A DNA stretch of 64,000 nt from Zea mays (lineage: Eukaryota > Streptophyta > Magnoliopsida > Poales > Poaceae). Below, piece after piece: positions 1 to 64,000 of this stretch. The stretch is taken from assembly GCF_902167145.1 (NCBI RefSeq), contig NC_050098.1, positions 80,888,207-80,952,206 on the forward strand, given 5' to 3'. The notes under the pieces were generated by a model that was given only the letters and a program-made list of their open reading frames with translations, was not told the DNA's origin and ran no database searches. How positions within the stretch are numbered: position 1 is the first letter of the stretch; each line of letters starts with the position of its first letter. The position numbers and the translations under genes are program-made.

Positions 1-179
1 CTCGAGGGCCGATCTTCGACATCTTCATTCTCGCTTTCTACATCAAAACCTTCACTATCACTAGAACACTCAGATATCCTAGCTAACGTCTCATGAGCAA
101 TCTTCTGTGCGTTGGTTCTCTCCATAGCTTCGTAAAACCAGGACAACGCTGGGTCGATAATCTTCTTCCCGTCAGCCAT
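1..179 (-). CDS. N-terminal part of antisense element protein (partial)
   Basis: A frame opens at an ATG at 179-177 on the minus strand and runs open to the window edge. It is acidic towards its end and finishes in the window with a DVEDRPS-like stretch. That stretch aligns with GEDSEDRPWRPS in the antisense gene of element C (start 61557). The middle parts also align, with a KI/KE..E..L..ISE/LSE pattern followed by SDSEGFDVES versus SDSYDVDSG. I infer it is the first exon of the same antisense gene, whose family carries the plant domain named 'putative gypsy type transposon'. The name reflects association only; no catalytic role is known to me. Confidence 0.6.
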   Translation of the reverse strand, partial: MADGKKIIDPALSWFYEAMERTNAQKIAHETLARISECSSDSEGFDVESENEDVEDRPS

Positions 180-470
180 CAAACCGAAGGACGTTGAAAT
201 GCCGAAGCTTAAAATCCAATTAAACCCGACAAAGCAAGAAAGTTTAAAATAACAAGCTAGTGTAAGCAACTGGAATGGCACAAAAAATGTTTTCAATGCG
301 GACTCCTATTTATATGCCTAGCACCCCACGGTTTGGTGGGTCCTGCATGTCAGTGTCATTCGCTATTCTAGCGAAGGGAATGTGTTTTTTAGACCTTCGG
401 CTAAAGGCCTTCGTTCACGTCGTAGTCTAAATTTGTTACAAAGAAACAAATTAACACTGCGAGGGGCTGC

Positions 471-875
471 TGTTGGGGGCCTTCTCCTTTCGTTGGTCCT
501 CAAAAACATAATTAACCATTTGTTTTTAGCATAAGCTATTACAGGAAGCTTCGTCTCTTGGAGATAAGCCTCTTTTTTATGATGAAGGACAAACAGGATG
601 AAGATAGATCCAAAGATGATAAGAGTAAACGCTGAAGCTATCACCAGTCAAAAGCTTCAGCTCGCAACGAAGCAGAGAAATGTTGATAATGGCCGAAGGA
701 GGAAAAGACTACTTAGTCCCTTATAATATGAATTATGATCATGTGTAAACATTAAGGACATAAATGTACTTTTGCTCGGGCTGCGTCCTGTGCCTATAAA
801 TAGATGATCAGTAACACCATACTGTTCAGGCTAGATTGTACTATTACTCTCTTGCATCCTCGCCTTCGAGCAAGC
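471..875 (+). repeat. Truncated 3' LTR of G0
   Basis: It starts TGTTGGGG after the purine tract and contains GGTCCTCAAAAACA near its start, as do the LTRs of C. A TATA box TATAAATA lies at 795-802, 324 bases from the LTR start, close to the 290 seen in C. By alignment with the 642 bp LTR of C roughly the last 270 bases are missing, replaced by copia element A. The terminal inverted repeat CCTTCGG..CCGAAGG seen in C has decayed here, so this copy is older. Confidence 0.75.
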
Positions 876-2158
876 CGAAGGAAATAGGGTTAACCATTTC
901 CTATAATCGATTTTGGTGGTTGACGTACAACACAAACACATGGACTAACTAGTTTGTTTAGATATTATATTTCTGAGGTGCATGAGGTTCAACGCAAACC
1001 AAGAAAGAAATTCAGTTGGGGACACAATCAAATTTGGAGCAAAGGACTTAGAGTGTGCTGATATTTGGCACACCAGACCGTGTCCGGTGTGCACCGGACA
1101 GTCCGGTGCACCAGGCTAGTTAGCAGCAAACTCGCCACTCTCGGGTTTCTTCCAGACGCGCTCCACTATAATTCACCGGACTGTCCGGTGTGCTACCGGA
1201 CTGTCCGGTGAGCTAGCGGAGCAACGGCTCCCTGCGCGCCAATGGTCGACTGCTCAGATGAACAATGATGAACAGTGCCGCGACAAAAGTCAGAGCGCAG
1301 AAGTCAGAGGTCATTGGACTGTCCGGTGTGGCACCAGACTGTCCGGTGCAGGAAAAAGACAAACGGCTCCAACGGTCAACAGCTCCAAACCCTAACGGAT
1401 GCACTGACGTGGCGCGCATCGGACAGTGAACAGTGACTTTCCGGTGCGCCCATCGCCAGCAGATTTTGCCATCGGCTAGGAAGTGGTTGGGGGCTATAAA
1501 TACCCCCAACCACCTCATTCAAAGTCATCCAAGTGTTTTGAATTCAATATTCAATACAAGAGCAAAAGACTCCAATCCAAGACACATTCAATAGATCAAA
1601 ATCCTCTCCAACTCCCAAAATCAACTCCAGCACTTAGTGACTTGAGAGAGAGTTTTTGTGTTCATTTGCGCTCTTGTTGCTTAGATTGCCTTCTTCATTT
1701 CTCATTCCAATTCTTAAGTGCTTTGTAAAGCTAAGCAAGAGACACCAAGTGTGTGGTGGTCCTTGCGGGGTCTTAGTGACCCGTGTGATTAAGAGAAGGC
1801 TCACTCAGTCTAAGTGATCGTTTGAGAGAGAGGGAAATGTTGAAATGGACCCGGCCTTTGTGGCCTCCTCAACGGGGACTAGGTTCTTTGGAACCGAACC
1901 TCGGTAAAACAAATCACCGTGTCTACTCACTTTGATTCTTGCTTGATTTGTTTGCCCTCTTTCCTCTCTCTAACGTTTCCTTGCTAGTATTGATTTCAGT
2001 TTGCTCCCATACGTCATCTGCATCCTTTGAGCAACTCTTAGCAAGAGAAACAATCTTTCGGACTTGAATTTAATTCTAACACTAACCCCGGCCTTAGTGC
2101 TTGTTTGAGTTTATAAATTTCAGGTTTTGCCTATTCACCCCCCTCTAGGTGACTTTCA
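876..2158 (+). repeat. 5' LTR of sirevirus A
   Basis: It begins cgaaggaaataggg where the 3' LTR (8884) has tgaaagggaaataggg, so the first bases are eroded. It ends GTGACTTTCA just before the primer site. A GC-rich block at about 1065-1470 carries several copies of a 15-17 base palindrome of the form CACCGGAC.GTCCGGTG. TATAAATA lies at 1495-1502. The length of 1283 bp fits Opie/Ji-type LTRs. Confidence 0.85.
1065..1440. repeat. Palindrome array in LTR of A
   Basis: Repeated ACCGGACTGTCCGGT-type palindromes, intact or one base changed, lie at about 1066-1105, 1170-1212, 1318-1352 and 1415-1450. They are 55 to 430 bases upstream of the TATA box at 1495. The same unit recurs on the other sirevirus LTR at 51728-52045. 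The placement suggests binding sites for a dimeric DNA-binding factor or a fold-back RNA; neither can be decided from sequence alone. Confidence 0.8.
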
Positions 2159-2160
2159 AT

Positions 2161-2172
2161 TGGTATTAGAGC
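2161..2172 (+). other. Primer binding site, A
   Basis: TGGTATTAGAGC differs by one base from TGGTATCAGAGC, the usual plant retrotransposon match to the 3' end of initiator methionine tRNA. It sits two bases after the LTR. Confidence 0.85.
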
Positions 2173-2207
2173 TAGTGCTTCATTAAGAGTCTAACCAACT
2201 CAAAGTG

Positions 2208-4635
2208 ATGTCTGTAGATCACGCCAAGAGGAAGATCATGACCGGCGAAAGCCCACGGGCTCGGGGAAGACTCTCTCAAGAGAGTCCGACAACAAGTACA
2301 AGGAGGAATCCTCTTCCTCCATCAAGTCACATCGGAGGGGTGACAAGAAGAAGAAGAAAATGAAGAAGGTGGTCTACTACGAGACCGACTCTTCATCACC
2401 CTCCACGTCCGACATCGAGTCGTCCACTACTTCTAAGCACCATGAGCGCAAGAAGTATAGTAAGATGCCCTACGCTATCCCCGCATTTCCAAGCGTGCTC
2501 CTCTACTTTCCGTTCCCTTAGGCAAGCCACCATATTTTGATGGTGAAGATTATTGCATGTGGAGTGATAAAATGAGGCACCATCTAACCTCACTCCACGA
2601 AAGTATTTGAGATATTGTTGAGTTTGGAGCGCAGGCACCTCAAGTGGGGGACGAGGACTACGACTTGGACGAGGCCACCCAAATTAGGCACTTCAACTCC
2701 CAAGCAACTTCTATACTCCTCGCCTCCTTGTGTCGTGAGGAGTATAATAAGGTGCAAGGGTTGAAGAATGCCAAAGAAATTTGGGACGTCCTCAAAATGG
2801 CGCACGAAGGGGACGAGATGACCAAGATCACCAAACACAAAACAGTCGAGGGAGAACTCAATTGGTTCATCCTCAACAAAGGAGAAGAGCCGCAAGCCAT
2901 GTACAACCGGCTTAAAACAATGGTAAATCAAGTGCACAACCTCGAGAGCACAAAGTGCGATGACCATGAAATGGTCAAGGTTATTCTTAGATCACTTGTT
3001 TTTTGTAATCCCACTCAAGTGCAACTAATTCGTGGAGACCCTAGATATAAACAGATGTCTCCCGAGGAGGTTGTTGGCAAGTTTGTGAGCTTTGAACTTA
3101 CGATCGAAGACTCCAAACACATTGTCAACTTGGAGCAAGGCGCCACCTCAACACCCGAGGTGCAACCCATTGCATTCAAAGCAACGGAAGAAAAGAAGGA
3201 GGAGTCTACACCAAGTAGGCTTCCAATTGATGCCTCCAAGCTCGACAACGAGGAGATGGCTCTCACATCAAGAGCTTTCGCAAGATCCTCAAGCGAAGGA
3301 GGGCGAAAGACTACAAGCCCCATTCCAAAAGGGTTTGCTACCGATGTGGTTAGTCCAGTCACTTTATTGCTAAACGTCCATACTCTAGTGAAAGTGACAG
3401 GGACGAAGACAAAAAGGGGAAGAAGAAGGAGAAGAAGTACTACAAGAAGAAGAGCGGCGAGGCGCACATGGGGCGGGAATGGGAGTCCGACGAGAGCTCC
3501 ACCGAATCCTCCTCCGACGAGGACGCCACCAACATCGCCGTCAATAAGGTACTTCTCTTCCCCAATGTCGGCCATAAGTGTCTCATGGCTAAGGACGACA
3601 AGAAGAAGAAGGTATACTCTAGAGCCACCCCTAAATATACTACATCCGATGATGAGGGTAGCTCTAGTGATAATGAAGATGATTTAATTTCTCTCTTTGC
3701 CAACCATAACATGGACCTAAAGAAAAATTGAATTAATTAATTGAAACTATTAACGAGAAGGATGATCTCTTGGAATGCCAAGAGGACTTGCCCGTTAAAG
3801 AAAATAAAAAATTTGTTAAGTTCAAGAATGCTTATGCTTTAGAAGTAGAAAAATGCGAAAATTTGTCTAAGGAGCTTAGCATATGCAATGATCGAATTTC
3901 ATGTCTTAGAGATGAGATTGCTAGTCTAAATGTTAAGATTAATGAACTGAATGTTTGCATGCCCTCTACATCTACTATTGAGCATGTCACTATTTGCACT
4001 AGATGTAGAGATGTTAATGTTGAAGCTATTGATGATCACCTTGCCATGATTAAACAACAAAATGATCACATAGCTACATTAAATGCTAAAATTGCCGAGC
4101 ATGAGCTAGAAAATGAAAATTTTAAATTTGCTAGAAGCATGCTCTATAATGGGAGATGCCCTAGCATTAAGGATGGCATTGGGTTCCAACAAGGGAACCA
4201 AAACAATGTCAAGCTTAATGCCCCCAAGAAATTGTCTAATTTTGTTAAGGGTAAGGCTCCCATGGTTCAGGATAGAGAGGGTTATATTTTATATCCTGCA
4301 AACTATCCTGAGCATAAATTAGGAAAATTCATGCTAGGAAACCTCACACTGTCTCTCATCATGCATTTATGTATAAAAATGAAGCTTCTAGTTCTAGGCA
4401 TACCACTAATGTTAAAATGCCTAAGAATAAAATTCCAAATGCATCAAATGAGCATAACATTTCATTTGAAACTTTTGATGCTTCTGATGTGCTTACTAAC
4501 AAATCAGGCAAAGTAGTTGCCAAATATGTTGGGGGCCAACACAAGAGTCTAAAGACTTATGTTTGGGTACCCAAGGTGCTTGTTTCTAATGTAAAAGGAT
4601 CCAAGACCGTTTGGGTACCTAAGAACAAGGCCTAA
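2208..4635 (+). pseudogene. Sirevirus A gag, broken
   Basis: The start region (ATG at 2208) is frameshifted. A long open stretch at 2644-3390 matches the gag core of plant copia elements, with LASLCREEYNKVQGLKNAKEIWDVL-like text characteristic of the UBN2-type gag domain. The zinc knuckle at about 3337-3380 is ruined: CYRCG is followed by a stop and the last cysteine is arginine. Downstream are an acidic serine-rich stretch (3468-3731) and an asparagine-, leucine- and glutamate-rich coiled-coil segment (3770-4330), both usual in sirevirus gag. The last open part ends with TAA at 4633-4635, with repeated VWVP motifs. Confidence 0.8.
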
Positions 4636-4648
4636 AATTGTTTTGTAG

Positions 4649-7600
4649 GTTTATGCATCCGGTGGATCAAGTTGGATAATCGATAGCGGGTGCACAAACC
4701 ACATGACAGGGGAGAAAATGATGTTCTCCTCATATGAGAAAAATGAAGATCCCCAAAGAGTTATTACATTCGGGGATGGAAATCAAGGTTTGGTCAAAGG
4801 TTTGGGTAAAATTGTTATATCTCCTAACCATTCCATTTCTAATGTTTTTCTCATAGATTCCTTAGATTACAATTTGCTTTCTGACTCTCAATTATGCAAA
4901 ATGGGCTACAACTGTCTTTTTACTGATATAAGTGTTACTGTCTTTAGAAGAAGTGATGATTCAATAGCATTTAAGGGAGTGTTAGATGGTCAACTATATT
5001 TAGTTGATTTTAATGATAACAAAGCTGAACTAGACATTTGCTTAATGCTAAGACTAATATGGATTGGCTCTGGCATCGCCGACTTGCCCATGTTGGGATG
5101 AAGAATCTTCATAAGCTTCTAAAGGGAGAACACATTTTAGGACTAACAAATGTTCATTTTGAGAAAGATAGGATTTGTAGCGCATGCCAAGCAGAAAAGC
5201 AAGTTGGAATCCATCATCCACATAAGAACATCATGACGACTGACAGGTTGCTCGAGCTACTTCAAATGGATCTATTCGGCCCGATAGCTTACATAAGCAT
5301 CAGCGGGAGTAAGTACTGTCTAGTTATTGTGGATGACTATTCTCGCTTCACTTGGGTATTCTTTTTGCAGGAAAAATCTCAAACCCAAGAGACCCTAAAG
5401 AGATTCTTGAGACGGGCTCAAAATGAGTTCGGATTGAGAATCAAGAAGATTAGAAGCGATAATGGAACGGAGTTCAAGAACTAACAAATCGAAGGATTTC
5501 TTGAGGAGGAGGGCATCAAGCATGAGTTATCTTCTCCCTACACACCTCAACAAAATGGTGTAGTGGAAAGGAAGAATATAACTCTATTGTACAAGGCAAG
5601 AACCATGCTTGATGAGTACAAGACATCAGACCGGTTTTGAACCGAGGCGATTAACACCGCCTGCTACTCCAACAACCGGTTATATCTTCACTGAATCCTC
5701 AATAAGACATCTTATGAACTCCTCACTGGTAAAAATCCCAATGTTTCATACTTTAGAGTTTTTGGGAGCAAATGCTTTATTCTTATTAAAAGAGGTAGAA
5801 GTTCTAAATTTGCTCCAAAAGCAGTAGAAGGCTTTTTACTAGGTTATGACTGAAACACAAGGGCATATAGAGTCTTCAACAAGTCCACTGGATTAGTTGA
5901 AGTTTCTTGTGACATTGTGTTTGATGAGACTAATGGCTCCCAAGGGGAGAAAGTTGATCTTGATGAACTAGATGATGAAGAGGCTCCGTGCATCGCGCTA
6001 AGGAACATGTCCATTGGGGATGTGTGTCCTAAGGAATCCGAAGAGCCTCCACAAGCACAAGATCAACCATCATCTTCCATGCAAGCATCTCCACCCACCC
6101 AAGATGAGGACCAGGCTCAAGAAGATGAAGACAAAGATCAAGACAATGAGCCACCTCAAGAGGAGGACGTTGATCAACGGGGAGATGATGATAATGAAAA
6201 CAAGGAAGATGAACAAGAGATTCAGGATCAAAGACCACCACACCCAAGAGTCCACCAAGCAATTCAAAGCGATCACCCCGTCAACTCCATCTTGGTGACA
6301 TTCACAAGGGGTAACCACTAGATCTCGAGTTGCACATTTTTGTGAACATTACTCTTTTGTGTCTTCTATTGATCCATACAGGATAGAGGATGCACTAAGA
6401 GATCCGGATTGGGTGGTGGCAATGCAAGAGGAGCTCAACAACTTCACGAGGAATGAGGTATGTCATTTAGTTCAACATCCTAACCAAAATTTTGTAGGTA
6501 CCAAGTGGGTATTCCACAACAAGCAAGATGAGCATGGTGTGGTGACAAGGAACAAAGCCCGACTTGTGGCCAAAGGTTATTCACAAGTCAAAGGTTTGGA
6601 TTTCGATGAAACCTATGCACCCGTAGCTAGGCTTGAGTCAATTCGGATACTACTTGCCTATGCTACTTACCATGGCTTTAAGCTTTATCAAATGGACGTG
6701 AAAAGTGCCTTCCTCAATGGACCTATCAAGGAAGAGGTCTATGTTGAGCAACCTATTAGCTTTGAAGATAGTGAGTATCCTAACCATGTTTATAAGCTCT
6801 CAAAGGCGCTCTATGGGCTCAAGCAAGCTCCAAGAGCATGGTATGAATGCCTAAGAGACTTCCTTATCACTAATGGATTCAAAGTCGGAAAGGCCGATCC
6901 TACTCTCTTCACTAAAACAATTGCAAAAGACTTGTTTATATGCCAAATTTATGTTGATGATATTATATTTGGGTCTACTAACAAGTCCTCTTGTGAAGAG
7001 TTTAGTAGGATTATGATACAGAAAATCAAGATGTCTATGATGGGGGATTTGAAGCATTTTCTTGGATTTCAAATCAAGCATCTCCAAGAGGGCACCTTCA
7101 TCAGCCAAACTATGTACATTCAAGACATAGTTAAGAAGTTTGTAATGAAGAATGGCAAACCCATCAAAACACCCATGGGAATAAATGGGCATCTCAACCT
7201 CGACACATAAGGTAAATCTGTAGATCAAAAGGTATATTGGTCGATGATAGGATCTTTACTCTACTTATGTGCATCTCGACTAGACATTTTGCTTTCTGTA
7301 TGCATGTGTGCAAGGTTCCAGGCAAATCCTAAGGAAGTTCACCTTAGGGCCGTGAAAAGAATCATGAGATATTTAGTTTACACTCCTAAGTTTGGGCTTT
7401 GGTACCCCAAGGGATCTACATTTGATTTAATTGGATATTCCGATGCCGATTATGCAGGGTGTAAAATAGATAGAAAGAGCACATTAGGGACTTGTCAGTT
7501 TCTAGGGAGATCCCTGGTGTCTTGGGCTTCAAAGAAACAAAACTCTGTAGCTCTCTCTACCGCCGAAGCCGAGTACATTGCCGCAGGTCATTGTTGTGCG

Positions 7601-7903
7601 CAATTATTTTAGATGAGGCAAAACCTTAGGGACTATGGCTACAAATTGAGCAAAGTTCCTCTCCTATGTTATAATGAGAGTGCAACCCGCATGGCGGATA
7701 ATCCCGTTGAGCACAGCCGCACTAAGCACATAAATATTCGGTATCACTTTCTAAGAGATCACCAACAAAAGGGGGATATCGAAATTGCTTATGTCAATAC
7801 CCACAACCAATTAGCCGATATCTTTACCAAGCCACTAGATGAGAAAACTTTTAGCAAACTTAGGAATGAGCTAAATATACTTGATTCTCGGAATTTTGAT
7901 TGA
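4649..7903 (+). pseudogene. Sirevirus A pol, broken
   Basis: Protease is recognised by WIIDSGCTNHMTG (about 4672-4710). Next come the gag-pre-integrase zinc domain (WHRRLAHVGMKNL, about 5065-5215) and integrase with DLFGP, SDNGTEF and QNGVVERKN. There is a stop at 5482-5484 and further stops near 5637, 5688 and 5852. The acidic linker is at 5917-6320, followed by a one-base frame change. Reverse transcriptase (6359-7210) keeps [26 protein letters not shown] and the YVDD catalytic motif. RNase H (7244-7903) keeps SDADYAG and ends DIFTKPL..SRNFD. Stops at 7208-7210 and 7610-7612 break the RT/RNase H part. It is not functional. Confidence 0.88.
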
Positions 7904-8883
7904 AACATTGCACACATAGCTATTTCATATACCTTTGATCATGTCTCTTTCATTTGGTACAAATGCATATTTCTTATTCTTCTTGTGCCAAGGCTAAGAC
8001 TAATGAGCTTTCAAGTGTATTTCTATCCTTAGTCTTAGATTGAAAGGGAATTTGAGTATTCGGCAAAGACAAGGCTTCCACTCCAACTCTGACGGTATAA
8101 TTTATCCTTTGTCGTTACTCATGTAACTCTCAATGGTATGACCCTTCACTCATATTTACTTAACCATTTGGGAGAAAATATTAGGCTCCAAAGGGGGATA
8201 AGATACAAAAGGGATCACAAGTTCTTCATTTCTGGCGATTAATGCCAAAGGGGGAGAAAGTATTAAGCCCAAAGCAAAAGGACCGCACCACGATTTCAAA
8301 ATTTTCAAAAATGTTTATTTCAATTGGTATTTGAGTTAGCCTCAAATGAATTTTCAATTGGTATCCATGAGTTAATTTTCAATTGATATCTCATTTGGAG
8401 TTCCAAAATTATCTTTCAAATTGGTATCTTTAAAACCTCTCAATAGTATGCAAAAATTTCAATTAGTTTTTGGTATCCATTTCAAAAGGGAAAATCATTT
8501 CAAAAACCCTCTTGAAAGCTAAGGGGAGAATTCATTCAAGGAGAGCTTACATTTAATCAAAGGAAAAGCATTTGAAACAGGGGGAGGAATTTCAAATCTT
8601 AAAAATGCTTCTTGCAATCTTATTCCTATACCTTTGACGATTTGCAAAAGATTTTGAAAAGATTTTTCCAAAAGATTTGCAAAAATAAACATGTGGTGTA
8701 AATGTGGTCCAAAATGTTAATAAAAGAAAAGCAATCCATTAATTCTTAGACATATACATAAAGTCTTTCATTTGTTTAATTCTAAGTAACCTATGCACAT
8801 CTATCTCAATTGCAAACTAGTTACATTTCTACACTTCATATATGCTTTGGTTTGTGTTGGCATCAATCACCAAAAGGGGGTAT
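7904..8883 (+). other. 3' noncoding tail of A with multiple purine tracts
   Basis: No coding frame is present. It contains repeated polypurine tracts: AAAGGGGGATAAG (about 8199), CCAAAGGGGGAGAAAG (about 8246), AAGGGGAGAATTC (about 8520) and AAAAGGGGG directly before the 3' LTR (about 8872). There are also three or four copies of a phrase close to TTTCAATTGGTATC (8325-8475). Multiple purine tracts upstream of the 3' LTR are a described sirevirus feature; the last one primes plus-strand DNA. Confidence 0.75.
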
Positions 8884-9028
8884 TGAAAGGGAAATAGGGT
8901 TAACCATTTCCTATAATCGATTTTGGTGGCTGACGTACAACACAAACCACGTGGACTAACTAGTTTATCTAGATATCATTTTTCTCAGGTGCATGAGGTT
9001 CAACACAAACCAAGAAAAGATTCAGTTT
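8884..9028 (+). repeat. Truncated 3' LTR of A
   Basis: It starts TGAAAGGGAAATAGGG and matches 876-1020 with several differences, showing age. The match ends near 9028 (gattcagtt); the following TGTCGGGGC is the truncated end of L1. The rest of the LTR is not found anywhere in the window, so this is a deletion or rearrangement joint and not a simple insertion. Confidence 0.8.
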
Positions 9029-9040
9029 GTCGGGGCTTGC

Positions 9041-9197
9041 CTTGTGTTGTAGGGGAGTCGGGCTCTGCTCCACAAATATCAAAATAAAAACTGTTCCCGA
9101 CAGGTGGATTTTCTGTTGATGGAGCAGCCTCCTCTTCTTCAACAGTTTTTTCTTCCTCGTTCTCTATACATAACCATATATAACCATGAATGCCCAT
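9041..9197 (-). CDS. First exon of LTR micro-gene in L1 (partial)
   Basis: On the minus strand an ATG at 9197 opens a frame rich in glutamate (ENEEEKTVEEEEAA). It runs to CAAG at 9041, followed by GCAAGCCCC, the same putative GC donor and the same splice phase (one base of the split codon before the intron) as in T, S, M and X. The element is cut just beyond, so the terminal exon is absent. This is a homology argument from position, acidity and donor; the protein sequence itself is only loosely similar. Confidence 0.4.
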
Positions 9198-11384
9198 GTA
9201 ATGCTTATGAAAATGCAATTATAGAAGAGATACATCAAGTTGTATCTTGAATACAACTTTCCTTTATGGTGCATGAGGGAAACTATGGTCTTCTAGGTCA
9301 ATACCCTAGTAGGGTTAGACAATTTTACCCTAAGGAGCTAGGGTTTTGGGTTTAGGAATTAAACAATGTCCAAAGCAAGTCAAACTTCACTCATGTGATC
9401 GAAATATCATATTAGGCTTATCCAAAAAGTTTGGTGATTTTTGGAGTTATTAAATAATTTCTAAAATTCCAATAGACTAGGTTTTGGCCTTCTTAAATAC
9501 TAAACAATTCCTGGTTTGGGCTAAAAATCTTGAAACCATTTTTATTAAACTCTAGAGGAATTTAGGAACCTAGAAAATTTGGTCTTACATTTTTAGCATT
9601 TTTCTATAATTTCCAATGAATTTCCTAAGTCTTGTAGAAAAAGAAAAAAGGAAAAAGGTGAATAGTAATGGGCTGAAACTGACCCAAGTCGGCCCGAGTC
9701 CAGGGAAACGCGCGTCCGCGTGCGCCCGCGGTGTTCACTTTGCGCAGAGGACCCTGCTCTTTTAAATAACTCGTAAAGACTCTTGTGCACTATTCCTATG
9801 TGTCACTGACATTTGCGTCGAGGCCCTTCCCTTTTCTATTTCTTCACAAGTCGAGATCCCCGACCACGGCGGTGGAGCAGTAGCTCCGGCGAGCCAAGAC
9901 CGGCCGGAAAACACAATGACTATGCCTCTCCGTTGCTCAACGCCTAATTCTACCCTCGGTGACACTAATCCCTTACTCAATTACGAAGTTCTAGCCCGTA
10001 ATCACTCTGTCCACGGTGATGGCGTGAACTGTGGATGAACCGAGGTGTCCCGACGATCTAAGGTGGTCTAGGTCAATTGGTCGTGCTGATAAGCATCTAT
10101 AGCACACAGGGATGTTGAAACGAGAACGAGGAGGCCGTGAATGGACCTATAGAGAGCTAGCCACGGTGAGCTCACACACGGCGGTGTTCTTGACTGATTT
10201 GGGGGAAATCCCAAATTAGGGAGCTGTGGGGGACGATTGGAGGTAAGGGCTGGTTCACTGGGCGCACAATTACTTAGCGGAGCTCACTGGGGCGGCAATT
10301 TATAGGTTCCATCGACGGTGGTGGCTAATTTTGAGAAGAAGCACGGCGACCGTAAAGAAGGGAGGTCACTGACGCAAGTGATTCGTGGCTTTCACCGTGG
10401 CCTAACCACCGGTGATGACCGGACATGCTAAGGCGAGTTACTGCGATGCAAGAGAGCATCTAGGCACGTGGTGCCCGAGCGGCAGGCGGCCAACTCCGGC
10501 GAGGTTATCTGGACCGGCCGTGTAACACCCCAGGTGTTACTCAGGGTGTCCACCCCAGGGCTACCCCTTTTAACCCATTATCACATGAAGATTTATATGG
10601 GCAAGGTACCTCAAACTTGGAATTCAAGGCCCTAATCAAGTGCAAGCTATCTTGGATATCATGCCCTAGCTTGTCATGCACATCTAAGTGGGAATTTCCC
10701 AAAACCCTAAAGCAAACCCCCTCATGGGCAATAGGAACCCTAATTGAAGCTATGATCAAAAGATCATGTAAACCTTATGATCATGGTTTGGGCCAAATAT
10801 AAAAGTTGTAATATACTTCATAACCTACAATTAATAGTAAGGAAGTACCCCCAAAAAGTTTTCAGAAAAGTCCTAAAAAGTTCACCTAAGGTTCAGCACA
10901 AGGGAGAATTCAGTTCTTGCCTAAGTATAAAAACTAACCCTTGAACAAAGATTCCACATGTTCACCTTAATCCAAATTTCAAAACCCTTCGACCCAATTG
11001 AAAAAGTGGCGCCAAATTAACCCTAGAACACCCTGGAAAGAGATGACGCCTACCCTAGGGCGCTAGACACGACTTGACACCATTTTTGTCTCGGCTTGGA
11101 CCCAGCTGACACAGCCAACTTCTCCCCCCTCTATCTCCCTACCCCGACCATATCTTGGCTTGGAACTCACAGCAAAAAGGTAGGATATGGAGCAGAGAAG
11201 CGACCGTACACAGTGACTTTGCCAATATACGCACGCTATGGTGCTCTAATCCGCCGTTGAACCATGGCAGAAGCAAGCTTCCACGTGTTCGACGCGAGCT
11301 GACATCCGGGGGCGCGCTCAGAGCACGCCCGTGCGCGAACCCCCGCGCGCCCGCGGCCGCCCGTGACCACGCCCGCGCCACGGC

Positions 11385-11932
11385 TATAAAGCACGCCCCA
11401 GTGCTCGGCTGCCTTCCCCGTTGCCTCCTCCGTACCTCGCCTGACTTACCCGAGCCAGCCATTAGCTCCGGCGACCTCCCCGCGACCCGCCAGTGCCGCC
11501 CGAGAGCAACCACCGTGGCCAGCCCCTTTCCCGTCCTCCTCCGTTCGATCCAAGCCCTCAGATAGCTTCCTGGTGAGGCCGTGAGGCTTGCTCAAGCTTG
11601 AACCGGGGACCCGCGTCACCGGAATAGCTCAATCGTGCTCACCGGAGTTCAAGAACCCGCCGGCGCACGTGGACCGGGTAAGCCTCTGCACCATTTTCCA
11701 ATTCGTTGCGCGCATGGCCTCTACATCACCCTGTGGAGCTCCTCGTGCACCTTAATTGAACTATACCACCGTGGTTTGGCCGGAACAGGAGCCGTCGACG
11801 ACCCCCGCCGCCTGTGCTTGTGGCCAGGGTAGCTCCGACCACCTCCGACGCCGACCCGCACATCGACGTGACTGTCGTGACCTCCCGAACGTCACTGACC
11901 ACCCCGCCGGAGCTCTACTGCCGCCGGTAAGC
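11385..11932 (+). promoter_or_regulatory. TATA box and GC-rich leader with GTAAGC donors in S
   Basis: A CGGCTATAAAGC box at 11381-11392 is followed by about 540 bases of GC-rich, stop-containing sequence ending CCGCCG|GTAAGCC at 11926. A second GTAAGC is at 11678. The T LTR has the same order (TATA 34627, donor 35158). I read it as the transcription start of the LTR with a noncoding, spliceable leader. No common open frame runs through it in both LTRs. Confidence 0.5.
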
Positions 11933-13361
11933 CTCGCCGCCGTAATCTATGCCGCGAGTACTGTTTAAGTCAGTCAGGGAGCGCGGGTTAGATTTCGGTT
12001 AGGTCCAGGGGGTTTTGTGCAATGTCAGTGACCCATGCCAATAGTAGACCGAGGACTGTTTTGAGAGAAAAGAAGGAGATAAAACCCAGGGGCCTCAGCG
12101 CAAACCTGTTTTCTTTTCCATTTTCGAATTTATTTTCTTTTGTTATGGCAGATAACTTAATAAATGCATAACTTGAAGAATAATCATCCAAAAATGTTCA
12201 AACCAATTTTGCTAGACTCTGGGAATTATGAACTATCAGATAAAAATAGTAAAACCCATAGTTTCTGTATTCTTTTCTGAAGTTTCAAATTAAATAAGAA
12301 AACTGCTCAAAACTTAATATTAGAAGGAAAAATAGAAATATTGTTTGACTAGGGTTAGCAAAATTTGGAGAAGTTTATATCTACCTACTGACCCAATTAA
12401 AAATGCTAAACCTCTCTTTCCACCCCATTAAGTTAGTTTTTGCCCCTTATTTTACAATATGCTCAAGGTTAAGAAAAATAGAAAATGTGATTTAAATAAT
12501 GAACCAGAGGGCACCCCTATTTTTGTTAGGATACTTATTTAAGGTAGTTCACTGGAAAAATATATCACACCCTGTTTTAGTATAAAATAAGTAGGATACC
12601 ATTTATTTTAATAAAACAAGGGAAACTTAGAAAAACTCTACAAAAATAACCCCAAGGTGAAAACACTCCAACCCTTGGGATAACTAATGTTTTATTAATA
12701 AGAACTTAGGAAAAATATGAAATCTGCTGTTTGACATTTTTCAAATAATAATGTAGTAGGAAGTGCCTTCTTGCCATTTAAACTTTAGAAAATCATAACT
12801 AAATAACCACCCCTTAGCTTTCTGTGATTTTTGACACAGCAGCCTATTATTACTGTTAGATGCCAACAAAAATAACCCTTAGGACAGACCCCACCTCTAA
12901 TTAAGAGTTGTAGTACAAAGTGGCCCATTTACCCAAATTTTTATTCTTTTTGTCCTAAGCTTAGCCTTTATTTGTGGAGCCTCAAATTCTTAAAACAGGC
13001 TAGAATAGCAAAGGGCAACCCACTGTAATTTTTACAGAATTTTTGGAAAATATTAAACCACTGTCATAGTTCAAATCTACACTAGAAACCATAAGTAGAA
13101 ATTAAGAAAAGGAAAATGAATAATGGTAATTAGTGTCATCCTAAAACCCTTGTAAATTACCCACTGAAATGTATAAAGACAATACAAATCCACTATGTTT
13201 ATCCTCAATAAAAACCTAAGCCTGAAAGGTAGTAAGCATAACCCACTGGAAGCCCCGCATGATTAAGAAACCCTAAGTCACTCCTTGACTTAGTTTTCTT
13301 CTTAGCATGATGTTATTAAATCCTGCATAATCATGACATACATGTTCATTGCATTCGATAG

Positions 13362-14572
13362 ACTGTAACCTTGCTGACGGAGAGTACGTCCTCGTGCCGG
13401 AGCAAGGAGCTGCTCAGGAGGTAGCCCCGGATCGAGCACCAGAGTCTGCACCAGAGGACCTGCCTGCCACTACTTTGGAAGGCAAGCCCCGGTTTTATGC
13501 ATAACCTGTTATTTATGCTATTTTACTGCACTTATTGATTGTAGGATTGAATGTGCACTTAAGTGTAGGAGTTGTTTGAAACCCTAGTTGCATGATCTCA
13601 GGAATCCTGTTGAGATGAATACTAGTATACTAGGTCGAGTAGCTGCTTTCTTAAGTAGGATCTCGGTAGAAGTCGAGTGATTTTTCTAGCACTCGCGCGA
13701 GGTCACGAAATTGGTTGTATCCACTTTCTATCATAATGGTGCTGGTTTGTGGACAACAATCCATGGGGATTGGTTGTCCACGAGATAAAAATTGGAATAA
13801 GGATTAAGGTGTGGTACCTTGTGTCAAGCGTTTGAACGTACTAAACACATACCGAGAAATATGGTAAATCGGTAAGCCTAGTACCTGAGTGAACCTACCC
13901 GCAGATTGCCCTCCTCACGCGACCTGAGACGTGGTCTCCCATTCCGGTTATGGTGGGTACAAGTGCGGTCACTGCACGACGGCAGTCGGGGTCAGTGAGG
14001 CATTGTACGCCAAGGCGGTGAGCCCCTTTCTGTTGCCAGGGAATCGTTGGGGACGGTTGATAAGTGTGGGGACGGAGTGCCCCTACATGTCGTGTGTTTA
14101 GGTTTACCTTGCAAGGTTTAAAAACTCGATTCGGATCGTCTGCTTCTCGCAGCTAATGAGACTGCTTGATCCATGCTGCTACAATGAGTAACAAGTGGAA
14201 TTGTGTTGAGATGATACAAGATGTTGATTGCTAAAAATGTTTGCTACTATGTATGAATAGATAGTACATCTTTAGCCTTAAGAGAGTCACACTTAATTTT
14301 GACAAAGTTAAAAACTTGATTTAGGAACTCAGCTAGTGCTTTTGGCAACCAAACCCCACAGCTAAATAACTGCATGTCTAGAGGTAGAGGAGTAGACTCC
14401 TCACACCGGGTAAGTCTAGCTGAGTATTAGTATACTCAGCCTTGCTTGTGGCATAATTTTTACAGGTTCTCTGGAGGAAATGGTTGCTGGAGTGACTTGG
14501 CCGTCCATCTTGCCACCGGGTTGGACTGTCGAGTGGGACCCTGCCTCGGCTGAGGAGGAGCATGAGGAGTGA
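13362..14572 (+). CDS. LTR micro-gene in S (two exons)
   Basis: Exon a is 13362-13481 (CNLADGEYVLVPEQG.., acidic tail, ending TTGGAAG before GCAAGCCCC). Exon b is 14466-14572, preceded by TTTTTACAG and ending in TGA. Joining them keeps the frame and gives ..LEGSLEEMVAGVTWPSILPPGWTVEWD..EEEHEE. The intron is 984 bp, GC-AG, with hairpins at 14384-14400 and about 14417-14436. Exon b is 107 nt, the same as in T, M and X. No in-frame ATG is visible just upstream; it needs either an upstream exon or the ATG inside exon b. Function unknown. Confidence 0.5.
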
Positions 14573-15960
14573 TGGGACAGGCTTCCCCATCTCTCTGTTT
14601 AATTATCGTTAGTTTTATTCCGCTGCACTTCGAACAATGATGACTACTTTTGCAAAACTCCGATGATGATGTAATAATTTAATACTCCTACATGTATGGT
14701 TTTATGCTTTATTGTATTTGCTCTGTGACTCACCTTCGAGTGAGATTGTGGTACTTGATCCTGTCAATGGCCGTGTCGGACTAGATCCGAGGGATTGACG
14801 GATTATTCCCATTTAAGTGTGGTCTAGCCTCTAAGGCAGGGCTCAGGCACTTAACTTGGAATAATTCGGGCAGTTCCGCCACAGGCCGTAAGGCAAAGGG
14901 GGTACGGTGGCCAGGGCGAAACAATGTCCCGAGCTCATCCCCGACGTGATATTTTGTACCCCGATGGTTATCTGCACTCCGCCGGGCACGAATCACGGCG
15001 TCCACGACGATCACGGCGCGAAGCTCACCGGTGGCACATCCTTTGCATCTGAAGATTTTTTGTTCACTGTACCATCAGTATCTTATTCAGTCTGCCTGAC
15101 AGAGCAATTTGCAGGGCATTAATCTCTAATTTCTATGTGGCAACTCGTTAATCCCTCTGTAACAAAGTTCTTATCCTATAATCCAGCTGCAATTCGACTA
15201 TAGAAACCCTGGCCATTTGCTTACTGGGTTAAACACAAATCCTCTCCAAAGTTTTTCAGTGTTCACTGTCAGTCACAATTCAGCCTTCTGTCTTGACTGA
15301 TAGCTAATCTTTTGGTCCATTTTACTCCAATTTCTATACAACACCAATGCTTAGTCACTTAATAAAACTTGTACTCCTAACATAGCTCTTCAAGTTTGCT
15401 ATATTGATGAGGAGCAAAATCCTCAAGAATTCTAAGATATAGAGCTCTAAAGTTGACCCATTTAACTTAATTCAGACTCATTGAGTTCATGGGGTGCTTT
15501 TTGCAAATAAGTCCAAATTCCACTATTTAGCTTGCAAATTCACAAATGTGAAAACACATGATATGTGGTGTTCTATTTCTTTGGTATTTGCACTTTGGTC
15601 CAAAAGGGCACCAAATTTACATCTACCCCCCTAGGGTTTCAATTAGGGTTTCTAGGGTTTGTTTTTAGGGTTTTGAGTGCTTTATGGATTTTGTGCCACT
15701 AAAGTCCATTAACTTTGATATCTTATGAACATTTCTAATGACGTTTGAGATTTTACTCATTTAGGCTTCACTTTCCTTCATGAGCCCTAACTTAGGGTTA
15801 AGTACCCTATCCTAGGGTAACCACACATCAAATCATAACATCACAACTTGTTTGAAATTTTTGCCTAGTGAATGCACTCTAGGTCTATCAAACACATGAT
15901 ATGCCATTGCTCATGAAGTTATGCTCAAGTTTTAGTGATAGTAACACCAGGGGTGTTACA

Positions 15961-16191
15961 GACATCACCACAAAGTTTGCTTTGGGGCAGGAGGCGGTCG
16001 TGGCCCTCTTCCACAAGGACAAGGGTGACGGGAAGCGGAAGGAGGGCGCCCCCGAGGCATCCACCCAACACAATCTGAAGAAGGGCAAGAAGAACAAGAC
16101 GTACCAGAGTCTGCCAAGGCCCTCGCTGCTGAGCTCATCGCCGCAGCCGAGAAGCTCAACCCCCAGCTCCTCAAAGCGGGTTGGGGGTCTT
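15961..16191 (+). pseudogene. D gag fragment
   Basis: The frame reads DITTKFALGQEAVVALFHKDKGDGKRK.. followed by KKGKKNK, then an alanine-rich AKALAAELIAAAEKLNPQLL. This basic then alanine-rich stretch precedes the zinc knuckle in Tat-type gag. It ends at GTCTT (16187-16191), the target duplication of M. The protein resumes at 30004 with the CPYHKGPDKH knuckle; a run of five G at 16183-16187 puts the two sides out of frame by one base. Confidence 0.75.
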
Positions 16192-16500
16192 TATGGCGGA
16201 ACCACCCAGATTATCCCAGCTTAAGTGCCCGAGTCAAGCCTTGAAGGCAGCAACACACTTAAATCAGAATAACCTGTCAATTCCTCAGATCTAGTCCAAA
16301 TAAGCCACTTACCAAGGATCGAGTACCATTAGCTCACACGATGGTGAGACTCAGAGAGAATGCAATAAACATGAAACCACAAATTAAAGTACTTGAGTTA
16401 TTACATAAATCAGAGTTTTGATAAAAGATAACATTGTTATTAACGTTGCAGCGGATGATAAATAACGTCGATAATGAGGAATAAGGCAAGGCCTGGCCCA

Positions 16501-17730
16501 CTATTCCTCCTGTTCCTCTCTTGCCGAGGCAGCATCCCAATCGACCGTCCAACCTGGTGGCAGGATGGATGGCCAAGTCACACCATCAACCATGTCTTGA
16601 AGTAAACCTGTAAAAATAGTGCCACAAGCAAGGCTGAGTATACTAATACTCAGCCAGACTTATCCGGTGTGAGGAGTCTACTCCTCTACCTCTAGACAAT
16701 GAAGTTGTTTGGCTGAGCGAGTTTGGTTTGCCAAAAGGACTAACTGAGTCTAAAACAAGTTTTAGCTTCTCAAGTTCTATAATATTCTTTAACACTAGGT
16801 TTGCTCCTGTCTAAGCATACATGGTTACAATCATTTAGTGCAAACAACATAATATCTCACAAAACTTCATTTCACTTCTTACTCGATGCAGCAGCATGGA
16901 TCAAGCAGTCTCATTAGCTGCGAGAAGCAGACGATTTGAATCGAGTTTTAACCTTGCAAGGGAAACCTAAACACACGACATGTAGGAGCACTTCATCCCC
17001 ACACACGTCAACCGTCCCCATTGATTCCCTGGCAACAGAACAGGGCTCACAACCTTGGCATACAATGCTTCACTGACTCTGGCTGTCGTTGTGCAATGAC
17101 CGCACTTGTACCCAACATAGCTAGCATGGGAGACTCTGTCTCAGGTCCAATGACGAGTAAAGTATGCGGGCAGGTTCAATCAGGTACTAAGCTTATCGGT
17201 TACCATATTTCTCGACATGTGTTTAGTATGTTCAAACGCTTGACACACGGTACCACACGTTAATCCTTATTCGAATTTCTGTCTCGTAGATAGGGCATCC
17301 CCATGGATCTGTGTCCACATAAATCATAGTTATAGTATCAAAGTGGATACAACCAATTCTTGACCTCCCGCGAGTGCTGAAAAAATCACTCGACTTCTAC
17401 TGAGATCCTGAATTAGTAAATAGGAGCTACTCGACCTAGCATACTAGTATCCATCTCAAAAGGAATCCTGAGTTCATGCAACTAGGGTTTCAAGCAATTC
17501 CTACACTTAAGTTAATGGTACAAACCTACAAACATTAAGTGTAGTAGAATAGCATATATATAACAGTTATGAATAAAACCGGGCTTGCCTTCAAATGCGA
17601 GTGCGGTGGAAGGTTCCTCGGCGACGGGCTCGGGAGCTGGTTATCGGGCTTGTTCCTGCTGAGCATCTTGCTCTTGAATCAACACGTACTCTCCATCCAC
17701 GAGATTGCAATCTAATGAATGCAAATGCAT
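16501..17730 (-). pseudogene. LTR micro-gene in M (two exons, one stop)
   Basis: An ATG at 17730 opens MHLHSLDCNLVDGEYVLIQEQ.., exon a ending at 17589 (TTTGAAG before GCAAGCCC). Exon b runs 16607-16501, preceded by TTTTTACAG, and ends TAG. The joined frame reads ..FEGLLQDMVDGVTWPSILPPG..WTVDWD..EEQEE. Exon b is 107 nt. The intron is 981 bp, GC-AG. A single TAA in exon a (after EQAR) interrupts it. The rest of the frame is preserved even though M is old enough to have been split by X. Confidence 0.5.
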
Positions 17731-19743
17731 AAGAATGTATGCAATATATGTACCTTTGTGCATGCTAGGAATTAAAGCTTCTTTTTAGATAGATGGTTTG
17801 TAAAGTTCCTTTCTTGGTTAGCTTGGGGAGGTTCTTAACTATGTTGAGTTAGGAATGGAACTGGAGGGTGTTAGATGGGTATGGATCTCCTTTCCTTAAC
17901 CGAGGGCTACTTAATCCTTTCTTCCCTTAAATTAAAAGGCTTTTAAGGGCAGGTTGAACTATGCCTCTGCTCTAGAAGTTCCCAAAAATTCTAAGAAAAT
18001 TACAGTGGCTTTCTACTGACTTGATTAAGTTTCTCTAAAAATTTGGGAAGTAGAGTAGAAGGGGTTTATCTTGTACAAAAATGACAAGGTCTAGAGCAGA
18101 GAGGGCACTTTGTACTACAACCCTTGTGTAGAAGTGGTTTCTGCCCTAAGGCTCATTTTTCCTGATGTTTATGTGTAATAATATGCCTCTGTGCCAAATT
18201 TTACTCAAGGAAACCTAGTAGTTATTAAATGGTGATTTTCTAAATTTGGGGGTTAGTAGGTGCTTACAACTGACACTCCTTTTGAAAAATGTCAAACAAC
18301 AGATTTCCCAATTTTTCTAGTTTCTTCTTTGCGCAAGAGCAATCATTCCTAAATTTGGTCATTTTTACTCATAGGGTATGGGTTGTATGATTTCTCAAAA
18401 TTTTACATAATTTCTCATGGGGCAGGGGTGGGGCATGATTTTCTATGCAACTATATCATTTTTGTATTTTTCTCCCATAGTGTATAACTTAGATGTTCAG
18501 GGAAAAATAAGGTTGTTCAATGTTTCCCACCTTTAGCATATCTTTTTATTTTCTAAAGATAATTGCAAAAGCCTAGATTCATTTGTTTATCCCACTTACC
18601 TTGGTGTTCTGAGGTAGTTAGTATTTTTGTAGTGGTTTATCAATGGTCAAGTAGTTACCAAAATTTTCTTCACCTTAGTGCATAAGTCCTACTATTTTTA
18701 CCATTATCTTCACTTAAATACTTAAGATCTAAATTAAATAATAAATTCCAGAAACAGTACTGGACTAGGGGTTTTCCTATTTTTCCTCTAAAGTTCAACT
18801 CAGGCAGAACCCAATAAAATTTGTTTGGTTGAATTTGCCCAAATATTTCTCCAACTATGAATTTTACAAGTTCTCTGCAGATTTGAATTAAATTTTCTAA
18901 AGGATTTCGGAAATGACCATTTAGCGTTGGTGTCCCTGGTTTTCCTCCTTTTTGTAATTACCGGAAGGTCCTCTAGACTCTATTCCTCTGAGTCTTAGGC
19001 TTAACAGAAAACCCCCTGGCTTTCTGGAATCTAAACCCGAGATCCTTTCTTCAACAGAACAATACTCGACGGGAAGTGTGTCTGGGTACGGTGGTTCACC
19101 GTGACCGAACCTTGGTAGCAATGGCACCGACGGTGCTCGTGCTCTCAGTGAGTCTCCAGTGAGGAACCAACCGAGCAACGAGGTGAAGGAAGGGCGGGGA
19201 ATGGGGCGTTCTTTATAGGCGCGAGCGCACGCGTGTAGCATCCCAAAAATTCAAATCCTGAAATTTTCTCAAACTCGCTCTAAATTCAAAATGAATTTCA
19301 AATTTCATTTCAAAATGTTTGTTTGCGAGTTGACATCAGCAAATAAAATATAGTGGTCTATATTCTCTCTAAAATCCTCCTCAAAATATCCTACAAATAT
19401 TTTCCCAGTAATCCCCTTCAAATTCTTTTCAGAAATACTGCCCAGATATTTCCCTAGTGATCCCCTTCAAGTTCTTTCCAGAAATACTGTCCAAATATTC
19501 CACCGATATATCTCCAAGTATTTTCCTCTTGAGAAATACCTTCAGAATCATTTTTCAAGTCCCTATAAATATTTTCTTCATAACTTTCCTCATGCTCATA
19601 CGTATACGTATGCCTCCAGTGTCATACGGTGAGCTCTACAAGCTAATCTCACTTATACAAGACAAATACATGCTAATCTCCCACTAATCATTTCATCCTC
19701 CCACTAATCCTCTCATCCCTCCCCCTAATCCCCCCACCATGGC

Positions 19744-19751
19744 TATAAATA
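19744..19751 (+). promoter_or_regulatory. TATA box 1, X LTR
   Basis: CATGGCTATAAATAGAGGGGC is a textbook plant TATA context. The second copy is at 26240-26247. It lies upstream of the simple-repeat tract. Confidence 0.6.
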
Positions 19752-19862
19752 GAGGGGCAAGGGCCTCCTCTCATCCCACCCCAAGCCATTTCATGGCAAC
19801 TCTCTCCCCCCCCCCACACACACCCACTCCATGTTCCACACAAGCACACACTAGCACAAGGA

Positions 19863-20460
19863 TCGTTCGATCATTCTTCGATCGTTCGTCCCCTTTTCTT
19901 AGTTTGTTCGTTCGTTCGTCCGATCGTTCGTCCGATCGTTCATGGTTCGTTCGTCCGTTCGTCCGATCGTTCGATCGTTCGTCCGTTCGTTCATCCAAAT
20001 AATCTTTGTCCTGCCTTTATGCTGCCGAAATTCCGATCGTTCGTTCGTTCGATCATTCGATCGTTCATCGTTCGTTCATAGTTCCTATTCATCGTTCATC
20101 GTTCGTTCATGGTACCTATTCATCGTTCTTCCAGATAATCTTTGTCCTGCCGTTATGCTGCTGAAATTCCGATCGTTCGTTCGTCCGATCATTCGATCGT
20201 TCGTCCGTTCGTTCATAGTTCCTATTCATCGTTCATCGTTCGTTCATAGTTCCTATTCATCGGTCATCGTTCGTTCATACGACTATTCACCATCAATATG
20301 CACCGTTACTATTCATCATTACTATTCACTGACACTATTCACCATCGTTACTATTCAGTGTTACTATTCATCATCGTTACTATTCATTATCGTTACTACT
20401 CATCGATGATATCTAGTAACTTTTTCGTCGTCACTATTCATCGTTACTATTCATCGATTA
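19863..20460. repeat. TTCG and ACTATTCATCGTT repeat tract in X LTR
   Basis: The first part is built from CGATCGTTCGTTCGTC units with many CGATCG palindromes, broken twice by an ATAATCTTTGTCCTGCC..ATGCTGC unit (about 20002 and 20136). The second part (20285-20455) repeats GTTACTATTCATC. The copy in the 3' LTR is at 26353-26940. Frames through it give serine-arginine-aspartate repeats (VRSSDRS) that are translation artefacts of the repeat. CpG density is very high here compared with the flanks. Confidence 0.9.
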
Positions 20461-20877
20461 GCCGATCACCACAAATTTCAACTACTCATACATCATGCTG
20501 TCCAGTCCACCTAAGACCAGCCAGACCCATATTCCAGTCATACGAACTCCGGTGACTGTGATTTTCCTTCCAGTGGGAACTTCCCATCTGGTCACCCATC
20601 CCAGGTTTCTCCAAGTTGAGCACGCTTAACTTTGAGATTCCTTTGAACCAGGCTTCCAAACTCTGATTCCAATAATTCTTGTTTCTAGATTCTTATCGAA
20701 TTATTCCCTATCCAACCATGTCATCCCTTAATCCTGGTCCATATTCCAGAAAACTCCCAAAATACTCTTGTCCCATATTCTGCCTATAACTCTCCTGTTC
20801 ATACTAAGTCAGACGATTCATTCGTCACTATTCTCACCAGCAGTGAACTTCACTGTGCTACACCACATACACTCAGC

Positions 20878-20885
20878 TATAAATA
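20878..20885 (+). promoter_or_regulatory. TATA box 2, X LTR
   Basis: CAGCTATAAATACACC is followed by a pyrimidine-rich leader of about 135 bases ending CCTCCTG|GTAAGC (21014). This spacing of TATA, leader and GTAAGC donor, then the two-exon frame, parallels the T and S LTRs, so this box is the likely functional equivalent. Second copy at 27366-27373. Confidence 0.6.
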
Positions 20886-21090
20886 CACCTAGCTACCCTC
20901 TCCCTCTCCACACACACTCAACACCCTCAGCCAAGGCAAACACCCCACCCACTCAGTTACTCTGCTCTGCCGGCTACACGCATAGTGTCGCTTCGCCTCC
21001 AGTCCACCCTCCTGGTAAGCACCTCTGCTCCACCACTAGTAGTATCTCAACACCACATGACACATATTCTACTCAAGACTCTACCCATCC

Positions 21091-22476
21091 ATGTATCGCT
21101 ATTTTGACCACTATACTAAATATTTGTTGGTATACTTGCTGGTTTGTATGTTTGCTTGTTCATGTTGCATAGTTATCGGAGCGTTCGTGACCGTCTCGTG
21201 GAGGCCAGATCTGCAAGTCTACACCAGGCGGTGGAGCCAGAAGCCAGTTCCGCGAGCTCCCCTTCCCCCTTCGCCGAATAAGCACGGCAAGCTCACTGGA
21301 TCCCTTTGATGCATAAATTACCTATGATTTTTCAACCACAACCCTCAGCCTGTTATTTTATGCATGATATGATTTTGAGACAAGTTATTATGGCCACCCA
21401 GCCGCTTGCCGCAATCAATCCCTGATATATATGTTCCAAATGATTTGAGAACAGGTGTGAGTTTTCAAAAGAAAATGCTTTTCAAAATGTGTGTGATGAA
21501 GGGTTTTCACCCTTATCACCTTGTGAGTGGGATAATCAGGGACTCCCTGGTTTAGGGGAGGGCCTAAGGTGATGGCTCAGCTGGTTTAGGCGTGAGCAGA
21601 AGGATTGTCCCCTCATATAAGGACCGGTTTGTCATCTTCACTACCTGTACTCTTTAATAGTACAACCACTCGAGACTGTGTGGGCAGTCACTCAATCTGA
21701 ACTCGTACAGTCCAACCCCAGGGTTATGAAGGCTGGGGAGCACCGGGAGGATAAGGAGGGGGAATGTTTTGTCCGGTTTGGACATGGTGGTGGCCTGACT
21801 CCTTCCGGATAACCGTTAAGGTTAGGACGTGCGGGGAAAGAAAGAGAGTCGGATTCGGGTCTCATTGGCCATGGGATCGCAGAGCCGAACTAGTGGGTAA
21901 AGTGTACCCCTCTGCGCAGAGTTCAAACCTATTCAAATAGTCTGTGTCCATAGGAATGGACGAGTCTGGTATGGTATGACAATTAATGTTTTGTTTTCCA
22001 AAAAAAGAGATGGTTTGAGAAAAGTGGTTTTTAAAAGGTTCGGCGGTTGAGCCGTGAGCTATGGTGGACGGGAAGTCCATTAGCTGTTTTTGAAAATGAA
22101 AACCAGTGGGAAATGCTGAGATACCTGGATGGTTTAGTCCAGGGGATTTTGTTATAATACTGAAAAACTTCCTGCTCCTTTTGGAGAGGATGCGCTTTGC
22201 AAAAATACAAAATGTTTTTCAAAACAACTCTGCATAAAATATTGCTGTTTCTGCAAATTATCCTGAGCTCCACATATTCCATGCATTATATCTGATTTCC
22301 CCATTCCGCGGGTGAAGGTGGGCTGCTGAGTACGTTTGTACTCACCCTTGCTTATTTGTTGTTTTTCAGAAAAAGGAGATCGGGTAAGAGTTACGACTGT
22401 TCCCAACCTTGCCTGTGGCTGTTGGACCGCTGATTTGCTTCGCTGCATATATCGGGCTGCTTCAGCCCCACTCTGA
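21091..22476 (+). CDS. LTR micro-gene in 5' LTR of X (two exons, 100 aa)
   Basis: Exon a is 21091-21286. An ATG opens a frame with a hydrophobic segment (YLLVYLLVCMFACSCCIVIG), then a basic and proline-rich part ending NKH plus one base before GCAAGCTC. Exon b is 22370-22476, preceded by TTGTTTTTCAG, 107 nt including TGA. The joined frame is 303 nt. Exon b reads VRVTTVPNLACGCWTADL.., which can be aligned with VDGVTWPTTLPPGWTVEW of T only loosely; exon length, splice phase, donor type and the preceding hairpin are the stronger link. A possible upstream splice could remove the ATG. Function unknown; the hydrophobic stretch suggests a membrane segment. Confidence 0.45.
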
Positions 22477-22643
22477 TGATATGTCCCGAGTTGTGGACCA
22501 ACTCTTAAAGTTGATCGCCACCTTTATAGGTTTGTCTTGTTTAAGCAGATCTGAAATCATCTGATGTATAAATGTGTTTACTAGCCTCCTGGGACTAGTA
22601 ATTGTATCACATTTGAGTCCCAGAGGATTGGGGACGCTTCAGG

Positions 22644-22655
22644 TGGTATCAGAGC
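22644..22655 (+). other. Primer binding site, X
   Basis: TGGTATCAGAGC, a perfect match to the common plant initiator-Met tRNA primer site, two bases after the LTR end. Confidence 0.9.
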
Positions 22656-22821
22656 TGTTAGGTTGGCCGCAGGACGTAACCCTTAGCCTGATCAAAAGTT
22701 TTTGAGTCAAAACTATTTTCTTAAAAAAATTCTTGCTCTCATCCCTTCATTTCAAAAATGCTTTTCCCCTTTCCTTCTCTCAGAAGTCAGATGGAGGTTT
22801 GCTGCCAAACCAGCTTTTGCT

Positions 22822-23852
22822 AGAAGGAAGATGGTTTCCCCAAGTTGCTGAGAGCATGCACAGTTCGCCTCAGAATCAGGAGTCAGCCAGAGTATGATGG
22901 TCGTGAATTCGTCGAGCATGGCACAGAGAAGTGTGTCGTGACTGTATACATTGGATCCAGTCCGCACCATGTGGAATGGAGTGTCACTGCTGCTGGACAC
23001 AGATTCAAAGACACCTGCCAAGTCGTCGCTCGCAAGGCATTGAGGGCCCTGTGTCAGATCTATGAAGAAGAAGTGGCCGACACCCCGCTCAGATTCTTTC
23101 CGCCCTTTCAGAGAGACCGTCCCGCTTGGATGGCTAGGATGCGTGCATCGGAGGAGCAGCAGCTGCTTGAGGACGACCCCACAGTCGTGTACCTCACTGC
23201 ATACCTGCTCACCCTTGATACACAGTATGATTTCTTGGCTCGGCACCACCGTCAGATGATTGCCCGAGCAGAAGATGCAGAGAAGCGCAACCGTCAGCTG
23301 CATGTGGACCTCACCACAACTCAAGCCCGTGCAACTGCCTTGGAGAGTCGTGAAGTCATTGCTGTTGAAGCCCTGAAGCAAGCCAAGGATGAGCACGTCT
23401 AGAAGTTGATGGAGGCCTACTTGGTAACCCATAACCAACGTAGAGCCCTGCGGATCCAAGAGCCCGCTTCATCCAACCCAGTTCAACCCAGGAGAGTAGA
23501 AGACCCCCAGATTCTTGAAGGTCAGCCGGTCTCTACCAGAGGAGAAAAGAAGGCTTGGGAACTCCCGGAAGGAGCCATAGTCTTGGAAGGAATTCCAGTC
23601 TCCCCTAAGGCTATGGATAAGCAAGAGCACCTTGAATCCTCCCAAGATCCCCCGCCAGAGTTGTTTGAGCCCCTCACCATGAAGAAGATTCTAGCACCGT
23701 CCCTTGAGGTCAAGGAAGAAGCTGCAAGCACCCCGCCAGCACCACCGCCTCTGAGGAGCTACAAGAGCCAGTCCAGCTTGAAGAAGAGTTCGACCGCGTC
23801 TTGCCATCTCAGTCGCCGCCAGAAGAAGTCATCAACATCAGCTCCCTCTTGA
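22822..23852 (+). pseudogene. Pre-gag reading frame of X, one stop
   Basis: An open frame runs from about 22822 to a TAG at 23400-23402 and continues in the same frame to 23852. It shares DGFP with the pre-gag frame of T (38815-39690). After DGFP both have a proline-tyrosine, two or three short beta-like strands with alternating hydrophobics, then an alanine-rich helix ending ALRALC (X) or AMKTLTTFC (T), and later a coiled-coil helix. That order resembles a double-stranded RNA-binding fold, but I cannot show the key residues. No ATG context is certain. The second half is proline and glutamate rich. The element relies on this frame only, with no gag. Confidence 0.5.
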
Positions 23853-24483
23853 CCCATCCAGGAGATATCTCAGATTGAAGTTGTGCGTCAGCCTTGCCAG
23901 AAGAGAAGCTGCCAGATCTGAGTTAGTTATGCCCAGTCCTCTGCATGCATTGGGTAGTGAAGTTTTTCTTCACTTTGGCTAGAGCCCTGCATGTATGAGA
24001 GGTAATCGTGTAGCCTCGTGTTTTCAAAAACTCTAATTGTGTGGCCCCCTAGGGCATTTCAAAATGAATTTCGCTTGATGTTTTCTCCTCTTTTGAGTGC
24101 ATATGTGATGCTTTAACGTTAGTGCTCATAAGTTGCATTTAGCATAGTTCTCAATTCAGGAGCCAAGCAATAGTAGTTATGTTTAGCCTCGAATCTGAGT
24201 AGTCCGTGCTTTGGAAAAACTCTATTCTTCCCTTATTCAAAACATTCGATTTGTTTGTGCTTATCATTGCTGAGCTTGTGTGTTTTATTTTTTTTAAGAA
24301 AGGTTTTCTCTAAAAACATAGATCACAAATTAGATCTAATCCTCACCTTATGCTTCCATTCTCATCTTAACCCATCTCAAGAGAAAAGTGCCTTACCCAA
24401 GAAGATACCGGGAAGCTTACCCTTGAAGCATGGAATAAGCTACAGAAGGAACTAGTCCAACCGCTCAGTCAAAAGGACCGACC
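23853..24483 (+). other. X internal spacer
   Basis: AT-rich sequence after the pre-gag frame, with no coding frame I can support. The corresponding position in T (39691-39947) leads into gag. Confidence 0.5.
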
Positions 24484-25083
24484 GTGAGAATCAAAGCACT
24501 ACCCCGAGTCAAAGTAAACAGGAAAAGAGGACAAAAGGAGTTATTACCATACAGAGAGGAAAAGATTCTTGGAACCAGAGACCACAAACATCAGGGTCAT
24601 CGACCCCACCACTCACTCGTGCCCCTTGCACGCGTGCCTGCCTCCATGCGCACTACCACCGCCCCACGCCCCCCTTTGCAGCGCACTACCGCCGCCCACG
24701 CCACCTTTGCAGCGCACCCACCGCCACCATCATCGCCGGCAACACCAGGCCCCCCTTTCCCCTCCGTCGCATCCGCTGCCACGTGGCACCTGCTCCATCA
24801 CCACCACTCCGCACTCGAGCACCACCTCACATACCGCTCGCCTATAAATCCCCCCACCAGCTCCCTCAACTCCCAACTCGCTCAAAGCATGCTCCAGATA
24901 AATCCCCTCTGCCAAATCGCAAGCAACTCCATTTTCCACTCCCTCGCCCCTAAGATCACAATGCTTGGTGATTCTTGGGTTGAAGACTGTTGCACATGGT
25001 TCATAGCCTTTGGTTTCCTCCTCTGTATGATGGTAATACTCATCGATAGAATCCTCCAGTGGGAAGAGCAAAGAGAAAGATAG
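24484..25083 (+). CDS. Proline/histidine-rich frame ending in a small membrane protein
   Basis: A frame of about 200 codons is open throughout and ends at TAG (25081-25083). The first ATG options are at 24889 and 24961. From 24961 it gives a 40-residue protein with an acidic start (MLGDSWVEDCC), a hydrophobic segment FIAFGFLLCMMVILI and a charged tail (QWEEQRER), a plausible single-pass membrane peptide. The upstream part reads as His/Pro/Ala-rich low-complexity protein, but its DNA looks like a promoter (see 24780-24849). It shows no resemblance to gag or pol. It could be a captured host gene fragment or an element gene; I do not recognise it. Confidence 0.4.
   Translation: MRIKALPRVKVNRKRGQKELLPYREEKILGTRDHKHQGHRPHHSLVPLARVPASMRTTTAPRPPLQRTTAAHATFAAHPPPPSSPATPGPPFPSVASAATWHLLHHHHSALEHHLTYRSPINPPTSSLNSQLAQSMLQINPLCQIASNSIFHSLAPKITMLGDSWVEDCCTWFIAFGFLLCMMVILIDRILQWEEQRER
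24780..24849 (+). promoter_or_regulatory. Promoter-like segment inside X
   Basis: CCACGTGGCACC (about 24779-24790) is a G-box/ABRE-type core. CGCCTATAAATCC (24839-24851) is a TATA box about 55 bases later, followed by a pyrimidine-rich CTCCCTCAACTCCC start-site-like stretch and ATGs 40 and 112 bases downstream. The segment is clearly more GC-rich than the surrounding internal region. Confidence 0.45.
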
Positions 25084-25729
25084 AGGCAGTGAAAAGTGAG
25101 AAGAGAAAAGAAGATAAGTGAAGAGAAGATAAGAAGAAGGTTCTCCCAGAATCAACCCTGTGCCAGTCATCCCTCCGCAGCCTGCTCAAGCAGGAACAGC
25201 AGCAGAAGGACCCGTAACACCCTTGTTATGTGGTACTTCAAGGAGTTCAAATCCCCAAGATTCAAGAGTTCTACCCTCATTCTTTTTAAGTGGGGTAGTG
25301 TTCCAGTAAGGTTCCTGCTGTGGAGAAAAAGAAGAAGGCATGTAGCAAGCTTGTGGAGGACCAGATCATCAAAGCATATAAGTTTCTAGATGAGAAGTGG
25401 TCACCCAAGTTTTGTTGATGAAGCACCAGAAGACCAATCAAGGAAGGAATCCATGTGGGAGTTCGCAAGAGAAAGGTTTGCGTGTCGGCATCAATGCTTC
25501 TTCAATAAGCTAGCTGCCAAGCAAAAGCTAGAAGCCTGAAGATGATCCTTGAGTAGCCAAAATCAGCGTTTGCAGTCAGCAACCAGATGCTCCTAAAAGG
25601 CCGGATTTTGTTGAAGTTCCATCTCCTCGAAGAGTTGCAAAGTGAAGATATGTAGCTGAAGTAAAGCTATACCCATAACCCTTCTAAGCCGAATCTCGAG
25701 GACGAGATTCCTTTTAAGTGGGGTAGATT
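25084..25729 (+). other. 3' noncoding region and purine tract of X
   Basis: The region starts with an AG-rich run (AGAAGAGAAAAGAAGATAAG). It contains TTTTTAAGTGGGGTAG at about 25284, repeated as CTTTTAAGTGGGGTAG immediately before the 3' LTR (25711-25726). The hairpin GAATCTCG-AGGA-CGAGATTC lies at 25691-25710, directly before the purine tract, as in T. Confidence 0.7.
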
Positions 25730-28700
25730 TGTAGCATCCCAAAAATTCAAATCCTGAAATTTTCTCAAACTCGCTCTAAATTCAAAATGAATTTCAAATT
25801 TCATTTCAAAATGTTTGTTTGCAAGTTGACATCAGCAAATAAAATATAGTGGTCTATATTCTCTCTAAAATCCTCCTCAAAATATCCTACAAATATTTTC
25901 CCAGCAATACCCTTCAAATTCTTTCCAGAAATACTGCCCAGATATTTCGCTAGTGATCCCCTTCAAGTTCTTTCCAGAAATACTGTCCAAATATTCCACC
26001 GATATATCTCCAAGTATTTTCCTCTTGAGAAATACCTTCAGAATCATTTTTCAAGTCCCTATAAATATTTTCTTCATAACTTTCCTCATGCTCATACGTA
26101 TACGTATGCCTCCAGTGTCATACGGTGAGCTCTACAAGCTAATCTCAGTTATACAAGACAAATACATGCTAATCTCCCACTAATCATCTCATCCTCCCAC
26201 TAATCCTCTCATCCCTCCCCCTAATCCCCCCACCATGGCTATAAATAGAGGGGCAAGGGCCTCCTCTCATCCCACCCCAAGCCATTTCATGGAAACTATT
26301 CCCCCCCCCCCCACACACACCCACTCCATGTTCCACACAAACACACACTAGCACAAGGATCGTTCGATCGTTCTTCGATCGTTCGTCCCCTGTTCTTAGT
26401 TTGTTTGTTCGTTCGTCCGATCGTTCGATCGTTCGTCCGATCGTTCATGGTTCATTCGTCCGTTCGTCCGATCGTTTGATCGTTCGTCCGTTCGTTCATC
26501 CAAATAATCTTTGTCCTGCCGTTATGCTGCCGAAATTCCGATCGTTCGTTCGTTCGATCATTCGATCGTTCATCGTTCGTTCATAGTTCCTATTCATCGT
26601 TCATCGTTCGTTCATGGTCCCTATTCATCGTTCTTCCAGATAATCTTTGTCCTGCCGTTATGCTGCCGAAATTCCGATCGTTCGTCCGATCATTCGATCG
26701 TTCGTCCGTTCGTTCATAGTTCCTATTCATCGTTCATCGTTCGTTCATAGTTCCTATTCATCGTTCATCGTTCGTTCATACGACGATTCACCATCAATAT
26801 GCACCGTTACTATTCACTGACACTATTCACCATCGTTACTATTCAGTGTTACTATTCATCATCGTTACTATTCATCATCGTTACTACTCATCGATGATAT
26901 CTAGTAACTTTTTCGTCGTCACTATTCATCGTTACTATTCATCGATTAGCCGATCACCCCAAATTTCAACTACTCATACATCATGCTATCCAGTCCACCT
27001 AAGACCAGCCAGACCCATATTCCAGTCATACGAACTCCGGTGACTGTGATTTTCCTTCCAGTGGGAACTTCCCATCTGGTCACCCATCCCAGGTTTCTCC
27101 AAGTTGAACACGCTTAAGTTTGAGATTCCTTTGAACCAGGCTTCCAAACTCCGATTCCAATAATTCTTGTTTCTAGATTCTTATCGAATTATTCCCTATC
27201 CAACCATGTCATCCCTTATTCCTGGTCCATATTCCAGAAAACTCCCAAAATACTCTTGTCCCATATTCTGCCTATAACTCTCCTGTTCATACTAAGTCAG
27301 ACGATTCATTCGTCACTATTCTCACCAGCAGTGAACTTCACTGTGCTACACCACATACACTCAGCTATAAATACACCTAGCTACCCTCTCCCTCTCCACA
27401 CACACTCAACACCCTCAGCCAAGGCAAACACCCCACCCACTCAGTTACTCTGCTCTGCCGGCTACACGCATAGTGTCGCTTCGCCTCCAGTCCACCCTCC
27501 TGGTAAGCACCTCTGCTCCACCACTAGTAGTATCTCAACACCACATGACACATATTCTACTCAAGACTCTACCCATCCATGTATCGCTATTTTGACCACT
27601 ATACTAAATATTTGTTGGTATACTTGCTGGTTTGTATGTTTGCTTGTTCATGTTGCATAGTTATCGGAGCGTTCGTGACCGTCTCGTGGAGGCCAGATCT
27701 GCAAGTCTACACCAGGCGGTGGAGCCAGAAGCCAGTTCCGCGAGCTCCCCTTCCCCCTTCGCCGAATAAGCACGGCAAGCTCACTGGATCCCTTTGATGC
27801 ATAAATTACCTATGATTTTTCAACCACAACCCTCAGCCTGTTATTTTATGCATGATATGATTTTGAGACAAGTTATTATGGCCACCCAGCCGCTTGCCGC
27901 AATCAATCCCTGATATATATGTTCCAAATGATTTGAGAACAGGTGTGAGTTTTCAAAAGAAAATGCTTTTCAAAATGTGTGTGATGAAGGGTTTTCACCC
28001 TTATCACCTTGTGAGTGGGATAATCAGGGACTCCCTGGTTTAGGGGAGGGCTTAAGGTGATGGCTCAGCTGGTTTAGGCGTGAGCAGAAGGATTGTCCCC
28101 TCATATAAGGACCGGTTTGTCATCTTCACTACCTGTACTCTTTAATAGTACAACCACTCGAGACTGTGTGGGCAGTCACTCAATCTGAATTCGTACGGTC
28201 CAACCCCAGGGTTATGAAGGCTGGGGAGCACCGGGAGGATAAGGAGGGGGAAAGTTTTGTCCGGTTTGGACATGGTGGTGGCCTGACTCCTTCCGGATAA
28301 CCGTTAAGGTTAGGACGTGCGAGGAAAGAAAGAGAGTCGGATTCGGGTCTCATTGGCCATGGGATCGCAGAGCCGAACTAGTGGGTAAAGTGTACCCCTC
28401 TGCGCAGAGTTCAAACCTATTCGAATAGTCTGTGTCCACAGGAATGGACGAGTCTGGTATGGTATGGCAATTAATGTTTTGTTTTCCAAAAAAAGAGATG
28501 GTTTGAGAAAAGTGGTTTTTAAAAGGTTCGGCGGTTGAGCCGTGAGCTATGGTGGACGGGAAGTCCAGTAGCTGTTTTTGAAAATGAAAACCAGTGGGAA
28601 CTGCTGAGATACCTGGATGGTTTAGTCCAGGGGATTTTGTTATAATACTGAAAAACTTCTTGCTCCTTTTGGAGAGGATGCGCTTTGCAAAAATACAAAA

Positions 28701-29129
28701 TGTTTTTCAAAACAACTCTGCATAAAATATTGTTGTTTCTGCAAAATATCCTGAGCTCCACATATTCCATGCATTATATCTGATTTCCCCATTCCGCGGG
28801 TGAAGGTGGGCTACTGAGTACGTTTGTACTCACCCTTGCTTATTTGTTGTTTTTCAGAAAAAGGAGATCGGGTAAGAGTTACGACTGTTCCCAACCTTGC
28901 ATGTGGCTGTTGGACCGTTGATTTGCTTCGCTGCGTATATCGGGCTGCTTCAGCCCCACTCTGATGATATGTCCCGAGTTGTGGACCAACTCTTAAAGTT
29001 GATCGCCACCTTTATAGGTTTGTCTCGTTTAAGCAGATCTGAAATCATCTGATGTATAAATGTGTTTACTAGCCTCCTAGGACTAGTAATTGTATCACAT
29101 TTGAGTCCCAGAGGATTGGGGACGCTTCA
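25730..29129 (+). repeat. 3' LTR of X
   Basis: 3400 bp, collinear with 19234-22641. It keeps both TATA boxes (26240, 27366), the repeat tract, the two-exon frame and the hairpin (28816-28831). Differences from the 5' copy are mostly single bases, with length changes in the C run and the repeat tract. Confidence 0.9.
27579..28964 (+). CDS. LTR micro-gene in 3' LTR of X (two exons)
   Basis: Exon a 27579-27774, GC donor at 27775, acceptor before 28858, exon b 28858-28964 (107 nt with TGA). The frame is open as in the 5' copy. The three exon b differences I see are one silent (GCC/GCA) and two conservative (Ala/Val, Ile/Val), so neither copy has gained a stop. Confidence 0.45.
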
Positions 29130-30003
29130 ACGCACGATGCTGCGGTTCCCGGCCCTAGTGCGCGGTTGTAGCTCGACTCTGGTTGGCGCACATGGAGCGG
29201 CCGATGACAAGCTCTGCCGCTCAGACCATGGGTCGAACGGGTTGGCTGGTGGCGTTTTGTCACTTTCAAACGCCTATAGGTCGTGAATCCGACCGAATTT
29301 GGGCAAAATCTCTTTGTGTGATCTTCTCCCATCACTTCCCTCTGATGAAAGGTGCAGAATCCAAAGGGTTCCATGTCAGGGACTCTAAGTTATCTTTGGT
29401 CCAAATCGGGTTTGTCAAAGAAGGTCGAACCGAGGCAAACTCATGTTTTGTTTTATCGAGGCGTGGAGTCCCAATGCCATCTTTTGACAGGGATTAGGCT
29501 AGTTAATTTGACACAACATTGTCAATTGGAGTGATTGGATTTGAGGTTGATTTCGTGATGAACACGGGGAAGCTCTAACTCGGGTCTGAAATTTCAGAAA
29601 AATAGTGTGTTGAACTTGTTCTTTGTTTCTCCCCTTTTGTGGTTTGTTTAGGGAAACTTCAACCATTATTTTTGGTGATGATTTATAGTCTATCTTGCAG
29701 GAAACAATTTGGTGTGTTGCCTTATCAAGTCACTGGTCCATGTCATGATAGTAGGGCTCATTTAGTTTTCCTCATTTGATTTTCTTTTGCTCAAGGTATG
29801 ACATTTTAGGGTTTTTGGTTCACCTTACCTTGCTGATGATCATAGGAAGATTTTTGGTGACAACTCATGAAAACTTAGCATTTACTTAAGGTCCTAGTTC
29901 CTGAGTATGGCTTCACTTATTGTTGTCTCACCCTACTTGTGAGGGTAAAGCTAGTGAAGGTGCCAAGCAGAAACCCTAGTAACACCTGGGGTGTTACAGT
30001 CTT

Positions 30004-33000
30004 CGACAAGATGCTGAAGGAGTCGTGCCCTTACCACAAGGGCCCAGACAAACACTCCCTCGGCTAGTGCGACATGCTACGTCGCTTCTACAACAAGCCC
30101 GGTCCATCGGCAGGAGGGGAAAATAAGAAGGCTCCTGATAGCGGAGAAGACGATAGAGCAATGGCTTCCCCGATGTGCATAATTGTTACATGATCTTCGG
30201 GGGGACACCATCAACCTCTCTTCGAGGCAGCACAATCAAGAACATCAGGAGGTTTTCTCGGTTGAGGTAGCGACCTCAGTCTACCAAGACTGGTCGGACC
30301 GCACCATCACCTTCGACCGAGATGACCACCCGGACCATATCCCAAACCCAAGGAGATATCCACTTGTTGTTGATCCCATCATCGGCAAATGTGCCTCACG
30401 AAGGTGCTCATGGATGGAGGCAGCAGCCTCAATATCATCTATGCAGACACTTTGGATCTTCTAGGAGTCAGGCGGTCCCAGATCTTGTCTAGGGTCGCAC
30501 CATTCCATGGGATCACCCCCGACAAAAGTGTGCATCCCCTCGGGCAAATCGACCTTCATGTCTGCTTCGGGACCATCGCCAATTTTTGAAAGGAAACCCT
30601 CACGTTCGAAGTGGTGGATTTCCGGGGCACATACCACGCTGTGCTCAAGCGGCCATGTTACGCCAACTTCATGGTCATTCCAAACTATATGTACATGAAG
30701 CTGAAAATGTCAGGGCTAGCGGGCGCCATCACCATTGGCCCCACGTACCGTCATGCATATGAGTGCGACATCGAGTGTGTGGAATATGCCGAGGCGGTCG
30801 TCAACTCTGAGGCACTCATCGCCGATTTGGAGAACCTCGCTATAGAGGTACCCGACCCCAAGAAGCACGCTGGCAACTTCGAGCCGGCCGAGGCTACGAA
30901 GACCATCCCCCTCGACCCTAATGACTACAGCGAGAAGGTGTTGCGGATTGGCTCTCAGCTCGAGCCCAAATAAGAAGCAGTGCTCGTCAACTTCCTCCAC
31001 GCGAACACCGAGGTATTTGCGTGGAGTCCCTCAGACATGCCAGGCATACCGAGGGAAGTCGTCGAGCATTTCTTGGACATCCGAGCCAACTCCAGGCCAG
31101 TGAGGCAGCACCTACGCCGATTCGACGAGGAAAAGCGCAGGGTCATCGAGGAGGAGATCCACAAGCTCTTGGTGGCCGAATTCATCAAGGAGGTGTTCCA
31201 TTCTTAATGGTTAGCTAACCCTGTACTAGTTAGGAAAAAGGGAGGGAAATGGAGGATGTGTGTAGACTACATTGGTTTAAATAAATCATGTCCGAAAGTT
31301 CCTTACCCTCTTCCTTGAATAGATCAAATTGTAGAATCCACTGCAGGATGTGAAACCCTTTCCTTCCTTGATGCGTATTCAGGCTACCATCATATCCGGA
31401 TGAAAGAGTGCGACCAGCTCGCGACTTCTTTCATCACCCTGTAGAGCATGTACTACTACACAACCATGTCCTTTGGGTTGCGCAATGCAGGGGCCACATA
31501 TCAACGTTGCATGAACCACGTGTTCGACGACCACATAGGCTCAATGGTTGAGGCCTATGTTGATGATATAGTGGTTAAAACCAGGAAGGCCGACAACCTC
31601 GTCATCGACCTGGAAACTGCCTTTGCGTGTCTCTGAGCTAAAAATGTCAGGCTTAACCCCGAGAAGTGTCTTTAGAGTCCCCTGAGGCATGCTTTTAGGA
31701 TTCATCGTCTCAGAGCGAGGAATCAAGGCCAACCCCGAGAAGGTCCCGGTGGTCACAAGCATGGGGCCCATAAAAGATATCAAGGGAGCTCAGCAGGTCA
31801 TGGGATGTCTTGCGGCCCTGAGCCGCTTCATCTCACGCCTCGTCGAGAAGGGTCTGCCCCTATATCGTCTCTTGAGGAAGATTGAGCGCTTCAATTGGAC
31901 GCTCGAGGCTGAAGAAGCCCTTGACAACCTCAAGAAGCTCCTCTCCAACGTGCCCATCCTGGTGCCCATGCCGAAGGGAGCCCCTCTTACTCTGCATAGC
32001 CGCAACCACCCAGGTGGTCAGCGCCGCTATCGTAGTAGAGAGAAAGGAGGAACGACATGCCTTGCTAGTTCAGAGGCCTGTGTACTTCATCAGCTAGATA
32101 GTGTCCTAGACAAAAATATGCTACCCACAAGTCCAGAAGCTGTTGTACGCGGTGGTACTAGCTCGAAGAAAGTTGTGTCACTATTTCAAGTCTCATCCTG
32201 TGACGGTGGTGTCATCCTTCCCTCTGGGGGAAATCGTACAGAGTAGGGAAGCCTCGGACAGGGTAGCCAAGTGGGCGGTCAAGCTCATGGGAGAAACTCT
32301 CTCGTTCGCCCCCAAGAAGGCCATTAAATCCCAGGCCCTGGCTGACTTTCTGGCCGAATGGACCGTTACCCAGTTACCAACAACTCCAATCCAGGCCAAG
32401 CTATGGACCATGTACTTTGATGGGTCATTATTGAAAACCGGGTCGGGCACTGGATAGCTCTTCATCTCGCCCCTCAGCTTACATCTGCGGTATGTCGTGC
32501 GGCACCACTTCGCCATGTCCAACAACGTCACTGAGTATGAAGTCCTGGTCAATGTCTGTGCATCACCATCGATCTAGGAGTGAGGCGCCTCGACGTCCGA
32601 GGGGACTCCCAGCTCGTCATTGACCAGGTGATGAAGAATTCGAGCTGCCATGACACAAGGATGGAAGCCTACTACGAGGAAGTTCGACGCCTCGAAGATG
32701 AATTCTTTGGCCTAGAGCTCAACCACGTCGCACGCCGCTACAATGAGGTAGCAGACGAACTGGTGAAGATCGCCTCGGGGTGGACCATGACCCCCCTGAA
32801 CGTTTTTTCCAGGGGCATCTACAAGCCCTCGGTGATGCGTACGGAGGCGTCCGAGCTTGCCCCGCACGACGAAACGTCCTCGACCGATGGCCCGAGGCTA
32901 TGCAGATCGACGGAGATAGTGACAGGGCCACCCCAGCCTCGGACTGGAGGACGCCTTACCTAGAGTACCTCCTCCGAGGAGAGCTCCCTCTAGGGAAGGC

Positions 33001-33754
33001 CGAGGCCCAATGCCTCACCCGCTGAGCGAAAACCTTTGTGCTGATAGGAGATGAGAAAGAGATGTACCAACACAACCCTTCGGGAATACTCCAACTATGT
33101 ATACCTATTAGCCAAGGGTAGGAGTTGCTAGGAGAAATTCACTCAGGGGCTTGCGGGCACCACGCGGTGCCCCGGACCCTCGTTAGCAATGCCTTCAGGC
33201 AAGGGTTTTACTGGCCATCCGCGGTAGCAGACGCTATCAAGATCGTGCGGTCCTACTGAAGGTGCCAGTTCTATGCGAAGCAAACACACATGCCAGCTCA
33301 AGCCCTAAAGATGATCCCAATAATGTGGTCGTTCGCGGTGTGGGGGTTAGACCTCGTTGGTTCTCTGCAAAAGGCACATTTACGCACCTGATGGTCACCA
33401 TCGACAAATTCTCTAAGTGAATCGAGGTCTGGCCCCTCGCCAATATTAAATCCAAGCAGGTGGTCGCATTCTTCACGGATATCATTCATCGCTTCGGGGT
33501 CCCCAATTCAATCATCACTGACAACGGCATCCAGTTCACAGGGAAAAAGTTCTTCAGCCTCTGTAGTGACCATTACATCCATGTAGATTGGTCGGTAGTG
33601 GCTCATCCGAGGTCCAACGGGCAGGTGGAACATGCCAACGTCATGATCCTGCAGGGCCTGAAGCCGAGGATCTTCAATGATCTGAACAAGTTCAGCAAAT
33701 GGTGGCTCACCGAGCTCCCCTTAGTGATCTGGAGCCTAAGAACTACTCTGAGCC
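30004..33754 (+). pseudogene. D gag end and pol, broken
   Basis: In order: zinc knuckle CPYHKGPDKHSLG then a stop (30067); WSDRTITFDRDDHPDH; protease with VLMDGGSSLNIIYADTL (about 30402-30452); WSPSDMPGIPREVVEHFLDI (reverse transcriptase start); VRKKGGKWRMCVDY; FLDAYSGYHHI; TMSFGLRNAGATYQR; the catalytic AYVDDIVVK (31550-31576); FIVSERGIKANPEK; an RNase H remnant; a second, plant-type RNase H (WTMYFDGSLLKTGSG, LDVRGDSQLVIDQV); and the integrase core (IITDNGIQFTG, HPRSNGQVEHAN). Stops appear near 30588, 30971, 31205, 31317, 31442, 31635, 31672, 32456, 32575 and 33415, with several frame changes. The line is broken at 33754 by T and resumes at 49318. Confidence 0.85.
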
Positions 33755-34626
33755 TGTGACACCCCAGTGTCACTCAGGGTTTTTCTCAAATGCCAAACCA
33801 AGAACCATCATTTTATGTGAACCAAAGTAAGCATGAACAACAAAACAAATTAAGTGAGAAAGAATTCACCAAGTATATACTTAAAAGTGTCATGATCAAA
33901 ACCATTGAGACTTTTGAAAGATAAGAATGTGCAACCCTAATTCAAAACCCTAAGTAAACCCCATGAACAAAATTCAAGAAGATGTGAAAAGGGAATGAAA
34001 AGTTTAAAATTTTGAGTTGAGCCAATTATATAAGTTAAAGTATATTTGTTAAGCAACAAGAAAGATTAAGAAGGCTTAGCCCAAATAACTCAAATAAATC
34101 CCCAAATCAGCCCTTAATCAATGAACCCTTAGAGAAATTCAGATTTCTGAATTTCTGAATTTCAGACCTCTTCTCAAAGATCATCTGTGTTCTCTGCTTT
34201 TCCAAACTCGAAGCCAGAAGATCCAAATATCAAAGTCGTGCCAAATTACCTTGAACACATTCTGGGAAAGTTTGAACTCAAACCAAATCCATTTGACACG
34301 GTTTTGGCGCAGCTCAACCTCGGGACCAGGCATTCTGACACTGGCACCTTGGTGACGCTACAACTCCCTGTCCCTAGCCTAAAACCGCACGTCGTCCATA
34401 CACAAAAGACAAAGCTTGGTCTGGTGAACAAATCCCTTGCAGTGATCTTGCCCAAATTCGCGAAGATTTGCTCCCAATCGGCGCTTGAACAGGGGCAGAG
34501 GCAACGGGAACACGTGTTCGACCGCGGCTGACACCCCTGGTTCACGCCCGTTCGCGCACCGTGCCTTCCCCGTGCACGCCCGCGCGCACTCGCCGGTCCA
34601 CGACCGCCCGTGCACCGCGCCGCGCC

Positions 34627-34633
34627 TATAAAG
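34627..34633 (+). promoter_or_regulatory. TATA box, T LTR
   Basis: CGCGCCTATAAAGCC, 872 bases from the LTR start. The equivalents in S (864 from the start) and M (about 880) lie at nearly the same distance. Copy in the 3' LTR at 45502-45508. Confidence 0.7.
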
Positions 34634-36879
34634 CCTTCCCAAGCGCGCCCCACTTCGCCCCGCACTCACCCTCACCGGCCAGCCACTTCCCCTTAGCTCC
34701 GGCGAGCTTAATTCCGCCCGCCATTGCCGCCAGAGCTTCGGCCACCGTGGCCAGCCCACCCCAGCCATCTTCCGGGCAAGCCAGTGCTTCGGCTAGCTCC
34801 GCCAGTAGCCCGTGAAGCTTGCCAAGCCCTCGGACCCGACCGGACTTCACCGGAGGCCCGAGATCAACCTCACCGGACTTCGGTCTTACACCGCCGCGCG
34901 TGGACCGAGCTATCCAGTGAGTTTCTGCCCAATTCCTTTCGCTCATGTCTTCTCTGGCATCCCGTGGACCTCCCTGACCTATTTAATTGAACTACCTCGC
35001 CGTGACCAGGCCGGTCTCCTCACCGCCGACGAGCATCCCCGCCTGCGCGCGTGGACCGACCGACTCCGGCCATCTCCGACGGCGTTCCGCACACCGTTGT
35101 GATCCCCGCGACCTCCCCTTCATCCTCGACCACTTCACCAGAACAGTCTCGCCGCCGGTAAGCCCCTCCGCCCTTTTCTTCGCCGCGGCTACTGTTTAAG
35201 GTAGAAGAAGGACCTCGGGTTAGGTTCTGTAGAACCCGAGGGGTTTTCTGTAATGTCAGCGACTCATGTGAATAGTAACCTAAGGACTGATTCGCGAGGA
35301 AAACTTAGAAAACCGCCAGGGACCCCAGTGCAAAGTGGATTTCCATTAATCAATTCTGTTATTCTTTTTAAAATGACCAGAGAACTTAGAAAATCCATAA
35401 CTTGATGAAATCTTAATAAAAAGTTGTCAAACCAATTTTGCTAGCTCTGGAATATTGTAATCTGTCATTTAAAAATAGTGAACCCTATGCTTTCTGTTCT
35501 AAATTATAGAGTTTAAAATTAAAAACAGAAACCCCCTAAACCTTGTTTAATTAAGGAAAATTAGTTTTTCTTTTGTGCTGAGCTTAAGAAAATTTGTAGA
35601 TGTTTATACCTTGTTTAGACACTGTTTAAAAATAGTGGGAACCCCAGCATTGGAAAATATGATGTAGTTATTCATTTAAAGCTATTTTGTCCAAAACTTA
35701 GAGAAAATCAGAAAGGCCTTAGAAATTAATGAACAGTGATTAATAATATTTTTCCTAGTTTACTTATGCAACAGAGAACCTAGGAAAAATGCAGAGACCA
35801 TTAATTTGGACCAGTTTTTAATTAAGATGCTTTAATTAGCCTTATATAGACTGAAAATCAATTATTAGAATTGCAAAACTATAACCAAAGTGATTAATAA
35901 AAATCCAGTGAACTTATAACCACCAGAGCCCCACTACAAAAATACAGAGCACCCCAGCCCAACTCTTTAAAGAAGGAAATTAAATGCAAAGTGATAATAA
36001 GGCATTTTCCAAATAAATCATGAACAACCCCTATTGATGTGATAATGGGCAACCAAAAATTAGCTAAGTCCCTGAGGAGACAATCCACCAGAGAAAAATG
36101 CAAACCCATGAAGAAGTAGTAAACTCATACCTTTTGCTAGTGATTAAAGAGAAAGACCACTTAATTCAAATAATGCAAACCACCCCTTCCCTTAAGCAAA
36201 AAGAAGCCAAACTTCAGAATGATTGCTCTTGCACAAAATAATAACCAAGAAAAATAAGAACTCTGTTGTTTGATGTTTTTCAAATATAGTGGTAGTAGAA
36301 AGCACCTATTTGGCTAGAAACTTGAGAAAACCATAAGAAAATAATTAAAAGGTATTAATGGCTAAAAATTTGTATCAAGTAATGTTATGACACCTAAAAG
36401 TCAGCAAAAATGAGTTTTAAAGAATTACCCACTGTTAAATAATAGTTGTAGTTCAAAGCACCCCCTTCTGCCCTAAAATTTGGTAATTTTGTCCAGAGAA
36501 AACCATTCACCTTCTGACCCCCAAATTTTGTGACAGAGAATCATACACCAGTAACAAGCCACTGTAATTTTTGCAGAATTTTTGGAATTTTATAAAAGCA
36601 ACTTGTAGTTCAAACCTACTCCAAAACATTAAAAGAATAAAAGGAAGGAATGAACCTCATCCCAATGAGTCTAACTTGAGAACTTACCAATTCTCCCTAA
36701 GACTTAAAAATAATTCAGTGGAACCCCAAAAAAAATAAAACTACCACTTACCTTAGCTAAGTTTAACCCAATTTACCAAGTATACCACCCAAGGGTTTTA
36801 CATAAGTAAAGTTAACTTGTTTAAACTCAAAAGATCATACCCCTTTAAAGTTGTAATTTCTAAAAGCACATATCATATC

Positions 36880-38126
36880 ATGCATATATCTTACGCATTG
36901 CATTCATTAGATTGTAATCTTGCCGACGGAGAGTACGTGCTCATCCCCGAGCAAGGACCTGTCCAAGAGGAGGACCAGGAGCAGGCTTCAGAGGCTGCTA
37001 TTGAGGATCTCCCCGCAGCCCCAGCAATTGAAGGCAAGCCCCGGTCTTATGCATAACCATGTTATTATATGCTACTTTACTACACTTAATGCTTGTAGGA
37101 TTGCAGTGTGCACTTAAGTGTAGGAGTTGCTTGAAACCTCTAGTTGCATGAACTTAGGATTCCTTTTTGAGATGAATACTAGTATGCTAGGTCGAGTAGC
37201 TGCTTGCTAATCAGGATCTCGGTAGAAGTCGAGTGATTTTTCTAGCACTCGCGCGAGGTCAGGAATTGATTGTATTCATCTTGATAATGGGATTTATGTT
37301 GGTCTATGGACTTGGATCTAGGGAGGATGCCTTGTCCATGAGACGGGAAAAATGAATTAAGGATTAATGTGTGGATACCTGAGTCAAGCTTTTGAACGTA
37401 CTAAGCACATGCCGGGAAAAATGGTAACCGGTAAACCTAGTACCTGAGTGAAGCCGGGCACGGACTTTATCCCTCATGCGACCTGAGACTGGGTCTCCCA
37501 TGCTAGCTATGGTGGGTACAAGTGCAGTCACTGCACGGCGGCAGCCGGGGTCAGTGGAGCATTGTATGCCAAGGCGGTGAGGCCTGGACGCGAACGGGGA
37601 ATCGATGGGGACGGTTGTCATGTGTGGGGTCGGAGTACCCTGACATGCCGTGTGTTTAGGTTTACCTTGCAAGGTTTTAAAAACTCGATTCGAATCGTCT
37701 GCTTCTCGCAGCTAATGAGACTGCTTGATTCCTTGTACTGCATCGAGTAAGAAGTGAAATGTGGTTATATGAGATAACTTGTTGATTGAACTAATTGATT
37801 GTTACCATGTATGCTTAGAAGGAGCAAATCTAGCTAAGTTAATGATGGCAGAATTTGAAAAGCTAAAATTGACTTTAGAAACAGCTAGTGCTTTTGACAA
37901 ACCAAACCCCTCAGCCAAACAGCTGCATAGTCTAGAGGTAGAGGAGTAGACTCCTCACACCGGTTATGTCTAGCTGAGTATTAGTATACTCAGCCTTGCT
38001 TGTGGCACAATTTTTGCAGGTACCATGCAGGAATTGGTTGATGGTGTGACTTGGCCTACCACCCTGCCACCGGGTTGGACGGTCGAGTGGGATGTTGCTC
38101 CGGCAGGAGAGGAGCATGAGGAGTAG
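36880..38126 (+). CDS. LTR micro-gene in 5' LTR of T (two exons, 86 aa)
   Basis: Exon a 36880-37033 starts with ATG (MHISYALHSLDCNLADGEY..) and continues with a glutamate/glutamine/alanine-rich part ending AIEG. The donor is GAAG|GCAAGC, the GC-AG consensus. The intron is 986 bp and ends TTTTTGCAG (38019). Exon b 38020-38126 gives TMQELVDGVTWPTTLPPG then WTVEWD and an acidic end. The joined length is 261 nt, in frame. Compared with S and M, exon b has no indels, and in the core only silent changes and one E/D change occur among the fixed residues. Unspliced, frame a stops shortly after the donor (..KPRSYA). Function unknown. Confidence 0.55.
37941..37993 (+). other. Two hairpins upstream of the micro-gene acceptor
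   Basis: GAGGAGT-AG-ACTCCTC (37941-37956) and CTGAGTAT-TAGT-ATACTCAG (37974-37993) are perfect inverted repeats. The second ends 26 bases before the acceptor at 38019. Both recur in S and M. X keeps the second as TGAGTAC-GTTT-GTACTCA, 25 bases from its acceptor, with a T-A pair replaced by C-G. That pairing change supports a real stem. Confidence 0.65.
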
Positions 38127-38439
38127 TGGGCTAGGCCTTGCCCATTTCCTCAGTACCGACGACATCGATTATCCGCTGCACTTTAATTTATGAACTTTAT
38201 TTGCTACTCAAAAACTCCGATTTATGTAATAACTCCGTACTTAATTTGAGGTTTCCTGTTTTATTGTATTTCTTCTGTGACTCACCTTCGAGTGAGATTG
38301 TGGGATTTGATCCTGGTTAAGTGGCTTCATCAGACTAGATCTGAGGGACTGACGGGTTATTCCGATTTAAGTGTGTTACGGCCCCTGAGGCGTGACTTAG
38401 GCACTTAAGCTGGAATAATTCGGGCGGTTCTGCCACATC

Positions 38440-38451
38440 TGGTATCGGAGC
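38440..38451 (+). other. Primer binding site, T
   Basis: TGGTATCGGAGC, one base different from the canonical initiator-Met tRNA match, two bases after the LTR end. Confidence 0.85.
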
Positions 38452-38814
38452 AAATTCCACCACAGAGAAGGACAATAAACCATGAATACCGATTTTCAAA
38501 ATCTAAAACTTGCCTAGAAACTACTACGGATCGTCAGGACTAGATCGCTAGACCTAGGACGAAAGGCCTTAGGCATAGAGGGAGAAATAGGTGGCTAATT
38601 AAGTAGGCCCTGTGGGCCAATACTTATATTTTTAAGGATGCCCTAAAAAGGCACCCTATTTTCTTTTGAGAGGCAACGTTTCTTACAGCATGCATGCATT
38701 ATAAAACACAAAGAGGAATTAAAATCTGAGCTAACCCCTTTTCTTTAAAATCATCCGAGCTCTCTTTTTCTTTTTCCTTCCACCATAATCTTTATCTTTG
38801 ATTCCCTTCCGCAG

Positions 38815-39690
38815 ATGAATTCACCCACCCCCACCAGTGGAGGAGACTCTCGTTTCATTTCTGACTTCCTTTCTCGCGATGGCTTTCCCTCCATCTTGTG
38901 GGAAGTGCTTAACTCCGCCTGTTACCCTACGCCCCCTTTGTACACAGTGCAGTTGTATGAGGAGCATCGGGTACCTCGTTGTCGGGTCTGGCTAACTTTG
39001 GAGGCTCATCCCCTTCAGCCGGGTTGGCGTTCTCTTGACTCTGAGACGATTGGACTCAGGACGGACGATACCGTTGAGGCAGCAGCCATGAAGACTCTGA
39101 CGACTTTCTGTGGCTACCATCCCCTGGAGATGGTGATGCACCCCTTGGGACTCTTCCCTGCTGAGAAGAAGGATGATCCCATGTGGTGTAACCGCGTGAG
39201 CCATGTGAAGAATGTGTGGGCAATGTATCCTGACTTGGTTGGGAGGGTCACTGTTCAGTGCATGAGTGCGCTGTACAGCCTTCAGGCCCTTCAGAGCGAT
39301 GCTATGACACTTCTTGCTAACACCGCTCAGACTGCCAAGCTCACTCTCGACAGTCGGGAAGATTTTGTGGTCGACCTATCCACAGAGTTGGTGGAGAAGG
39401 ATCTGCAAGTGGAAAGGCTGAGCCAGCGTATCGCTACCCTGGAGCAGCAAGTGGAGATCCGAGACAACACTATTGATGTCTTGGAGAACCAGCTTCACGA
39501 TGTGCAGAGGGAACTCGAGGAAGCCAATGACCACTTGGACATGCACCACCTGGAGATGGAGGCCAATGAAGCAGGAAGCGAGGGAGAAGAGGCTCCCGAG
39601 GAGCTAGGACCAGCCCCTGGTGCCAATGGGACTACCTCCGCGATGCCTCCTTCACCCGTATCCAGTGTCGCTTCCACCGCTCAGGGTTAA
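38815..39690 (+). CDS. Pre-gag protein of T (291 aa)
   Basis: A complete ATG-to-TAA frame between the LTR and gag, on the sense strand. Its ATG is immediately preceded by CCCTTCCGCAG, a strong splice-acceptor sequence. Residues 20-100 carry DGFP, then beta-like strands and an alanine-rich helix (AAAMKTLTTFC). Residues 175-245 form a heptad-like coiled coil (LVEKDLQVERLSQRIATLEQ..). The end is acidic then Pro/Ser/Thr-rich. The related, broken frame in X (22822-23852) shows the gene belongs to this element group and is not chance. Role unknown; an RNA-binding or assembly function is a guess from the fold-like pattern and coiled coil. Confidence 0.75.
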   Translation: MNSPTPTSGGDSRFISDFLSRDGFPSILWEVLNSACYPTPPLYTVQLYEEHRVPRCRVWLTLEAHPLQPGWRSLDSETIGLRTDDTVEAAAMKTLTTFCGYHPLEMVMHPLGLFPAEKKDDPMWCNRVSHVKNVWAMYPDLVGRVTVQCMSALYSLQALQSDAMTLLANTAQTAKLTLDSREDFVVDLSTELVEKDLQVERLSQRIATLEQQVEIRDNTIDVLENQLHDVQRELEEANDHLDMHHLEMEANEAGSEGEEAPEELGPAPGANGTTSAMPPSPVSSVASTAQG

Positions 39691-39947
39691 GCAGTCGCTT
39701 CGACGTTTTTAGGCGGATAGAAACCTATGCGAGCTTAGTAGTATCACATTTTGGACTAGGCTTGTGGGTACCTTCCCCTGATTAATGTAACCCTGTAAAC
39801 TTTTGATATCTGTGGGATCCTTGTCACCGTGTTATCTTCATTTCGAACCTAATATTATGATTATGGCATTTTCCTTCCATATGAGATGATATCTTGTCGT
39901 TCGGAAATGTGAGTTGGGATAACAATGGCGACAATCTCTGTTTTCAG

Positions 39948-42900
39948 ATGGCAGCTAGGCAGCGTCGCGGGCAGAATGAGCAAGCTCCCCCGCCACCTCC
40001 CCCAGCTCCCACAGTGCAGGAGCTGATGGCCCAGCAGAATGAGATTCTGCGACAGCTCTTGCAGCGCCAGCCCCACCCTCAGCATCATGGTGGAGGCCAG
40101 CATCAGCGACCTCCGGCTATGGCAACATACCAGGAGTTTCTGAGCACGCAGCCGCCCTTGTTCACCAAGGCAGAGGATCCGTTGGACGCCGACGTATGGC
40201 TTCGCGTCGTCGAGTCCAAGTTTCCCCTCCTCACAGGAGACTGCCCTGATGAGGCCAAGGCTCGCTTCGCCGCACAGCAGCTTCGCGGCCCTGCTCGGAC
40301 TTGGTGGGACCACTTCCGTGCTATGCTCCCCGCTGATCGTGAAGTATCTTGGGAGGAATTCAAGACTGCCTTCAGAGGACACCACATTCCAGCTGGCATT
40401 CTTGATCGGAAGTTGAATGAATTTCTGGCCCTTAATCAAGGAACCCGCACGGTACTGCAGTATGCGCAAGCCTTCAACGACTTATGCCAGTATGCAGGGT
40501 ATCATGCTGATTCTGATGAAAAGAAGAGGGATCGCTTCCGCAGGGGTCTCAATACCAAGCTGCGGGAACGACTCAACACTGTCGGGACTGATAGCTTCAA
40601 TGAGTTGGTCAACATGGCCATCTCTCAGGAGGATTGCATTGTTGCTCACCGGGCAGAGAAGAAGAGAAAGGCACCAATGGCAGCACCATCCGCTCAGGCT
40701 CAGAGGTTCTGGATTGTTTCTCACAATCAGAGCAGGGGTTTTCAGCAGCAGGCAGGCAGATGGGTGATCAGGCCACCTCAGCAGCAGCAGCAGCCGGCAC
40801 CCAACCGCTATCCAGCTCCCGCCCCAAGGAACAATCAGCCTCCGCAGCAGCAGCAGTTCCGCCAGGGCAATGGGAACAAGTGTTTCACTTGTGGCAATGT
40901 GGGCCACTATGCCAAGAATTGTCCCAGGAACCAGCAGAGGCAGATGCCAGCACCAAATCAAGACAAGGGAAGAAAGCAGAAGGTGCAAGTCAGGCAAGGG
41001 AAGCTCAACTTCACTGCTCTAGAGGAAGTGCCAGAAGGAGCTCCTATCATGACCGGTACCTTTTCAGTTTATAATCAACCTGCTTTAATTCTGTTTGATT
41101 CTGGTGCATCTCATAGTTTCATTAGCCAAAAGTTCAGTGCTAATTGCAAACTGCCATTCTCTCACTCAAAAGGGTCATTCGTGATAGTCACACCTGGGGG
41201 TAAAATTGCAACTAATCAATTAAACCAAAGTGTGCCTATTCAAATGGGAAGCCACATTATCAAAACCACTCTTCTTGTATTGGGATTGGAAAATGTGGAC
41301 ATTATTCTAGGAGCAAATTGGATGACCTTGCACCAAGTTGTGCTTGATGTAGCCAGTCGTACCGTGGAAGTTAATTCTCCTTTCTGCGGGAATTTCACTT
41401 TGATTCTGCCTAGTCAGGGTTCTTCTCAGTCATGTGCTTTCTCTATGACGGAGTTACCCCTGAAGAAGATCCCAATGGTCTGTGAGTATGCAGATGTCTT
41501 TCCTGATGAATTGCCGGGAATGCCACCGGACCGGGATATTGAATTCGCCATCGAGTTGCAACCGGGAACGGCCCCAATTTCCAAGAGGCCCTACCGAATG
41601 TCACCCGCTGAGTTGGCAGAGTTGAAGAAGCAGTTGCAAGAGTTGCTGGATAAGGGATTCATTCGCCCAAGCACTTCGCCTTGGGGATGTCCAGCACTGT
41701 TTGTGAAGAAGAAGGATGAAAGCTTGAGGCTGTGTATAGACTACCGCCCTCTTAATGCGGTAACTATCAAGAACAAGTATCCTTTGCCTCGTATTGATGT
41801 TCTCTTTGACCAGTTGGTCGGAGCCAAGGTGTTTTCCAAGATAGACCTTCGCTCTGGCTACCATCAGATCAAAATACGAGCAAGTGATATTCCGAAGACG
41901 GCATTCTCAACCAGATATGGGCTATATGAATTCTTGGTGATGTCATTCGGGCTGACAAATGCACCAGCATATTTCATGTATCTGATGAATTCTGTTTTTA
42001 TGCTGGAATTGGACAAGTTCGTGGTGGTTTTCATCGATGATATCCTGGTGTACTCAAAGAACGAAGAAGAACATGCCGGGCATTTGCATGTAGTGCTTCA
42101 ACGTCTGCGAGAGCACCACCTTTATGCCAAGCTATCCAAGTGTGATTTTTGGCTAAAGGAAATCAAATTCTTGGGTCACACTATCTCTCAGGCTGGAATA
42201 GCTGTTGATCCTGACAAAGTGCAAGAGGTGATGAACTGGAGGCCACCAACGACTGTTCGCCAGATTCGGAGTTTTCTGGGATTGGCTGGTTATTACCGAA
42301 GATTTATTCCGGACTTCTCTCGAATTGCGAAGCCTATTACTGAGTTGCTGAAGAAAGAAGTCAAATTTGTGTGGAGTCAGAAGTGCGAAGAAGCCTTCCA
42401 TGCATTAAGGCAGCATCTGACCACAGCACCAGTATTAGCGCAACCCGACATCAGCAAGCCTTTTGATGTATATTGTGATGCCTCTGGCACCGGGCTAGGT
42501 TGTGTCTTGATGCAAGAGAACCGAGTCATTGCTTATGCCTCAAGAGCACTCTGGCCTCATGAGCAAAATTATCCCACTCATGACCTTGAGTTAGCAGCAG
42601 TGGTTCATGCATTGAAGATGTGGAGGCACTATCTAATGGGAACCCACTGCAACATCTTCACTGATCATAAGAGCCTTAAGTACATTTTTACTCAGGCTGA
42701 TCTCAACATGAGGCAGAGAAGATGGCTAGAGCTGATCAAGGATTATGACCTGGAGGTACATTATCACCCAGGGAAAGCTAATGTGGTAGCAGATGCCTTG
42801 AGTCGGAAGTTGCAATGCAATTGTATTCTGATGGATTCTCGCATTAACACCTTGTGTGATGAGTTGAGCAAGATGCAAATTGAAGTGATTTCTTCTGGTT

Positions 42901-44378
42901 CTTTGTCTCAAATGGCTGTTGAGCCAGCTTTGCAAGACCAGATTATCATGGCCCAGCTCAGTGACAAGGGAGTGCAGATTATTAAGAAGAATCTCCATCA
43001 GAAGGTTGAGAAGTATAATTGTTTCCGCCAGGATGAGAAAGGTGTGTTATGGTTCAAAAGCAGATTGGTGATTCCTAAGGACCGGGATCTCAAGAGGAAA
43101 ATTTTGGATGAGGCTCATCTCTCCAAATTCTCTATGCATCCGGGAAGCACCAAGATGTACCATGATTTGAAGCTTTTGTACTGGTGGACCAGAATGAAGA
43201 GGGAGATAGCCCAGTATGTATCAGAGAGTGATACCTGTCAGAGGATTAAGGCAAGCCACTTGAAGTCCGCTGGAGCCTTGCAACCACTGTCCGTACCTTC
43301 GTGGAAGTGGGACGACATCAGCATGGATTTCATTGTGGGTCTGCCCAACACCTCTCGTCATCATGATTCGATTTGGGTTATTGTGGACCGATGGACGAAA
43401 GTAGCACATTTCCTTCCTGTGCACACCACTGATAAGGCTCAGAAATATGCAGAATTGTATATTGACCGGATCGTGTGTTTGCATGGATTACCTCGGACCA
43501 TTGTTTCTGACCGAGGAGCCCAATTTGTTGCCAGATTTTGGGAACAATTGCAAGAGTCTTTGGGAACCAAGCTAATCAGGAGTTCAGCTTACCACCCACA
43601 GACTGATGGTCAGACGGAAAGGGTAAACCAGATTCTGGAGGATATGCTGAGAGCTTGTGCGATCGATTGTGGAAAGAACTGGGATAAGCACCTCTCCTTG
43701 GCAGAGTTTGCTTATAACAATAGTTATCAATCCAGCCTAAAGATGGCACCTTTTGAAGCTCTCTATGGAAGAAGGTGCAGGACACCACTCAATTGGTCTC
43801 AGCCTGGTGAAAGAGAAGTTTTTGGACCTGACTTAGTGGCTGAAGCCGAAAGGAAGGTCAAGCTAATCAGGAAGAATCTAGAAGCTGCTCAGGCCAGGCA
43901 GAAGAGCTATCATGATAGAAGAAGGAAACCTCTCCAATTCGAGGTGGGAAGTTTTGTATACCTCAAGGTATCACCCACCAAGGGAGTGCAGAGGTTTGGG
44001 ATCAAAGGCAAGCTAGCCCCTCGTTACATTGGACCTTATGAGATCATAAAAGCATGTGGACCCGTGGCATACAAGCTGAAGTTACCTTCAAGGATGTCTG
44101 CCATTCACAGTGTATTCCATGTATCTCAGCTGAAGAAGTGTGTTCGATTGCCGACTGAGATCATAGCAGAGCCAGAATTGGAGATAGAGCCAGATCTCTC
44201 GTACCAAGAGTACCCCTCCAAGGTTCTGGATTGCAAAGAAAGATCAACTCGGGCTAAATCAATCAAGATGTTCAAGGTCCAGTGGAGTAATCACTCAGAG
44301 GAGGAAGCTACTTGGGAAACCGAGGAATTCTTAAGATCCAACTTCCCCGATTGCCTACCTAAGGAAGCTGGTACGTAA
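39948..44378 (+). CDS. Gag-Pol polyprotein of T with chromodomain (1476 aa)
   Basis: The start is the ATG of [12 protein letters not shown], preceded by TCTGTTTTCAG, another acceptor-like site. Domains by residue: gag capsid region about 80-260; zinc knuckle [14 protein letters not shown] 312-325; protease FDSGAS with D384; reverse transcriptase with FIDD 695-698; RNase H starting YCDASGTG 842; integrase HPG zinc region near 1065; catalytic D1127, D1188, E1224 (D-D35-E); C-terminal chromodomain about 1405-1465 (YPSKVLD..FKVQW..EATWE). The frame has no stop or shift. One oddity: the integrase zinc finger reads SESDTC where the family has CxxC, so the first cysteine is serine. The chromodomain is known to steer this lineage to heterochromatin. 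Confidence 0.95.
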
Positions 44379-44594
44379 TCACCCCCAACCCCTTCCCCTG
44401 CCTTTCGAATCTAATTTCCAAAAATATGATCTTAATCCAGAATGAAGTAACTATAAAGTAAAACTTAAAAAGACTTCCTTCTGAAGTTGCAAAGAGAATG
44501 TCATTCGAAGAGCAGTTTTGCCCTAATAATAACAATCATCACACTTTTCCCTATCAGTCTCACCCTTCGCTTCACCCCGGGAGGACTCTGGCCC

Positions 44595-44629
44595 GAATCT
44601 CGGGACGAGATTCCTTTAAGGGGGAAGGC
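44595..44629 (+). other. Hairpin and polypurine tract of T
   Basis: GAATCTCG-GGA-CGAGATTC (44595-44613) is directly followed by CTTTAAGGGGGAAGGC ending at the 3' LTR. The purine tract primes plus-strand synthesis. The same hairpin occurs at the same place in X (25691-25710), although the internal regions are otherwise different. Confidence 0.8.
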
Positions 44630-47600
44630 TGTGACACCCCAGTGTCACTCAGGGTTTTTCTCAAATGCCAAACCAAGAACCATCATTTTATGTGAACCAA
44701 AGTAAGCATGAACAACAAAACAAATTAAGTGAGAAAGAATTCACCAAGTATATACTTAAAAGTGTCATGATCAAAACCATTGAGACTTTTGAAAGATAAG
44801 AATGTGCAACCCTAATTCAAAACCCTAAGTAAACCCCATGAACAAAATTCAAGAAGATGTGAAAAGGGAATGAAAAGTTTAAAATTTTGAGTTGAGCCAA
44901 TTATATAAGTTAAAGTATATTTGTTAAGCAACAAGAAAGATTAAGAAGGCTTAGCCCAAATAACTCAAATAAATCCCCAAATCAGCCCTTAATCAATGAA
45001 CCCTTAGAGAAATTCAGATTTCTGAATTTCTGAATTTCAGACCTCTTCTCAAAGATCATCTGTGTTCTCTGCTTTTCCAAACTCGAAGCCAGAAGATCCA
45101 AATATCAAAGTCGTGCCAAATTACCTTGAACACATTCTGGGAAAGTTTGAACTCAAACCAAATCCATTTGACACGGTTTTGGCGCAGCTCAACCTCGGGA
45201 CCAGGCATTCTGACACTGGCACCTTGGTGACGCTACAACTCCCTGTCCCTAGCCTAAAACCGCACGTTGTCCATACACAAAAGACAAAGCTTGGTCTGGT
45301 GAACAAATCCCTTGCAGTGATCTTGCCCAAATTCGCGAATATTTGCTCCCAATCGGCGCTTGAACAGGGGCAGAGGCAACGGGAACACGTGTTCGACCGC
45401 GGCTGACACCCCTGGTTCACGCCCGTTCGCGCACCGCGCCTTCCCCGTGCACGCCCGCGCGCACTCGCCGGTCCACGACCGCCCGTGCACCGCGCCGCGC
45501 CTATAAAGCCTTCCCAAGCGCGCCCCACTTCGCCCCGCACTCACCCTCACCGGCCAGCCACTTCCCCTTAGCTCCGGCGAGCTTAATTCCGCCCGCCATT
45601 GCCGCCAGAGCTTCGGCCACCGTGGCCAGCCTACCCCAGCCATCTTCCGGGCAAGCCAGTGCTTCGGCTAGCTCCGCCAGTAGCCCGTGAAGCTTGCCAA
45701 GCCCTCGGACCCGACCGGACTTCACCGGAGGCCCGAGATCAACCTCACCGGACTTTGGTCTTACACCGCCGCGCGTGGACCGAGCTATCCAGTGAGTTTC
45801 CGCCCAATTCCTTTCGCTCATGTCTTCTCTGGCATCCCGTGGACCTCCCTGACCTATTTAATTGAACTACCTCGCCGTGACCAGGCCGGTCTCCTCACCG
45901 CCGACGAGCATCCCCGCCTGCGCGCGTGGACCGACCGACTCCGGCCATCTCCTACGGCGTTCCGCACACCGTTGTGATCCCCGCGACCTCCCCTTCATCC
46001 TCGACCACTTCACCGGAACAGTCTCGCCGCCGGTAAGCCCCTCCGACCTTTTCTTCGCCGCGGCTACTGTTTAAGGTAGAAGAAGGACCTCGGGTTAGGT
46101 TCTGTAGAACCCGAGGGGTTTTCTGTAATGTCAGCGACTCATGTGAATAGTAACCTAAGGACTGATTCGCGAGGAAAACTTAGAAAACCGCCAGGGACCC
46201 CAGTGCAAAGTGGATTTCCATTAATCAATTCTGTTATTCTTTTTAAAATGACCAGAGAACTTAGAAAATCCATAACTTGATGAAATCTTAATAAAAAGTT
46301 GTCAAACCAATTTTGCTAGCTCTGGAATATTGTAATCTGTCATTTAAAAATAGTGAACCCTATGCTTTCTGTTCTAAATTATAGAGTTTAAAATTAAAAA
46401 CAGAAACCCCCTAAACCTTGTTTAATTAAGGAAAATTAGTTTTTCTTTTGTGCTGAGCTTAAGAAAATTTGTAGATGTTTATACCTTGTTTAGACACTGT
46501 TTAAAAATAGTGGGAACCCCAGCATTGGAAAATATGATGTAGTTATTCATTTAAAGCTATTTTGTCCAAAACTTAGAGAAAATCAGAAAGGCCTTAGAAA
46601 TTAATGAACAGTGATTAATAATATTTTTCCTAGTTTACTTATGCAACAGAGAACCTAGGAAAAATGCAGAGACCATTAATTTGGACCAGTTTTTAATTAA
46701 GATGCTTTAATTAGCCTTATATAGACTGAAAATCAATTATTAGAATTGCAAAACTATAACCAAAGTGATTAATAAAAATCCAGTGAACTTATAACCACCA
46801 GAGCCCCACTACAAAAATACAGAGCACCCCAGCCCAACTCTTTAAAGAAGGAAATTAAATGCAAAGTGATAATAAGGCATTTTCCAAATAAATCATGAAC
46901 AACCCCTATTGATGTGATAATGGGCAACCAAAAATTAGCTAAGTCCCTGAGGAGACAATCCACCAGAGAAAAATGCAAACCCATGAAGAAGTAGTAAACT
47001 CATACCTTTTGCTAGTGATTAAAGAGAAAGACCACTTAATTCAAATAATGCAAACCACCCCTTCCCTTAAGCAAAAAGAAGCCAAACTTCAGAATGATTG
47101 CTCTTGCACAAAATAATAACCAAGAAAAATAAGAACTCTGTTGTTTGATGTTTTTCAAATATAGTGGTAGTAGAAAGCACCTATTTGGCTAGAAACTTGA
47201 GAAAACCATAAGAAAATAATTAAAAGGTATTAATGGCTAAAAATTTGTATCAAGTCATGTTATGACACCTAAAAGTCAGCAAAAATGAGTTTTAAAGAAT
47301 TACCCACTGTTAAATAATAGTTGTAGTTCAAAGCACCCCCTTCTGCCCTAAAATTTGGTAATTTTGTCCAGAGAAAACCATTCACCTTCTGACCCCCAAA
47401 TTTTGTGACAGAGAATCATACACCAGTAACAAGCCACTGTAATTTTTGCAGAATTTTTGGAATTTTATAAAAGCAACTTGTAGTTCAAACCTACTCCAAA
47501 ACATTAAAAGAATAAAAGGAAGGAATGAACCTCATCCCAATGAGTCTAACTTGAGAACTTACCAATTCTCCCTAAGACTTAAAAATAATTCAGTGGAACC

Positions 47601-49312
47601 CCAAAAAAAATAAACCTACCACTTACCTTAGCTAAGTTTAACCCAATTTACCAAGTATACCACCCAAGGGTTTTACATAAGTAAAGTTAACTTGTTTAAA
47701 CTCAAAAGATCATACCCCTTTAAAGTTGTAATTTCTAAAAGCACATATCATATCATGCATATATCTTACGCATTGCATTCATTAGATTGTAATCTTGCCG
47801 ACGGAGAGTACGTGCTCATCCCCGAGCAAGGACCTGTCCAAGAGGAGGACCAGGAGCAGGCTTCAGAGGCTGCTATTGAGGATCTCCCCGCAGCCCCAGC
47901 AATTGAAGGCAAGCCCCGGTCTTATGCATAACCATGTTATTATATGCTACTTTACTACACTTAATGCTTGTAGGATTGCAGTGTGCACTTAAGTGTAGGA
48001 GTTGCTTGAAACCTCTAGTTGCATGAACTTAGGATTCCTTTTTGAGATGAATACTAGTATGCTAGGTCGAGTAGCTGCTTGCTAATCAGGATCTCGGTAG
48101 AAGTCGAGTGATTTTTCTAGCACTCGCGCGAGGTCAGGAATTGATTGTATTCATCTTGATAATGGTATTTATGTTGGTCTATGGACTTGGATCTAGGGAG
48201 GATGCCTTGTCCACGAGACGGGAAAAATGAATTAAGGATTAATGTGTGGATACCTGAGTCAAGCTTTTGAACGTACTAAGCACATGCCGGGAAAAATGGT
48301 AACCGGTAAACCTAGTACCTGAGTGAAGCCGGGCGCGGACTTTATCCCTCATGCGACCTGAGACTGGGTCTCCCATGCTAGCTATGGTGGGTACAAGTGC
48401 GGTCACTGCACGGCGGCAGCCGGGGTCAGTGGAGCATTGTATGCCAAGGCGGTGAGGCCTGGACGCGAACGGGGAATCGATGGGGACGATTGTCATGTGT
48501 GGGGTCGGAGTACCCTGACATGCCGTGTGTTTAGGTTTACCTTGCAAGGTTTTAAAAACTCGATTCGAATTGTCTGCTTCTCGCAGCTAATGAGACTGCT
48601 TGATTCCTTGTACTGCATCGAGTAAGAAGTGAAATGTGGTTATATGAGATAACTTGTTGATTGAACTAATTGATTGTTACCATGTATGCTTAGAAGGAGC
48701 AAATCTAGCTAAGTTAATGATGGCAGAATTTGAAAAGCTAAAATTGACTTTAGAAACAGCTAGTGCTTTTGACAAACCAAACCCCTCAGCCAAACAGCTG
48801 CATAGTCTAGAGGTAGAGGAGTAGACTCCTCACACCGGTTAAGTCTAGCTGAGTATTAGTATACTCAGCCTTGCTTGTGGCACAATTTTTGCAGGTACCA
48901 TGCAGGAATTGGTTGATGGTGTGACTTGGCCTACCACCCTGCCACCGGGTTGGACGGTCGAGTGGGATGTTGCTCCGGCAGGAGAGGAGCATGAGGAGTA
49001 GTGGGCTAGGCCTTGCCCATTTCCTCAATACCGACGACATCGATTATCCGCTGCACTTTAATTTATGAACTTTATTTGCTACTCAAAAACTCCGATTTAT
49101 GTAATAACTCCGTACTTAATTTGAGGTTTCCTGTTTTATTGTATTTCTTCTGTGACTCACCTTCGAGTGAGATTGTGGGATTTGATCCTGGTTAAGTGGC
49201 TTCATCAGACTAGATCTGAGGGACTGACGGGTTATTCCGATTTAAGTGTGTTACGGCCCCTAAGGCGTGACTTAGGCACTTAAGCTGGAATAATTCGGGC
49301 GGTTCTGCCACA
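44630..49312 (+). repeat. 3' LTR of T
   Basis: 4683 bp, same length as the 5' LTR, with about 20 base differences by eye (for example 45266, 45341, 48164, 48373). TSD GAGCC follows at 49313-49317. Confidence 0.95.
47755..49001 (+). CDS. LTR micro-gene in 3' LTR of T (two exons)
   Basis: Exons 47755-47908 and 48895-49001, with the same GC donor, acceptor and 107 nt terminal exon as in the 5' LTR. I see no differences from the 5' copy within the exons, while the intron and leader have several. With so few changes overall this alone is weak evidence of selection. Confidence 0.55.
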
Positions 49313-49317
49313 GAGCC

Positions 49318-49742
49318 GAGTCACGGGATTCACACCGTTCTTCCGGGTCTATGGGGCCAAAGCTGTCTTACCCACCGACCTAGAGTATGGTTCCCCGAGG
49401 CTGCAGGCATATAGCGAACGCAACAACCAAGTCAGCCATGAAGATTCACTTGACCAGCTGGAGGAAGCTCCGGACGTAGCACTCCTTCATTCGACAAAAT
49501 ACCAACAGTCCCTTCGGCGCTACCACGAAAGGCTTGTCCGACCAAGAGGGTTCCAAGAAGGCGACCTGGTGCTTCAGTTACGACAAGACAACCGAGGGCA
49601 CCACAAGCTCACTCCCCCTTGGGAAGGACCCTTCATCATGGCCAAGGTGCTGAATCCAGGAACATACAAGCTCAGTAACAAAGAAGGATAAGTCAACGAC
49701 AACACGTGGAATATAGAACAACTATGTTGCTTTTATCCTTAG
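49318..49742 (+). pseudogene. D integrase C-terminal part
   Basis: After T and its GAGCC duplicate the frame resumes with SRVTGFTPFFRVYGAKAV, continuing the ..WSLRTTL of 33754 exactly in frame. It runs through YHERLVRPRGFQEGDLVL, PPWEGPFIMAKVLNPGTYKL and one stop (KEG*), and ends WNIEQLCCFYP*. The ending is typical of Tat-lineage maize elements. It is the zinc-free C-terminal DNA-binding part of integrase. Confidence 0.85.
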
Positions 49743-50206
49743 GCATACATGCCCATTTGTACTATGTTCTCTATATTCAATAAAGAATAGCTCTCAAGAG
49801 AGGCTCGGCCTTGCTTTCAAAATCGAGCCTCCCTCGGGGCCAGGAGGTGGAACCCCTCCTCTGTGTTGTCTTGTTTCCTCACAGTTTTGAAAAACGAACA
49901 CATTTCATAGCCTCGCCCTAGTTGTAACGCGAAAACCCTTAGGAACAGAGAACATCCCAACTAAGGAAAAATAGTCGAGCCGCAGGAACACCTAAGCCTC
50001 AGGGATATGGTTTCCTCACTCACTATTCCCTCCCCAAAGGGTAACTCACGTTCCGATGGGGACACCGTAGTAGGACTAAAGCAACAGGCACAAAACAGCG
50101 GAAAAAAACCACACAACAAATCACAAAAAGTTGACATGCAGTGTCAACTGAGTTCTTAGCATGTATTACAAAAATTCAAAAATTCCCTGTAGGGCGATGA
50201 CCAGGT
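49743..50206 (+). other. D region between pol and antisense frames
   Basis: It contains AATAAAGAATAGC (about 49780), which could act as a polyadenylation signal for the sense transcript, and GC-rich noncoding sequence. No gene is seen. Confidence 0.5.
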
Positions 50207-51068
50207 TCACGCAGTCGGAGGAGGTCCGGCAGGGGATGCGGCAGCGGTTGGTGACAGGGGAGGAGGAACCACCTCGACCTTGAAGCGGCGGGCCAGCGAA
50301 GTCCCCGGTCCCTTGACTACGTCGTTCAGCCTCCGCATCTCGGCGGTGGCAAGCTTGGGCTCGTTAGGGAGTACGTAGCCATCAAACACCCGCTTGAGAT
50401 TGATCTCGTAGTGCGAGGCAACCATGGCCAGGGCTCGCTTCACCCCGAGGTGGACGGCGTCGTGGAGCTCACCTCGTACATAGCCACTCAGGGCTTGCAT
50501 ACGGGGCCACGGGGGTCCACTCCGAGGGACGTCCACCATGTCAAGGTCCCGTAACAGGTCTGCCACCGCGTCGGACAACTCCCTCAACTCGCTCCCCTTC
50601 TACTCCACGGTTTGGGATAGGGTCAGAGAGGCCTAGGCTGCAGCCTCTAGATCCTTCTCAAAGCCTAGAAAGTGGATGAGGGCGTCAAGCCATGGCTAAG
50701 AAAAAAGACCGAACCCAAAAAGTGAAACGAGGCTTTGATGAAATACCTCCTATCCGGGCCTTCAGAGCCCGGCCCTCGGACGGTTCGTCGTCCAGGGACT
50801 TGGAGAGGGAGTCAGCACGGAGGGAAGCATCGTCCCACTCTACAGTCACCACCTGAAGGCTCTCCTTTACCTGCCATAGTTCCTCCTCATGACGGTCCAC
50901 CTCTACCTTTAGGCCGTGGACTTTGTACCTCAGCCGACGGACCTCCTCGCGTTCGCCCTCACCCTCTTTTTTCAGCCCCTCACACCGGGACGTCAGGCCC
51001 ACCACTTTGATGCTCCTCCGTGCCAGCTGCTCGTTGGACCGAAGCAGAGCGGCTCGATGGCGCTGCAT
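50207..51068 (-). pseudogene. D antisense coiled-coil gene, 3' part
   Basis: Two minus-strand frames (51068-50685 and 50587-50207) read in order. The first is a charged coiled coil (EEVRRLRYKVHGLKVEVDRHEEEL..). The second is LRDLDMVDVPRSGPPWPRMQALSGYVRG..ASHYEINLKRVFDGYVLP.., a phrase I recognise as common in predicted plant proteins of the 'putative gypsy type transposon' group. They probably form one interrupted or spliced gene running opposite to pol, as in C. The N-terminal part lies beyond sirevirus B, which cuts in at 51079. Confidence 0.6.
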
Positions 51069-51078
51069 CGTGGCCTAG

Positions 51079-52276
51079 TGAGAGCACCTAGAGGGGGGTG
51101 AATAGGTGATCCTGTAAAACTTAAAACTTAAGCCACAAAACTTGGTTAAGTGTTAGCACAATAATCACCAAGTGGCTAGAGAGGAGTCTCAACAAAACAC
51201 AACCACAAAGATATCAATCACAGAGATGGCACAGTGGTTTATCCCGTGGTTCGGCCAAGACCAACGCTTGCCTACTCCACGTTGTGGCGTCCCAACGGAC
51301 GAGGGTTGCAATCAATCCCTCTCAAGCGGTCCAAAGACCCACTTGAATACCACGGTGTTTTGCTTTGCATTTCTTAATCTCGTTTGCGAGGAATCTCCAC
51401 AACTTGGAGTCTCTCGCCCTTACAAAGATGTTCACAAAGAAGCACGGAGCAAGGGAGGGATTAGCAACTCACACAAGACACAAAGATCACAGCAAATACG
51501 CACACACAAGACCCAGACTTGAGCTCAAGAGACTAGCACACTAGAATGGAGCTCAAATCACTAGAATGTCGAACAAGTGCGCAAGATTGGAGTGTGAGTG
51601 ATCAAGAGTGCTCTAGGAATGCTTGGTATTCTCCTCCATGCGCCTAGGGGTCCCTTTTATAGCCCCAAGGCAGCTAGGAGCCGTTGAGAGCAATCTAGGA
51701 AGGCAATTCTTGCCTTCTGTCGCGTGGCGCACCGGACAGTCCGGTGCACACCGGACACTGTCCGGTGCCCGATTTCTTTCCTTAACTGGCACAGCCGACC
51801 GTTGGCAGCCAGAGAGCCGTTGGCGCACCGGACATGTCCGGTGCACACCGGATAGTCCGGTGCCCCCTTCTAGCCGTTGGCTTGGCCACGTGTCCCGCGC
51901 AGATCGCGCGGCCGACCGTTGGCTCACCGGACAGTCCGGTGCACACCAGACAGTCCGGTGAATTATAGCCGTACGTCGCCGGTGAATTCCCGAGAGCGGC
52001 CACTTTGCTCGAACCAGCCTGGCGCACCGGACACTGTCCGGTGCTCCCAGACTGAGCAGATTCTTGGCTGCTCGAGCCAAGACATTTTCAATTGGATTTT
52101 TCCTGTTTCCAGCACTTAGACACAATACATTAGTCCATAAAACAATGTACTAAGTCTGAGAAACATACCTTTATCCTTGGTTTGTACTTTGTCCTCCATT
52201 TTACATTTAAGCACTTGTGTTAGACACTAAATCACCAAAATACTTAGAAATGGCCCAAGGGCACATTTCCCTTTCA
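51079..52276 (-). repeat. 3' LTR of sirevirus B
   Basis: 1198 bp. On the minus strand it starts TGAAAGGGAAATGTGCCC at 52276 and ends CACCCCCCTCTAGGTGCTCTCA at 51079. The TATA box is in the complement of 51655-51662. Four paired palindromes ACCGGACAGTCCGGT lie at about 51728-51765, 51824-51862, 51925-51960 and 52022-52042, just upstream of it. Confidence 0.9.
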
Positions 52277-53064
52277 ATCTCCCCCTTTTTGGTGATTTAT
52301 GCCAACACAATATAAAGCAAGTAGGACAAATACAAAATCAATTCAAATAAGAACTCAAGTTGTTTTGATTCAATTTTGACATATATGGATCACCCTTTGC
52401 CACCACTTGGTTTGTTTTTTGCAAATCAAACTCAAATTTCTATCTCTAAGTCAAACACACATGTTAAGACATAAAGAGAGTCATTCCAAGAGAAATTGAT
52501 TCAAGATGTCAAAAAAACTCCCCTTTTTCCCATAATCAACACTTCTCCCCACAAGAAGCCAACTTTTGACAAGAGAGACAAAAAGAGTTTTGACAAACCA
52601 AAAGCTCTATTCTACTATTTTCAAAATCTCTCAAGTGGTAGCTGATCCATTTATCGCTTTGGCCTTTATTTTCTCCCCCTTTGGCATCAAGCACCAAAAT
52701 GGGATTAATCTTGGCCCTAGAACCCCATTGCCTCACCAAAATCTTCAATAAGAATACAAAGGCAATAAGAGTGCATGAGATGAACTTGGAATAAGTTACC
52801 CTCTCATCGGAGTGCAGTGGAAGTCTTTCATGGTCCAAGTCCACCTTTTCCCTTTCAAACCTCCTTTGGGACTTAAAACAAGCAAACTCAAGCACATGGT
52901 TAGTCTCAAAGGGTCAAGTTGTAGCACAGCTCCCCCTAAATATGTGCATCACTTGCAAAAAGGACTTGTGAGGTCCGGGGAGTTTGTACAACTTGAGCAC
53001 CATAAGTAAGCAACAAAATGCATAAGGAACATGATCAAAGGCATAAATACATGTATGCTATAAA
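52277..53064 (-). other. 3' noncoding tail of B with multiple purine tracts
   Basis: On the minus strand there are repeated purine tracts: AAAAAGGGGGAGATT directly before the LTR (52277-52291), GGGAAAAAGGGGAG (about 52520), TGCCAAAGGGGGAGA (about 52671-52685, identical to A at 8246) and TAGGGGGAGC (about 52929). No coding frame. Confidence 0.75.
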
Positions 53065-55160
53065 TCAATCCAGGTTCCGCGAATCTAAGACATTTAGCTC
53101 ACTACGCAACCTGCAAAAGGTCTTCTCATCTAGAGGCTTGGTAAAGATATCGGCTAGCTAGTTCTCGGTGCTAACATGAAACACTTCGATATCTCCCTTT
53201 TGCTGGTGGTCTCTCAAAAAGTGATGCCGGATGTCTATGTGCTTTGTGCGGCTGTGCTCAACAGGATTTTCCGCCATGCGGATGGCACTCTCATTATCAC
53301 ATAGGAGTGGGACTTTGCTCAGATTGTAGCCAAAGTCCCTGAGGGTTTGCCTCATCCAAAGTAGTTGCGCGCAACACTGTCCTGCGGCAACGTACTCGGC
53401 CTCAGCGGTGGATAGGGCAACGGAGGTTTGTTTCTTAGAATTCCATGACACCAGGGACCTTCCTAAGAATTGGCACGTCCCCGATGTACTCTTCCTATCG
53501 ACCTTACATCCAACATAGTCGGAATCTAAATATCCAATTAAGTCAAAGGTAGACCCCTTTGGATACCAGATCCCGAAGCAAGGCGTAGCAACTAAATATC
53601 TAAGGATTTGCTTCACTGCCACTAAGTGACACTCCTTAGGATCGGATTGAAATCTAGCACACATGCATACGCTAAGCATAATATCCGGTCTACTAGCACA
53701 TAAGTAAAGTAGCGACCCTATCATTGACCGGTATGCCTTTTGATCAACGGACTTACCTCCTTTGTTGAGATCAGTGTGTCCGTCGGTCCCCATCGGAGTC
53801 TTTGCGGGCTTGGCATCCTTCATCCCAAACCGCTTCAGCAAGTCTTGCGTGTACTTCGTTTGAGAGATGAAGGTGCCATCCTTGAGTTGCTTCACTTGGA
53901 ACCCAAGGAAGTAGTTCAACTCGCCCATCATTGACATCTCGAATTTCTGCGTCATCACCCTTCTAAACTCTTCACAAGACATTTTATTAGTAGAACCAAA
54001 TATTATGTCATCGACATAAATTTGGCACACAAACAATTAAGAAATTAAGAAATCTCTAAGGCATTCATACCATGCTCTTGGGGCTTGCTTAAGTCCATAG
54101 AGCGCCTTAGAGAGCTTACACACGTGGTCGGGGTACCGTTCATCCTCGAAGCCAGGGGGTTGCTCCACGTACACCTCCTCCTTGATTGGCCCGTTGAGGA
54201 AAGCGCTCTTCACATCCATTTGGAACAACCTGAAAGAATGGTGAGCGGCATATGCTAGCAAAATACAAATGGACTCTAGCAAAAGTCTCCTCAAAGTCCA
54301 AACCTGCGACTTGGGCATAACCTTTTGCCACAAGTCGAGCCTTGTTCCTCGTCACCATCCCGTGTTCGTCCTGTTTGTTGCGGAACACCCACTTGGTTCC
54401 CACAACGTTTTGCTTGGGACGAGGCACCAGTGTCCAAACTTCATTGCGCTTGAAGTTGTTGAGCTCCTCTTGCATGGCCAACACCCAGTCCGGATCTAGC
54501 AAGGCCTCTTCTACCCTGAAAGGCTCAATAGAAGAGACAAAGGAGTAATGCTCACAAAAATTAACTAATCAAGATTGAGTAGTTACTCCCTTGCTAATAT
54601 CACCCAGAATTTGGTCGACGGGATGATCCCTTTGAATCATCGCTCGAACTTGGGTTGGAGGTGCCGGTTGCGCTTCTTCCTCCATCACATGATCATCTTG
54701 TGCTCCCCCTTGATCACACGCCTCTTGTTGATGAACCTGATCATCATCTTGAATTGAGGGGTGCACCATAGTTGAGGAAGAAGGTTGATCTTGCTGCTTT
54801 TGTTCCTGTGGCCGCACATCTCCAATCGCCATGGTGCGTATTGCGGCCGTCGGAATATCTTCTTCATCTACATCATCACAATCAACAACTTGCTCTCTTG
54901 GAGAGCCATTAGTCTCATCAAATACAAAGTCACTAGAGACTTCAACCAAACCTGATGATTTGTTGAAGACTCTATACGCCTTTGTATTTGAATCATAACC
55001 TAACAAAAACCCTTCTACAGCTTTGGGAGCAAACTTAGAATTTCTACCCTTCTTCACTAGAATGTAACATTTGCTCCTAAATACACGAAAGTACGATACA
55101 TTGGGTTTGTTACCGGTTAGCAGCTCATACGACGTCTTCTTGAGGAGGCGATGAAGGTAG
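53065..55160 (-). pseudogene. B pol, integrase end to RNase H, broken
   Basis: Read from 55160 down: VYLHRLLKKTSYELLTG (integrase end), acidic linker, TGA stop at 54566-54568 where the relatives have CGA, RT start [23 protein letters not shown] deletion of about 14 bases after FEETF (near 54285) shifts the frame; it resumes at [16 protein letters not shown] second deletion after RDFLI (near 54035) removes about 20 codons before [15 protein letters not shown]. RNase H is otherwise complete (SDYVGCKVDRKSTSGT) with a TAG for CAG at 53155-53157, ending SRNLD at 53065. The YVDD motif survives, but the enzyme cannot. Confidence 0.88.
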
Positions 55161-55165
55161 ACCCT

Positions 55166-55807
55166 TGTTGGGGACCTTCGGCATCCGAAGGTCCTCAAAA
55201 ACAGGATTTAACAGTATTTCTGGAGTATAATGTGTGAACAGGTATCTTCGGACTCAGTTCGGCATCACAGCAGACCAGAATAATACGAAGGTCGGTACAG
55301 CGCCGAAGGTGTAAGCAGGAAAGCTTCGGCGTGACAGCAGAAAGTGGAACCGACTTAAAGATGAAAAGGCTATTTAGACCTCAACAGATTACTATAGAAT
55401 TATTATCAACTGTAAAGGGCATGAATGTAATTTTGTATGGGTTGTGTCCCGCGCCTATAAATAGGTGAACAGTACTCTCGTACTGTTCACGCTGACTTGG
55501 CATTCGCTTTTTGCGTCACGCTTGTACTATCATTTCCTTCCAGTTGAAGGTACACTTGTAATTCAACGATACTCCTGTTTATGCTTAATAATAATGCATA
55601 ATTGCGCATGTTGTCATTTATATTTCTTACATTTCATCCTTCGTCATTATATAATGAATCTATGAAGGTATCCCCTTCATGACCTTCGTCCGCAAACTAT
55701 TATACCCTAAGGGAAATAATGTTTCGAAGGACGAAGGACTTTAACAATTAACATCTTCTGTGTTGCCTTGTTCTTAACCCATAGCATTTGAGAACAAGTC
55801 CCCAACA
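55166..55807 (+). repeat. 5' LTR of C
   Basis: TGTTGGGG..CCCCAACA ends give an 8-base terminal inverted repeat. A second inverted repeat GACCTTCGG-CAT-CCGAAGGTC lies at 55174-55194. TATAAATA at 55456-55463. Confidence 0.95.
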
Positions 55808-55826
55808 TTGGCGCCCACCTCCGGTG
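55808..55826 (+). other. Primer binding region, C
   Basis: TTGGCGCCCACCTCCGGTG directly follows the LTR. TGGCGCC starts are usual for Tat-lineage elements and differ from the initiator-Met site used by the others here. I do not assign the tRNA. Confidence 0.6.
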
Positions 55827-55881
55827 AACTCACTTCCACTCTAAGTTTTTTGAACACCTTCGGCGATCATAAACCTTCGTT

Positions 55882-57399
55882 ATGGCGCCGAAGAAGGCTT
55901 CAGCAACTGGAGCTGCAGCTCTGCAACCACTGGACCACAATCAGGAGACAGTCTCCCTGCGGGAGGCTCGAAGCCAGAAAAGGAAGGTTGTCAGCCCGAC
56001 ACCACCAGAGGACGAGATAGATCAAGAAATCAGAAATATGGAGATGCTTCATCAACAAGTACAGAGGAAGAAAGAAAAGATGGCCAGGCTAGCTGAGCTG
56101 CAGAGGCAGATAGACGAAGCCTCTGAAGAAGTTCGTCACCTTGCCCAGGATGAGCAGCACCGAAGGCCTCAACACCAAGATCTCCATCAGGAGGGTTTCC
56201 CCAACGAGGATGACTGGTATGACAATTTCCATCATGGGAATTTTGTTTTTGATGATGCTTCTCCTCTGTCCGCTGAGCTGCAGGCTACACCTTGGCCTCC
56301 GTCCTACAAGCCGCCCCAGCTTCCCGTATTCGATGGCCACTCAGACCCGAAGCAGTTTTTGATGAGCTACGAAGCAACAGTATCTTCGTATGGTGGCAAT
56401 GCTTCAGTCATGGCCAAATCTTTCGTTATGGCTGTCAGGAGTGTGGCTCAAACCTGGTATTCCTCCCTTCGACCAGGAACGATCACTTCATGGCAGAAGC
56501 TGAAGGATTTGTTGTTAACTAGCTTTCAAGGATTTCAGACGAAGCCGGTCACTGCTCAGGCTCTGTTCCAGTGCACCCAAGATCACGAAGAATACCTTCA
56601 GGCATATGTCCGAAGGTTCTTGCGTTTGAGGGCACAGGCACCAACGGTGCCCAATGAAATTGTCATTGAGGCCATGATCAAGGGGCTTCGGCCAGGACCG
56701 TCAGCTCAGTATTTCGCTCGGAAGCCTCCTCAAACTTTGGAGAAGCTGCTCCAGAAGATGGACGAGTACATTCGAGCCGATAATGATTTTCGCCAAAGAA
56801 GGGAGGAAGCTTTCAGGTTTTCTGAAATGACCAGGGGCTTCGGAGGGAGGTTCTACCCGAGGCACGTGAGATCAATTCATAACTCTACACAAAATGATGA
56901 TAGAGGCAGCCAACAACAAAGGCCACAATGTTCCTCACAGGCTTCGGGGCAACACCAAAGCTCCTTCAGACCACCAGCTCCAAGAGGTAGAGGCGCCAGG
57001 GGCTTTGGAGGAAGATTTGGCGATCAACCGAGAAAAATCTTTTGCTTATTCTGCGGTGAGAACAAAGGCCATACTACCAGGATGTGCCATGTTACTATTC
57101 AGAAGCAAAAGGAAATAGCTGAAGCAGCAGCACAACAAGCTCAGCCGAAGCAGGTCATGCATACAGCTTCGTATCATTCGCCCTATATTCCAGAATATGT
57201 GGGCAATCATCCTGCAGTTTCTGTTGCTTCGGCGAGTCAGCCCCAAGCTTCTTGGCAACAGCCTCCGCCTCCACCTCCGTTGCAACAAGGCCAGCAGCCA
57301 GAAGGGAGCCAGTATGCTCCACACCAGAGGGACTTCAGAGAGCAGTCCGAAGCTCGTACAGTTAATAGCACTGTGCCAGAGTCAAAGCACATCTATTGA
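55882..57399 (+). CDS. Gag of C (505 aa)
   Basis: A complete frame from ATG (MAPKKASATG) to TGA. Residues 45-100 form a charged coiled coil. Residues 140-310 match the retrotransposon gag capsid domain (PPQLPVFDGHSDPKQFLMSYEA.., WYSSLRPGTITSWQKLKDLL, EYLQAYVRRFLRLR). Then an Arg/Gly-rich RNA-binding stretch and a single zinc knuckle CLFCGENKGHTTRMC (C388, C391, H397, C402; five residues between C and H). A Gln/Pro-rich tail closes it. It forms the particle coat that packages the element's RNA. There is no fused protease, unlike autonomous Tat elements. Confidence 0.92.
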   Translation: MAPKKASATGAAALQPLDHNQETVSLREARSQKRKVVSPTPPEDEIDQEIRNMEMLHQQVQRKKEKMARLAELQRQIDEASEEVRHLAQDEQHRRPQHQDLHQEGFPNEDDWYDNFHHGNFVFDDASPLSAELQATPWPPSYKPPQLPVFDGHSDPKQFLMSYEATVSSYGGNASVMAKSFVMAVRSVAQTWYSSLRPGTITSWQKLKDLLLTSFQGFQTKPVTAQALFQCTQDHEEYLQAYVRRFLRLRAQAPTVPNEIVIEAMIKGLRPGPSAQYFARKPPQTLEKLLQKMDEYIRADNDFRQRREEAFRFSEMTRGFGGRFYPRHVRSIHNSTQNDDRGSQQQRPQCSSQASGQHQSSFRPPAPRGRGARGFGGRFGDQPRKIFCLFCGENKGHTTRMCHVTIQKQKEIAEAAAQQAQPKQVMHTASYHSPYIPEYVGNHPAVSVASASQPQASWQQPPPPPPLQQGQQPEGSQYAPHQRDFREQSEARTVNSTVPESKHIY

Positions 57400-57579
57400 C
57401 AAATATCCTACCTTAATAGCAATCTTTTTCATTCAGTTTTATTTTCTGTAATAAAGGACATTGTTTAGGCTTCATGTAATTAGTTTCGTTGATCCCTACA
57501 AGGAAAATATATTTTCTTTACAAGCTTATATTGATAACAAAGAGGACCTTCGAACTATCGAAAATTCTTCGAAGCAATA

Positions 57580-57868
57580 AAAAGTCGTTCTAAGGAACGC
57601 AGAGTAAGTTTGCCGAAGTCACAAAAAGTCGTTCCAAAGGGAGCGCAGTGTAAGTTTTCTTCTCCAAAGTCGTTCCAAAAGGAATGCAGAGCATACAGCG
57701 AAAAGTCAACGCTGATACCGCCTAAGTAAAAGGCGAAGCGCGAAAAGTCAACGCGAATACCGCTGAAAGTAAAAGGCGAAGAAGCTCCTAAGGGAGGCTT
57801 ACAGCGAAAAATAAACGCTGATTCCGCTGAAGTAAAAGGCGAAGAAGCTCCTAAGGGAGGCTTATAAA
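57580..57868 (+). repeat. Tandem repeats in place of pol
   Basis: Three copies of AAAGTCGTTC(C/T)AA..GGA.CGCAG (57580-57605, 57625-57650, 57666-57690) are followed by three copies of a unit like GCGAAAAGTCAACGCTGATACCGC..AAGTAAAAGGCGAAG (57698-57740, 57741-57783, 57802-57845). A GCTCCTAAGGGAGGCTTA tail follows the last two. It lies exactly where pol would start. Confidence 0.85.
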
Positions 57869-58332
57869 AGATTGTGTTTTATTGCAGGGATGCGTATGTA
57901 TCTTCGGAATAAACATCATCTCACATAACATAACATCATCGCATCATTTCGCATAGCATAAGCATCATACATCATTTTGCACATGGCACAAGAGGTAGAC
58001 ACATTATCAATCTACAGAAGAACGCTTTGAAAAAAGGGAGAAATCAGTCACAAAAAAGATACATCATTGATCTTCGGAAGTGTAGCTTCGGAAAATATTT
58101 TCACGAAGCCTGGATATTATTCATCAGAACATTGGATATTGTTGTGACAAAGATAAATTTTTCTTCACGAAGCATGAAAAGAAGGGAAGGTGTTTTTTCG
58201 TCAAAGACTCAAAAGCGGTACGTGTAAAGTTTCATGCATCGTAAAGAATTGACTAACAAAAATAGGTATATTACATTTGAGGTTACAAAATGTTACAGTA
58301 TATTACATTTCCGAAGTTTTTTACAAAAATAC
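57869..58332 (+). other. C spacer between repeats and antisense gene end
   Basis: AT-rich sequence with repeated CATCAT words (57905-57975). It would be the 3' untranslated region of the antisense gene read on the minus strand. No frame supported. Confidence 0.5.
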
Positions 58333-61300
58333 TTAATCTTCTCTCAAAACGACTTCGGCAGCCTCGTTCAGGAGCCGATCGACGACTTCGTCCATAATAT
58401 CTTCAGCCATCTTTTTAATTTCGTCGTCTCCTTTCGGCTGAGGGCCCGAAGACGCGTTAGCAGGATCTGAAGTAAAATAGGATACGGATACAGTGCTATT
58501 ACAAATCGCAAACAAATCTTAAAGTCTAAGATTACAACACAATAAAACTATCAGTTAATACCTAATTGACCTTCGGCCTCTGCGCTCCTTTCAGCAGCCT
58601 CAGCTACTTCTCTAGCATCGTGAATTCCCTTTTCACTTCTTCTAATAATTTCCCCGACCATTTCTCGGCCACCATTATCCCAAATATCGGTAAAAAATTT
58701 TCCACCAATTATACTAGCTTCGGCCGAAGGATCTCTTGCATCTTCAAAAGACAAAGCAGCTTCGGATTGTGCTAAAATTTTTACATGTTCACAGCCTTTC
58801 TTCTCTAAGATGGTGGCAAGTCCTCTGGCGCCAGAGAAGGCACATATATCTCCACGGCTATTTAAAATTTCTTCGAAGGCTTCAGCTTCGTGGTCAATCC
58901 ACTCGATGGGACCTTCGGGATTGCCTCTCGTAAAGTTTTCCTCACTTGAAAATGCGCCGACCTTGGCGAAGCTAGTCTTCAGCTTTTTAACACATTCTAT
59001 AGATTTGTTATAACATCTCTTTTTGGACGACCGAAGCTCTTCAACAGTTCCTTCTAGGTGATCTGCCCATTGGTCGCTGAGTTCTCGCTTTGTCTCTTCA
59101 AGTATGCGTTCTTCCTTGGCTCTGGCCAGTTGTTTCCGAAGATCTTCAATTTCGCGTTTCTGAGCTTCAGCTTGACCTTTAAAAGCAGATTCGTCTGCCT
59201 TTATTTTATTTATCAATGAGTGTAATATTTTATCTTTCTCGAGACCTTCGTTCCTCAGTTCAATAACTTCGGAACGAAGGTTGCTCAGGGCTATAGAACA
59301 CCCTTCGTCTTCAGCATCTTTCTGTGCCCTGAGGGCATTGCTAAGTATCAGGCCCTGCAAAGAGAAATATGTGTGCGTCAATAGATTTAAACAAGCGAAA
59401 GATTTTGGACTCAACAAAAATACAAGGATTTCATTTGTCGCACCTTTAAGCTATTGTAAGCCAGGCTGTCGGCCAGATCGTTCTTCGACAGCACCGAGAG
59501 CCCGTCTTCTAAAGTTGGGAATCTGAAGCTCTTGCTCATCTCCCGACAGACAGAAATCTCCTTGCTGTCGGGGAGACAATACAAGAAGTCTTCTTCTCCA
59601 CTGCCATTGAATATTAACGCCCCTTTTGGATATTTCAGTTTTTGGGCGTAGTGCTGGGCCTCTTGCTCTTCTTTTTCTGACAGTTTTTTCCCCGAAGCAT
59701 GACGAACAATATAATCACGAATTTTGGGGGATGCTTCGGGGGCAATGACACCGGTTTCTTCAACAAAAGTTGGCTTTGTTATTTTTTCTGCCTCAGTTTC
59801 CAAGGATTTTATCTTTGCAGGCTCTGGGGGCCCAGCTTCGGTTTCAGTCTCTTGCCCTGGAGCTTTAGAATCCGAAATTTCAGTTGTTGTTTCAGGAATG
59901 ACAGCAGCCCTCTGCGGAGGTGTGCTTGAAGATTTAATCGTTTCCAGTACATCCAGCACATTAGCCATTCTCTTTCTTTTTGGAGTCACTGCTGGCACTT
60001 TTTGATTTTTTGCCGTCTCAATGTTTGCTGCAGGACTCAAAACTTCTGATGTTTTGGATCCCTCAGTTGCTTCTTTTACCTCTTCCATTTTTTCTGTAGA
60101 CGGCGTTTCGGCCTTCTCTTTCGTTTCTGATAACAAAGTCTTTGATTTTTCCAATTCTATCTTTATTGGCACTTCGGCCGTTTCTGCGACTTCTGGCAGC
60201 AAGGTTGGCTCGGCTGGCTTTTTAGCTTCGGTGGCCGAAGAAGTTTCTCCGGTAAACTCAGGCACCGAAGCTGGTTCAATATAGCGCGGCCGATGTGTTA
60301 GGACCTTTATCTTCTTTCTTTTCGGTTCTGGCTCGCTAGGAGCAGTTGCAGCTTCTTCTTTTGCAGAGGTTGTGTTTTTTCTTTTCTGCCTTCGAATGGG
60401 ATAGCAATAGTCAGGGTAGACAAACCCGATTGCATCAAATACCCGATTCAGCCTCTTCTTTTTTCGGCCTCCGAAGGCTGCTGACATTGCAGTGTCTTCG
60501 GCCTTCGAGTAAGCCCCAAGCAGTTCATCACTTAAATTTTCAATACTTTTTAACCAGTCATCATCTGGCTCAACGAATTTATCTCCAAATTTAAAAGTGT
60601 ACTTCAACCTGATAAGTCCACCTTCGTCGGCCTCTTTTACGGTTTCTTGTGGCATTTCCCATTTCTCCGCGAGCGGCCATACCCTGAAGGCAATATGCTC
60701 TTGTACTAAGTCTCTCGTTCCAATGAAAGAGCAGACTGCGCTGAAGGCCCTCTGGCATTCTTCGGCAGCTTCATTCATTTCAACCTTCGGCCTCCGAAGG
60801 CCGAAGCTTTGCCAAATAGGGCGCATGATTATACCTTTGATATCTTCTCGTACTGTCAGATCATTCTTCACATAAAACCATTCTGTCATCCAATCTCCGG
60901 GCCATCTCTTCCGAAAGGTTGGCACGGGGCAGCTTGACCCGGACCGGGAAACGAAACTGTAGCAACCAAAATTATTGTGATACTGTTCCTTACCCCAAGG
61001 TTTTGTTTCGTATAATAATTCGTGTATATTGCAGAAGCTTTTTGCATCAGGCTGCAGACCTTGGCTTCTCACGGGCCACACGAAGATATTCAGCTTTATG
61101 ATTACTTCGGGGGTAAGTTGGTGAAGATAGACTTCGAAGATTTTCAGCACCTCCACGACGAAGCTGCTCAAAGGAAATCGCAGTCCAGCTTTCAAAAAGC
61201 TTCGGTACACTACGACTTCATTTTCTTCAGGGTGTGGGCACGTTTTTCCCCTTCGTCGGCCCTCACAATGGATAAATCCCGGAAATACCTTCCTCTCATG

Positions 61301-61557
61301 TTGACAAGATGATTCTCTTTGATAGTTGATTTACCATAAACTGAATGGCTTGGTCGCCAAGGACGATCTTCGGAGTCCTCACCACCACTGTCCACATCAT
61401 AGCTGTCACTGTCACCAGTATCTTCAGACAAACCTTCCAGAATCTCCTTGGTGATTTTTTCTGTATTGGTCTTTGACATCGCTATAAGAAACCCCAAGTT
61501 TTTCTCTTCGTCCAGGCTCAGCTTCATCTCAGCAGCAGTCTTCTTATCCTCAGACAT
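58333..61557 (-). pseudogene. Antisense gene of C: three exons, one frame break
   Basis: Exon 1 61557-59444 (ATG of MSEDKKTAAEMK), exon 2 59354-58562, exon 3 58466-58333 with the stop. Introns: 89 bp (AAG|GTGCGA .. CTTTGCAG|GGC) and 95 bp (TTAG|GTATTA .. ACTTCAG|ATC). Phases fit exactly. A run of five T at 61243-61247 (A on the coding strand) is one base short and shifts the frame inside exon 1; otherwise the product would be about 1013 aa. Exon 1 holds VVVYRSFLKAGLRFPLSSFV, the start of the plant domain 'putative gypsy type transposon', then a long Glu/Lys/Pro low-complexity part. Exon 2 is a coiled coil. Role unknown; no nuclease motif seen. Confidence 0.8.
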
Positions 61558-61862
61558 CTTCGGAGACACTAAAAACTATTTTCAAAACCGAAGCTTCAAA
61601 ACTAAAGGCTTAACAAATTTTAGTGCACAAGAGCTAAAAATTGAGTGAGCAGGAGCAATTGGCCAGAGAGCGTGTCAAATGAGTTTGCGGTATGACTGTA
61701 TTTATACGCCAAGAGCGTTGAAAATTGAAAGACCCCGCTTGTCAGTGAATGTTGCTATTCTAGCAAAGGGAAGGTGTTTTTTCGGACCTTCGGCGTAAAG
61801 CCTTCGTCCATGTCGCAATCTAAATTTTTTATTTCAAACAAATTAATATTGCAAGGGGCTAC

Positions 61863-62504
61863 TGTTGGGGACCTTCGGCATCCGAAGGTCCTCAAAAACA
61901 AGATTTAACAGTATTTCTGGAGTATAATGTGTGAACAGGTATCTTCGGACTCAGGTCGGCATCACAGCAGACCAGAATAATACGAAGGTCGGTACAGCGC
62001 CGAAGGTGTAAGCAGGAAAGCTTCGGCGTGACAGCAGAAAGTGGAACCGACTTAAAGATGAAAAGGCTATTTAGACCTCAACAGATTACTATAGAATTAT
62101 TATCAACTGTAAAGGGCATGAATGTAATTTTGTATGGGTTGTGTCCCGCGCCTATAAATAGGTGAACAGTACTCTCGTACTGTTCACGCTGACTTGGCAT
62201 TCGCTTTTTGCGTCACGCTTGTACTATCATTTCCTTCCAGTTGAAGGTACACTTGTAATTCAACGATACTCCTGTTTATGCTTAATAATAATGCATAATT
62301 GCGCATGTTGTCATTTATATTTCTTACATTTCATCCTTCGTCATTATATAATGAATCTATGAAGGTATCCCCTTCATGACCTTCGTCAGCAAACTATTAT
62401 ACCCTAAGGGAAATAATGTTTCGAAGGACGAAGGACTTTAACAATTAACATCTTCTGTGTTGCCTTGTTCTTAACCCATAGCATTTGAGAACAAGTCCCC
62501 AACA
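61863..62504 (+). repeat. 3' LTR of C
   Basis: 642 bp, preceded by GCAAGGGGCTAC (purine tract). TATAAATA at 62153-62160. Differences from the 5' LTR that I see: G/A in the AAAACA(G/A)GATT phrase, T/G in ACTCAG(T/G)TCGG and C/A in TCGTC(C/A)GCAAAC. Confidence 0.95.
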
Positions 62505-62509
62505 ACCCT

Positions 62510-63544
62510 ATTGATGGCGTGGCAAGCCATGTTTACGGCTTCCGACCAAAAGCACTCGGGGGTCTTGAACTCTCCAAGCATCGTCCTTGCCATATCGATG
62601 AGCGTCCTGTTCTTCCTCTCTACCACACCGTTTTGCTGTGGTGTGTAGGGAGCGGAGAACTCGTGCTTGATCCCTTCCTCCTCAAGGTACTCCTCCACTT
62701 GAAGGTTCTTGAACTCGGACCCATTGTCGCTCCTTATCTTTTTCACCTTGAGCTCAAACTCGTTTTGAGCTCTCCTTAGGAAGCGCTTGAGGGTCCCTTG
62801 GGTTTCAGACTTATCCTGCAAAAAGAACACCCAAGTGAAGCGGGAAAAGTCATCAACAATAACTAGACCATACTTACTTCCTCCTATGCTTAGATAGGCG
62901 ACGGGTCCGAAGAGGTCCATATGTAGCAGCTCCAGGGGTCTTGATGTGGTCATCACATTCTTGCTGTGATGCGCTCCTCCCACTTGTTTACCTGCTTGAC
63001 AAGCTGCACAAGGTCTATCTTTTTCAAAAGTAACATTGGTTAGACCTATCACGTGTTCTCCCTTTAGAAGCTTGTGTAAGTTCTTCATCCCCACATGTGC
63101 TAAGCGGCGATGCCACAGCCAGCCCATGCTAGTCTTAGCAATTAAGCATGCATCTACACCGGCCTCCTCTTTTGCAAAATCAACTAAATAAAGTTTGCCA
63201 TCTAATACACCCTTAAAAGCTAGTGAACCATCACATCTTCTAAAGACAGACACATCTACATTTGTAAATAGACAATTATATCCCATATTGCATAATTGAC
63301 TAACAGATAGCAAGTTATATCCAAGAGACTCAACTAAAAACACATTAGAGATAGAGTGCTCATTTGAAATAGCAATTTTACCTAATCCTTTTACCTTGCC
63401 TTGATTCCCATCACCGAATATTATTGAATCTTGGGAATCCTTGTTCTTGACGTAGGAGGTAAACATCTTCTTCTCCCCCGTCATGTGGTTTGTGCATCCG
63501 CTGTCGATAATCCAGCTTGAACCCCCGGATGCATAAACCTGCAA
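62510..63544 (-). CDS. B pol, protease and integrase core (interrupted by C)
   Basis: An open frame of about 345 codons. Protease: SSWIIDSGCTNHMTGEKKMF with the DSG active site. Gag-pre-integrase zinc domain: WHRRLAHVGMKNLHKLL .. CAACQAGK. Integrase catalytic core: HMDLFGP, IRSDNGSEF and QNGVVERKN supply the D, D and E. It breaks at ..CHAINRV where C entered; removing C joins it in frame to VYLHRLLKKTSYELLTG at 55160. No stop occurs in this half, so C entered before much decay. Confidence 0.88.
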
Positions 63545-63551
63545 GGCAAAT

Positions 63552-64000
63552 TTAGGCTTGGGACTTAGGTACCCAACTCTTGTTGGGTCCTACAAGGTTA
63601 GTCACAATTGTCTTAGGGACCCAAATGCAAGTTTTATCACCCTTGCATCTTGCCCCTAATTTCCTAGCAACTATTTTCCTATCCTTTCTATAAATAGCAA
63701 AGGAAGCATTTAAAGCATGATAAATTGTAGAGGGTCCATTCACAATTTTCCTAGGAACATGAACAATATTTTTCCTAGGCAAATCTCTACCATGCATATA
63801 GGAAGAACTAGAAGCAAACATAGCATAAGAATCATAGGCATGTGCATCAAAAGCATTATAAGCATTACAACTCCTATGAGACTGTCTTCTATCATGATAC
63901 ATAAAAGCATGGTTCTTTTTAGCACTACTAGCCATAGGGCTCTTCCCTTTCTCCTTGGCGAAGATGGGAGCCTTATGGTTTGTTAAGTTCTTGGCTTCTC
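63552..64000 (-). CDS. B gag, C-terminal part (partial)
   Basis: Open from the window edge to TAA at 63554-63552. It is basic and Ser/His/Tyr-rich, with KKNHAFMYHDRRQSHRSC and two VWVPK/SWVPK motifs near the end as in A's gag (4550-4635). The pol frame begins directly after in the -1 frame, with TTGCCTTGCAG between them. Confidence 0.85.
   Translation of the reverse strand, partial: EAKNLTNHKAPIFAKEKGKSPMASSAKKNHAFMYHDRRQSHRSCNAYNAFDAHAYDSYAMFASSSSYMHGRDLPRKNIVHVPRKIVNGPSTIYHALNASFAIYRKDRKIVARKLGARCKGDKTCIWVPKTIVTNLVGPNKSWVPKSQA

Follow-up and report, generated by a model that had tools for sequence, protein, structure and literature searches.

The window, that is the whole 64,000-nucleotide stretch of Zea mays DNA analysed here (contig NC_050098.1), contains a complete-looking LTR retrotransposon, T, whose features are all read on the plus strand. 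Its LTRs lie at 33751..38437 (4687 bp) and 44626..49312 and are 99.55% identical, and the 5′ LTR is followed by TGGTATCGGAGC, which we take to be a tRNA-type primer site. The interval 34626..35157 holds a TATA box (34626) and a proposed non-coding leader exon 1, which ends in CCGCCG|GTAAGCC. Between the 5′ LTR and gag-pol stands an additional ORF of 291 aa (ORF0, 38815..39690), seen in T only and giving 0 Pfam matches, with an ATG directly 3′ of CCTTCCGCAG|, a likely 3′ splice site. Gag-pol codes from 39894 to 44370, where we propose a phase-1 donor, AAGCTG|GTACGTAA; the contiguous ORF ends at 44378. Pfam recognises gag, protease, RT, RNase H, integrase zinc-binding and chromodomain segments in it. 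Gag, protease (RVP_2), RT and RNase H exceed their Pfam cut-offs, whereas the integrase core rve scores 27.1 against a cut-off of 32.6; the chromodomain (PF00385, residues 1443-1488, at the integrase C-terminus) reaches 27 bits against 25.1. Both features of Tekay chromoviruses, the C-terminal integrase chromodomain and the 5′ additional ORF between LTR and gag-pol, are thus present in T.

The 3′ LTR carries the two tail exons that we propose to be used: exon a (47786..47908; 36911-37033 in the 5′ LTR copy) and exon b, which includes the stop (48895..49001; 38020-38126). They are separated by intron 2, a GC-AG intron of 986 nt (47909..48894; 37034-38019). A proposed intron 1 of 3415 nt (44371..47785) would contain the pol stop, the polypurine tract, U3 and the part of the 3′ LTR before exon a, and ends in TGCATTCATTAG|. 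First-look searches of the 2.18-Gb genome returned at least 1048 candidates for a T probe and at least 945 for a probe from S, another LTR type of the window. T itself lies in or beside a frame (33421-33759) resembling, by eye only, the integrase core of another element, and at 55166-62504 stands a further element with paired LTRs of 642 bp, whose plus strand bears a gag ORF and whose minus strand bears an ORF resembling Transposase_28.

Two LTR exons under coding selection

The first-pass annotation of this DNA, made from the letters alone, had described two frames with shared splice signals in four LTR types, S, M, X and T. The description stands for S, M and T and fails for X. The donor G|GCAAGC follows 13481 (S), 17589 (M, minus strand) and 37033 (T), the acceptors are T-rich CAGs, and the terminal exon b measures 107 nt with an identical phase in the three types (14466-14572 in S, plus strand; 16607-16501 in M, minus strand; 38020-38126 in T). 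Exon a spans 120 nt in S (13362..13481, plus strand) and 123 nt in M (17589..17711, minus strand). The joined frame, reported there as open but for a stop in M, is open in S and T, is interrupted in M by that one in-frame stop in exon a, and is not conserved in X.

The X1 copy, taken as the fourth example, owes its open joined frame to a one-base insertion. Ten X copies were fetched and both exons were cut out of eight copies other than X1; seven of these eight stop soon past the junction, the open one being L110, with indels of its own, and variation by codon position (18, 17, 17 and 25, 23, 12) has no codon phase, so X was rejected as a fourth case. X-type hairpins number 2555 in the genome, and backwards control patterns 0. 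In aligned copies of X-type LTRs (21174-22476) a donor-like GGTAAG lies a few bases past the exon b acceptor, possibly marking a mini-exon. The hairpin GCTGAGTATTAGTATACTCAGC is perfect in both LTRs of T (37973-37994 and 48848-48869), about 25 nt upstream of the exon b acceptor; 13 aligned copies show no variation in it, the fetched ones having been chosen by it. X LTRs show GAGTAC..GTACTC at its place, a compensated change.

Conservation by itself says little here. Between S and T, intron 2 is 82% identical, exon a 72% and exon b 79%, and because the intron outdoes the exons, identity alone gives no support for coding. We therefore looked at codon phase over many copies, the comparison of exons with intron that the first-pass annotation had itself proposed. 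A pattern search gave 144 places, from which 70 of 100 listed were fetched (L001-L070); the pattern requires a non-G past the hairpin, which biases the sample to mutated or divergent copies. Ten loci of a separate lineage, V (L012-L015, L019, L026, L028, L031, L053, L069), and six in which either exon is interrupted or replaced (L001, L002, L007, L045, L050, L056) were left out, and the remaining 54 together with S, M and T form a set of 57 copies, in which changes were assigned to branches by parsimony on an intron-based tree.

Codon phase is present in both exons, above that of the intron windows. On internal branches, 89 of the 136 changes of exon a are at third positions, as are 51 of the 78 of exon b, a share of 0.65 each (column permutation, p = 1e-5 and 1.5e-4, respectively), while in the intron control the best phase of 281 overlapping windows reaches at most 0.57, with its 95th percentile at 0.52. 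The same branches carry 80 synonymous (S) and 56 nonsynonymous (N) changes in exon a and 51.5 S and 26.5 N in exon b, with no new stop in either; the median N/S of 1448 windows is 2.9, and among them exon b takes 4th place and exon a 36th, the best 20 overlapping or adjoining exon b. Terminal branches have 110.5 S and 175.5 N in exon a, 91.5 S and 121.5 N in exon b, and 10 new stops per exon. Pairwise pN/pS in six sequences, over 1446 windows in all frames, places exon b (38022) 6th and exon a (36913) 9th; the windows above them mostly overlap exons a or b, and an intron window at 37646 (0.37, with 7 stops) ranks between the two.

Stops and indels point the same way. Either exon has stops in the sense frame in 9 of the 57 copies, against 38 (exon a) and 18 (exon b) for the antisense frame sharing its third position. 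Antisense coding is disfavoured by these stops; internal-branch N/S separates the strands in exon b (39 S and 38 N antisense against 51.5 and 26.5) and not in exon a (77 S and 59 N, near the sense 80 and 56). The annotation had held that indels as common in the exons as in the intron would speak against a protein. Eight hand-chosen representatives differ by 22 indels in the exons, every one of them a multiple of three; in intron 2 this holds for 5 of 477 and past the stop for 25 of 201. Non-triplet exon indels occur in 4 of the 57 copies (L011, L025, L029, L070), none of which is a representative. Of the 57 copies, 40 can be read through the joined frame to its stop and 17 cannot; L003, L027 and L029 have in-frame TAGs early in exon b, which arise on terminal branches of the tree used. 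Exons a and b are under coding selection, and the proposal of an acidic peptide under purifying selection with a GC-AG intron is borne out in three of the four LTR types for which it was made.

Where does this coding begin? A frame start at 36880 had been suggested; the coding signal starts instead at 36910-36912, just past a conserved TAG| acceptor. In a position-by-position count, third-base changes start at 36912, immediately past the motif TTGCATTC[AG][AT]TAG. The phase ends at the GC donor of exon a, restarts after the CAG and fades at the exon b stop. Intron 2 has a GC donor in 52 of 57 copies and a GT donor in none, and an AG acceptor in 55. With a 3′ splice site where its coding starts and the GC donor where it ends, exon a is to be read as an internal exon.

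The V lineage serves as a control. Where the region was compared, its sequence is unrelated to T exon a and not alignable to it. Exon b, counted in nine of the ten V loci (L013 left out), is broken, with 106 or 109 nt in eight of the nine copies, and its few internal changes (7, 5, 5 by codon position) show no codon phase, while the V intron is still alignable. The V lineage has apparently spread without the tail.

The end of pol and its candidate donors

An internal exon a needs a coding exon before it, and the end of pol offers a candidate. In T, pol ends CCT AAG GAA GCT G|GT ACG TAA, a phase-1 donor-like site, G|GTACGTAA, that overlaps the stop. We fetched 36 regions upstream of LTRs and found the pol end in 10, one of which (L091, ending FPRSS) was set aside as a different element. 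In T and all nine fetched loci of its group (10/10), phase-1 GTANNTAA stands at the same place. The full GTACGTAA occurs in 7 of the 10, T included: L071, L072, L073, L092 and L101 read G|GTACGTAA and L093 reads A|GTACGTAA, the others being L084 (G|GTATGTAA), L076 (G|GTACTTAA) and L096 (G|GTACATAA). Variation by codon position is 120, 57, 289 before this site and 107, 91, 110 after it, so that the codon phase ends there. A 44-nt block between pol and the 3′ LTR (44474-44517, CTTCCTTCTGAAGTTGCAAAGAG...CATTCGAAGAGCAGTT) is nearly invariant in the 10 pol-end loci, though non-coding. Database proteins matching the T pol end, among 120 listed of 7968 scored, have T as last residue in 98 cases and M in 10, with a GT end in 86 and a GM end in 6; the T and M endings fit the expectation from GGT AYG TAA.

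The pol-end site scores 3.8 bits as a donor. Higher scores, above 5, are reached in the T internal region by three phase-1 sites that have an ATG upstream: 40994, which is not in the pol frame, and two in phase 1 of that frame, 44008 (GC, 7.3 bits) and 43042 (GT, 5.2 bits). No fetched locus matched at 43042. The site at 44008, TCAAAG|GCAAGC, keeps GCAAG in six of seven loci (T and 5 of 6 others; L084 has GCAAAT), and because it is conserved we treat it as a separate alternative, in which the tail would be spliced from inside pol and replace the chromodomain, or both donors would be used. This we think unlikely. The 44008 site codes for a conserved stretch of protein, and the invariance of its glycine third base is unremarkable given that 11 of the 39 four-fold codons do not vary among the seven loci; conservation of a single third base, here or at the pol end, is not telling. 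It is the pol-end site, instead, that coincides with the end of coding. We thus tentatively prefer the pol-end site over 44008 as the putative donor, because coding stops there and because GTANNTAA is kept in 10/10.

A putative spliced tail of Pol

Exons a and b are probably the last two coding exons of the gag-pol message, joined to pol at the pol-end donor and encoding a tail of Pol. Both exons are under selection, their boundaries fall at conserved splice signals, the phases match, and the end of pol has a conserved donor-like site. Splicing itself, pol as the upstream exon, the pol site that acts as donor and the role of the tail are inferred. Transcription would start at the TATA box of the 5′ LTR, run through gag-pol and terminate beyond exon b in the 3′ LTR. 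The gag-pol message would then optionally be spliced twice at its 3′ end: the donor at 44370|44371, overlapping the pol stop (GGT ACG TAA), would be spliced to exon a (47786), about 3.4 kb away, and exon a to exon b (48895-49001) through the GC-AG intron. Pol would thereby gain an acidic tail of 75-76 residues (pI about 4) after the integrase chromodomain, with the core GVTWPxxLPPGWTV[ED]WD, whereas unspliced RNA would give a Pol ending at the donor, with no tail. The match of donor and acceptor phases extends across families, and the second in-phase site inside pol, 44008, is likewise conserved. Against a Pol tail we count the higher-scoring phase-1 sites in the pol frame, the non-triplet indels in 4 of 57 copies, the 17 copies with a frame that is not open, and an in-frame ATG that all 57 copies have early in exon b.

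This ATG could open a short leader ORF in addition to the tail, and it bears on another arrangement, in which exons a and b would follow leader exon 1 in the 5′ LTR and be translated from a non-AUG start, or the exon b AUG would open a short upstream ORF. The exon 1 donor CCGCCG|GTAAGCC is indeed conserved, being identical in 12 of 12 S-type copies and, by eye, in 16 of 17 aligned copies (L068 has GATAAG). Even so, we hold this arrangement to be quite improbable, since internal changes in exon 1 (205, 195, 202 by codon position in 17 copies) lack codon phase and speak against coding there, all 17 copies, inspected by eye, have a stop in the joining frame near the exon 1 end, and a start in exon b leaves the selection on exon a unexplained. 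A coding upstream exon was likewise rejected in S-type LTRs, where the best window in the region to exon a reached z 3.1 in 12 copies, which we take as chance; between TATA and exon a, no ATG of S is kept in all 12 S-type copies, the best being kept in 9. The conserved leader donor (35157) is matched by a pyrimidine-rich CAG (38814) directly 5′ of the ORF0 ATG, an acceptor seen in T only; the pair points to a leader intron. Exons a and b in their 5′ LTR copies would be spliced out with it.

The first-pass annotation had favoured a self-standing two-exon micro-gene within the LTR, which would start at an AUG just upstream of exon a. Coding selection is strong, and T and many T-like copies do have an in-frame ATG 10 codons upstream of exon a; nevertheless, an in-frame AUG before the upstream stop is found in only 27 of 57 copies and not at all in the S copy of the window, about ten S-type copies have one base inserted immediately before exon a, where codon phase is absent, and the phase begins at a 3′ splice site. 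We disfavour this reading as very improbable. That the frames are a by-product of a conserved structured RNA is scarcely credible, for although the intron is more conserved than the exons and there is slight covariation (alifold covariation term -0.87; two-sided change in 18 of 239 pairs), the codon phase, the 0 new stops on internal branches and the triplet-only indels of the representatives argue for protein, and Rfam gives 0 matches at the gathering threshold in 33751-49312. Because a phase-1 donor-like site ends pol in T and 9/9 loci and a micro-gene would lack a conserved start codon, a spliced Pol tail is the best reading.

What might the tail be? It matches 0 Pfam families at E up to 10, its best E in the PDB is 0.52, and viral_contigs contain no relative. 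The LPPGW motif resembles, in our estimation, MBD and WW domains, an identity rejected on these Pfam and PDB results. None of 279 database proteins checked combines motifs of two exons. Fourteen database alignments extend across a junction, and the three of them viewed (P0088, P0246, P0259) are unspliced read-through. Protein matches to exon a (120 listed of 953) align to that exon, and most of 26 viewed run on into residues that the intron would encode; the matching proteins look like plant DNA in metagenomes. A genome-wide search for the exon a-exon b junction pattern, run without a positive control, gave 0 matches and no processed copy.

Relation to known elements

The following comparison, drawn from the available parts of the open-access papers cited, indicates that an LTR-encoded end of Pol is already known, though as a contiguous frame. 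In CRM chromoviruses, all of group A, the end of the Pol frame is encoded contiguously in the 3′ LTR (PMC3059260), and so it is in beet Bingo1-4 and Bingo7 of the Reina clade, while the other clades are stated to have their chromodomain upstream of the polypurine tract (PMC3605345). T resembles those other clades in the position of its chromodomain, and it would resemble CRM group A and Bingo in having the end of Pol in the 3′ LTR. Unlike in CRM and Bingo, T pol stops at 44378, about 250 nt before the LTR (44626), so that there is no uninterrupted frame, and the extension would need two introns and lie deep in a 4.7-kb LTR. Long-LTR elements of the Tekay/Del type, such as rice Retrosat2 (PMC3485330), beet Bongo (PMC3605345) and sunflower Tekay (PMC11728184), share with T the chromodomain, the 5′ additional ORF or the long LTRs. 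Sunflower Tekay has a 5′ aORF (PMC11728184), and the gag-pol stop of beet Bongo3 is upstream of the 3′ LTR (PMC3605345); for none of the three do the available parts of these papers describe a coding exon or intron in the LTR.

Splicing is familiar from other LTR elements. A 2025 review describes plant LTR elements as generally without introns, with exceptions that include Ogre and EVADE (PMC12786077). Splicing alters the translated part of the protein in Ogre and EVADE (PMC6317226, PMC12786077) and in sunflower Tyran and Varan (PMC7730604), and env of barley Bagy2 is spliced (PMC7264820); unlike in our proposal for T, no splicing from pol to an LTR exon is described for these five in the available text. 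The CERV protein of C. elegans Cer1 also comes from spliced LTR-retrotransposon RNA, but it is a separate protein, whereas the tail of T is proposed as part of Pol (PMC10309623). In the open-access literature, which is the scope of our search, the accessible text yielded no description of a spliced LTR-encoded Pol tail, so that the spliced version is without a precedent found there.

At the level of a guess, the tail tunes integrase targeting or partner binding, and the spliced RNA, having lost polypurine tract and U3, serves as message only. Because intron 1 would take out both, a tailed Pol would come solely from non-template RNA. This raises the tentative possibility that splicing acts as a switch between genome and message, in which template RNA would give a tail-less integrase, and the RNA for the tailed integrase, without polypurine tract and U3, would be no template. 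Were there such a switch, the 44008 donor used with the same acceptors could swap the chromodomain for the tail and yield integrases with different targeting.

If the proposed tail is real, the Pol protein of an abundant retrotransposon group has been read about 75 residues short, its actual end lying behind two introns in a repeat that is usually taken as non-coding. Coding constraint inside long LTRs would then be explained, and there would be a testable handle on the separation of genome RNA from message RNA and on the targeting of chromovirus integrases.
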